Shown here piece by piece: positions 1 through 64,000 of a stretch of 64,000 bases of DNA. A program made the translations under genes and the position numbers. How positions within the stretch are numbered: position 1 is the stretch's first letter; the number at the start of each line of letters is the position of its first letter. This DNA comes from Medicago truncatula (Eukaryota; Streptophyta; Magnoliopsida; Fabales; Fabaceae). The stretch lies in assembly GCF_003473485.1 (NCBI RefSeq), contig NC_053048.1, positions 47,985,755 to 48,049,754 of the forward strand, given 5' to 3'. The notes under the pieces were generated by a model that was not told the DNA's origin, made no database searches, and saw only the letters and a program-made list of their open reading frames with translations.

Positions 1-3000
1 TAGGCTGAAAGAAGATGGCTAATGCATAAGCCATACCAGTGACACAGTACACCAAACAAACCAAAACTATATAATTGCTTCCAAAGGTTGACCTTGGATT
101 ACTTAAAAAATAGAACATGGAGAGATAAACTACAGGTTTGATGATTGTACTGAAAAGATCGATTGTATCTTTCGCTAGAAAATGGGCTAGACTGCTTATC
201 CCAGCTGCACTTTCCCTCCAGTATTGTAACTTATCCGTAGTAAACGATCTAAGTGCTGCAATCTTGCAAAGTAGAGCTGCACATATGCAATGTATTTTAG
301 AGGATAGGCTAATTAAAATCTTTTATTATCCAATGATGCATAAAATAAGTCTCAAATTTGAGTGTGATTTGTTAAATGATGTAACGTTTTTTCATCATGT
401 GTCAGCTCAGAGGTAAGAGTTTGATCTTGTAATCTTAAAGGATGAGGTTTAAATAGACAAATTTTCCTTTTTTATTTGCGGGTAGACTTGTAACAAAAGT
501 TTGGTATAATGATATCAGCACACTGATACTCAAATAGAATTTCAAACTTACAAACAGAAATAACTGTGTATGTATAGCCAAGGGACCCAAATGTTTCATC
601 ATTTACTTTGGTAAGAGTTCCTAAGATAGCACCGGCCACCAATAAAAGGAGATAGTCGATTGCTTGTAATTGTGCTTCTCGAAGCAGCTGCTTACTAACC
701 CTGAAAAGAATTAACTAATCAATCTAACAGGCTTGTTAACTCTCTGTGTGTGTGTGTTCTAATAATGGATTTTGTACCGGCCAACGAAGTATCTGTATTG
801 TTGGGCTACATTAGGAGTCTTTCGGTTAGATAAGTCCTTTGTTCTTGAGAATATTGCTTCTACATGATCTCCTTGGATCCTAATATTATTCTTCAAATCC
901 TCCCAAAACTCTATAAAAAAGGATTGATCAGAAGTTTCCTCAGTACCCTTTGACGTAAGAGTTGCATTTGTGGTTGAGGGTGAAGGAGTGGCGATTTTAT
1001 CAGCCAAATGAAGCATATCTGGTGGTACTGGGTATCCATTATGAAGCATCCATCTAACAGGAAGTGTTTCAATAGTTAGACCTGAAGTTGGTTTCTCTAA
1101 ACCTTCCAGAATATCAATAAAATGGTCCGGAGGATTAACGCGATCCGGTACAGGGATTCCAATGCCAGAAAAGTATTCTTCTACTTTTTTCACTGGACCA
1201 TGATATGCTGTAAGACCACCTTTTGCTAGAAATACTATATCATCAAACATTCTAAACAAGGTATAACTGCAATGCAACAGAACAAAATCAAAATATAATA
1301 AATGACAGTATATAATATATAGCTTAGAATGCTTTTTCAAAAAAATACAGCTTAGAATGTTTCATCAATACAATGAAGGTGGAGGAAAAAGCATATTACC
1401 TTGGTTGGTGAAGTACCATGCATATGTTTACACCTTCAAGAGCTTCACGACGAAGCGCTTTAAGAAGTAAACTAGAAGATGCGCTGTCCAAACCAGTTGT
1501 AGGCTCATCTAAGATTAATAATGAAGGTTCCATCACCATCTCTAGTCCTACATTTACACGTTTTCTTTGCCCTCCGGATATGCCTCTCTTCTCTATTGTC
1601 CCAACTAGAGAATCCCTTACTGGCTGTAGTCCTAAGGACTCAATCACCCTTTCAACAATCAGAACCTTATCTGGTTTCGACATGTCTGCAGGGAGCCTAC
1701 AGTGTTAAGAAACAGAAGTTTAAATGTGGTAAATAATTAGATGAGGGTAGAAATTAAAAACAACATACATGATTGCTAATTATATATATGATTGCTAACA
1801 TACTAAGCTGCAAATCGATATTTGCAATGAATTATATGTAGATCATGGTTATCAGTATCTTACGATACATGCGAGTCGTATCTTGATTCGATAGAAAATT
1901 GAACTCAATTGATACAAGTCACTAGGGTGTGAATCTATTATGCTGATGAATTTCATCTTGAATTCCAAATTCTTATGATGAATCCTGATTCACTGTGACA
2001 AATATCAATTCATTCTAATGAATCACTATATAAAATTAGTATAGACAGCTACATTTTTTGTTAACTTTGTTATAGATGTAATAACACATACATATAACAT
2101 ATTAAATAGAATTCAGATTCAAAGAGTAGCTTCTGCAAGGAAAACCAGATACCTGCATCTTGCGCTAAAACGGAGATTTTCCTCTACTGTCAAGTTTCCA
2201 TGTACAATATCATCCTGTGGCACAAAACCAGTAATTTTCTTATAAGAGTGAATGGATTCATTTTTTCCATTAACTAGAATTGAGCCTGACATAGTGCATC
2301 CTCTTGCTTTTCCAGCCAAAGCTGAAAGAAATGTGGTTTTTCCAGCTCCTGAGGGTCCCATAACAGCAGAAACTCGACCAGGCATGATTTTACCACTCAC
2401 ACACCTCAGTATATGTTTGTTTTTACCCTTCAATGTCAGGGTTAGATTATTGAAAGCTACCTCAATAGGAGGTCTTGTGTTTACTTCCTCACCTTCACCA
2501 GCCATCGAAATTAATCCTGAGAATGTCAAGTTCTTGTTTTGTTCTTGCTGAGCTTTCTCCTTCTCAATTTGACCATAAGCATACCTTAAAATTTGGCTAT
2601 GAGTGTTTAATTTTTTTCCCTTTGGCATTTGCTTTTTAATGTTCTTGTCACCAATCTGAAAATCAAATCCTTCATGTTCATCATCCTCAATGGAATTCAT
2701 AATTTTAGTAAGATTGCTAGGCTCCTTATATTTGCTTGGTGGATCTGGAGGCGTTGATGGAAATAGGGGTCCTTGTTTCACAGATTTCTTGCGCGAAAAG
2801 GTTCGAGACAGCTGCTTTTGCAGTCCCTCTGAACCTTTTTTAGCCAAATCTCTTGCTTGTTTCCATTTTTCGCGAGCCTGTACCGTTTCTCTTACGTGTT
2901 TTGCTGCAGCTTCTCTTGATTTTGCCTTTCTTCTTTCTCTAGTAGCTAGCACTTGATCAGAACAGTTATAAATGAAGATCAGAAGAGTACTCATAGCAAC

Positions 3001-5108
3001 CTACAGGAGAGAAATAATACCAAATTTGATGAAAGAATGGTACGAAACTTTTTTACTAATAAAAACCTTGATAGAGCATAAAACCTTTTGAATATTTTTC
3101 AATGTTGTTTGACAAATGAAGCAAAAATGAATGCTAGATTGGGATCTACTTACAATAATCAATGCGCCGTAAGCATGCATGTTTTGGGTTGCTGTGTTTG
3201 GATTACAGCTACTCAAACTGAAGCATGCTTCAAAAATGAAAAAAAAATACAAAGTAAGGTTTTGATGTGATATTGTTTTAATCAAATAACTAAGTAGAGC
3301 ATGTAACTGCATGCGATAGTTGAACCATATTGCTAATTTCTAATAGATGATTTGATGAATCTTGCTAAATTCATCCTGCCAGTTATGCTCTCATGTCTAC
3401 ACTCATATTGACGAAATTAAAATACCATGTAAAAATTTATCATGACAGTGCATCAAAATTAATCTCAAATTTATTTAGAAAAAAAAAAAATTAAAACTTA
3501 CGATTTTGATGAGTTGAACCCATCCTGCAGTAATATCTGAAATGGGAGAACATGATACTAGTTAGTATGATCACAATGGAGTTCTTTTAGGGACATTATC
3601 TTTTGCAAGTTAATAATACCCTTAATACCCTTTATCGCAAGAAACTTTGCTCGTTGGAGAAGGACAATATGATCCTGGAGAACAGAAGATATTACTATTG
3701 TTGACAACACCAGACCAAATATCAGCACTACCACAAGTATGATTTGTTTCTCCTGCAGGAATTTGGTAACTATAACTGCAAATTCAAATTTTTTATACAT
3801 CAAATTAGTTATTGTTGCATGACTAAGCATTAACAAAACAACTCAGAAAAATACAAAGGAACATTAGAACTTACGGATCGCATACTCCAGTTATTGGATT
3901 CAATTTTGCAAGTGGACAATAAGAACCAAGTGGACATGCTTCATTAAGATAAGAAAATAACAAAAGTTAAAAACATTTTACTAAGATAAAACAATAAGAT
4001 GCATAAGATACATACTTACTTATCATGCAAGTTAATCCTTGAGGACAGAAAAACCCTTCACAACAAGGTTGACAATCATCAATTCTTGAAGGAATATCTT
4101 TTATATCATTTTTGAGATCAATTCTCTCAGCAGCACTACAACTCCAACCAGGTTCACAACCAGAACCCCATGAAGTCAAGTTGCAATTTATGTTAGGTTT
4201 TACATAACTTGCAGATGTGCCTTGTTGTAGGAAAAAACTCTGAAAGTAGTACCTTATTTCAGCAGTGGTACACATTCTGTCTCTAAAATCACCTGTCAAA
4301 TTAAATCAAAATGTATTTAGGAATTCATATCGTTATCTCAGGGTCGGGCTCAACATATATTTGGGCCTAAAGCAAACTTTGAGGCGAAGTCTTTCTGTTA
4401 TGCAAGCTGGACTGTAGTATATAACCTCAAGTTGTATTTTTGTAAACCCTAAACTTGAATAATAGAAAGGTACTGCAGTCGGAGATGTAGGCGCAATCGG
4501 CCAAATCGTGATCAAATGCCGTGTGTTCTTTGTTTTTGTTTTTGTTTTTCACATGTTATATTTTGAATTGATATTGCTATTCTAACACATTCTGAAGTAA
4601 GGCCTCATGAAGAATAATAGTATATAAATGAAACGAAAACAAATGGCTCATGTATATACCTTTTTGCTTAACACAAGCATCTACAAAGTCCAACTTTCCT
4701 TTAAAATCAAAGGCTTCCTCCCAATCTTTATTCCTGAAAGATGGTCAATTAATTAATTAATAACTAAGAGTCTAAGACAAATGCGAAAAATTAATTAATT
4801 AAATTATGAATACATAACACATACACATCCTTTATGCAGAAACCTAAATCTTCCTTGATGTTTCTTGTTAAAGTGATAGTAAGACCTTCAAGCTCTTTGT
4901 AGATTTCTTCTGTGTAAAGCGAAGGTGCTAAAGGTTTATCTTTATCTGCACATTGAATCTGTGGTAGTAGTAGCAAACTTGTGAAGGTAAAAATGGACAA
5001 GAATAAAATGTGAGAGACCAATGAGGCCTTCATCATCATTCCATTCATTTCCATTGTAACATCTTGTGAAGGTATTGCTTGATCATGAAGCAAGGCATAA
5101 TGTGCCAT
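1..5108 (-). CDS. ABC transporter G family member, ABCG24/ABCG28-like (3' end outside window)
   Basis: Half-size ABC transporter of the plant WBC/ABCG group with an extended N-terminus, predicted in the plasma membrane or vesicles; substrate unknown. Exons on the minus strand: 4825-5108, 4660-4733, 4020-4292, 3875-3938, 3629-3775, 3502-3536 (35-nt microexon), 3154-3227, 2153-3000, 1400-1696, 778-1266, 552-700, 1-276 and onward outside. All phases agree, giving about 1003 codons here. Seen: hydrophobic signal/anchor near residues 28-53; Cys-rich extracellular region (residues about 150-315); a TM segment; a basic linker; Walker A GPSGAGKT (about 532-539); signature SGGQRKR; Walker B LLILDEP; then the first ABC2 membrane segments. 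The final membrane segments are missing because the window ends. The first ATG is used, but internal Met codons at 5054 or 5048 would put the signal peptide at the N-terminus. Family call is sure; the exact orthologue is not. Confidence 0.9.
4478..4555 (+). repeat. Diverged copy of the repeat in the kinase intron
   Basis: GGAGATGTAGGCGCAATCGG followed by GTGATCAA and GTGTTC matches the spacing and core words of 10190-10262, and is followed by a T-rich (GTTTTT)n run. It sits in an ABCG intron. Probably an old retroelement end. Confidence 0.35.
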
Positions 5109-5312
5109 GAATTGTTAACATGGTGATCAGAAAGAAAAGAAACAAGGAATTACAGGATTAATGCAGGGAAAGATTTTGATTTTGTTGATTGGTGTTTTTT
5201 GGTCAAATTGAAAATGGTGTGAAGAAATGGAGGAGAGAAATGAGAGGCTTGATTGAAGGATGTGCATGAATTGGAGACTTATTGCTTCAGCTGATCTCAA
5301 AATCAATTTCAT

Positions 5313-6966
5313 TTTATTATGAGGAAAAAATGTTCTGTAGTTTAGGCCACTATATGGAATATATATACTGCTATATATAATTAATTAATTAGAACAATTT
5401 TAATTTTTTATGTTATATTGATTCATAACTACATGAATAGGTTTTAAGTTTAAGACGTGTCAACTAAATGGTAAGAGCTTGAATTTATAACGTCAAAGTA
5501 TATGGTTTAAATTCCACCTATGTTGTAAAATGTTCATTAATGGCATCGCTTTTAATAATAATTTCAAGATAAACATTTGATTTTAAAAAAAAAAATACTA
5601 ACTGATTTATTTTATACCATTGTCACTCAGTTACATTTTAGAGTGAAGATGAATTTTAATCATTTAAAAAAACCGTAATAAAAAATTGGGACAACTCAAG
5701 AAAAGAATAATTATGTCTGTAACAATAATCAAAAAGAGATAATTTCATTTACAATAAAAAAAATGTTAATTAAAAAATTACAAATTATTCATGAATAAAT
5801 CATCCATTTTTATTATTTTTCTTTTGTATTCAATCAAATAATTGCAAAGCAAGATTATTCATATAAATATCAATTATACATGTCATACGAGAATTATTTA
5901 TTTTTTCTTCTTTTTTCTTCTATTCACGTTAGACACGCATTAAACACATCTATAAAACATATAGATGTGTATGTAAGGTTAAAGATATTAATAACTTTAT
6001 TTACATCAGTTTTAACTTTTCGAAAGCAAATAGACGAATGCATTCTTTTCCTCAATTTAGATATTTTATTAATAAACATTTATATTTTAACAAGGGAATT
6101 TCTACGGTACACTTACAAAGTGAGGTGTACCGATACTATTGCTTTATAATTTTATAAATTAACGATAATTTTTTATGATATAAATAGTTATTTGTTAATA
6201 TTTATATTTTATAGAACATCATTTCATAAGAAAAAAACATCATTTCAAATTGTTTATAAGAATCATAATAATTTTTTTTACATATTATCATAAAAAATAA
6301 TCAATGTTTTCAATTATGAGTGATAAAAATTCAAAAAAAAATTATTTTATTTCATTGACACTTTTGATGAATAAGATTTAGTTATTATAATTATAAATGA
6401 TAAAAAATAATATTTTTCTTCAAAAAAACAACTAATTTAACTATTAATTTAAAGAGTAAGTGTACCAATAAACTTAAATATATTATTTGTACCATAGAAT
6501 TTGTCTTTTTAATAAATGAATAAATAAGTAAAGGGTTGTGTTAACCGGTACCCCTGGAACAGTGGTTAAGGTATCTAACAAAGGAAAAATTTAATAAAAA
6601 AAGAGATTTTTTTGACTTTTGTAACTTGGAACATCGGTTAACATTTTCCATAAGTAAAGAGGCCCTTCCTTCCATAAAAACAAGGGAAATGGAGGGAGAG
6701 GACCAATTTTTTCTTTCATTCCACGAATACACGGTTTTCTTTACTTTTCTTTACACGGTTTGGTGAAACACTTGAACTGAAACTACTAACGTGCAAGAAG
6801 CTGAGTACAACGTCAAGGGTGCTTCCCTATTTATTAGTTTGGTGTACTTTTGTTGTTTTCTTTACTTTTTCAGCCAACTACCAACAAGAAAAAAAACTAT
6901 ACTACGGTAAAAAAAATTAAGCTAATTCACACGTCACACCCTTTGACTTGGAAATTAGATAGATTG
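5313..6966. other. AT-rich intergenic region upstream of the ABCG gene
   Basis: About 1.6 kb of AT-rich sequence between the divergent upstream side of the ABCG gene and the Mutator-like element at 6967. I see long A/T runs and no convincing coding exon, RNA gene or clean promoter motif. It must contain at least part of the ABCG promoter. Confidence 0.5.
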
Positions 6967-7330
6967 AGAGAATTGTTGTTGACACATTGCATAAGACTGC
7001 GGCACATAAATAAAATACATTTTTGCTTCTCGGTAGTTAACTGCAGAAGAATTTAATAATCGGGTGTAGTTAACTGCCGAGGAAAACTTCGGTAGTTAAC
7101 TGCCGAGGATCTTCTGCTACAAATCTGGAGGAAGCTCTCTCATCCATTATTCATCTCATCTTCCAATTTTTTTTTTCTTCAAATCTTTCTAAAAAACCCA
7201 ACCAAATCCAACCAAATTTATTCAACAAAATCACAAGTAAGTAATTATAATGCTATTAAATTACATTTTAGTTGTTATAAATGTTTTTATTTTTTAGTTT
7301 TTGAGTAGATTTATTTTATTTTTGTTTTTG

Positions 7331-7631
7331 AGTAGATTTACATAGTATAATTCATTTTTAGAGTAAATATTAGTTGCTTAATTTAGTTAAAATGTTTGTA
7401 TGATGTTTATGTTATAGTTTAAAATTTTAGGGTTATATTTTAATTTGGTGTTTTATATTTATTTTTTTATTTTAGTTTTTAATTAGATTTACATATTATA
7501 AATCATTTTTAGATTAGATGTTAGTTGATTAATTTAGTTAAAATGTTTGCATGATGATTATGTTATAGTTTAAAATTTTAGGGTTATTTTTTAATTTGGT
7601 GTTTTATATTTATTTTTTTATTTTAGTAAGA
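7331..7631. repeat. ~150-bp tandem duplication inside the Mutator-like element
   Basis: Two adjacent AT-rich copies of about 150 bp, joined near 7482. Shared landmarks, in order, are ATTTAGTTAAAATG, TTATGTTATAGTTTAAAA and TTAGGGTTAT, each seen in both copies. A third, shorter relic of the same words continues to about 7800. Confidence 0.75.
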
Positions 7632-7906
7632 GTATATGATTTATTTTAAGAGTAAATATAAGTTTAATAATTTTGTTATATTTTATGTTATAACAAAAAA
7701 AAATGTTAAACATAAGTTGAATGATTTATGTTATAGTATATGATTAATTTTTTTATTTTAGTAAGAGTATATGATTTATATAATTTTAGGGTTATTTTTA
7801 TGAGTTTTAGAGTCTATGTATAATGTGCACATCAAGTGTTTGATGAAATGTTTGAATGAGTTTTTCGTTGATTTTTTTTAATTTCTTATTGTGTAGATTT
7901 GAAACA

Positions 7907-8247
7907 ATGGCCGGGTGGATCGACGTTCATGCACAATTTAACGGTGGAGAACCTCAGAGGTTGAAGGTTCGGTGCCTTGGTGTAACATTAAGAGGTCTCA
8001 AGTGACTGAATTCAACCAAGGAGTCAACCCTAGAGACAGAAGGAGGATGGAACACGTTCGGTATAAACGTCCAACGCTCGACGAGGTGAGAGTATCATTC
8101 ACTTGGGTGGAATTAACGAACGACGAAAACGCGACGAGCATGTTTTGGGAGCACAACATGTTCCAGTGGATCGATATGCGGGTGACGTTGCTGAGATCAA
8201 CTGAAGATATCATCAAAAGTTTGATTCCGCCAGAAGATCGTCATTAG
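7907..8247 (+). pseudogene. ORF relic inside Mutator-like element, function unknown
   Basis: An ATG at 7907 in context ACAATGG opens a 32-codon frame (starts MAGWIDVHAQF) that ends at a TGA near 8005. An overlapping frame (about 7972-8247) continues with a protein-like composition (includes MFWEHNMFQWIDMRVTLL) to a TAG at 8245-8247. The two read as one protein split by a frameshift or by an unrecognised intron. I do not recognise the family. Its place between the TIRs suggests either a captured host gene fragment or an ORF specific to this element family. Confidence 0.4.
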
Positions 8248-8962
8248 GTACGAAATGAATGCACCTTCCAGCTACAACAATTGTCTTCCTTTGAATGGGG
8301 TAATTCAAACTTGCAAAACGGCAAGTCTCTAATATTCGACCGACATTCCCATTGTTCCTGTCAAAAGATTAAATTCTTGTTAGGTCGGTTTAAATGAAGG
8401 TATTGAAGTGTCAAGGAATGGACCGCATTCTTTTGAAGTTTAAATGAAGGTTTAACTACCGAGGTTTTCCTCGGCAGTTAACTGCAGCCGATTATTGAAT
8501 TCTTCGACAGTTAACTACCGAAGAACAAAAGCGTATTTTACTTATGTGCATCAGCCTTATGCAATGTGTCAACAACAATTCTCTAGGTAGAATACCCTTT
8601 TCACGTTCACAATAAGTTTATTTTATTTTATTTTCTTATCTAAAATAAAAAAATAAAACAATTACTACTCCGCAACATGTATTTATGATTTGTGTTGAAA
8701 TGAACCTTAACACACGTCATGTCTTCCGTATATCACGGGTGCAATGCTTAAATCCAAAACCAAAACAAAACACCCTTTCCTCTTTGAGGTTTCACACAGC
8801 AAGCAACAATTCTTCCTTCAGTTTTTTCTTTTGGTCCTAAAATTCTAGAGGAATTTTCACTATACTACTTTTCTTTTTTTGTTGTAAATTAAGGTCACCA
8901 ACCAGGTCTTGTTCAGCTTCTATTCATTCTCAAAAGAAGGAGGATCCTCACTACATCAATAG

Positions 8963-9347
8963 GTCAGTTTCAACTTCATCAATTTCTATCAAGCTGTGCA
9001 AATAATTAGTTGCATATGATATGATATGACCCAAAATATACACAAATTTTTCCTTCAGTACGGATGCCAAATTTGGAAAACTTTCTATTCTTACGCTTAT
9101 TTGCATATTTCACCAATTTTGTAACTTTTTTCCTTTTTATATAAATTCCTTGGAGCTTTTATATATGTTTTTGGTTATGGTTGTCTGAATTTCGAACTGT
9201 TGACAGCTACTTTTGATTCTGAATCTGAAGCTGTTTGATGCAAGTAGGTGTGTTCAATTTAATTTCACAAGTTTTCATTCTTGATTTTCGATGTCTACTT
9301 CATGTCGTCTGTTTCTCAAGTTTCTTGTTTCCCTTATGAAAATGCAG
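8963..9347 (+). other. Putative 5'-UTR intron of the PCRK-like kinase
   Basis: A GTCAGT donor at 8963 follows a CT-rich leader with AATAG, and a GCAG acceptor ends at 9347, just before the ATG at 9362. The interval is T-rich like an intron. Inference from splice consensus only. Confidence 0.5.
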
Positions 9348-9361
9348 TCTGGTCTGGTATT

Positions 9362-11856
9362 ATGAAGTGTTTTCCATTCCACTCTAGTGATAAGAAAGAT
9401 GAACCTAAAGGCTTGCAATCCGCATCTGGTCGTTCTGACAGTTCCACATATGTTGACGTTGAAGGTAGAAGATGTGGTTCTGAATTGAATTCTCAGGATA
9501 TCTCGGATAGTGGCAGCGTTGAATCCCTGAGGAGGAATGCACCTCCTAATTTGTCCCAAAGACCTAGTAATCTTAGAGTGTTTACTGTCTCTGAATTGAA
9601 ATCGGCCACGAAGAATTTCAGCCGATCGGTTATGCTTGGAGAGGGTGGTTTCGGGTGTGTTTATCAGGGAGTAATTAGAAGTGTAGATGATCCATCTAGA
9701 AGAATTGAGGTTGCGGTTAAACAACTTAGTAAAAGAGGAGTGCAGGTAAGGGTTTTCCTTATGTTATTCTGGTTTTGATTCATAGCTATTCTAATCAGTT
9801 GCTCTTTCAATATTAAGATAAGTGTTGCTATCTCATAGTGTATAGTAAGTTATTCTACTCTGCTGTGCGTATTATCTGTTTTATGATCATATAAATAATT
9901 GAATACACAATATGAATTGTCACACTCACATAGGTTGCTTCAGGTAGACATAGTCACGTGTTTCAATAATATTTCCTTTTAGAGTATGACTCATATTTGT
10001 TGATAAGTAGAAAGACACTCTCGCTACGCGTCTATCATTTGGGCTTGGCCCACTCTCGACTAGGGTCGAGGAGTACTGGGGGTGCGGGTGGCTAAGCCCT
10101 CCGTATTGCTTAGGGACTTGTAAAGTGAATTGTGGTATTTAAACAAAGTTTTGTACTCTGTATAATTCTAACTTTCATTGCATGATAGAAAAGTACGATG
10201 ACCACTCTGGTCTCAGAGACGTGGGCATAATTGGCCGAACTTTGTGATCAACCATTGTGTTCAAGTGACTTTATCTGCTTACTTTAGAACTGGATTTCCC
10301 ATTCTTCAAGATTTTATGGATTAATAATTAAAAGTTTCATGTTGTTTACACCTTGTTGTCCTTACTTGAGGCATGAACGTTTTTGTTGTCAAGTGAGCTA
10401 TGCAAGATAGGAATCAGGTGTTAATCTTGTTGCTTAACTTTTGGTTTTCAGGGGCATAGGGAATGGGTGACAGAAGTGAATGTTCTGGGAATTGTTGAGC
10501 ATCCCAATCTTGTGAAACTAGTGGGATACTGTGCCGATGATGATGAACGAGGAATCCAACGGCTTCTGATTTATGAATACATGCCAAACAGAAGTGTGGA
10601 ACATCATTTATCTCACCGAGCAGAGACTCCTCTCCCATGGAATAGGAGATTAAAAATAGCACACGACGCAGCTCGTGGATTAACATACCTGCATGAGGAA
10701 ATGGATTTTCAGGTATAGGTTTATAGCATAACTTTCCTAAATTCCTATTCAATTTAATTAAGTGTGTTTGGATAGCGAAAATTGTTTTTGATTGGATCCT
10801 TCCCAAGCAGCCAAACTTGAATACTTTGAACATATTTTATTTACTATTCAGATCGGTGAAGTTGATTAATGCCGTGCTAACTGTCTGCACATTATTGTTT
10901 AGATAATTTTCAGAGATTTCAAATCTTCAAATATCCTTTTGGATGATCAGTGGAATGCAAAGCTATCAGACTTTGGGTTAGCGAGACTGGGACCATCGGA
11001 TGGACTAACTCATGTTTCAACAGCGGTATATATTTTTATTAATCTATAATTTTGTCGATAGAGATGTTGAGATATTGTTAACGTATGGGTAGAATGGGGA
11101 GATGTAATTGCTTTGTATATTTTCTAGTGACTATTTACATCTGAAATGGTCACTAAAGCATTTGGGTCCCACCTAAATTTGGTAGGTTTAAGCAAAAAAA
11201 TGAAACTTGTTAAAAATACGTGTGTAAGAGAGAGTGTGTTACTAGCATTTTTATTGCTTACATACCACTTACCAACCATTATAAGTGGAATCCAGTGACT
11301 CGAATACACCACTTATGTTCAAATTGCTGTTTATGTTCATCAGGTTGTTGGAACAATGGGGTATGCAGCTCCTGAATATCTCCAAACCGGACGCCTTACA
11401 TCAAAGAATGATGTATGGAGCTACGGTGTTTTCCTTTATGAACTCATTACTGGCAGGCGCCCTTTAGATCGAAATCGCCCCAAGGGTGAACAAAAGTTAT
11501 TGGAATGGATAAAGCCATACCTATCAGATACAAAGAAATTTCAACTGATATTGGATCCAAGACTTGATAAGAAACAAGTTATCAGATCAGCACAGAGACT
11601 TGCTACGATAGCTAACCGATGTTTAGTTAAAAACCCGAAGAATCGGCCAAAGATGAGCGAGGTTTTGGAAATGGTGAATGGAATAGTAGAATCATCATCC
11701 GACACTAATTCACAACTACCCTTGAAGAATGTTTCGAGAATAGAAGTTTCTCATGAAACTGAAATGAGGAACACAAAGAAGCGGACCATGGATCAGAAGC
11801 CTAGAGAAAGTAATTGGTTCGTTAGGTTGTGGAGACCAAAGCTTATAAGAACATGA
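9362..11856 (+). CDS. PCRK1/PCRK2-type receptor-like cytoplasmic kinase (RLCK-VII), 426 aa
   Basis: Cytoplasmic Ser/Thr kinase. In Arabidopsis this subgroup acts downstream of pattern-recognition receptors in immune signalling (known for the family). Coding exons 9362-9745, 10452-10712, 10903-11025 and 11344-11856 join in phase. Residues: N-terminus [19 protein letters not shown]-loop 93-98; catalytic Lys120 in [13 protein letters not shown] with Asp220 (an RD kinase); DFG 238-240; APE 265-267; then the short Lys/Arg-rich tail usual for RLCK-VII. No signal peptide or TM is seen. The ATG at 9362 is chosen because it lies 15 nt after an intron acceptor (AG at 9346-9347) and starts the family's conserved MKCF. 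A likely 5'-UTR intron runs about 8963-9347. Intron 1 (706 nt) holds a retroelement-like repeat fragment. Nothing looks broken. Confidence 0.93.
10190..10262 (+). repeat. Dispersed repeat fragment in kinase intron 1
   Basis: A stretch with GTCTCAGAGACGTGGGCATA and then GGCCGAACTTTGTGATCAA is unlike the surrounding AT-rich intron. A diverged relative occurs at 4478-4535 inside an ABCG intron. It resembles the end of a plant retroelement LTR, but the class is not certain. Confidence 0.4.
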
Positions 11857-12124
11857 AATACACAGTGATTATTGAGCCTGAAGTGAAATGGTTGTCAGTT
11901 CAGATATAGTTTTAAATTGTTACAATTTACTTGTATCTTGTAATTTTACCGGTTACATTTAAAAGTCCTTAGAAGTTTTGCAGAGTTTAACATCAAACAC
12001 ACAAAATGCATGGATGGTTCTTGCATGGAAATTCAGTTTTAAATCCAGGGAAGAAAATCCTGTCCAGAATTTGCATAATCCTTGTGCTGTTGTATTTTAT
12101 TTAATTTTGATCCCTTGTATGTAA

Positions 12125-12240
12125 ATAAGCTATTTTTTTATCCATAATTTTGTCAATACAGATATTGAGATACATGCAGAGATGTAATTGCTTTTTATCT
12201 TTTCTAGTGACTATTTATAACATTTGGGTGATAGCAATTA
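12125..12240 (+). repeat. Second copy of a segment of kinase intron 3
   Basis: This stretch downstream of the kinase stop codon repeats, diverged, a segment of intron 3 (about 11038-11165). Shared words in order: ATAATTTTGTC, GAGATGTAATTGCTTT, TTTTCTAGTGACTATTTA and CATTTGGGT. Either a local duplication or two copies of one short mobile repeat. Confidence 0.6.
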
Positions 12241-12539
12241 CCAACACACTATTCCTAACACACTATCTCTCATTAGTTGAAATTCAGATCATGATTTGCT
12301 ACAGTTGACAAAACCACACAGTTTTGTTTCGGTGATTGTTTGATTAAGATCAAATGGTCTTGATTTCAACTCGATATTTTAAGAGTTAAACAATTAAAAT
12401 TAAATCTATTTTTTTGAACCGTCTGATCAAGATCAGACGACTAACAATATCCTGACCGCATGAATGTAGAAAAAAGTCAACTACAGTGAATCGTATTTCT
12501 TGAAATTCAAATAGATTCCATGTAGTTGACTTTTACATC

Positions 12540-13030
12540 AGTCCGCGGATGGGAGTGTCAAGGAGCTCATAAGAATAAGGAGTTCGATTAGCGTTCTTTC
12601 TTTCCGGTTCTCATCCCAACTCGTTCGATTAATGGTGTTGCTGTCAGCCCTGTTCTTGGAGATCTGGGATGGAGGGACGCAAGATAGAGCAAGAGGTTTT
12701 CGCCCTTTTGATTTGATTAGGCAACTTTTACACACGGGAACTTACGAATAATGATTCCCTTTGACAGGAACTTGCTTATAAGAGACTCTCTTCGATGCAA
12801 CTCAAAGGAAGTCGCTCCTAGAGTCCAGAGAGCAAGCAGCCAACGGTCGGAAGATGTTCAAGACTAGCGTGACCAGAACCTCTGAGGATAGAAAGCCCGC
12901 TGCTTACCAGATTATGCTAGCAACTTCACACCGACAGAGAGCAAAGATAAGGCGGAATGGAGACCATAGGTCTCCGCGCCGACTCAAAAAGAAAGGTTCT
13001 TACTTCGAGAAGACTTACAAAAAGATCATG
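12540..13030. other. Probable organelle-derived (mitochondrial-like) insertion
   Basis: About 490 bp with much higher GC and different word use from its surroundings, with abrupt edges near the TTTTACATCAGTCC and AAGACTTACAAAAAGATC words. The texture resembles plant mitochondrial intergenic DNA, like the block at 54.9-55.6 kb that adjoins atp8. No mitochondrial gene is recognised here, so this is inference from composition. Confidence 0.45.
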
Positions 13031-13097
13031 TGAAAGCTCACAAATTTACAACTTGGTAACAAATATGGTTAATGAATAACACTCACCATAAAAATAA

Positions 13098-13432
13098 GGC
13101 TAAAATATGGTTTTGGTCCCTGCAAATATGCCTCATTTTGATTTTAGTCCCTGTAAAAAAAATTTGTTGTTTTTGGTCCCTGCAAAATATTTTGTTTTTG
13201 AAAATAGTCCCTGCAGGGACCTTTCTCAAAATCAAAAGATTTTGCAGGGACTATTTCTCTAATAAATGGGTTCAGTCATCATGTGCCACATGTGCAAATC
13301 ATCACAAAAGTGGAGCCAGGGACCAAAACCAAAATGAGGCATATTTGCAGGGACCAAAAACAACAAAAAAAAATTACAGGGACTAAAACCAAAATGAGGC
13401 ATATTTGCAGGGACCAAAACCATATTTTAGCC
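13098..13432. mobile_element. Mutator-type MITE with perfect 9-bp TSD
   Basis: Ends are GGCTAAAATATGGTTTTGGT and its reverse complement, with inverted arms of about 95-150 bp carrying repeated GGTCCCTGCAAA words. The flanks are the same 9 bases, TAAAAATAA, at 13089-13097 and 13433-13441. A 9-bp TSD fits the Mutator superfamily. No ORF of its own. Confidence 0.85.
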
Positions 13433-13757
13433 TAAAAATAAAAATAAAAATTGCCCTCAATCAGTTGCACAATCCGATTCAAGTTGTTCCATTATTTTAA
13501 ATTTAATTTGTTAGATTAGCTTTCATAGGAATCCTAATTTCTGGGATATTATTCTCATAAAAGTGTTTGGTAAATTCTTGATGTTCCTAGGAAAGTGGGG
13601 GGTTTTGTTTGTTTTCAAAATAAAAAATTCTGATTCATTAAACAAATTCTGATTCATTAAACAGGAGAATAAAAAGTTTATAAGTTAAAAAGTTGTTTGT
13701 AAATTTCACAGGTATAATTTATTTATTTTTGTCAAAACAAAAACAGCGAAAGACTCG

Positions 13758-13782
13758 AGTCAAATTAAAAATCTCTGGAAAA
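13758..13782 (+). repeat. 25-bp direct repeat, left copy
   Basis: Identical over 25 bases to 14082-14106 (starts AGTCAAATTAAAAATCTC). The two copies bracket the decayed TIR element at 13790-14070. Confidence 0.8.
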
Positions 13783-13789
13783 CAAAATA

Positions 13790-14070
13790 GGCAAAATTAC
13801 ATATTTTGTCCCTTAGCTTAATTTTAAGTAATAGTTTGGTCCTTTATCTTTTTTCATTACAATTTGATCATTTTGGTCCATTTTTATATTGATTTTCAAG
13901 CTTCAAATTTATGGTTTTATTTTCTTATGGCCTTTCAATCTTTAAATTTGTGGTTTTTTATCAATGTTTGCATAAGAATATTAGATTTAAAGCTCGAAAA
14001 TTCATATAAAAATGGACCAAAAGGATAAAATTAAAATGAAAAAAAGATAAAGGACCAAACTAATTTTGCC
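13790..14070. mobile_element. Decayed TIR element, Mutator-like
   Basis: Begins GGCAAAATTA and ends TAATTTTGCC, with inner inverted words GGTCCTTTATCTTTTTT and AAAAAAGATAAAGGACC. The 9-base flanks (AACAAAATA and AAAGAAATA) match at 7 of 9. Noncoding. Confidence 0.55.
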
Positions 14071-14081
14071 AAAGAAATATT

Positions 14082-14106
14082 AGTCAAATTAAAAATCTCT
14101 GGAAAA
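14082..14106 (+). repeat. 25-bp direct repeat, right copy
   Basis: Second copy of the 25-bp repeat at 13758-13782; see that entry. Confidence 0.8.
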
Positions 14107-14245
14107 ATTTCTTCCTTTTTTCATGATTATGCATTTTAACGGTTTTAATTTTTGTTGTTTTTTTTCGATTGTTAGTGGATTATGTACCAAAGATTGTTAT
14201 ATTGCATTGTTGTAGAAAAATCTTCCTTTAATCTTAGGAGTTTTG

Positions 14246-15376
14246 TGTAACACCCCGTTTTCCAACTTAAAAATTTCACATATAAATCAGAGTATTTCAA
14301 TCTAAACGGAATGTCACACTTCTTTTCATAAAATCATAAATAGAATAAATTAACTATTTATCCTTCAAATTCAACAACATAGTCTTTATTACTTCGCAGC
14401 GGAAATTATTTCAACATTTTAAAACAACCTTGGCACAAAGGCCTCAATGTAAAATCTTATAAAATTATTCCAACAACATGTTCATAAAACTTCATAAAAT
14501 AATACGTAAGGAACAGAAAGCAACAACAAAATTCTCATCCCGTTACGTATCAGAGCAACTAAAACACACGTGAGAGAATCGACTCGCTTCACAGCTAAAC
14601 TTGATTACCTGCAAGTTACTCATACGAAGAGCAACATTTTCAAGCAGAAGGGGGTGAGATTTCACATTCAATAATAATAAACATGCAATGGACTCAACTT
14701 TGTGTATATCAACATACAACTCATCAACATCAACGACAACGTAGACAACGACAACAACAACTGTGCATAAATAATTATGACTTACTCCACAACTTGGTCA
14801 ACATCAACAACTTATATGATTCTAATACTTTGGAGCAACATCTTACAACTTTATAACTTAGACCAACACTTGCAACTTAATTAATATTCAACAACAACAG
14901 AGGCATCACATAAACAACTCACAACATAACAACGTTAATAAATAACAATAACAACTTCAACATCATACATATTCCACATAATGCATAAATATATATCTAT
15001 AACAAATAACAAATATATCTCTATAACAAATATATTTCTATAACATATATATTTCTACACCAGATAACATATATATTTCTACATCAAATAACAGATATAT
15101 TTCTACATCAGATAACATGTATATTTCTACACCAAATAACAAATATACTATACTAATAAATACCAACATATAACATAACAAAATATCACTCATCTAATTT
15201 CCAAAACAGCCCCCACAACTTAATCTTATTTTATTTTCAAATCTTATTCTATTAAATAATAAAATAAGCCACTTAATAAATCAACAACACATCACAATAA
15301 TCATATAAATCACATAAGTCATATAAATAGACTCTAAACTCAATAAAATATTCAAATAATAAAATAGGGCGTTACA
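14246..15376. mobile_element. Solo LTR of a retrotransposon, 5-bp TSD
   Basis: A 1131-bp segment starts TGTAACACCCCG and ends GGGCGTTACA, i.e. TG...CA with an extended short inverted repeat typical of LTR ends. It is flanked by the 5-bp duplication TTTTG (14241-14245 and 15377-15381). No coding domain, primer-binding site or second LTR is seen, so it fits a solo LTR left by LTR-LTR recombination. Orientation was not determined. Confidence 0.8.
14990..15155. repeat. Short tandem repeats inside the solo LTR
   Basis: Five to six imperfect units of roughly 25-28 bp built on ATATATTTCTACA(T/C)CA(A/G)ATAAC. AT-rich and noncoding. Confidence 0.75.
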
Positions 15377-15445
15377 TTTTGGGTTTGTTTTCAAGAAAGA
15401 TGGGTTTTTTTAGTTGAGGTTGTCATGTTTGCTTGTTTGTTGCTG

Positions 15446-15715
15446 CGATCATGTTTTTACATTTGATGTATTTTTTTCATAGTCTAGATAAATGCATGCA
15501 TGTGGATTATAGTAGATGTCATGATGATTGAATTTTAGGTGGTGTGGTAAAGTTGTGACACAATTGTTATTTTAGCATCTGACGATCATGTTTTTACATT
15601 TGATGCACTTTTTCATGGTCTAAATAAATGCATGCATGTGAATTATAGTAGAGGTCATGATGATTGAATTTTTAGCTCATGGTAAGGTTTTTACACAATT
15701 GTTATTTTAACTTCT
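15446..15715. repeat. Tandem duplication, 137-bp period
   Basis: Copy 1 starts at 15446 and copy 2 at 15583, both with CGATCATGTTTTTACATTTG, and they share AAATGCATGCATGTG and GTCATGATGATTGAATTTT. A third weak relic (CATGCATGTGGGTTATG) lies near 15743. No coding sense. Confidence 0.8.
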
Positions 15716-16120
15716 GGTACTATAGTTGAAAAAAAAAAAAACTCATGCATGTGGGTTATGACATTGGTATATCATGATTGATGTCATTTTTTTGGTGATT
15801 CAATTTTGGGTGGTGCTAAAAATCTAATGAACTAATATTTTAACATGTGGCATTAAATTTTCAAGTTGATGATAAAAACCTTGATTAGTTGTTTGATTTT
15901 GTGAGTATTCCTAAAGTTGATTGGTGTAAACTTGTTTTGGTCATATTATTGAGGTCCAGAAAGTTGACGATGCAAAAATTTGTGCATTTAAGATCAGGTT
16001 GATTTGATGATATATACAAAAATTGATCACACAAAAATATGTTAGCTTCTGTCGATATCAGAATGAACAAAGGGAATAAAATTAAATTATGTATTGTTGT
16101 ATTTCTATAGAGGGCTTTCA

Positions 16121-16772
16121 ATGTCAAGGAATTGTGACTACATTAAGGATCTCAAAAATGATTTGGACATGGACATTTGGAAAATAAGATTTATAGTGCT
16201 TGATTCTTGAATTGTGACCGGTAGTAATGAGAATCAACGTATGGAGCTCATTATTTGTGATGCAAAGATTAGAGGAGTTAGTTAAGATTTGTTGTCATTT
16301 CCTTTATGATTTATCAATGTTACTTATTAGTGTACATTTTGATTTATTTTTTATTTTTTGGTTTCTTTCTCGGATTTAGGATGATCGAGTTCATGTAATA
16401 ACTCGATATAGAGAATTGGAGCATTGGAAGACTTTGATCGAGGAAAACAAGACCTGTACTTTGTATAATTGTCATGTGTTTAATAATGCATTGCATTTAA
16501 GCCCGTTGACCATCCCTTTAAGGTTGTTTTTGGTTCTGGTGCAGAAAGATGACAAGTTAATTAACATTCCTACTCATGAATTTCGCTTTAAATCATTTAA
16601 GAAAATTCAAGATGGAAAATTCAAAACTGATGTTATTGTGGGAGAAGATGGAAGACATATTGTGGGAGAAGAGACATTATTTGTGCTTGGGAAGAATAGG
16701 AGCACATGTGTGAAAAGAAAGAGTGATGAAATTGAACAAATTGAAACACAACAATCATTGAACAAGAATTAA
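16121..16772 (+). pseudogene. RPA1-like (replication protein A 70-kDa, OB-fold) gene fragment
   Basis: The first piece starts MSRNCDYIKDL at 16121 and hits an in-frame TGA where family members usually have Trp. After a probable intron (acceptor before 16380) the frame continues DDRVHVITRYRELEHW, then VNN-like and FRFKSFKKIQDGKFKTD, to a stop at 16770-16772. This order (core OB strand, then the F-SF--I--G-F--D block) is what plant RPA1-like DNA-binding proteins show. The copy ends before DNA-binding domain B and has an internal stop, so it is a pseudogene fragment. Such fragments often travel with Helitrons, but I see no Helitron ends here. Confidence 0.55.
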
Positions 16773-16853
16773 TCTCAAGATAATCGATTCGATTATGCGA
16801 ATCAGAAAAGGCTTGATTGAAGGTTGAAGATACACTTTTGAGGATGGAACAAA

Positions 16854-17309
16854 TTGTTGTATTTGGGTGTCTGGCACCCTCCAATCTTCCATTGGATCAA
16901 GTGCAACACAGATGGCTCAGCAACCAACACGTCATCATCCTGTGGTGAAATCTTCAGGGACAAAGACGCTAAGTTCTTGCTTTGCTTTGCTGAAAACACT
17001 GGTATTGGTAGTGCATACCATGCTGAACTTTCAGGGGCTATGAGAGCAATAGAGATTGCAGTGCAGCATCAGTGGACCTCTCTCTGGTTGGAATTTGATT
17101 CAACCCTTGTTGTTAATGCTTTCAAAAATCACTCCCTCGTTCCTTGGAGACTCAGAAACCGCTGGACTAATTGTATGCTTAGCATCAGCTCCATGAACTT
17201 CTTGGTAACTCATATATATAGAGAAGGTAATAGTTGTGCTGATGCACTAGCTAATTTTGGTCTTTCACTTGATACTAACTATTTGGCTAGAGATCCCTAT
17301 GTGCATTAG
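16854..17309 (+). pseudogene. LINE-type RNase H domain fragment
   Basis: The reading frame begins upstream of the W-PP---WIKCNTDGSA motif (first catalytic Asp), continues with the E of YHAELSGAMRAIEIA, a VE-like LWLEFDS (Asp), and ends REGNSCADALANFGL (final Asp of the DEDD set). This is the RVT_3/RNase H domain at the C-terminus of plant non-LTR retrotransposons. No reverse transcriptase lies upstream; the preceding sequence is the RPA1-like pseudogene. The T-rich run after the stop (to about 17450) looks like a LINE 3' UTR. A 5'-truncated insertion, not a host gene. Confidence 0.8.
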
Positions 17310-17459
17310 AAGTTTTTACTTTCAAAACAGGCTTGGTTTGCCTTGTTTTAGGTTTGTAAACTTCTAAAGAGGTTTGGTTTGGCCCCCCTCTTTTACATTG
17401 TTCTTTTCCTGTTTCTTTGTTTTTTGGTAATATATTTTGGATAGTCTTAACTGGCACCT

Positions 17460-18780
17460 CACTTAAATGATGTGGATTGCCACATATGCATTGACTTTAG
17501 TCAAAATTGATACAAAAGAAAAACCGATACTATTAATTTGTACAAATCAAGTTAACTCCCCATTACTTAGGATAATCCTAGTTTGTACGAAAGAAAAATC
17601 GATGAAAGCGAAGAACAACGCTATGTATTATCCGTGATTTCCGCTAACAGCCTTAATTATATCCATTTTTTTTTTTTAGCAATTATATCAATTTATTATT
17701 TAAATAAATATATGTAATTGTCAGTTTGTGCTCTCTCGTGTGTTTTCGTGGTGGAACATGTCGTTCCATTTAGCCACAAAGGTGATTGGAGTTGAAAAAT
17801 AATAATAATATAATAATAATAACATAATTTTCCCATTCCACACAATTCAAGGGGGCGGTCGAAATTAAAATTAGTGAATTATTATTAGCAGGAGCACCGT
17901 GCATAACTTGTTTCGTCAAAATTCGTTTTGGAATCGTTCGCACATAGTAGAATTGCACCTTATATCATTACTTTTTTTTAAGTCCATTATTTAGTTTGTT
18001 TTCTATTTATTTATTTTAGTGGGTAAACGTGGGTTGTGGGCATATTTCATATTTTTTTTATTTCTCTTTTAATTTAATTAGTGGTAAAAAGAAAATATGT
18101 GATTTTATTTACTAATAATTGCACTTCATCAACGTCCTTGCTTTTACATTGAAACATAGTATGCTCTGTACACCAGTAAAACATAGTATGCTCGTTGCAT
18201 GTAACTAAAATCATAGTAGTTTGTTAATTTGTTTAATTGTTCAAATACTTCACAATCTAAACCCTGTTTTCTTTTTATCTTTTTGCAATTGATATACATT
18301 AAAAGTACACTCCAAAAAAGTATAGTAACGTTTTTTTTTTTTTTTTCTTTTTTTCATTAAACCTGTACTAGACGTACAATGCACGAGTGAATTCTAAGGG
18401 AATTTCATTTTGAATATCTCTCATATTATTTGTTTAAACAATAAAATATATTTTGAGTTTTAAGAGATTACTAATGGTAACACTTATATTTTTATTGTCT
18501 CAAAATAACTGAGTCATTTGCAAAAGAAAATATTGTCTCGAAGTAATTGATCTATTTCATTTTTCAATATAATATTAATTACTTTTTTTCAATTATAAAT
18601 TTAATTAATACTACTTTCACCACTTTTGATTTATTATAACTCTAAAGATTTGTAGTTTAGAAATTAAATGGGTTAGTCCAAGTGGTTTTTTTTATGTTAA
18701 AGGGAGTAACTTCATAATAACTTCATTGTTGTCTAAGAAACTAGTGCCAATACTTAAACACACAACTTCTATGAAACTTA
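17460..18780. other. AT-rich repeat-laden intergenic region
   Basis: Poly-T and poly-A runs, a short (AAT)n tract near 17801-17821, and a small direct repeat of AAACATAGTATGCTC near 18155 and 18178. I see no exon or RNA gene. Confidence 0.5.
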
Positions 18781-18783
18781 AGG

Positions 18784-18915
18784 CTCCGTTTGGATTGATA
18801 GACGGAACGGAGTGAAAAGGAACGGAATGGAATGGAGAGGAACATAATGAAATGGAGTAGAGAATTCATTCTATTGTTTGAGTATTCTATGATGGAGCGG
18901 AATAAATTTACCTTC
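18784..18915. repeat. Dispersed plant repeat, GGAACGGAATGG type
   Basis: AGGCTCCGTTTGGATTGATA then purine-rich GGAACGGAATGGAATGGAG words. This is the end of a family of TIR elements common in plant introns and intergenic DNA; a relative starts at 62390. The right end was not located. Confidence 0.5.
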
Positions 18916-19176
18916 CCATTATTTGAAAAATTAATAGGATGAAATTAGTTATAACTTTTTATTTCAATTTTACTCTAATATTAAAATATATAATTATAAT
19001 AAAAAAAGTTGAAATCTTCCATTTCTAAACTGAATTAAGAGTATAATATAATAGGATGAAATGCTTTTATTTGGGATAAGTAAGAGGGGGGTTTTAAACA
19101 TGTGGCAAATTGACTTTAGTCAAAATTGGTATGGGTGAGTAAATACAATACAAAGGTGAAATGGTTGTTTACCTTA

Positions 19177-20479
19177 GGACGGTGTATTGAATTGGAATTT
19201 CATGAGATTTTAAAAGCGTTTTTAAAAATAAAAAAGTTTTGTGGTATTCAATCAAGATTTTTATTAAATATAAATAAATCTTGTGGTATTCAATCCAGAT
19301 AATCATGACTTTTTGTTCAGGGCAACGAAATCTGGTGGTATTCAAATGAGATTTTGACTGACTTAAAAAAATGTCCGGTGGTATTCAAAAGTATATAGAT
19401 TTTAATAGATTCTTTTATAGAGTGGATTTTGTAAGACTTTTTAACTAAAAATACACATAACATGTTCATTCAACAATCTCACAAATATTCTTGAGACTTT
19501 TAGAGACTCCCATAATTTTTGTTTTGTTCTTCATACCACACTTACACCTTTTTCTTGTTATTATTCATACGCCCTCACTGCTGTTATTCTACTGTTATTC
19601 CTTGTTCACCATGCTTATTTATAAACCTTTTTCTTGTAAACGTTACAAATTTTTTAAACTTATTACATTCACAGTAAATATTACAGATTTTTAGTTTTAC
19701 GTTTTTGTTCCTCTCAAAAAAAAAAAGTTTTACGTTTTTGTAAGTCAATTTTTTTTCTTCTAATTTATCATTATTTGTTTTTTTTATCACACTGTTTTGT
19801 TATTGTTAGTATACCAAACATTACTTTGTAACAGTTTGTTTTTTTTTTTTTAAGCAAAGGAAACTTGCCAAAGAAGCAAGCCCGAAGATGTATTATAAAA
19901 AGTTAAAAAAGATACAAGAAAAGAGGGGGGACAAACAACCAAAACCCTCCAAAGATTAACAAAACCTAAAGTAAGGCAACCCTAATCTATTTCTGATATA
20001 GGCTTCTCCAATCTGATGAGGAACATGATTCCACAAAAAATGAGTATTCAAACTAAGACCTATATTAGCCAATTGATCAGCACAATTGCCTTCCTTAAAG
20101 ATACGAGCGACAAAGAAAGACATTCTAGTTTGTTATTATTATTAGTAATATTAATATTTTTATTTTATGTTTATTTTGAGTAAAAAAAATTTGACAGTAG
20201 TAACTTGTTATTATTAGTCAATTTCATATTTTAAGTTCATAATTTTTTTCATTCCCTCTTGTCATTTTGAATTTTTCTTAAGAATTCATGTGATCCTCTC
20301 AAATCTTAAAATTTCATAAAGTCTATTGAAATCTTTATAAATCTGTGTTATAAATCCATTAAAATTTGGTGTTCAAAATTTTGATTGTAAGAAGTCTTTT
20401 AAAATCCGATAAAATCGTCTTTTAAAATCTGCAAGATTTTGTTTGCCAAAATAGTCTTTTGAAATCCCAATCCACCCCC
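19177..20479. mobile_element. PIF/Harbinger-type TIR element with TTA target duplication
   Basis: The left end GGACGGTGTATTGAATTGG and right end read inward GGGGGTGGATTGGGATTTC form imperfect TIRs. TTA flanks both sides (19174-19176 and 20480-20482), the 3-bp TSD expected of PIF/Harbinger elements. The interior repeats the words GTGGTATTCAAT several times and has no transposase. A LINE fragment is inserted in it at 19841-20126. Confidence 0.6.
19841..20126 (-). mobile_element. 5'-truncated LINE 3' end with poly-A and 8-bp TSD
   Basis: Read on the minus strand, 20126 to about 19970 encodes the tail of an RNase H domain (KEGNCADQLANIGL), a short C-terminus and a stop, then a 3' UTR and a poly-A tract (poly-T at about 19841-19850 on +). 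The flanks AGTTTGTT occur at 19833-19840 and 20127-20134. This is classic target-primed insertion, nested in the Harbinger-type element. Confidence 0.8.
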
Positions 20480-20609
20480 TTACTTAAAAAAAAATAAAAA
20501 AAAATATACCAATTCAAATTCGCGAAGAACAAAAAAAATTGAGAAACCCTAATTTGAGAAGGAAAAAGCTGGGTCGATTGTTGTGATTTTCTGTAATTCG
20601 ATTACGGTT

Positions 20610-22864
20610 ATGGGTAAAGGAGCTAGTTCATCATATTCAGGTGGTGATTATAGCTTATTGAGTTTGATTGATGAAATGAATTCGAAATCGGCGAGGGCTG
20701 GTAGGGCTGCTGCTGAGGCTGAAGCTTTTGCAGCTGCAAAAGCAGCTTCTATAATTATTGAGAACCCTATCCGTGCTCCAATTTGCTCAATGTTGGGTCA
20801 TATGGGGAGTGGAAAAACTACGCTGCTGGATTATATGCGTGGTAAAGTAGTTCCTAATCCACCTCCTTCTAATTCTACTATAACTAATTCTGCCACATAC
20901 TTTGAAATGATACCCTATCATCAATCAATCAGACTTCCTGGTTTACTCTTTATTGACACCCCTGGCCAACCACTTCTCACTGTTTCAAGGTCTCTCTCTA
21001 CAGCTCTATGTGATATTGCAATCCTTGTTGTTGACATTAATAAATACACCTTACAACCACAAACTGTTGAATCAATCGATCTTTTACATAGCCGCAACAA
21101 ATACTTCATTGTTGCCTTGAATCATATTGATCAGATTTCTGGATGGAAATCATTTCCCAATGCTCCATTTCGTAAATCATATCACCAACAGTCTTCTGAT
21201 GCTCAAAAACTTTTCTCATCTACCTTTAGAAAGATTATTGCTGAGTTCAAACAATATGGGATAAAAGCTGATATGTTTCTTAATAACAATGATATCCTAC
21301 GACAAACTGTCAGCATTGTGCCTACTTCTGCAATAAGTGGCGAAGGACTCTCAGATATCAAATCAGAATTGATTAAGTGGACCCAGAAAACTATGCTTAA
21401 TCAACTTACATACACGGATCAGTTGCAGGTTACCTATTATTTATTAGTAATTATCATTCCATGTTAAACCATTACCTTATTCTTATTTGTTTGTATTGTG
21501 CCTGCTAGTGTACTGTTTTGGATGTCAAGCTCCTTCAAGGCCATGGAACCGCTATCAATGTTGTTTTAGTTAATGGTGTTCTTCATGTAGGAGATCAAAT
21601 TGCTCTATGCGGAACTCAGGCAAGCTTCTTTCATTCTATTATCTTTTTAATAATACTTACTTACCTTCTGCCTCTCCCTAATCAACTTTCTATTCTAGGG
21701 CCAAATTCTTACCTCAATTCTAGCTTTATGGACAGCTCTTCCACACAAGGAACTTGACGCTAAGGTACCTACCTACATTTATTTATATCTTTTGTGTGCT
21801 TAGCATGAAGGCTCTATCTGTGGGAACTCAAACCCATTGCTAAACCTCTTTTAAATGGTAGTAAACTTTCTGAGTTGAGGTTTTGACCAAGACCAAGAGG
21901 TCTGGAACTTAAACCCATTTGGAAGTTTAGGTTAAAAGTAATAATATCCTATCCTCATCCATGATTATAATCTAATATGCATTCTTTTAACTCTTGTTCA
22001 CCAATTATGATATTCTGCCGTCTAACAAAACTGACCTTAAGATCTAGGCTTCAAGGCAATAACATCTTCACAGTAAACTTTGTTTGACTACTATGCCTGT
22101 ACCATGCGTCTTGCTCTTCTGGTGCGTGACTGCATGCAGCCCCTCTTCAAGCTATGAAAAAGCATTTTAGTTTTCATGACGTGTTGAAATCCATATTTGG
22201 GATTCGCTCACTCATATTTCATGTTAGTTATTGAAATTCTTTAAGTGGTGATCGATCCCTCTTGAGATTATGTTCAGACTTGCCAAAAACCATAAATGTT
22301 ATGTTCCAGCTAGCATAGTCGTTCATACTTCATATTATGGAGGGTTATCCAATCATATAAACTATGTCAATTGACAAATAGTTTCTTGCACATTACGAAT
22401 CTTATATTACTGGGTTGAATGAATGAGAACTCCTCATTGATGTATGCTATTGGCAATTGCCAATTATATCTTTGCTGTAAATACAATGAACTCCAGCATC
22501 CAGATTTATCTTCTTCTATGTAATGGTGGTATAATTTCAGGCTCATTATATCCGGCACAAAGAAATCAAAGGTGTGAATGCTGTCAAGATCCTTGCCAAG
22601 GTACATCTTTGGGATACTGACTTCATTATGCCTTTTTTTTCTTCTTTCATATGTTTTTATATGTTTCGATAACCAAAGTTATGGTATGATTTTTTGTACG
22701 TAATATTTCAGGGGCTTGAAGATGCTATTGCTGGCACTGATTTACAGGTGCTGAAGCGTGGCGATGATTCAATAGATATTATCAGTCTTGAGCAGGAATC
22801 AAAAGATGATTCAGAAGATAATATCCTAAAGGAAATACTGGAGGCTATGAAAGCTGAACTCTGA
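20610..22864 (+). CDS. Short eIF5B-like GTPase, 402 aa, altered G motifs
   Basis: Homologous to the G domain and domain II of translation initiation factor eIF5B (IF2 family), which joins ribosomal subunits. Exons 20610-21428, 21509-21619, 21699-21764, 22541-22600 and 22712-22864 all join in phase. Residues: N-terminus MGKGASSS (fits an N-myristoylation pattern), an Ala-rich helix, G1 GHMGSGKT, G3 DTPGQ (family DTPGH), G4 NHID (family NKVD), G5 SAIS, then domain II (CTVLDVKLLQGHGTAINVVL). It ends in an acidic tail and lacks domains III and IV and the long charged N-terminal extension of eIF5B. Intron 2 has a GC donor (GCAAG). The ATG at 20610 follows a 5' UTR. The frame is intact, so it may be expressed, but its role in initiation is doubtful. 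Confidence 0.85.
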
Positions 22865-23744
22865 AACGCATAGTGGCCATACTTAGCTAAAATCCTTTCA
22901 CGTCACCGTGTGGCAAACATTTCAATGTTTTGAATCTGCTATGATCCCTTTACCTTAAAAGATTTATTTTATTATCTATCTATCTCTCAAACGTTATACA
23001 AATTATTTAGCTAAAGATGCTCATTGATCCGTTGAGTTTGATGTTAGGGACAAGTGTAAATGTTATATTTACCTATATTTGAGATATTGTCATTTTTGTA
23101 GTACTAGTACGTTGTTTCGGTGTTATGTTAGGGTTCGACTTGTTGCAAGAGTGATTCCAAGTTTCCAATACTCACATTAGAGAACAAGTTTTCTTTTTTA
23201 GTTTTTGATATGCACATATAACATATGTTTTACCGGACGCTTTGAGAAAAAACACAACAATTTTCACTTGAATATTTTGCACATATATTAGTGAATAATG
23301 TATGAAATAAAACACAAGTACTAGTTAAAACAAAACATGGACATCGTAAAAATGACTATATGTTCACATGTGAATCGGTGTTTAAATTTCAGGGTGAAAT
23401 TTTAATGATGAGTGTCAAAATTCAACTCATATTAGTTTTATTTTATTTTAGTATAAATTTTAAGGTTCTTGTTGACCAGTGCTCTTAAGGTAATGGTTAA
23501 GGGATTTATAAATAGAAATTTTATCTTGAAAATATATATAAGATGTTACTTTTGATCAAGTAATGGTTAGACAACTTTTTTATTAAAACTTATTTATTTT
23601 GGATGCTTAACAAATGCCCTTGGGGCACTAGTTACATTCTCCAAATTTTAATTGAAAAAAAAGTGTATTAAAAAGTATGTTTTTAAGAGTATGTTGCTAA
23701 TGGTATTTAAATATCGACTATGGAAATTGCCATTACTTATCTAT

Positions 23745-24701
23745 TAAGTGTCTGTTTGGTTTGGCTTTTGTACATTTAGAAGCAATTCTACAACATTCTA
23801 ATATGTTTGGTTTGCCTTTTCATAATTGCTTCTATCCTCCAAAAACAATTCTCCATAAAGCTACAATTCCTAGCTTCTGACTTTTCTAGAATCAATTCTA
23901 CACCCTCAATTCCATCACTGCCCTCTTAATTGTCATCAATTACATCATTGCCCTCCTAATTATCATCAATTTCTCTAACCCTTTCTCCAACCACATCGAT
24001 TTTTTTTTACGTGAAATCTTAATTAGTATTATACTTTAAATTATTATATCAATATTTTAGTACTATGATACACATTAAATTAGTTTTGTAATAATATTTT
24101 AATACTCTATTGCACTTTAAATTCTATTATCTATTTCTAATTTTTATTTTCATGCTTTTAGTATTCTAATAACTTATATTTTAGGACTATATTGTACTTA
24201 ATTATCTTAATTTAGTAATTTCTATTTCTTTGTATTTATTTCCAGATTTGTTGTATTTTTTTCTTTTACGCTACATTTTATCATTTTTGCCAACCATCTC
24301 TATTATTATTTTCTTTAAAAAAACTATTATTATTTAACTTAAATATATTTTATCATAAAAGAACAAATATTTTGTCAAAAAAAAATTGGTTTAACGATCT
24401 ATTTATTATTTTTTAAATTAATATATAGAAAAAATTATTTATTTACATTAAATAATATATTTACATTGATCTGCACATACATTCAACTGTTATGTCCAAT
24501 TATTTTTATTTAGCTATGTCCATTTTAGTAATTATACATTCAAAAGCAATTTTGATCAAAACTATCCAAACAACATTCATTCTCTTTAATCAATTCTACG
24601 TTATCGTATTCAAACATAAATCAATTATCTTAAAATCAATTCTGATGGAATCAATTCTGTCATAATCAATTCTATCCAAAGCTGAACCAAACACACCCTA
24701 A
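23745..24701. mobile_element. TIR element, GTTTGGTT type
   Basis: The left edge (TGTCTGTTTGGTTTGGCTTT) and right edge (inward GGTGTGTTTGGTTCAGCTTT) are inverted matches. Both arms are filled with AAT(C/T)AATTCT words. The interior is AT-rich with no ORF. TTA on the left and TAA on the right do not form a clean duplication, so the superfamily is left open. Confidence 0.55.
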
Positions 24702-24957
24702 CTCATGATACAAAATTTTCAAATAGATATATAGATTTTTTGCTTTTATTGGAAAGCAGACCATTCAGCAAAAGGGGAACTGTTTATAAGATACACTAAA
24801 ATGATTGTAGCAGTGTTTTAAAAGAACTAATTTATGAGAATACAACTCCAATATCACTACCATGAATCCTTGTGAGAATCTAGCAGCGATATTACTGGAC
24901 AAGGACAAAATATCCAAACCGTCATTTTTCCATCCAAACTCAACCCCATTAACCCGT

Positions 24958-25213
24958 GGGCGCGGTTATGGTGCATAAGAAAATCTTTATGCATCCTGCA
25001 TAAATTTAGAAATGGTTTCTGTGAGTTGTACTCCAAAACCATTAAATGTACTTAATGGTTTCCAGCATACTGCATAAGGATTTTTAGCACCCTGCATAAA
25101 ATTATGCCAAAACCATTTTGCTGTGGAAATGGTTTCTGTGAGTTGTACTCGAAAACCATTTCTAAATTTATGCAGGGTACATAAGGATTTCCTTATGCAC
25201 CATAACCGCACCC
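24958..25213. mobile_element. Mutator-type MITE, 256 bp, perfect 9-bp TSD
   Basis: The ends (G/C)GGTTATGGTGCATAAG are inverted arms of about 62-70 bp. The flanks are TTAACCCGT at 24949-24957 and 25214-25222, identical over 9 bases. The interior holds two direct copies of a block with TGGTTTCTGTGAGTTGTACT. It lies about 640 bp upstream of the SIG6-like start codon. Confidence 0.88.
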
Positions 25214-25856
25214 TTAACCCGTGCCCTAGATACGTTAGTTAAACAATTAAAAATAAAATAAAAAGACAAATTTGACATTGAAAATAGCTTTTTTTTTTTA
25301 AAATTAAAAAGTATAATATACCATTTTTAAGATAACATTTTTTTTTTGACAAAAGATAACATTTTCCTTTGTTTATTGTAAATAAAATTAATTTAAAATT
25401 TAAACTTATTTTAAAATAGTTGAATATAAAAAATGATATGACATTAAATAATTAGAGAATAAATACATTTCTATGAAAAGTTGAGTATATTCAAGATGTT
25501 CACCTAAAAGAGTAGATTTACAATCACCTTGATAACTCGTGGGGTTCATTCCCAAAACACAATTGCAAAATTGGGGCTCGACATTCATTGTGGGCTTTAG
25601 AACCCGATCTGTGCACTGAGTGACCCAGTTTCATTCTAATATAATCTAATTAGATTGAGAAATGGAAAGAATATCTTTCTTTTTCTTCTCTGAAGAAGTT
25701 GAGGTTGAGCGTTAAAGTGTGGAAAACAAAACCTTTTTTTTTTGTTATCCATCTGATACCTCCTTATTCTTCGGAAAGTACAAAGTAGAGAAAAACATAC
25801 ACATACACATACATAGTTGTATCTAACTACTAAGGAAGGAAGTGAAGAACAACACT

Positions 25857-28800
25857 ATGTTTTCTCCGTCTACACCATTCCCTTCTAGAATTCTTCCTTC
25901 CCCTTCAGGTACTGTACTGTTGTTTATGCTTATGTTGTTATTCTAATTCTGTTTAATTCAAGATATTTTGTGCAGTTATGATGCCTCCTCATGACCAAGC
26001 TGCTCCTGCACTTTCTTCTTGGCCTACTACTTTTCCTACCTCCGTTCTTTTACAAGAGCATCGCGATGAGTATAAGCCGCTACTTCATACGTGTAATGAA
26101 GACAACAAACCACCCCAGGTTCACATTTTTACTTGTAAAGAAGACAGTGTAATGTTCAATGTTCTTTTTATCTTTTCTTTCTACATTATCAATTTATCTA
26201 CTATTTAGGCAACCTTAAACACAAGGGTAACAGATATGACCTCTATTTGTGAGAAAATCATTACCGGCGATGGCGATGGCGATGGCCATGTTGATGTGTC
26301 CGTGCATAACTGTATGCATCAGTTGCATCTTCGGTGTCATTTACAGAACTTGTAAGATATATTTGATTAGCACTCATGCTTGCACAACCAAAGTTGTCTC
26401 TTTAATAGATTTTGTATATTGATTACTACAGATTGGCTTCTTCACCTGAAGAGGATTTTGTTTCTTCTTCTTCTTCTTCTTCTTCTTCTTCAACTATGCT
26501 GCCTGCTGATGGTTTCCAATGGGATGCACTTACTCTTGCTAAGCAAGCTCTATCAGCCTCAAAACAAGCCGCTGCAGTTGCTCAAGAGTTGAAATTGGTT
26601 AAAATTGACGATGATGATTCACTACCTCTTGGGTTAGTTCTAGCTTTGGCATCCTTGATTTGGCTTTTTATCTGTTTATATGTTATTTTGTTGAGAATCA
26701 TGCCTAAAATTTGCGATTCAGACTGGCCGACTCTTCACTTGGAAAGAACAAAATCGTGAGGTCAATACGGCTTAAAGAAAGACGATCTAAACAGAGAAAA
26801 GTGTCTAACTCAAAAGTTCTCGATGACGAAATGTACCTTACTAAAAAGTCCAATGTACAAAGAAGGTTACGTTTAGAGAAAAAGTTGAAAGAAGGACTTG
26901 ACGGAAACCATGCTCTGCGCTTGTTCTTATGGAGTCCTGAAACAAAGCAACTTTTGAGCATTGAAGAAGAATCTCAATTGATTGCTCAAATACAGGTGTC
27001 ACTCAGAATTCCATATTTCATTAAAATGTTTTGTTGGTTCAATTAAGGATCTTCTTTGCCATAATTTGTTATATGCAACAGGATTTATTTAAATTGAAAG
27101 AAACAAAGATCAAACTTCAGTCTCATTTTGGAAGGGAACCAACTTTGGCTGAATGGGCAGATGGTGTGGGCCTTAGCTGTCGTGACCTTCAGAAACGACT
27201 TCATTGTGGTAACAGAAGCAAAGATAAACTGATTCATGCCAACTTACGCCTGGTAGTTCACATTGCTAAATATTACCAGGGGCGTGGTCTCAGCCTTCAG
27301 GACTTATTGCAGGTATCGTCACTACCAATGGCTGTTTAAATTATTTCTAAACAAAGAAAAACCTCAAGATAAATGTTTGGCTAAAGTTGGAGCTGCAGTT
27401 GTAGGAGAAAATCTTCTGTGAAATGATCTCTATTATTTATTTTTTTAGAACTGTTGCAGTAATTATCTTAATGGCGTGATTAACAACTACATCTTTAACA
27501 TTCATTTTCTGATGGTAATATCATAGGAGGGAAGTATGGGCCTTATGAGGAGTGTCGAAAAGTTCAAACCCCAAGCTGGTTGCCGGTTCAGTACTTATGC
27601 TTACTGGTGGATAAGGCAAACAATAAGGAGGGCCTTATTTCTGCATTCCAAAACAATTCGTCTGCCGGTAAAACCAATCTGTTCATTTCCTTAACTAGTT
27701 TTCTAAAATCTTGGGTTTGTTTACTTTCTAAAAGTGTTGTTCAGTTTTCATTTTTTAAAATTTGTCTTCGTTTTAAATTGCTAGGAAAGAGGGTGAAATT
27801 CTCATGTAATGAACAACTGTGATAGAGAAAAGATGGAAGGCAAGATAAGAATAATGTATTTTTAGAACAATGAGTACAGTGTTTTAAATAATTGTAGAAG
27901 AAAATATTAAATCTATGTTTGTTAGTTGAAGGGGAAATGAAAACAAGAAACATGAGAAGTAAATGGGTCCCAAGCTTTTCTCATTTTGAAGTGTGGATTG
28001 TCGGTAGACATGAAATTGTTGTATATGGACATCCAATAAAATAACTACCATTGCATTAATTTCTTTTTAATATGTTATTTGTAATAAAGCAAACATCGAT
28101 TCTATTTCTGTAACATGGTATCAGCATATTATTTTCAGGAGAATTTCTACGCCCTTTTGGGCAAGATTGCGGAAGCAAAGAAATCATACATTAAAGAAGG
28201 AAATCTTCACCCCACCAAAGAAGAAATAGCAAAGCGAGTAGGAATTACAGTAGATAGGTTGGAAATGTTGCTATTTTCTACAAGAACTCCACTTTCGATG
28301 GAGCGAGCTGTATGGGCAGACTCGGACACAACTTTCCAGGTAGGGCCTTTTAAGTAAATATCAATTTTTCCCTGCAATGATGTCACTTACTAGATCTAAA
28401 AATTGAAAACAGTGAAAAGGAAACATATGTATTGATATAGATTGTTTAGAGCAGCTGAATGTTGTTCAACTCCCCATTTTGTACTGGTGAGTGGCGAGTG
28501 TCTATACCGAGTTTTTTGCTTGCGCTGATAACTGTTTAAACATATTCGAGGATATCTAATTTCAAAAAAGCCAAAATGTAATTGACTACAAGAACCATCT
28601 CAAATTTGCACAAGTATTAAGTTCTGTTGTGGGTGATGGAAAGCAACAATCAGCAGCAGCCAAAAGTTTCTTTTTTAATGGTATGAGGGAGATGCTAGAT
28701 CATATTCCAACAATTTATATTAGATAAACCTGGGAAGCATAACATACTACCATAAACACAAGGGTATCAAGCAAACTGAGTAAACTAGTTAAACAAAGCC

Positions 28801-30205
28801 AGGTGGTTTGGTTTTGATTTGGTTTCATTCATCATTCTTTTGGTTTAGTATTTTGGGAGTAGCTGAACCAAATCATATATTTAAGTATGTTTCTCTCTTA
28901 ACCATATATATACATTGTATAGGTATTAAGTCTTGTGAAATGCGATGTTGGTCTTGTTTAAGGTTGATCCTCAGGTTAAACTAGATTAAATCATCAACAA
29001 AACCTACTAAATATGCATGTGGCAGTGATTGGACTCAAGTCGCACAACTCTATTTTGTTCCTTACAGAAGTTGGATCATTTAAGTATTGACCTGTTAATA
29101 TGCACCTCTTTATGGTATGCCTGTTTTTGCAAGTGACGGAGTGTTGGGAGATAAAATGGCAGCACGAAAGTAAACTCAATATAACAGATGAGAATATTGC
29201 ACTGTATGTGTTGAAATACTGAAAAGAGATAGGATTACGGATGGCAACATTAGAGAGAGTCGGGGTCGCACTTATCGTAGAAAAGATGCTTGAATCTCGA
29301 CTTAGGTGGTTTGGGCTATGTGAACTAGACCTGTAAATTTATGTAATAGAGAGAGTAGATCAAATATAGGGTAACCCATTCGTTAGACATAGCAAGACCT
29401 AGAAAAACTAACTGTTGGAGAAACTATCTAAGAAAGTGATAGATCTTTGATAGATGAATAGGAATAGATAGAATTATGGAGATGGTACTTGAATTATTAT
29501 TGAACTTCTCTGGATAACTTTCCAACAGAGTGGTTACACAACAGGGGAATTACAACATGATGTAAACATAATTAATAAATTAACTGCTGCAATTTAACAA
29601 TTCCTCTAGAAATTAGAGAGCCTAGTCTCTCCCAGGGTAATCCAACATAAAGAATCGAATCGTAGTAAACGTTCATCCTTATTCTATTTAATACATGTAA
29701 GTGAACTATATTAGGCCTTGTTTATTGGGCCTGCTAGAGATATGATCCATGGTAGAGCAAGTGTATGATGAGTCCATGACACAGTTTGATCTTTGTAACC
29801 GACCTCACATACGGGTATAATGCTTGCTTGTCGTTATTGCTTAGATACTACTAACAGGCTAAGATTCTTTTGTATTATGAATGTTCCAAATTGACCAAAA
29901 CCTTATTATAATTTCAGGAGATTACTGCAGACTCATCAATTGAGATCCCAAATGTATGTGTTGCAAAACAACTAATGAGGAGCCATGTACGCAACCTCCT
30001 AGGTATTTTGCCTCCAAAAGAAAGGAAGGTACTCAGGCTAAGATTTGGTATTGAAGATGGTTATGAGAAATCTTTGACAGAAATTGGCAAGGTGTTGGGT
30101 GTGTGTAAGGAGAGGGTCAGACAATTGGAGAGCCAAGCGTTGAACAAGCTCAAGCAGTGCCTTGTTAGTCAACAACTTGATGCATATGTAGACTTAATAG
30201 TATAG
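25857..30205 (+). CDS. SIG6: Plastid RNA polymerase sigma factor, SIG6-like, 557 aa
   Basis: Sigma-70 factor that directs the plastid-encoded RNA polymerase; SIG6 acts early in chloroplast development (known for Arabidopsis). Exons 25857-25908, 25976-26118, 26209-26351, 26432-26632, 26722-26995, 27082-27312, 27527-27667, 28139-28339 and 29918-30205 join in phase. Seen: Ser/Pro-rich N-terminus fitting a transit peptide, with VMMPPHDQ and [14 protein letters not shown] as in SIG6; poly-Ser run; region 1.2 (about 244-271); region 2 with [34 protein letters not shown] and [14 protein letters not shown] (-10 recognition and melting); region 3 (about 396-462, [10 protein letters not shown]); region 4 helix-turn-helix [20 protein letters not shown]; ending AYVDLIV. 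The best match from memory of the family is SIG6 rather than SIG1-5. Intron 8 (1578 nt) carries a LINE scar. Confidence 0.93.
26461..26489 (+). repeat. (TTC)n microsatellite coding poly-Ser in SIG6-like exon 4
   Basis: About nine TTC/CTT triplets read in frame as a run of ten Ser, just before a conserved block. Length changes here would stay in frame. A second triplet-type run, (GATGGC)3 at 26270-26287, codes Asp-Gly repeats in exon 3. Confidence 0.85.
29229..29460 (+). pseudogene. LINE reverse-transcriptase C-terminal scar in SIG6-like intron 8
   Basis: One frame reads [19 protein letters not shown], then after stops and shifts RVDQI and KKVIDL. In plant LINE-type reverse transcriptases the usual order is [20 protein letters not shown], then K-DLE. 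Several stops show it is a decayed fragment. It does not overlap any exon. Confidence 0.55.
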
Positions 30206-33067
30206 TTGATCAATAGCATACACCAAGGTTGAGCAATTATATTGATTATCGTATATATATATATCATATTTTAGATTATGAATATGTGATAATAATTTTG
30301 ATATTCATAAGTATATATTTGATAGAAAATGTGATACATTACTCGAAAAATATACATTACTCGAAAAATAAGGTGATAAAATGAAATATCAATTAATTTT
30401 TGAGTTATATAAATTTGACTAACCTAGAAGAAATACGAGTATGTTTGAATTGGCTTATTTGAGTGTATCTTTTGACAAGCTCTAATGGAACTATTTGGGA
30501 GACCTTAAGAAAATAATTTATGGCATGTTTATATGCAGTTAGTATTTTAATAAACTGTGAAGCTCTCCATAATAGTCTTTAAAAACGATTTATAGTTCAT
30601 ATGAAAAAAGGTTGATTTTACTTGATTTTTGTTACAAAAATAGCTTATACATAAGCATTTATATGAAAACGATTTATAGTTTATGCTATAAGCCTTTAAT
30701 AAAGCTATTTACACAAGCACGGCAGTAATCAAATAACCTATACACAAGCATGAAAATACATTGTTACAGTATTTGCTTATTTGCTTATCTCTTCAATTCT
30801 TATTTACCATACTCTTACAAATATATATGTGATAGAATTTTTTTGAACAAATATACGTGATAGAGTTTAAGTTATACTAGACTTGTCTAAATTTCTATAA
30901 GGTAATCAAATGACATATACACAATTAATATCATGTCTTCTAGATTTATGAATGTTATGTTTACGAAGATTGATTTTGTCATCCAAAAAGATCTAATGAA
31001 GTAGTTTGTTATATGCCTACCTTCTATTTATATGTATGTAATTCTTGATATATATATATATATATATAATCTCTATCCATGTAGAAAAAAAAGTCAAAAG
31101 AAAGGTAAAAGTGGTTTACAAATATCATTGTTTTGTTTATTCTCTTGTATCTTTAACCATAAAATTGACAACCGTTAAAATATCATGACCATACAATTTT
31201 GATCGGACAGCTTAGATGCTTTACAGCACCCTGTTGTTAGAGCAGGAAATCTGCTTCCCTAACCTTATCATCCTTAAAAGGAAATTTATACATCTTTTCA
31301 AACCAAGGCACTAAAAAGCTCATAGTATTAATTGGATTATTCTACATGTAGGGCCCTCGTAAAAGTGGTATTTTCAAACCTAAAAAAGGCTATTCAACTT
31401 CAAGACAAGCTTCTTGTCAATAAAAAAACTTCAAGAGAGGCTAAGCACTAAACACACATGATAGGTCCTATGAAGAAGACATCAAATTTTGCATGTGACT
31501 TTCTTGTAAGTCCACCTTCCTATTATCTTTGGCAAAAACATTATGGTTCATGCCAACATTAATGTCACTTATTAATGATTCAAAACTACAAATGATTGAT
31601 AAATTTTATGTTGAAAAAATTACTTTTTGTTGTTTCAATGTGTTGAATGCACAATTTCTAAAGTAAAGTTTTCATTTTAAATTTTTTATCAAGTGTCCTT
31701 GCTAACATTTCCCAAACATTATTAGATTCCATAATTTGGGATATGGCTATCAACTTGTGTCCACATCACCAAGCTCTTCAAATTTTGCTTTATTATCATC
31801 ACACTGACCCCAAATGAACCTATAATTGAGTTCATCAAACATAAAGTTTCTCTCAATTTTAATTCATATTCTCAAATAAGTAGAAGAGGAATCTTAAAAT
31901 GCCAAAAGATGAAATAGTTGAGCACGCGGGAGACATTATGTGACTAATGACCCGGACATTACATATGTATCCTAATTCATCAAGGAAATTTCATGTCATT
32001 GTTTCCATAGAAACAATAATGCAACTAACTAGAAGAAAAAGTTAAACCCCATTATGCTTATATCTACTAGATTTTAACAACAAAAAACAATTCTTAAGGG
32101 ATCAAGTAGGAACCATAAATATGCAGTTTCCACCAGCCTTGTCCATCTTATTGCACATATGAGGCATTTACATTTGATGGGCCAGTATTTGTATCCTTCT
32201 AAGTAGGCAAATGAGTAAGTACTGAATGAAACATTAGCTTTTAATCCCAAAATTCTTTCTCACTCTTAAAATAAGAGATAAGTTATTGTCCAATTTTTTT
32301 TATCATTATTTCCTTGTCTTTTTTTTTTCTTTCTATGGACATTATATCCTTATCTTGTGCATCTAATATTTAGAAGAATTTAATTTTTTTTTAGTGTAAA
32401 ACTAGCATGGAAGACATCATTACGATAACTAACACATCAATCAACTATGTTGGTACCCCGCCTACCATCTATCATCAACAACACACTAATAATATATTAT
32501 ATAAATAAAGAAAAAAGAACAAAAAGGCGAGGGGAGACGAAACCAAAACTCTAGCCTTTGAAACCAAAACTTTGGAAGAATTAATCCCTTCCAATGAAAG
32601 TCATCCTAATAACAAATGGACCAATGTCCCACCAATAATAGTCTAGAAAAGAAATTTCATAAGAAGTGATTTTATTGACACCGCCAACCTAAAGAATTTT
32701 ATAATAACAACTCTTAACTTTAATCATAAGTACTTTTAAATTCACAAATGTGATATGTTATTTTTTTTTTTTGACGGTGTACAACTTTTTTACACTATCA
32801 ATATTAAATTCCATTTAGAAAGAAGATTTCAACACAAATTGAATAGTACAATGATAATTTCTCTTTCTAACTTCCACCAAAAAAAATATACCTTAGCATT
32901 GGATGAAATTGAATTAGTACTACCTAGGAGTGGTAAAATTTGATATTTGGCAAACCTAGGCCCATTCTATTTTCATACGTTTCTGACAACTGGTGATTTT
33001 TCAATAGTAACAGTCCATACTTGATCTAGAAGTGTACTACCATAGATAAAATTTTCTTCTTTGCTTC
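30206..33067. other. Intergenic region between SIG6-like and RTFL-like genes
   Basis: 2.9 kb, AT-rich. Holds (AT)n runs near 30252-30265 and 31050-31069, and a dispersed repeat (30530-30725) built on CTTATACATAAGCA and ACGATTTATAGTT words that is related to 53320-53480. No exon or RNA gene recognised. Confidence 0.5.
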
Positions 33068-33083
33068 TATATATATATAAATA
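33068..33083 (+). promoter_or_regulatory. TATA box of the RTFL-like gene
   Basis: TATATATATAAATA lies about 85-98 nt upstream of the RTFL start codon and 25-40 nt upstream of the first upstream ATG at 33108, so transcription would start roughly at 33100. Position and match are good; no experimental support. Confidence 0.55.
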
Positions 33084-33107
33084 CCTATAGTGGAACCTGA
33101 AGCTACC

Positions 33108-33185
33108 ATGCTTCTTCCACTTTCTACCACTAGATTCACTGCTATATGCCAGAAGAATATCATTCATGGCAGTAAAGGAAATTAG
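33108..33185 (+). other. Upstream ORF overlapping the RTFL-like start codon
   Basis: ATG at 33108 (ACC before it, so A at -3) opens a 25-codon frame starting MLLPLSTTRF and ending at TAG 33183-33185. It overlaps the RTFL ATG at 33166 in a different frame (+1). If the transcript begins at or before 33107, most scanning ribosomes could be diverted past the main start. Confidence 0.5.
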
Positions 33186-33360
33186 CAGCACAAGGAACCA
33201 AAATAGTACTCATCAGCATCAAGAACAAGAAGGGTGTGATCCGTGCAAGTCTTTTGGCCAAAAGTGTAGTCACTTGGTCAAGAAACAGCGTGCAAAATTC
33301 TACATTCTTCGCCGTTGCATCGCCATGCTTTTGTGTCATCATGAGCGTTCTGAGCATTGA
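33166..33360 (+). CDS. ROTUNDIFOLIA-like / DEVIL small peptide, 64 aa
   Basis: A member of the DVL/RTFL family: small plant peptides at the plasma membrane whose over-expression limits cell proliferation along organ axes (known in Arabidopsis). The conserved RTF domain is at the C-terminus: CSHLVKKQRAKFYILRRC then IAMLLCHHE. The N-terminal 30 residues are polar and variable (Gln/His-rich), as usual. Single exon. The main ATG has a weak -3 (T) but a good +4 (G), and an upstream ATG with A at -3 overlaps it. The frame is intact and the length (64 aa) is within the family's 40-150 range. The nearest neighbours are SIG6-like on the left and repeats on the right. Confidence 0.88.
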   Translation: MAVKEISSTRNQNSTHQHQEQEGCDPCKSFGQKCSHLVKKQRAKFYILRRCIAMLLCHHERSEH

Positions 33361-34680
33361 GAAGCAAACCAAGGTAGATGCAAGAAGTTAAGATTAAGAC
33401 TAATTAATTTAAGAGCTAGGAGATTAATGTTGCATTATTATCTTTTTATTTATTTTATTTTGTATTATTATTATTATAAGGTTGTAACATAATGAGGGTA
33501 TTATGTCATACTGGAAATTGTTGGTTTATAATTTTTGTTATAGGATTTGCATTTATGTGTAAATTACATGCAGCTGCTAACATGTGAAAGAGATTAGATC
33601 TGTTTCAATTTTCACAACTATTGAGTAGATCTTCTTTTTCAGATGCTATAAGTATGTCTTTGAAACTCACACTAATGTCATTTTCTTTTATTATCTTATG
33701 CTTTTCTTCTTATTTTCTTATTATTTTTCTTTCGGTTCATCACATGGTAAGTTGAAATTATCCATGAGATTCTTTATACTCCATTTTCAGATTTATGTGC
33801 ATAAATTAATTAGTTTTATACATAATCATTGTTTCTTTTTATTCCCACAAAGACCTCTTCCTCTGAAGAGGTTTGCAATTAATTTGTGTTCTATTTTATT
33901 TCTTGCTTCTCGGTTATTCTGATTTGGTTTTTTTTCTTAGACATAGTTCTCATGGAAAATAAATATGTAATTTATTATTCTAAGTTAATCATTTTAATAA
34001 TGTTAATATTTCTCAACTCTATTTTCTTGGTGACACTATTGCAAGTATATGCATAAATACCAACTAATTTAACACCCAAGAAGGATGAAACCATGTGGCT
34101 ACTGAAATTTTCATTCAACTGCCAAGCTTTTGAACAATGTGAAAAATTAATTAAAACTAACTTTATTAAATAAATAAATAAATAGTTTCTACTTGCTGAT
34201 ACAGGGTAAGAAGGAGGCATAAGATAGCACATATAGTATTTATTGATAAACAATCAAACATCCCACACATCTTCAAAATCTAATATGATTAATCATTTTT
34301 CATAACAATGGTCCTAGTGCTAAGGAAACATGAGACAAGATCAAGCCTCATTTTAAATTTATTTTTTTGGGTCCATAGTCACATATATCCCATTATATAT
34401 CTTTAAAAAAATCTTATAATATTTTGTGTCTTTAAATTCCACAGACTCTTTGTTAAATGTTTCGATCCAACCAACAAACAAAATTCAACATCATATCAAG
34501 CTCAGATTAATAAAATAATTTGTTGTGTAGTAATAATGTACTACTACATCACACACTCCCTAGTCCCCACCTATTAATAAAATTTTAATTATTATCAACA
34601 AAAAACACTAGACATGCATTAATTGATGAGCAAATAAAGACAAGCTTCTTTAGTAACAGCAATATTAAAATATAGACTTT
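33361..34680. other. Downstream region of the RTFL-like gene
   Basis: AT-rich, with T-rich stretches and no exon recognised. Includes the likely 3' UTR of the RTFL gene and ends at the TIR element that begins near 34681. Confidence 0.5.
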
Positions 34681-35086
34681 TATATGTGTTTAGTCCTTTA
34701 AATATGGGTCATTTAAAAAATTGTCTCTGTATATTCCTTAATCCACGCATTTGGTCCTCCCAAAATTAAATCATTTAAAATTTGGTCCCTCCCACTTAAT
34801 CACTGCCACGTTACTATATTAGCTGATGTGGCACTCAGCAAAGTTTGGTGTGAAGTGACAAAAATACCCTTAAGTAATTCCGCTTCCCTCTGATGGAAGG
34901 AGAGATATTTTTGTCACTTCACGCCAAACTTTGCAATTAAGTGGGGAGAGGGACCAAAAAAATTTTTAAGAAAAGAGAGGAACCAAATTTTAAATGATTA
35001 TATTTTGGGAGGGAAAAATGCTAAGATCAAGAAATGTAAGGACCATTTTTTAAATGACCCCTATTTGCATAGGCTAAACACATATA
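34681..35086. mobile_element. TIR element, TATATGTGTTTAG type
   Basis: Inverted ends TATATGTGTTTAG (right arm read inward is the same), followed in both arms by GGGTCATTTAAAAAATxGTC and AATxATTTAAAATTTGGTxC. The arms are about 110-150 bp and diverged. No clear target duplication was found. Noncoding. Confidence 0.65.
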
Positions 35087-35802
35087 GAAGCTTTAAATAT
35101 ATAGGTGTATTGGTTTTATTCGATTTTACGTATGTGAAATTATGTTAATCCAAAGCATATGGTTGGTCAAATATGGGGAGAGATGGGAAAGAATGAGTCA
35201 GCATGAAAAATGAATGCTTTTATATGTGTGGTTGCTTTCTCAAATCATTAGCTTTTTTTTATTGTTTTGTACAAGAGAACTTCTGTTCATCTTCACGTCT
35301 TGAAAGCGATACTGTTTCTTCATCCACCGTGAAACTTCCAAGAAATTAACTAATTAACCTTGATCAATATTCAAAGATGATGGAACATTTGTTGTGTAGT
35401 AATTGTCAGTTAAAAATCTAACATATATAGTTCCTAAAAATGATAGTCCAAGGTGATAGTCCAAAGTGATAATCTCTTAGATTCCTCTCCCATGCATGAC
35501 CCAACAAAATTAACATTTTTACAAGAGAGTGGATTTTAGGAAATGCTAGGACAGAATATGGGAGATATATCTTTAGCCTTATATTATGCACTTATAGCAA
35601 CTCCAACATGAGGTGCTCAATGATTTGATGAAATTTAAAATATTTTGGTGAAGGTATATATTCTCAACTCCAGTTAAACTTCTGGCTCTTCTAGAAATTA
35701 TCTTCATTGTTAAACATTGGAGTTCTTAAGGGTTTAAGCTAATGTACACTAAGCAAGAGTTAATTAATTATTTTCTCCATATACGTGAATAGAATAAAAC
35801 TA

Positions 35803-36033
35803 GAAAGTTACCTTTCACATGGGAGAAATTGTTAAAAAAATGGGTCCAATTGTAGTTAATAGTTCGGCTATAGTTTTTTTTTTTTTTTTCTCAAAAAAAC
35901 TATCGTTGGACACTTTTTAAAGCGGTCTAATCATTTTTTACGTTGATTTTAACCGACTAAAAGAGTGATTGAGCCATCGAACTGTAGTTGGACCCGTTTT
36001 TTAGCGATTTCTCCGGTGGAAAAGGTAACTTTC
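35803..36033. mobile_element. Mutator-type MITE, 231 bp, perfect 9-bp TSD
   Basis: Inverted arms start GAAAGTTACCTTT and continue GGAGAAAT, AAAAAxxGGGTCCAA for about 55 bp. The flanks ATAAAACTA at 35794-35802 and 36034-36042 are identical over 9 bases. Contains a T-run at 35873-35890. No ORF. Confidence 0.85.
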
Positions 36034-36042
36034 ATAAAACTA

Positions 36043-37937
36043 TGAGGTAACAATGTGTACTCACGTGTTGATAAGTGGAAGGGGAAGTGCTTAAATTGGC
36101 ATCAATGTGATGACAGTGGTTGACGTGCACGAATGATTAACGATGATTTTGTTACTATAATAAGTAAAATCCAATGGTAAAAACAAAGAAACCCATCACA
36201 TGTGAAGATGCTCTTAGTATACATAGCTAGAGACTATAGTGTGAGGTACGGAATAGAAGAGAAGAGGAGGGGTGTGTAGTAGTAATACTGTGGTGGTGGG
36301 TCTAAGAAGAGGAGACAGCAGGAATCGTAATGAGAAGAAGAGGTGAGTTGTGGGTCAGCCTTCTGTTCTGCTGACCTGACCCTCGTGCGGCCCTCTCTTT
36401 CACTTCGTGGTCCCAAACTCTCCTTAATTACTCCTTTCTTAACCTTTTCGTTCCACTCACCCCCCTCTTCTACACTATTTTATTTTTTAAAAGACCAAGA
36501 GAAAGATATGTTAAAACAACATAATAACAACATAACAAATGTTAGGATGAAAAGATACAATAGTCAAAGATTGCATAAAAGATATCAACGAGTAGTGATA
36601 TTTGAACCACCATTTGAGACAAATTTGGTAACAATTTTTTTCTCTCTTTTCATTGGTCAAAAACAATAGAGAGAGGAAGGAAGAGAGACAATAAAAACAT
36701 AATGTGAGTATGAAAGAGAGTTCTTAAAAAGTTGTCACAAAGTAGTTGTAAAAATATCATTTCTCATGTAGCAATGTCAATGAATGGAAATCAAAATGGT
36801 AATCAACTAAGATGTAAAACCATCATAAGAATCTGAGTGGTTGAAAGCTACATAGATAGTAATCGTTAGAAAAAATTAAACCATTAACTTTAGACTTGAT
36901 CAATAGTTTAACCATGTCAAACTTTCTAATTGACCGCATGGATGCTAATCAAATCGAACGAAGACATTCAATTACTTTTTTTTCATTAGATTTTAAACTT
37001 ATAAATTGCACCAAATAACAAAAGCCCTGTTTGTCAATGCACAACTGACTTACACAAATTTCTGTTTTCAAAATGCTTATAGAAATGATTAAAAATCTCT
37101 CATTTAACTTCATCCACTCTTTCCCATTAACCATAATGCTTAAGATAACTTTGTTCCTTTTTCTACTTTTATCCAAGCCATGAAATTTTTTCATGTTTTC
37201 ATCACATTATTTCAATCATAAAATGCTCGACCTCTATCTTTAAATCATAAAACTCTCGACCTCTACCATTAAAGACTACGGTTTACTTGTGACAAAGAAA
37301 GTATTTTATGCACCAAATCTTTTCTTTGATATTGTTCCTCTAAAGATAAACTTTCCTCCTCCCTGTATCATCTAAAAGTTGTAAAGACAATTTAAACTCT
37401 AAGATCCTCTCTTCAATATATTGGCTATACTTCTTGTGCCAATCACAAATACTATTCGTCATCTTTTTAGATTTTTCCTTCAACACAAAATCACCCTAAC
37501 CAGATTCTCGAATATCATTCCAACTTTCTTTTACAAAATCATGGTAACCATCAAAATCTTCCTAACACTTAAGCATCCTAAAAGGGTGAGGGCCCCAACT
37601 AAGTTGAATATCGCACAACACAATTGACACATGATTAGACAGCAAAAACTATCAAGTCTACTTAAGACCTTACCATCTAACCTTGATTAAGTGAACTTTC
37701 TCCCATTTAAAGGTAAACCAATCAAAGTTGAATTATCAATAAACTCATTAAAAGATTATGTATCATTCTCTCTTAAATAATCAACATTCCCCTTTCGATC
37801 CAATTATGGCCAAATTGAATTAAAATCTCCACAAACACAACATATCACCCACTCATCACCTATAACTTTCTTATATAATTTGACATATTGTTGATAGTTT
37901 GACAAAATTCGATCTTTCTATAAATAGTTATTCTAGT
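36043..37937. other. Gene-free region
   Basis: A CT/GA-rich part near 36240-36480 looks promoter- or UTR-like (it contains a small hairpin GTCAGC...GCTGAC near 36355-36376), but no gene follows. The rest is AT-rich with no recognised feature. Confidence 0.45.
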
Positions 37938-37946
37938 ATTTTTTTT

Positions 37947-39147
37947 AGGCTTATTAGATCCGCTGGTCCCTCAATTAATTTCCATTTTTCATTTTGGTCC
38001 CACAATTGATAAAAAGTATCTTTTGATCCTTTAGATTTTCCTCCATTTGCCGAATAAATCCCGACGGTTAACTTTAACCCAAATGATGTATATGGTGGAC
38101 CAATCTTAAAAATGGTCCACCATAATCTTTTTTATTAAAAGATGATTGTTAGATCATGCATGTCTATTGTATCTTCCGGTGAGTCAACAACACTTAACCC
38201 TTTTTCCCATTTCTTCATCTTCATCCCTCTCATCTTCATCATCTTCTTCGCACAACCTCATCAATCTTCAAACTCAACCTAGAAAATCCAGTAATTTTAA
38301 AATTAATAGTACATAATCTTTGCCCCCGTGAATGATCGTCCATTTTCTTCATCTCTATTCCCTCAATCAACCTCTTATTTTTTATTGTTGACTTTCGAAA
38401 TCATTAACTAGAGATGAAATGAAATAAGTGAAATGAAAACTACAATCTAAACAGTGAATCGGAACCAAATCCGATTCAAAATCTCCACCACCGGTGATGA
38501 ATAGTAACGCAGATTCAAGGTCCTGGAGAGAGAAACGCAGAAATTCCACCATGGCTTTGAAATGATTCGGATGGGTTGGGTGATAAGGATTGGATTTGAA
38601 ACGCAAAAACGCAGAGAAAGGGGAAAATCAAGGGTTTGTTGGATTTGAAATGATTCATATGGGTTTGGAGATAAAGATATGATGTTGCTTTTAATTGAAT
38701 GTTGTTAATTCCATCATGGCAGAAGTGAAAAAGAAACAACAAGAAGCAAAAATGGGTTTGACAGAAGTGAAAAAGAGATGGGTTTGCAGGTATGAAGAAT
38801 AAGATCAAAATGAAAGTTTAGTTTTGGATATGAAGAAGAAAGGGGTAAATCGGTAATTACCCATGTGTTTGGTCTTATTAAGGGTAAAAGAGTCCATTCA
38901 CATGTGAAAATCTAACGATTCCTTTTATGATAAATAGATTGAATGGTTAAAATCAACAAAATTAATAAGGTCTACGATGGACCACTTTTAATGTTGTTCC
39001 ACCATAGATATTTGGAGTTAAAGTTAACGGTAGGGATTTATTTAGCAAACGGAGGAAAAGATAAGGGACCAAAACGTACGTTTTATTATTGTGGGACCAA
39101 AATAAAAAATGGAAATTAATTGAGGGACCAATGGATATAATAAACCT
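37947..39147. mobile_element. Mutator-type element with ~200-bp TIRs, 1.2 kb
   Basis: Both arms start AGG(C/T)TTATTA and share TGGTCCCTCAATTAATTTCC and TTTTGGTCCCACAAT, continuing inward to about 38150 and from about 38945. The T-rich flanks 37938-37946 and 39148-39156 match at 8 of 9. The interior (38150-38945) has no protein I can recognise. Confidence 0.75.
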
Positions 39148-39455
39148 ATTTTTTATTATATTCTTGATGTCATATTAAATTATGTTGTTTCTTTTTTTTT
39201 TTTGGTCAAGAAATTATGTTGTTTATGATACTTCATGGTTATTTAGTTTCCCGCGTGCTTTAAGTTTTTTCTCGGGCCTTTTGCCCATGTGTATCACCCA
39301 TAAAAGTCAATTTATTATTGAGAAATGATATTTGTACAATCATTTTGTGACAACTTTTAAGAAGAAAAAAATGCTTTCAGAAATTCAAAAAGACATTTAA
39401 AAAAAGTTTTTGAAAATTAGATTTATCTAGCATAACATTCATAGTTTTGTCAAAT

Positions 39456-40330
39456 GAGTAAATAGTCAATTTCCCCCCTGAAATTGTAAGTTTCATCAAT
39501 TACTCCCCTGAAATTAACAAAACTTCAATTACCCCCCTGAAATTTCACAACATTAGTCAATTTACCCCCTCCGTCAAATTTTTCTGTTAGTGAACATGAC
39601 GTTTTGCAAATACCCCCCTAAAGTTTTGCATTATGTGCAAAATGCCCCCCAAACTTAAAAATTTATATTATTTTTTTCTTAAAAACAAACAATTAATAGT
39701 TAAATATTAAAACTAACTATTAATTTTGGAATTTGGGAAAACTACATGCATATATACATCAAAATAGGCTCCAAAATGGGGAAAAATATGTATTTTTTAA
39801 AGTGACAATAATGGGATGATTTGTGGATTAATATTGGGGGTTGTGTAGTTTAAATGGTTTGAGCAAATTGTTGAAGGAGTTGGAGGAGTTAAAAGACTGA
39901 GATGGTGAAGGAAAAAATATAAATTTAAATCTGATTATTAATTTGTTTGTAAACCTCTAAAAATAATAATTTGTTTATTAGAAATAACCATTATTGTCAC
40001 TTTAAAAATATACATTTTTCCCTATTTTGATGTATATATGTATGTAGTTTTTCCAAACTCCAAAATTAATAGTTAGCTTTAATATTTAACTATTAATTGT
40101 TTGTTTTTAAGAAAAAAATAATTTAAATTTTTAAGTTTGGGGGGCATTTTGCACATAAGTGCAAAACTTCAGGGGGTATTTGCAAAATGTCATGTTCACT
40201 AACAGAAAAATTTGACGGAGGGATAAATTGACTAACGTTGTAAAATTTCAGGGGGTAATTGAAGTTTTGTTAATTTCAGGGGGTAATTGATGAAACTAAC
40301 AATTTCAGGGGGGAAATTGACTATTTACTC
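39456..40330. mobile_element. Long-arm hairpin TIR element, ~350-bp arms
   Basis: Arms 39456-39814 and 39988-40330 are close inverted copies (end word GAGTAAATAGTCAATTTCCC), with a loop of about 173 bp. The flanks TTTGTCAAAT (39446-39455) and TTTATCAAAT (40331-40340) match at 9 of 10. A transcript would fold into a nearly perfect double strand of some 340 bp. The 9-10-bp duplication suggests the Mutator superfamily. Noncoding. Confidence 0.85.
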
Positions 40331-40340
40331 TTTATCAAAT

Positions 40341-43208
40341 GTACTAATTATAAATAAATAAAATTCAATCTACGGGTTTGAGTCGAGTGGAAGAAGTAAA
40401 CTCTTGCACTATGACAAATTAAGGGTTTTCTGTAAAGTACTGATTTTTAACAAATTAAATGTATATTAAAGTTAAAAAATTTAATTGAGAGAGTTGCTAT
40501 ATTAATGTTCAACTAAGATTGCATTAATTGATGCAAAAGAGAAAGGGAAAAAAACTCAATTTACACGTCCTTTCAATAATACGATGCAACATGGTGTTTG
40601 ATGATTTCTTCTTCTCCCAAGTCCCACCGACCATTATCAAATCCATCTTGCAATTTACTTAATTCGTGCAAATTTCTGATAAAACGTACTACCTTTTTCT
40701 AAAAAATAGATTCCATATTCAAACTTGAAGGGCTTGTTTGAATTTGTTGGAGATAATTCAGAGCCAATATAATTGCAAACAGTTGAAAGAAAGAGATTCA
40801 ATTGAAAGTAGTGTTATCAATTAGATCGTACTGAAATTGAAATTCCAATAACAGATCTGTGTCTACTTGTCCATTGTCTACTCTCGTGTGCACGTGCTCC
40901 TGGTACGGTGTAAAATTTTCTCCTTACTTCAAAGTGGATTTGGATTTGGTGAAGGAATTGTGTTACGTACCTTGAATGTCCCCGTTTAAATTGATGGATA
41001 AGATGGCTTGTTACCTTAGTAGCGGAACCAGAAATTTTGAATAATGGGAACATTATTAAATAAAATTTTTTGGAAGGGAGAATATGTGTGGTTGATTTTC
41101 GATTCCATGAAATAAGGAGGAAAGGTTTTCATTTTTCTCATTTAGAAAGAGAGATAGAGATGATTGTAGATGGGTTTAAAAATAAAATCTCACAAAAACA
41201 GCATTTGAGATGAATTTCTCATTGAGAAAGAGATAATTATAATGGATTTAGAAATAAAATCTCACAAAAACGACATGTGAGATGAATATTGTCCCCATTT
41301 ATATATGTCATCCCTCGACTGATGTGAGACTCTTTAAACGATAGTGAGACAAGGTGTGATAAAAATTGCTTATTTTAATTTTTAAAAATTAAATATATGA
41401 GAGAGTGTAAATTCTATACGGGTAGACAAGTATGGTAGGGGGGTGTCAAATATGTTTGTGCAGGCAGGAGCCCACTCAACCTTGTGTGTGGCTCCACCAT
41501 CGGTTTGTAACTGATTAAATTAATTTGTAACTTTAATCGTATGATTTCAAATCAATGACCCATGGAGGAGAATTGATGAGGATTTTTTCTGCTATTATAA
41601 ATGCATATACAATATCCTAATGCATATCGCGTCTTGTAAGAAATTAAGTCGGTACAATTGATGAGGGTTTTTTTGTGATGTATTTGCAAATATCTACGAG
41701 ATATATATTTTATGTTAGAAATGCAATTTTGAACTTCTTATTTTCACTAGTTCATAGAATTGGTCCCTGTTTGAAATTTTTCACTTTTGTCCTCTCTCCC
41801 TCACTCATATTTACATCAAGACTAAAAAAGTGATGATATGATATGTTTTAAATTATGTGACATGAGATACTATACTATGGACCAGAAACAAGGAAGTTTC
41901 GCATACGTGTGGATCAAAACATGAAACTTTAGCGCACGCACATGGACATGGAAAGTTGCGCGTACAAGGAACACCCGCGCATGTGACTCAATTAAGAAAT
42001 AGAATTCTTATTTATCCATTAAACACTCCCTCCATGTTCTTAAGGGCAATCCTACACTTTTAAGATCAACACATCCTTCACAAATTCTCAGAGATAAATT
42101 TTGGGGCATCATGAATGCTGGCTAAGAATATTTTACTTGTCATCAAACTCTTTTGTTGCAATTGATAAGGTTAGCATGGTGTTTTTGCATCTCATCCCTA
42201 TTCCCCTACAGTTTGTAGCTTTGTTCTATTGTGAAATTCAAAGGTATCCAATGTTACATGACTTTTATCCTCACTTTGAGGCAAGATAATATGTGTGCAT
42301 ATTGGCCTGTCGAAAATGGAACTTCTCAAAATTCTTCTTAGTTTATCTTTGTGTCCCCTACCCCCTAATCATCTTATTCTATCAAACATTATATGATGCT
42401 TAAGAGTTAGTATTTTCCTATGATCAGTTATTTGTCTGTTTCTTATCATCGTATAAAAAGATAAGTAGAGAAACATGTCAAGTCAAGAAAGTTGAGTTAT
42501 ATACATTTGGAGATTGTTTGATGATGGTGCAACTACCTGTCTTTGGGTATGATAAAAACAGATTTTAAATAAATTAGTTATGTAATACAATTGTAGTGAA
42601 AAGCTCCAAATTCTAATTTAAATTCAATTCTAAACAAAAACTTAATTTTACTTTGTGCTTGTTTAGTATGACCCTGGACTAGAGTCCTCAAATTGACATT
42701 GGTAGCTCAATGTAATTCAAACATGTTTAATTTAATTATGGATCTTTTTTAGTGTCAATTTTTTCTTTTTGGTTAACATTTAGTGTCAATTTTTTTGTTA
42801 AATAAACCGGTAGCATGAAAATCATATTTTTAAGGTGAATAAGTGAGATGTTCGGTATTCGAAATCCAACATTTAAATATATTATGTAATGTCTCAATTA
42901 AACTCACAATACTTTTTAGTGTCAATTTTAATTCACCAAAAATAAACAAAAACACATACACATATTATTATACTCCCTGTGGTTTTAAATATAAACAAAA
43001 ATCAAAATATCACGAGTGATATCCCTTATACATACTTATATTATATGTAATAAAACCGTTGGAGGTAGCTTTGATGTAACATTTTTTTTTTCAACACTTC
43101 CTTTAAATTTCATTTTTTTTTTATCTAATAAAATTAATGTTGATTCCATACTTTTGAAATAAATATAATATAGTGGTGCAATGCACATTATTTTCATCAA
43201 TAAAATAT
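40341..43208. other. Gene-free region
   Basis: 2.9 kb with no exon that I trust. An interval at about 41023-41502 has loosely inverted edges (GCGGAACC and GGTGGAGCC inward), possibly a decayed hAT-like element. A CTCCCTGTGGTTTTAAATAT word at 42974 is the edge of a Stowaway-like repeat. Confidence 0.4.
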
Positions 43209-43218
43209 TAGAGATTGT

Positions 43219-43365
43219 AAAGTGGTGGAATCGCCGTGAGCTTAGCTCAGTTGGTAGGGATATTGCATATTATATGCAGGGGTCGGGGTTCGAACCCCAA
43301 ATACCTACTTCTCTACAATTAAATTGTATAAGTTATCGCCACTAGGCTACTTGACCCAAAAAAAA
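43219..43365 (+). mobile_element. tRNA-derived SINE with 10-bp TSD
   Basis: Contains an RNA polymerase III A box (TAGCTCAGTTGGTAGGG) and B box (GGTTCGAACCCC) in tRNA-like spacing, followed by a unique tail and a short A run. It is bracketed by TAGAGATTGT at 43209-43218 and 43366-43375. The clover-leaf cannot close as a true tRNA, because the acceptor side does not pair. Confidence 0.85.
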
Positions 43366-44126
43366 TAGAGATTGTGTTCAAAATAGAGGATAGTATTTAG
43401 GTGACATTGATCAATCATAATATCACAATCCTTGTGAAAGAGAGAAAGAAACCACTTATGATATTGTAGTTGGTCAATATCAGAAATGTTTCTAAAATAA
43501 AATAGAATGTTAGCACAGCACCTCTACTCTCATGGAGGATACTATGAATACAGTAGGGCTGGGGAGGGGGACCCGGTGGAGAGCACGTGCAATCCTGACA
43601 AGGTTGAAATGTGAGTGTGTTGTGTCACCCAAAAGCAAATGAAAGTGCCACATTTCAACTTGTGTTTCTTTGTACGAACCCACTCACAACTTCACACGTG
43701 GAGACACACGTGTGACAGTTTCATAAAATTACTGCACACAACAATGATTAATTTACTTGTTTTCTTATTTATACCTAACCTATTACCTATATCTATTTTT
43801 AGGTTATCTTTCTCCAACTGCTTGTCAGTGCTGCCATAATTCCCGATCTCTTATTTTTTAACAAGCTTTTTGTGATAGCCTTGGATTATATATTCTCTTG
43901 ATTATCATTCTTTCGGTCTAAGTTGAGTTAATAAAAATTAAGGTTATGTTATCCGGGTCTTAAGCGTATTAGTTGAGGAAATAAAAAATGATAAGTTTGT
44001 ATTGAGTTCAATAATTTTTTAACTTTTAAAAAGTTAAATCTATCAATTTTCATTATTTCTCAATACAATTTTTTTAAATTTGTCCTTTTAATCAATGCCC
44101 TAAAAGCACTCTTTGACATTTCCTTA

Positions 44127-44714
44127 AGGCTTTGTTTGGATGCACAAAGAAAATGAAAGGAAAGAATGAGATAAGAAAGATTGTCTAGGGAAAGAAAAAG
44201 AGTAGAAAGTAAGAGGATTATTTTGGTTGTTTGGTATAAGAGAAAGTGGAATAGAAAGTTGGAGGAAAGAAAGACTTAAATTTAGTAATCGACATAAAAA
44301 CCCTTAAACAAAAATAATATGTTAGTTTTTTTTTGTTACAAATAATATGTTAGTTAGTATATATAAACAAATTGTCTATAGTAAATAAAAAAAGAAAAGA
44401 ATAAATAAATAAAAAGAAATTAGCGTGAATTATTTAAAAAAGAAGTTAGAGGTGAATTGAAAAAATAAATAAAAAAAGACAACAATTGAATAGTTAAACA
44501 AATAAAGAATAAATAATGAAAGTTGGGGCATATTGGTAATTTCAAACAAAACACTTGAAACTTTCGGTCCATGTGTGGGTGGAAAGGTTTCTTATAGGCC
44601 CCACATAAATCTTTTCTTTCCTTCACTATTTTAGAGAGTTCCAAACAATGGAAAGTCTTTCTTTCCACCACCTTTCTCTCCTCGTCACTTTCTTTCCTTT
44701 GAAACAAACATACC
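44127..44714. mobile_element. TIR element, GGCTTTGTTTGG type, TTA flanks
   Basis: Edges AGGCTTTGTTTGG and (inward) GGTATGTTTGTTTC, with purine-rich GGAAAGAAAG words inside both arms. TTA stands on both sides (44124-44126 and 44715-44717). This fits a PIF/Harbinger-like MITE, but the ends are short and diverged. Confidence 0.5.
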
Positions 44715-44717
44715 TTA

Positions 44718-47700
44718 AAATTAATGTATTTAGACAAAATTTTAAATCAGATATATTAACTTTTGTTTTGATCTAATATTTTCTTATAAAAATGACGGGA
44801 TGAATTTTTTACATGATTACATATCTTCAAATACTTATGTTTTCAATTTTTTTACAAAACTCCATTCATTTTATATTTTCCTTAGCAAGGATTAAATTGG
44901 AGTTTTCGGTCGCTAGTAGTATGTGGCTTCATTTGTACGAGTCAACTCAAATAGCATGATCATCCAACACCATCTGAATAATCAATTAGGTCAAATTCAA
45001 ACTTGTTTGTTGAGAGCCTGAGATTGATCTGCAAAATATTATAGAACTCAAATGAACCATAAACTCGAAAAAAAGAATAAAAAAAAACGGGCCTTAATTA
45101 GACTTGTATGTATGTATACTCACGATAAATGGGAAAATAAAAAAGGGGATAAGGATGGTTGATAAATTTGATGGACAGCAGTACAGTACATATACAAGGC
45201 ATACCCCTCCTCTTTCTTCAGCAGCATAATTGTTAGTATGTGGTATGATATGATGTTGCTCTCTCCATTATTATTTTACGGATCATATGATATGATTTGA
45301 TGTTTTTTCTAGCCAATTATTGTGTCACTAATACATTAGATCATTGCCAACCAACAATGTCACATTCAATTACAAAAATGAAGCTGGCTTCGATCTGTTC
45401 ACATTTATATTTGCAAGCGTAGCATCTGATTATCTCTACTTATGTGGAGTTTCGTTATCCAAATAACTACATAATTGTGGTAAACCTCTAATATCAGTTT
45501 GAAGTCACACATTAGATAGAAAAATGAGGGTTGAAAAATACATCAATGATTGAACTCATAAACTAAGATGTTGTAGATAGAGTGTTCAAATTTAAATTGA
45601 TCCAGAATAAAACCACAACTCGATTCAAAAAAATTAGATACCACAAAAGATTGAATATTATTGAATGTTTTTTAATGTTGTTTTGTAAAAAGACATTAGA
45701 ATTGGATTTCAAATCACTTTTTCAAAAATGAACCAAACCAAACAGAACCATAAATATAAATTTTAATATGTAATTATTATTTTTTGAAGGGTATTTTATC
45801 AGTATTATATCTAGTTACTAATTCGTTTCAAAGTTTCAAAAGTATTAACTTACTATTTTAAACTCTTAAAAAGTATCCTAAGAACATTCATTAGCATTTC
45901 CCTTATTAAAATATATCCTGTCATTTTATTTTATTTTAAGGATATATTGTCATTACGTTGTTTAATTATATAGACTTATCATTTTATTAAGTTTTTTTTT
46001 ATCCTGCTAAGTCCTTTAAATCTCATTATATGTACAATGGTACCCATTTTTATACATTATGTTACAAAAATACACATGTGTCTAATATTCGTCTAAAGTT
46101 TGGATGATAATCCTTATTGTAAATGGGTTCACCCATTATGCACTAATCAATAAAATTTTACTTATAAAAAACGTACTGGGGTAGAAGAATCCAAAGTTTT
46201 TTCTTTTATGAGAAAGGGGTAGAATATTTGATACTGGGATGGAATCCAAATTTTACTTATCAAAAGTTAGGTTTGGAAAATTTAATATTTGATATTGAAA
46301 TTATAATAATAATTAAATGATATGAAACAAAAAATAACTAACTTAAATTAGTTCCCTCAAAAAAAAAAACTAACTTAAATTAGTTGTGATTATTTCATTG
46401 TTTATATATGGTTACTTAATCAAATTAAAATAATCATATGTTTGTTTTTAACATCTTCCTCTTAAATCAGATAATACTTGTAATCAATTTAAATTTTCAC
46501 ACATTTATCTCTATTTTTACTTTTTCTCTCTTCACGATTTCTCTCCACAACCAAATACTCCAAAAATAATTGCTTTGGGGATTCATTACACTAAATTTCC
46601 ATGTGAGATTGCCTCTCAAATAGTTTACTTAGTCCAATCAGTGATATGCTCCAACTATCTTTGCCTCAATTCCTGTCTTCAGCATAGACGTAGTCATAGT
46701 CATTGATGGAAACTCTATCTCTCCCTCCCTCTAAACTCAACATTCTTTATATTAATTATTATTATTATATCTATCATACCAACCTTAGGACTACAAACTC
46801 GTGGCTTGTTTTCCTTTGAGGAACATGAGCCCTATTTCTCCTGCAAACATTGACTTGAGCCTTTGTGCAAGTCCCCCCTAATGTCCCATCAGTGAGCATG
46901 CGTGCTTGTTAATTTGACTCACAAATATTTCGGCCATTAACCTACTAGGATGTCATACGTTACGTACCATATTTTTGCACGTCTTTATTTTTCTAAGCTT
47001 TTTGGCTTATTCATAAGAGCAAAGGTACATTAGATTAGTTGGGAGACAGCAGGAACAAAATAATTAATAGCTTAAATTTATTTACTGACTGTGTGTAAGT
47101 TTTGTTTGCACATGTAAAATAAATATTTGTAAAGGTATTCTAAGAAGTAATCTATAAAAAAAATGGCCGCGTGGAGTTATTTGATTGAATATTTATATGA
47201 AAAAAAAAATACAATTTTAGTGTATACAAATTAAATGCAATAGTTATTAATCAAAGCAAAAGGAACGTGGTAAACAATTTTTACACGATTTTGCTCTAGA
47301 AAAATTACAGGATTTAACAATTTTTATTTAATAGCAAATGCTAACGACTATACTGGTCAATTTTTCACCCTATTGTTTGCGGCATTTTTAAAGAAACGGA
47401 TGCATTTTTAAAATATATTTCAATTCAAAAGGGAATTATTTTGTTATGTGAAAAATATTGCATAATTAAACATTTCAATATAATTATTGTCCTTAGAAAA
47501 TTTGCCTCCACCGATAGAAAATATGAATAGAAATCAAAGCCTAGATTGATCGAAGTTGAAAACAGATGTATTACAGATTCGGATTTGGGTGATTAAGCCC
47601 TGTGAAGAGGAGATTTGAGCCTGGCTGCGTACGTCTCAAGATTATATTAGGTACAAACACAAATCCATTTTTAAGCAAAAAATAATAAAATTGTTCATCG

Positions 47701-47780
47701 ATAGTTGCAACCTAATAATGAACGTTTTAGAGGAGTCTATTGAACAATCTTTTTAGATTTAAAGGTAAATGCTAACAAGT
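44718..47780. other. Gene-free region
   Basis: 3 kb of AT-rich DNA. I see no exon, TIR pair or RNA gene. A somewhat GC-richer patch near 46580-46960 could be old regulatory or UTR sequence, but nothing supports a gene. Confidence 0.45.
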
Positions 47781-47782
47781 TA

Positions 47783-48013
47783 CTCCCTCCATTTCAAAAT
47801 ACATGTCCAAATTTTACAATATGCACTGTTCATCTGACTTACTTTGACCATATTTTTTAACTAATGTATAAATGCAAATATTAACATGTAAGATGTTGCA
47901 TGATTTGTCTCGACAAATATTTTTAAAATATTAAATTTTTATAATTTTTTACTTTAGATAATTAAATATATTAACGGTCAAAATTGTGCATTGGTATTTT
48001 AAAACGGATAGAG
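47783..48013. mobile_element. Stowaway-like MITE, TA flanks
   Basis: Starts CTCCCTCCATTTCAAAATAC and ends GTATTTTAAAACGGATAGAG, with TA at 47781-47782 and 48014-48015. The TIRs are imperfect. Tc1/mariner-type size and ends. Confidence 0.7.
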
Positions 48014-48046
48014 TACTAATTAACAAATCAAATTTAAATTGTATTA

Positions 48047-48190
48047 CTCCCTCCGGTCCTTATTACAAGAAACAATTGACTTTTTAGATTCATTGAATAA
48101 TTAATGTATTTCGTTATAAATATAGACTAGATACATTACTTACACGATTAACCTAAAAAGTCAATTGTTTCTTATAATAAGGACCGGAGG
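48047..48190. mobile_element. Stowaway-like MITE, 144 bp, TA flanks
   Basis: Nearly perfect palindrome: CTCCCTCCGGTCCTTATTA at the left and its complement at the right, with TA at 48045-48046 and 48191-48192. The arms of about 40 bp share AAGAAACAATTGACTTTTTAG. It lies 33 bp from another element of the same class. Confidence 0.85.
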
Positions 48191-48574
48191 TAATATTTCG
48201 AAAGCGATGCACTCAATTTTGTAAACTGATACTTATATCTCGAGGTTTTATTTAGGTAATTATTCGCCTCTCGAATTGTTCAAAATTTTGCAAAAAACAA
48301 TCATCGGGGGTACTAGCACAATGAAATCCATTTTTAAGAAAAAAAAGTACTAACTAAAATTGTCAACGGAGAGTGATAATGAACAATGTAAAAGGGTCTA
48401 TTGAACAATCTTCTTATATTTAAAGATAAATGCTAACAAGTTTAGATCACTAATTAAGAAATCAAATTAAATTATATTATTCGGAACATGATGCACTCAA
48501 TTTTGTAAAAGTTTAAAAATTGTCATTTTCAACTCTAAAGTTTTATTATTGTCTTTTGACAAATAATATCAAAA

Positions 48575-49180
48575 TATTTTATTTTTTTTATCGGCAAATA
48601 TTATTAAATGCCATCTCTGCAAGACAAGGTATGGACGAAACAAGATACAATGGTGCCGCATATAGACGGTACACCATAACCACCTAAAAACACCCATGAA
48701 GATAAATCCACCAAAACACATCATCACCTAAAACAGACTCCAAAAAAAAAAAAAACAAGTCATGTAAACACAGTATCTACCACCGCCCATTGTCACTATT
48801 ACCCGCAAAGAACACCCTCAAAATAAAACTCCCAGACCCTAACACCCATCTTGAGCTACACTTCGAAGAGCACCTCAACGAAGAATCATGCAGCTTCCAC
48901 AACCTCGCGACCTCCGATCCACCGAAAGATCACAAAACAAAAGCTCAAAAACCAACTTGAGTCAAAGAGCTGACTCCCAATCTCGAATCAAAAGTGATCG
49001 GTCCACCAGACTTTAGTACCAAATTAGCAGAGCACCCCTCGCCCCCGATACACCAGAGAAAAACCAAATCAAGTCAAACAAAGATTGTAGCTAGACCCCA
49101 ACTCTCGATCTCATTCAACAAAATATCAGGTTATACTAACCAAGACTCAAATCAAATAAATTTGCTTCTACTAAAATAAA
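48575..49180 (-). mobile_element. Possible retroposon 3' region, minus strand
   Basis: A C-rich block (on +) unlike its AT-rich surroundings, ending on the left in a T-rich run after TTATCGGCAAATATTATTAA. Read on minus it is a G/T-rich leader or UTR that ends in AATATTTGCCGATAAAAAAA, like the poly-A end of a plant LINE. No protein domain recognised. Low-confidence class call. Confidence 0.35.
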
Positions 49181-49453
49181 AAATATAAAAGTTCGCTGAC
49201 CATATGAAAAGTTCATTAGTACCATCGTTCTATAATAAATACACTCTTATGAATTATAAGGAAAAACATTTAAGAATAATTTTGTACTATAAATTTGCTT
49301 CAAAAAGATCTTTTATGTACATGTTTTTTTTTTTTGTACAAATGTAACTAATTACTTTTATTTTTTGGTACAAATGTAAATATTACTTTTAGTAAAGATG
49401 TTAAAAAATACATGCCAATAAAAGAAACAGCTTCAAAGAGATCATTTATAGTC

Positions 49454-49570
49454 CCCGTAAATTTAGCTCAGTTGATAAAAACAAATGCATATTATATGTA
49501 TGGATCGGAGTTCAAACCCCGGACACCCCACTTTTCCTCATTAAAAATGTGAGTTCAATGAAAAACCGAT
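49454..49570 (+). mobile_element. tRNA-derived SINE, diverged copy
   Basis: A box TTAGCTCAGTTGAT and B box GAGTTCAAACCCC, with the same linker words (GCATATTATATG) as the SINE at 43219, then an A-rich tail. Several substitutions; no clear TSD. Confidence 0.7.
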
Positions 49571-50100
49571 GTTACAAAAAAAAAATATGATTACCAAAAG
49601 TAATATTGTATTGATAGGTGCTATATTTTAAACGAGACTTTTTAATTCAACGAAAATAAACGACACCTAGAAAGTTTAGAAGACCATTTTGCTGTTCTCT
49701 TCAAGACCATCTGCTAACAGCTCAGAAAACACAGAAACAACAAATTTCGAGCATAACAAGTTGTATAGCAGAAATTTTTCGCGCATAACATTTGCTATAA
49801 GAAAAACTTCAACTCCAAATAGTAAAAAACTAAAGACACGAGTGAAATCTGTAAAATTTTGTTCATGTGAAATGTCGCGCTTCAGAATTGAGCAGCAAAG
49901 CTTCAAAAGCTGTCAGATTATACAAGAAACTGGATAACTTTTTTTTCTAACTTAGGAAGTGGCTCGCACCTAATGCTTGCCATATAAACAAATGCTTTTA
50001 AGAAGCAATGACAATAATAATCCAAAGAAAGCCTTTGACAAGTACATAAATAAGACAGCACTGGAATTCTTAAAACGAACTACACACATACAAGTTTGAC

Positions 50101-54092
<3,992 letters not shown>

Positions 54093-54143
54093 TTAATAGA
54101 ATAGATCTGAGAGAGAGTATGTGGGGTTTGGGCGTTGTGAAGA

Positions 54144-54152
54144 TATTTATAG
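54144..54152 (-). promoter_or_regulatory. TATA box of the CDC48 gene
   Basis: On the minus strand CTATAAATA stands 118-126 nt upstream of the ATG at 54026, followed by a CT-rich leader (CTCTCTCTCAGATC) fitting a plant 5' UTR. Position and sequence fit a core promoter. Confidence 0.6.
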
Positions 54153-54384
54153 GTGGGGTTAGCTTCCTTTCTTGTTACCAAAGAAATTTATAATATCTTT
54201 TTCTTATACTATTATTTTGTCGAATCAAATTTCTTCTTATTGGTATGAGTCATACAGTATCTTTACAAAATTTTATATCTTCGAGAACCTTCTTTATTTT
54301 TATTTGATTTAAAATAAGGATATATATTTGTAAAAAATTGATTTAAATCATCTTGGAATTTGTTAAATATATATATATATTTAT

Positions 54385-54452
54385 TCCCTCCATTTTAAAT
54401 TATAAGCAAATTTTGACTTTTAAATTCATTCAATTAATGATGTATATGATCA
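54385..54452. repeat. Half of a Stowaway-like MITE next to the mitochondrial insertion
   Basis: CCCTCCATTTTAAATTATAA then TTTTGACTTTTAAATTCATT is one arm of the CTCCCTCC family (full copies at 47783 and 48047). The matching arm is missing where mitochondrial DNA begins, so the insertion or a deletion cut it. Confidence 0.5.
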
Positions 54453-55700
54453 CTCATTTAGGGTTTGAAGAAGAAGCGTCGTATAAGGACTTCGAGATCA
54501 AATATAATATGTTTCTTTCCATTCCTCGTGAGCCACTTATTTCTCCGAAACAAGAGAGAAAAGTTATTTTACTCCTATTTCCCAATAAGTCGACGGCGTT
54601 ACACCATTGGGATACTTCGAATAAACTAGAGTACATATAGGATACACCGGTGCTAAAACCTTTTCTAAAGATATCTTCCAAACTGTTGGGGTCGTTGCTC
54701 CGGATTTTGTTCCCCCGGTTTGAAACCAGTTGGTTCCGTAGTTTGAGAATTCTGCTGATCCCCAGTACTCCATCTCCATCATTGCATATGGGAATATAGA
54801 AAGTAAAGAGGAAAAGGCATGACCAGAAGAATTGTGTGAAATAAGTGAATTTATCCAGTTGAGGCATGATTGATTGATAAACAATGATTCCCTCCGGACT
54901 CTCTTTCTGTCTGAAGTCTTAAAGAATGAATTCTATTGAGTTGTGGTTGTTGACCAACAAATTATGCATGGGAGAAAGATTCACAAACGAAAACTAACCT
55001 TGATCCAGAAAGAAAGAAGGCCCCTCCAGAGACCTAAAACCTCCATATCAAGAGAAGGAATTGTCCACTGAACACTTTATTTTTTAATGCAGACCAGACA
55101 GACAGTGATTTCTGACAGACAGAATCCCCCTCAAGAAAAATAATCCAAATCGAAGGCCCTCTCACCCGAAGCTAAGAGCCCTAGCTAAGTGAGCGCAACA
55201 GTTTAGACTCCACCATAATATGTAATTTGGGGATGCTGCGGGAGTGCACGGTGCCCGGAGACGAACCGGCGGGACGTTGCCATTGGCCCTTCCTGTACAG
55301 GATTGCCTTTTCGGACAGGAAATCGTACAGGCCCAGAAGCTCATAGTCGCACACCAACCAAAGACTAAACTAAGGCAGCTATTGAGGAAGAAGGAGAGGC
55401 TAACGAGATAGGGGCGACAAAGCGAGGGGATTGAGCCTTTCTCCTAGCGCAAGAGTTTTCGTCGCTGGATTAAGACGACTTAGCTACTTGTCTGAAAGCG
55501 GAAAAGGAAGCTGACTAGCCGGAATAAGCAAAAATAAAAATAAAAAAGGAAGTCATTGGATTATTCGCTTTGATAGGATTGTCTCCTTATGTGGTACTCG
55601 ACCGGCTATACTTCGATTACTTTTTTTTGGAGTTTCTAATCGTGTTAAGCATTTCCTATAGCTGGCGAGAAGGGATCGCTTATTAACGAACCAACCTGGC
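54453..55700. other. Nuclear insertion of mitochondrial DNA (NUMT)
   Basis: Begins with an atp8 gene copy (minus strand) and continues through about 800 bp of GC-richer DNA with the texture of plant mitochondrial intergenic sequence (for example GGTGCCCGGAGACGAACCGG near 55250). The left edge is sharp at about 54453. The right edge is uncertain, between 55600 and 55740, where a retroelement fragment starts. It lies 430 bp upstream of CDC48. Confidence 0.8.
54454..54867 (-). pseudogene. atp8: Mitochondrial atp8 (orfB) copy, truncated
   Basis: On minus from 54867 the frame starts [20 protein letters not shown], the N-terminus of mitochondrial ATP synthase subunit 8 (orfB, Fo part of complex V). 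It continues with [20 protein letters not shown] and [14 protein letters not shown], then [16 protein letters not shown]. The open frame runs about 137 codons but loses the last part of the C-terminus (family about 155-160 aa) at the junction near 54454. In the nucleus it has no presequence or obvious promoter, and mitochondrial RNA editing would be absent, so it is almost certainly non-functional. Confidence 0.9.
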
Positions 55701-55744
55701 GAAATTCTAAAGAGGGATCACAAATTGCCCTATTTGAGGGACAG

Positions 55745-56065
55745 ATGGGGAGGACGTTTTGCCATGCTTTGAAAGATTGTAGTTGGGCAAGATTTGTTTG
55801 GTCTGTTAGGCCAGAGATCTGGTCGCACTTCATTTCAGCCCCCTTACTCAATATATTTATTAAAATATCCATGGTGCTGGTATGCATACAGTGTCGGAGC
55901 TTGAATGGCCTCTTTCAACATTTCATTTTTGAAGTAGCAATTCACCAACTCTGGGCATGGCGCAACATAATGATTCTTTTCATTTTCCTCATAATCCTAG
56001 TGATCTCATCATTGCTAAAGCCAAGGAAATTTCAAAAGGGAGTTTCTCAAATGGGAAGCTCTTGA
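55745..56065 (+). pseudogene. Retroelement zinc-binding/RT-tail fragment
   Basis: The frame reads FCHALKDCSWARFVWS and, after a gap, FEVAIHQLWAWRNIMILF. The Cys/His spacing followed by W----WRN is the pattern of the zf-RVT linker between reverse transcriptase and RNase H in plant LINEs. The remaining sequence does not fit, so this is a short decayed piece at the right end of the mitochondrial insertion. Confidence 0.45.
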
Positions 56066-56099
56066 TCAAAATTTCATGTTTGACTCTCGAGTGACAATT

Positions 56100-57374
56100 T
56101 CAATGTACTATTTTGACTTCTTAAAAAATACTATTACACTTTTTTCTATTAAACCAGGAGAACGGACAAACATCAAGGGAAGCAAAGACATCCCACTTAG
56201 GTGGAAAAAAAAAAAAACCATTACGCACAAGACAGGATAATATTTATTCAAATTTTAAAATAACTAATATAAGATGTCCTAAAATTATAAATAATTGTCA
56301 TACAAGGACAATATGTCGTCAATACGTTTTTGAAAATAACTATTATATGGATTAGGACGCGTGTAAATAATAATCAATATTTTTTTTATCACCGACAATT
56401 AGATAATACAATTTATTTTTTGTGTTGAATTTTTTATTATTTTAGTTATATCCTAAAATAAATTTGATCTATATTAGTTTGTATACAATTTCCAGAGTTC
56501 GGGTATGCTCCATACAACGAGTTTGAATCAAATCAACGCTAAAAATCAAACCTTTTCACGATTTAAGAACGACCTAGATGAAGAAAAAAAAATTGATTTT
56601 TAGAAGATTAAAGAAAAGGGTTTTGAAGAGGATAAATAAATAGGTGAAATTTAGGAGTTTGTTTTGTTATTTTACGAGGTAGTGTGAAATAAGGTTTGTG
56701 TCGTCAATCATCAATGAAATTATAATGATTTTAATTGATTGATAATGAGGTAGAGAGAAGAGAAAGAGGAAGCGCATGTTTGATCTTTATTTTTATTTTT
56801 AATTAAAAAAATTGATGTTTTGTTTATTTTAATCTAAACCATTTAATCATTTTTTTGTCACATGTCATTCATCCAAGATCTTAAATGGGGTAAATGGAGC
56901 ATACCCACACTCCAATTCTCGCCGTTCAAAATTTAGCACACAAGATCCGAGTCACCATGGCAGGGGGTAAAAGCCTATTAACCCAAAAATAAATTATAAT
57001 GTTTTGGGTATAGAAAAATTCATAATATTATAAGAATCTATCCAAAAAAAAATGGAATTTTTTAACAAAACATGAATTTAATATGAATTTTTATATTTTT
57101 GACGATTAAAAATTCATACTTAATTTATGTTTTGTTAAAAAATTATAATTTTTAAAGGAATTTTTTTTACAATATTTTACAAATTTCTGCAGAATTTCAT
57201 TAAAAAATACAAAAATTAACTTAAAAATAGGGACCAAAAGTAGTGATTGAAAATTTTATAGGGACTAAAAGTTGAAGGAAAATTTTAGAGGGACTAAAAC
57301 GAAAAGTTGGTATATTTATAGAGACCAAGACATATTTAACCCTAATGTTTTTATAATGATTTAATATTTGATTT
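56100..57374. other. AT-rich region with a TIR arm
   Basis: Mostly AT-rich noncoding DNA. The part at 57225-57345 is one arm of a GGGACTAAAA-type repeat ending in TTTAACCCTAA, facing the next element at 57375. No exon. Confidence 0.45.
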
Positions 57375-58195
57375 TAGGGTTAATTAAGTTTTTAGTCCAT
57401 ATAAATATCTGCAGTTTTGTTTTTAGTCCATATAAAAACAAATCACACTTTTTAGTCCCTACAAAATTTTTCGTTAGTGTTTTTAGTCCCTGTTAAATTA
57501 AATATTGTTTAATTATGCTTAAAATTTTAAATTTTTTACTGATTTTTTACATACTTGTTTAAAACATTATAAAACGTTCCTCCGCAATAAGTTAGCTCAA
57601 AATTTTATTTTTAAGTCCAAAATTTCGTTAGGTTTATTTTGAATTTTTGGCGTTTAAAAAAATTATATTTAATTCATTACATGTTAAAAAATTCTAATTT
57701 TTTATGAAAGAGATTATTATAATGTTCTTAACATGTCTGTTGAAAATCATTTAAAAATATAAAATTTTAAGTACAATTAAACAAATTTTAATTTAAGAGG
57801 GACAAACACATACTTTTAATCCTTGTAAAATTAAAATTTGCTTAATTGTGCTTAAACTTTTAAATTTCAAAATATTTTTTACATACTTATTTAGAACATT
57901 ATACAAAGTTCTTCCGCAAAAAAGTAGTTCAAAATTTTATTATTAGATCCAAATTTTCATTAATATAATCTTGAAAATTTGGCTTTTAGAAAAATTCATA
58001 TTTAATTCATTACATGTTAAAAAATTAAAAGATTTTATAAAAGAGTGTATTACGATGTTATGAACATGTCAGTAAAAAATCTTTCAAAAATTTAGAAGTT
58101 TAAATTTTAATTTAACAAGACTAAAAACAGTAACGAAAATTTGTATGGACTAAAAAATGTGATTTATTTTTATAGTGACTTAAGATTTTGTGGAT
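57375..58195. repeat. Repeat element with 333-bp internal duplication
   Basis: Begins TTTTAGGGTTAATTAAG and TTTTTAGTCC words. Inside, a block from 57481 is repeated from 57814 (words TTTTA(G/A)TCC(C/T)TGT, TTTAATTCATTACATGTTAA and GAACATGTC in both), a 333-bp period. Ends with GGACTAAAAAATGTGATTT at about 58145. It lies directly upstream of the EMC5-like gene and may overlap its promoter. Confidence 0.65.
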
Positions 58196-58250
58196 AAAAT
58201 TGGAAATTTGGTGTTAGTGTGAGGCTGAATTTGGAAGAAAAAGAATCGAC

Positions 58251-58259
58251 TTATATATT
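58251..58259 (+). promoter_or_regulatory. Possible TATA box of the EMC5-like gene
   Basis: TTATATATT lies about 67-75 nt upstream of the ATG at 58326. It is close enough to be a core promoter, but the region is AT-rich, so chance is possible. Confidence 0.35.
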
Positions 58260-58325
58260 CTTCAATGATTTACTCAGTTTACTTGAGTCACCATCTTCAA
58301 ACCCTGAGATCTCTCTCGTAAAATA

Positions 58326-61300
58326 ATGGCTGTTGCTGCTTTAACTGTTGGCGTTTTTGGGGCTCTTATACTATTTCACGCCGCTTATTCAACCATCCAA
58401 TGTATTCTTCACTTTTTTTTTTTTGTTGCTTTTTATGCTACTTCGTTTCATCTTTCTACGCTTTCTTAATCTGTTTTAATCTTATTTATTTTGTTGCAGA
58501 TAAGAGCTTGTTGAAGATTACTGAAGATGAGTTTACAGCACCCCCTTTTAATGTAACCTAATTCATTCATTAATTTCTCTGTTTTATTTTATTTATTGTT
58601 TTTGTGTTTGCTGTTTTTGAATTTAAGGTTGATTATGTAGGTTGTGATTGAGCTGTTTATTGGTCTGTTGCTTTGTTTTTGGGCTGCTCTTACTGTTCCT
58701 GGCAAGTTTTTGTCCATACACCCTCACTCTGATGAGAACAGGTTTCTTCTTACTACCATTCTAATAATTTTTTTTTAGGGTTTTTGCTCTTGTTCTGTGT
58801 GTTTGTTTGGATGGATATAAGTAGTTGGTATTTGGTTTGAAAGATTTACTTTTATGTTAGAGAGTGACCCCTGTAGCACCGACACTTCTAATTGAAGGCG
58901 TGTCGATACGTGTCAGTTTTTGACTCTGGCATGACATTGACACATGTATTTGTTTATATTGAATTATATCATTTTCTCAAATTATTATTGATTTCAATGT
59001 TGTATCCGGCGTCCATGTCTGTGCTTCATAGGCGGTGACAACTTTGAGATAGTTTTTAAAGTATACTACTACCCAATTTGAGTTGCTCATATTAGGTAGT
59101 GAAGAGTTGTCCTTTTTAACTTGGTCAACCTTGATATGATTCTGTTGTTTTATTTGAAGTTAGTTCTGTCTTTTGAGAATACTTGATGGGGTGGAATGGA
59201 GTTATACTGTAGTAAATTAGTGCTACTCCATTCTTTTCTAATTGACTAATATTTAGAAAAATTAATTATGGTTTGAATTTACTGTCATTTGTGGTTTTCT
59301 AGACACACTTATACTGTGTAAACTACTTTTAACTCACTATACTCCAATATGCACTTATCATAACGACTAAACCACAATGGTTAATAAAAACGATTTATTT
59401 GTTTTTAATTTTCACTTACTCATTCATTAGCTTATTGTTTTTCTTATGTGGGGAAAAACCTTAATGGTCTGTTTATGAGGTGGATTTTGGAGGGGTTAGG
59501 TCTATATTTTAATATATATTTGAGATTTTTAAAAATTCATAGAATACCATGATATATGATCATAGAACAATTCAATCACACTTCATTCATTTTTAGAAAC
59601 ATTTTATAGCTTGCTTAATTTAGAAAAGAAAAACAAGCCCTCGTCCCCTCCCCTCTGAAATCCTCCTCCCAAACAGACACTAAATAACGGTCATTTAGGA
59701 GCGGAAGGAGTAATACACTAGAAGAAAAAAAAGTTTTGTTTAAGTTTTGACTCACGAGGGAATGGAAAAGTTTCACTTTATGCAATATCAGTGAGAAGTT
59801 AAAAGCAAGACACTCTGAATCTACTTCAACCAAGCTTACTTTTTACGAGTTTGAACTTTGAAAACAGATGGGCATAATATTTCTAGAAAAACAATATGAA
59901 TGAACAAGCAAATATTCATTTAGTTGGAGAAAAATGAATTCACCCAATCTTGTTTTCCATAATTAAGATTACAATATCAAGTTGTTTGGGTTTCTATGTT
60001 TTTATTTATATGCTTGGTTTTGTTTGCTTCTCTTTATCTCAAACTAGAGGCATATATTTTTATAATTCTGATCGACTAAGTCAGTTATTCCCTGGTTTTT
60101 TTTTTTGTCTTTTATCTGCGCCAACCAAATCCTTGATTTCCTATCATGCTATATATGAAGTTGATATGTCTTCCTTGATGGTTTATAATGGAGATTCTAG
60201 TGTGGTGGTCTGCATATATGAACACTATGATCATTGATATGTTTTCATTGTATTGGCAAGGTCCATAAATTTTCTACGAGCCATTTAAGCAGTCTGTTTG
60301 GTTTAATTCAGTTGGTGCGAATTTTTATCCTCTCTAAAGGAAGTACAAAGTTCCTTTCATTCATACATCATAGCCTGTTGTTTGAAATCCAAACACACAC
60401 TAAATTTTTTCTGTCAAGTTTTTCGTTCACAAATCACAGTCTGTTATCTGACTAATTTGCTCAGTATTGACATTATTTGTCAAAAAGAAAAGGGACAAAG
60501 GAAAAATTAAATATGCTTCAGCGCTTGATCATCACTTAATTGTGTTTCTGTATTGATATATAAACATCACCAAACGATCGTTGATGTTATTCATGGTTTG
60601 GCATATTGATATATAAACATCACCAAACGATCGTTGATGTTATTCATGGTTTGGCATGCTCAATTGATTTGCAACGGGGCACTTAAGTTGTATCTGTCAG
60701 GTTTTTCATTTATAAGTCATTACCTGCTGGTAGATCATTGGCAGTTGGGTTTGATTTAACTAATATGTTCAGTATTGACATAGTTAATCTTAAAAAAAGG
60801 GTCAAAGAAAATTTATATTGTTCCTCTGCAACATTTGTGCTTAAGCTGATCAAGCATGGAGAGAGAGAAGTGTGCAAAAAATGTTGGCCATGTATCATAA
60901 TCTATTATATAGTCCCTGTACATTTTAACAATTTTCAGATTCTTTGATAGGCAATCCCATGGTTAGTTAGTTAGCTAGTCAGTTAGTAAGTAGGAGTTGG
61001 GATGGGGAGGTGCAAATCTTTGAAGTTCTACAATCTATGTTGTAATCCAGGAAATTCTTTCATAAATCAACTAATTAAAAAAATACCAGTTCTAATCATA
61101 GGTCTCAGTCAATTTTTTTGCAATGTAGTCCCTGAATGCAGCCTCCAAGTTTCATCTATAATTCTGATTTAAAGGATTTTCTTTGAAAATTCCCAAAACC
61201 TACAGGGACCTGTTCACATGATATAAAGTGATTTATCTGAAATTTTCTGTTTGAAAAGCTTTGCAATTTCTGTGTTCATTGTTGAGAGAAGTATCACTTG

Positions 61301-61445
61301 TCATGGAAATATTTGGATCCTAATACCAGAATTGTCTCCAATTCAATGCAGGATTGTTTCTTTACCTGCCAACCTAGATTTCATGATCTTCAACCACCGA
61401 GGCAAAGTTTTTCCCCTGGAAACGGATTTGAAGCTGAAACACTGA
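58326..61445 (+). CDS. EMC5: ER membrane protein complex subunit 5 / MMgT-like, 107 aa
   Basis: Small two-pass ER membrane protein of the EMC, which inserts and folds membrane proteins; animal homologues were called membrane magnesium transporters. Exons 58326-58401, 58500-58552, 58641-58741 and 61352-61445 join in phase. Residues: TM1 about 3-22 (ALTVGVFGALILFHAAYS), the conserved YKSLLKITEDEFTAPP loop, TM2 about 44-63 (VVIELFIGLLLCFWAALTVP), GKFLSIHP, then NLDFMIFNHRGKVFP. Length is as expected for plant EMC5 (about 104-107 aa). Intron 3 is long (2610 nt) and holds a perfect 53-bp tandem repeat. The start ATG sits in AATAATGGC. No damage seen. Confidence 0.92.
60551..60656. repeat. Perfect 53-bp tandem duplication in EMC5-like intron 3
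   Basis: Two copies, 60551-60603 and 60604-60656, are identical. Each holds the palindrome AACGATCGTT. The identity implies a recent event. Confidence 0.9.
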
Positions 61446-62453
61446 GGACTTCTAAGAACTATCAAGTGTCCTTATCCCTCAAATGTGCAAGACAAATACT
61501 CTCTTAATATGAAAGAATTTGTATGTGTTTGATATAACTGTTGGTTAATGTAAGAAATTCTGCTGTAACTTATCTTATTAGTCAGTACTGGCCACTTGCC
61601 CCAGTAATTTTTACAGGATGTTAGTACTTGTATTATTTATGATGAGCAGCTTTCACTATTGCCATACTTTCATAAGTGAATTGTAAAATACTCTTTGAAT
61701 TCAATTTTACACGAGTATATAATTGGACTGTCCCAATAAAGATAAATAAGTATTATCATGAGTATATACTAAGATCATTTTGAAATAGGTGGAAGACTCC
61801 TTGAGATCGATGGAGTCAGAATCCTCTCTAGTGACCAGAAAATTTCATCAGGAGAGAAAGATTCATGGAATAATAGAGCATTAATTGAAAATAGTACTAG
61901 TAGTATTATTTTATCCCATGAGTCTCTCTCTTTCCAATTACTCCTAGTCCTGTGCGGTTACTTGCATATAATATGTCTCCACCATACAAGTAGGGAGAGA
62001 AAGCAAGGAGGAGCAACTTGTAGAAATAATGGATCCTGACCTTTGTGGATTCCAATGAATGACAGAATGAGGTGCATTTAAGATTGTTGTTGGTGTTGTG
62101 TATACCATGTTTTGTAACTCGCCAAAATTACGGCCAGTGATATAACCAAAAAAGTACGTGTAGTTTTTGCTCATATTAAAGGCAGGAGGGAGTAGGTTTC
62201 ACATAAACTTCTTTCTGACCAGATAACACAACGTGACCAAAAGCAGGTTTCCCAATTTCACTGAAGCAGCCTATTTTTCAGCATTTTGAGGATTGATTAT
62301 CCTCCTCCCTCCATTTTTAAATATAAGTAAAATTGACTTTTTAGGTTCATTCATCTAATGTTTATGTGCCACTTGCCCACAGAACTAAGGCTCTGCTTAG
62401 ATAGTTTAAAATGAACAGAGTGGTATGAGACGGAATGCATTCTACCATATTCT
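61446..62453. other. Region downstream of the EMC5-like gene
   Basis: Likely 3' UTR up to about 61700, then AT-rich DNA. A CCTCCCTCCATTTTTAAATA word near 62302 is one arm of a Stowaway-like repeat. At 62390 a GGCTCTGCTTAGATAG-type repeat arm begins. Confidence 0.45.
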
Positions 62454-62461
62454 ATTTCACT

Positions 62462-63028
62462 TAGGCATAGCAATGGGGCAGGGCGGGGACAGGTTTTACC
62501 TTCTCCGTCCCCATACCCGATTCTCATATGCTTACCCGTTACCCTACCTATACCCAACGGGGATGAGAAATTGAATCTCATTCCCGTCCCCGATGGGTTT
62601 GGGTATCCCCACCCCATTCCCCGTCCCCGCATTGAATAATTTTTATTTTTTTTTAATAAAAATCAGAAGTTTTTTTGCATCCCCCAACAGCAACGTTATA
62701 GTACATTATTCAATAATACGTCCACTTTAACATTTGTTAGACGGAATGATTTAGTTGATCCTTTAAATATCATCAATGGTAATTTGTATTAACATGACAA
62801 TTATCAAACAAAATAACAAGAGATATCAACATAAAATAATTTTTTACATTTAGGACGGGTTTATGTATGGGTTCGGGGTGGGTACTTATATACCCGTTAA
62901 CCGTCCCATACCCGTGTTTTGAAATCGGGGAAAACCCATACCCACACCCAGTCAAAACGGGAAAAATCCGTCAAATCGGATTTGGTTCGCGCGGGTAACC
63001 ACAGGTATGAGTTTTGTTGCCATTTCTA
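62462..63028. mobile_element. hAT-type non-autonomous element, 8-bp TSD, nested
   Basis: Ends TAG-CATAGCAATGGGG and inward TAGAAATGGCAACAAAAC give short imperfect TIRs with TAG/CTA termini. The flanks ATTTCACT at 62454-62461 and 63029-63036 are identical over 8 bases, the TSD length of hAT elements. The arms are GC-rich (GGGGCAGGGCGGGGAC; CGCGGGTAACC) around an AT-rich core. It sits within a GGAATG/CATTCC-type repeat. Confidence 0.8.
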
Positions 63029-63036
63029 ATTTCACT

Positions 63037-64000
63037 CCATTCAATTTTTTAAAATCTAAACAATGAAAATCCCTATCTATACCATTCTATTTCATTCCAT
63101 TTCATTCAATTCTACCAATCCCAGCAAAGTTTATAATTTCTCTTGCTAGTTGGGACTTTGATTGGCAAGGAGGTGGATGAATGTTATTTGGAATTGATGG
63201 TGATGTTAATGTGAATAAAAAAAAAAAGTCTTACTAACGAGTGCTCTAAGAACATTTGTTAAAGAATAAATGAAAACTTTATTTTAAAAATATAAGTTTT
63301 TATTTTGTCTTAACAATAATTACACTATTTTTTAATACAATTTACTTATTTAAATATTTTAACCAATACTCTAAAAACATGGTTAACTAACATTCTCCTA
63401 CTGAAAAAGGAATTGTTTGTGATGTCATCGTGATTGGCACATTGACCAAGCAAGCATTATAATAATATGGATTAGATGCACTAACTGGGTCTGTGTTTTG
63501 GCCATTTGATCTGAAATTGACCGCGTAATCTGAATGATCTTATCCTAAATCAACAAAAGTTGAGTGTTGCGGTAACTGAAACAGATCCCAGTCCCTTAAA
63601 TAATGCAGGATGGGGAATATTACCACATGCAATGCAACTGGCATGGCATACCCATAATTCTTCTCACCGCCATTCATATAAACTATTAACTATCCAGTAA
63701 AATAAAACCACAGGTTCATACTTCCTCATATATTAGTTATATTATTGTCTCTTCTTTTCACCGGTTTTAAACAAACAATCAGCTGCTTGGTACCCTGCAA
63801 AATTAGTATATGCCCTCTACATCATAAAATGGAGATCGTGGAATAGAACAACTTTATGTTATGAAAGAATACAATGTTTGTTAGTTTATATTTTGTTACG
63901 ATTCGGGAATCCTTCCCTTGCAATTGAATAGACTAATCATTTGAACCAAATAGTATTAAAACTTGATGAATAATGAACACATACATATATATAGTAAAAC
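63037..64000. other. Right-end intergenic region
   Basis: The right arm of the host repeat (CATTCTATTTCATTCC words, to about 63120), then AT-rich DNA to the window end. No exon or RNA gene recognised. Confidence 0.45.

Follow-up and report, generated by a model that had tools for sequence, protein, structure and literature searches.

A short, intact eIF5B-like gene of Medicago truncatula and its possible role as a GTP-binding pseudo-GTPase

eIF5B belongs to the IF2 family of translational GTPases, and in Arabidopsis it is HOT3/eIF5B1; AT2G27700 is a short form. The latter carries the label 'eIF-2 family protein' (PMC11352948) and is given, with AT1G76820, AT1G76810 and AT1G21160, among the homologues of AT1G76720 (PMC6161759). 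As described for eIF5B, gate residues Ile438 and Val414, His480 and Tyr837 of helix 12 work jointly, and domain II anchors the factor to the 40S (PMC6983393); in Chaetomium eIF5B, a monovalent cation is bound by Asp533 and Gly555 (PMC4509514). Yeast Ski7, which derives from Hbs1, is described as a pseudo-translational GTPase in which the catalytic His is replaced and the GTP-binding motifs are mostly kept (PMC4509514). A broad survey reports a single cytoplasmic orthologue for the IF2 family, restricts freedom to duplicate to organellar IF2, and describes species-specific duplicates of translational GTPases as common in multicellular organisms (PMC4342817). A literature search found no description of the gene reported here or of any short plant eIF5B pseudo-GTPase.

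The gene occupies positions 20610–22864 (+) of the 64,000-nt stretch of Medicago truncatula DNA that was analyzed (the window). Joining its five exons gave 1209 nt, or 402 codons plus a stop with no internal stop codons, encoding only the G domain and domain II of eIF5B with the motifs DTPGQ and NHID, as the original prediction had read them. Exon 1 (20610–21428) encodes a novel 53-aa N-terminus and the entire, intronless G domain (GHMGSGKT, DTPGQ, NHID, SAISGEG), exon 2 (21509–21619) the first part of domain II, exons 3 (21699–21764) and 4 (22541–22600) further parts of domain II, and exon 5 (22712–22864) the last part of domain II followed by a short tail, with the stop codon at 22862–22864. 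All four introns are in phase 0; introns 1 (21429–21508), 3 (21765–22540, 776 nt) and 4 (22601–22711) are GT-AG and intron 2 (21620–21698) is GC-AG (CAG/GCAAGC). G+C was 39–44% in exons and 28–36% in introns. Intron 1 lies where it does in the paralogs, ahead of the Cys-Thr-Val-Leu of domain II, and the four intron places, with a GC donor at the second, were the same in 6/6 loci with this region intact (the window gene and L018–L022, described below). The introns are thus not a chance reading, and the GC donor is no flaw, because L018–L022 have a GC-AG intron at the same place.

The protein was aligned with solved eIF5B over residues 54–375 at an E value of about 1e-75; since the homology begins at residue 54, the first 53 residues are new. 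In Pfam searches, the G domain (PF00009) scored above its cut-off, at 65.2 bits, and domain 2 (PF03144) scored below, at 15.9 vs 30.3. AlphaFold2 run on exon 1 alone gave a mean pLDDT of 32.2 and a pTM of 0.20. With an open 402-codon frame and four usable introns, the gene has neither the broken frame nor the broken splice sites that mark a pseudogene, and it is real, intact and fast-evolving, a divergent eIF5B family member by sequence. It shares with eIF5B the homologous G domain and domain II and the four domain II introns of the full-length paralogs, GC donor included, and differs in its short new N-terminus, its intronless G domain, the absence of domains III and IV and helix 12, and the replacement of gate, cation-site and catalytic residues and of the NKxD Lys. 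On the features tested, it would not be an eIF5B by function.

Other eIF5B-like loci were sought in the genome (430 Mb, 42 contigs, the window being part of a 56-Mb contig) using exon 1 as the query, which gave nine matches at E values up to 0.001, including the window gene itself. Seven of the other eight (L016–L022) were modelled against the eIF5B gene L018 using a spliced aligner; L015 (contig C5) was left out and taken for an organellar IF2, as its pairing with another C5 match suggests. Two loci, L018 and L019, are neighbours on contig C1 and were intact across the modelled part, which spans the G domain to domain IV. Four were incomplete or broken: L021 and L022 kept pieces of domain III and had lost parts of the G domain, with domain III broken in L022, while L016 and L017 were broken in forced alignments (three frameshifts plus two stops, and one frameshift, respectively). 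The seventh, L020 (C7:48313500-48321500, about 3000–7260), is a second short form that lies ~310 kb from the window gene on the same contig and encodes 398 aa with no frameshifts and no stops, a P-loop of GHELSGKT, DTPGF and NQVD; it retains all seven introns of the region. The C-terminus of L020 is hydrophobic (Kyte-Doolittle mean of 2.67 over its best 19 residues) and is possibly a membrane-anchored tail. Codon analyses were performed without L016 and L017, whose spliced alignments were poor, on a codon alignment from which insertions relative to L018 and stop codons were removed. A pattern scan of contig collections with hardly any plants gave 24 pattern matches and no relatives.

The absence of domains III and IV, claimed in the original prediction, was borne out. 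The domain III family PF11987 had six matches genome-wide and none in the window, and a search of positions 22701–34700 for a domain III/IV remnant found none (best E 5.1, against 8e-104 for the canonical control). Within exon 5, a 25-nt block at 22782–22806 (+) matches, in another frame and with a displacement of 26 nt, the canonical exon 5 sequence that opens domain III; in an ungapped shuffle test, the match was equalled in 1/300 shuffles against L018 and 0/300 against L019. Gapped testing over a longer stretch gave no significant result (116/1000 and 49/1000). Because the tail resembles domain III DNA read out of frame, the truncation looks like a frameshift deletion of which the 25-nt block is the footprint: a net loss of 26 nt in exon 5 would have shifted the frame and ended the protein directly after domain II. 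All other indels relative to L018 preserve the frame. In the full-length genes, three introns interrupt the G domain and four interrupt domain II; the window gene lacks the former and retains the latter, a difference that had gone unnoticed. Loss of the upstream run of introns with retention of the downstream run would be consistent with a partly spliced transcript having been copied, and the ancestor may have been a full-length eIF5B copy that lost its three G-domain introns, most simply through a cDNA of such a transcript.

Capture by a transposon was considered and rejected: among repeats in 18000–26000, with 24 inverted pairs listed, no long arms flank the gene as a unit. The strongest inverted pair (24958–25213, 61-nt arms, 92% complementary, 134 nt apart) is MITE-like and lies wholly downstream of the gene. 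Upstream, ~1.25 kb at 19197–20448 has imperfect inverted end arms, contains a unit ending GGTATTCAA four times and resembles a miniature transposable element, which ends about 160 nt before the start codon. Frames at 16842–17309 (+) and 19956–20132 (-) resemble, by eye, the end of retroelement plant RNase H-like domains, and frames at about 26409–30205 (+) resemble, by eye, exons of a plastid sigma-70-type factor.

Active-site residues were compared at 12 standard G1–G5 binding positions and at five hydrolysis-linked positions named from PMC6983393 and PMC4509514, namely the gate Val and Ile, the cation Asp and Gly and the His (yeast 414, 438, 415, 437 and 480, respectively). The window gene keeps 11/12 binding residues, having lost only the G4 Lys, and 0/5 hydrolysis-linked residues (Fisher p 0.001); the corresponding counts were 10/12 and 0/5 for L020, 9/12 and 4/5 for L021 and 10/12 and 1/5 for L022. 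The p values serve only as a guide, because the residue lists were drawn up after the alignment had been seen and alignment of switch I is difficult in L020 and L022. Of the 205 sites at which L018, L019 and yeast have the same residue, the window gene retains 124. The catalytic His is replaced by Gln, the gate Val by Met and the gate Ile by Ser, and the cation position holds Gly rather than Asp or the Asn of Ski7; the changes to this P-loop Asp and to both hydrophobic-gate residues had not been noticed before. The P-loop Lys and Thr, the switch I Thr and DxxG are kept; the His is replaced while G1, G3 and most of G4 and G5 are retained, as in a pseudo-translational GTPase.

The original prediction that nucleotide binding or hydrolysis is changed holds in part: all five hydrolysis-linked residues are lost, but DTPGQ alone does not mean dead catalysis, because EF-G H91Q hydrolyzes GTP much like wild type (174 vs 202 per second) with phosphate release slowed >20-fold, and reports on EF-Tu H84Q conflict (PMC4532990). 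A His-to-Gln change may therefore leave hydrolysis intact, which counts against the window gene being a pseudo-GTPase. The same comparison, together with the Ras-type DTPGQ motif and the retained P-loop Lys and Thr, switch I Thr and DxxG, would favor an active GTPase in which a Ras-like Gln replaces the His in a new job. Such an enzyme is very unlikely, given that the losses extend to the G4 Lys, the cation Asp and the two gate residues, that the sister gene L020 has Phe at the place of the His, and that helix 12 is absent with its Tyr. It is the joint loss of the gate, the cation site, the His and helix 12, elements that are described as cooperating in eIF5B (PMC6983393) or as binding its cation (PMC4509514), that argues more strongly for lost hydrolysis and for a GTP-binding pseudo-GTPase. 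Against a pseudo-GTPase, L022, with its broken domain III, keeps just one of the five hydrolysis residues, so loss of these residues is not special to a functional class; the residue lists postdate the alignment, and the cation position is Gly here vs Asn in Ski7.

Selection was analyzed by counting and by codon models. NG86 distances from L018 were dS 0.57 and dN 0.36 over 315 codons. With separate branches, dN/dS was 0.16 for the canonical pair, 0.60 for L021/L022, 0.58 for L020 and 0.86 for the window gene, the last being inseparable from 1 (2dL 0.45) and far from the canonical value (2dL 24.0). The original prediction had named a dN/dS near 1 as evidence against itself; such a value was indeed seen across the entire branch, but a model in which all sites on the window-gene branch are neutral was rejected by a site-mixture test (2dL 17.4 over 326 codons; 0/200 parametric bootstraps reached this value, maximum 7.8). 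Adding a class above 1 improved the fit further (2dL 15.3; 0/200 bootstraps, maximum 6.6), the sites then dividing into about 68% with a dN/dS of 0.3 and 32% near 5. The bootstraps used a grid fit with other parameters fixed, and a full fit was also run. Without switch I and the neighborhoods of gaps (256/326 codons), the two 2dL values fell to 7.0 and 6.2, so that the signal rests partly on the least certain alignment; as 7.0 is below the largest of the 200 full-set bootstraps (7.8), the rejection is only marginal there. In addition, the upper dN/dS class can be inflated by multi-base changes, and differences from L018 involve two or three bases in 81 codons.

Constraint was found in the G domain of both short forms (2dL 18.3 for the window gene, 15.6 for L020), and none was seen in domain II (2dL 1.1 and about 0, respectively; 99 codons, low power). 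Of 28 sites with a posterior over 0.9, 12 fall between alignment positions 25 and 55, in switch I, which is among the most changed parts of the protein. These results bear on the possibility, raised in the original prediction, that the product is a decoy in which the G domain and domain II occupy the eIF5B site on the ribosome and slow subunit joining. Both domains are present and a non-hydrolyzing form could remain bound; the idea nevertheless loses force, because domain II, the part through which eIF5B is anchored to the 40S (PMC6983393), has no sign of constraint at the low power of 99 codons, and because switch I, a region with an ordered structure on the ribosome, is so altered, and we consider a decoy very unlikely. 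At fourfold sites, the window gene differs from L018 at 5/27 in domain II and 21/48 in the G domain; the similarity in domain II could reflect gene conversion with the full-length genes, or small numbers.

Drift was simulated from L018 with base frequencies chosen by the analyst. Over the entire branch, simulated sequences acquired a mean of 10.6 stops and 0/1000 were stop-free; drift over about a third of the branch (t 0.30) left 0.8% open, and over about a sixth (0.15 substitutions per codon) 9.7%. The rarity of an open frame under drift implies that constraint acted over at least some two thirds of the branch. The frame was under selection for most of its history, which upholds the original prediction that this is not an old pseudogene. 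The main competitor to a pseudo-GTPase is a duplicate losing constraint, in which the frame was maintained up to a fairly recent time and the gene, now without function, is drifting. This is a substantial possibility: dN/dS is inseparable from 1, domain II has no sign of constraint, 9.7% of frames survive the shortest drift interval, and four of the seven other loci are incomplete or broken, so that decay is common in the eIF5B family here. It must be set against the 0/1000 and 0.8% of open frames over the longer intervals, the rejection of all-sites neutrality, the usable splice sites of 4/4 introns and the indels that, except for the one producing the tail, preserve the frame.

Relationships of the two short forms were examined using trees with yeast as the outgroup, in which the window gene and L020 paired with a support of 99. 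In an AU test of 334 aligned columns, the pairing gave p 0.98 vs 0.02 and 0.0007 for the alternatives; with the G domain alone, it was not significant (p 0.87 vs 0.15), and in a half-domain tree including L016 and L017 the pairing had 47% support. Thirteen residues back the pairing, nine the window gene splitting first and five the third order. Long-branch attraction is a possible cause of the grouping, and pairing of the short forms is the favored order on these alignments. If it is right, the gate, cation site, His and Lys may have been lost before the two diverged, although the replacing residues differ. A single truncation common to both short forms was not supported, as the tail of L020 had no detectable match to canonical exon 5 (178/300 and 278/300 shuffles) or to the tail of the window gene (915/1000 shuffles); with no canonical exon 5 match, the truncation of L020 may be a separate one. 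Similarity between the 5′ flanks of the window gene and L020 was within chance (120/300 shuffles). A telobox promoter was also considered, with AAACCCTA at 20544–20551, and dismissed, as the window holds five such motifs vs 3.0 expected and 17/100 shuffles reach five.

Taken with the retained frame, the constraint held by the G domain in both short forms and the pairing of these forms, the contrast of 11/12 binding with 0/5 hydrolysis residues leads us to rank a pseudo-GTPase that binds GTP and works through its G domain, Ski7-like in kind, ahead of a duplicate losing constraint. The ranking is a tentative one, at a little under an even chance, and weighing against the pseudo-GTPase are the entire-branch dN/dS of 0.86, indistinguishable from 1, and the neutrality statistic of 7.0 on 256/326 codons. 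As a pseudo-GTPase, the G domain would fold around GTP with ribosome-triggered hydrolysis lost; with neither domains III and IV nor helix 12, reading of initiator tRNA and subunit joining would be impossible, and the protein might serve as a GTP-held adaptor for a putative partner. Expression of the gene, GTP binding and lost hydrolysis by its product, and any partner are inferred. Like Ski7, it is a translational GTPase duplicate with the His replaced and the GTP-binding motifs mostly retained; it differs in its parent, and Ski7, as described, retains domain III and an Asn able to hold the cation and has had stable GTP binding measured (PMC4509514).

A bolder reading is that the short forms are a separate eIF5B clade in which the selected part, the G domain, permanently holds GTP and switch I and the surface were reshaped by positive selection for an off-ribosome job. 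Its basis is the roughly one third of sites with dN/dS near 5 (0/200 bootstraps), and we regard it as unlikely. This reading, if true, would make the short clade a pseudo-GTPase of IF2-family origin, in this plant lineage at the least. Few translation factors are as conserved as eIF5B, and a broad survey describes the IF2 family as one in which diverged cytoplasmic copies are rare (PMC4342817). A merely decaying duplicate would be ordinary for a plant genome; an intact copy with its GTP-binding residues retained and its hydrolysis residues lost would provide a natural separation-of-function test of what the eIF5B G domain can do without the remaining factor.
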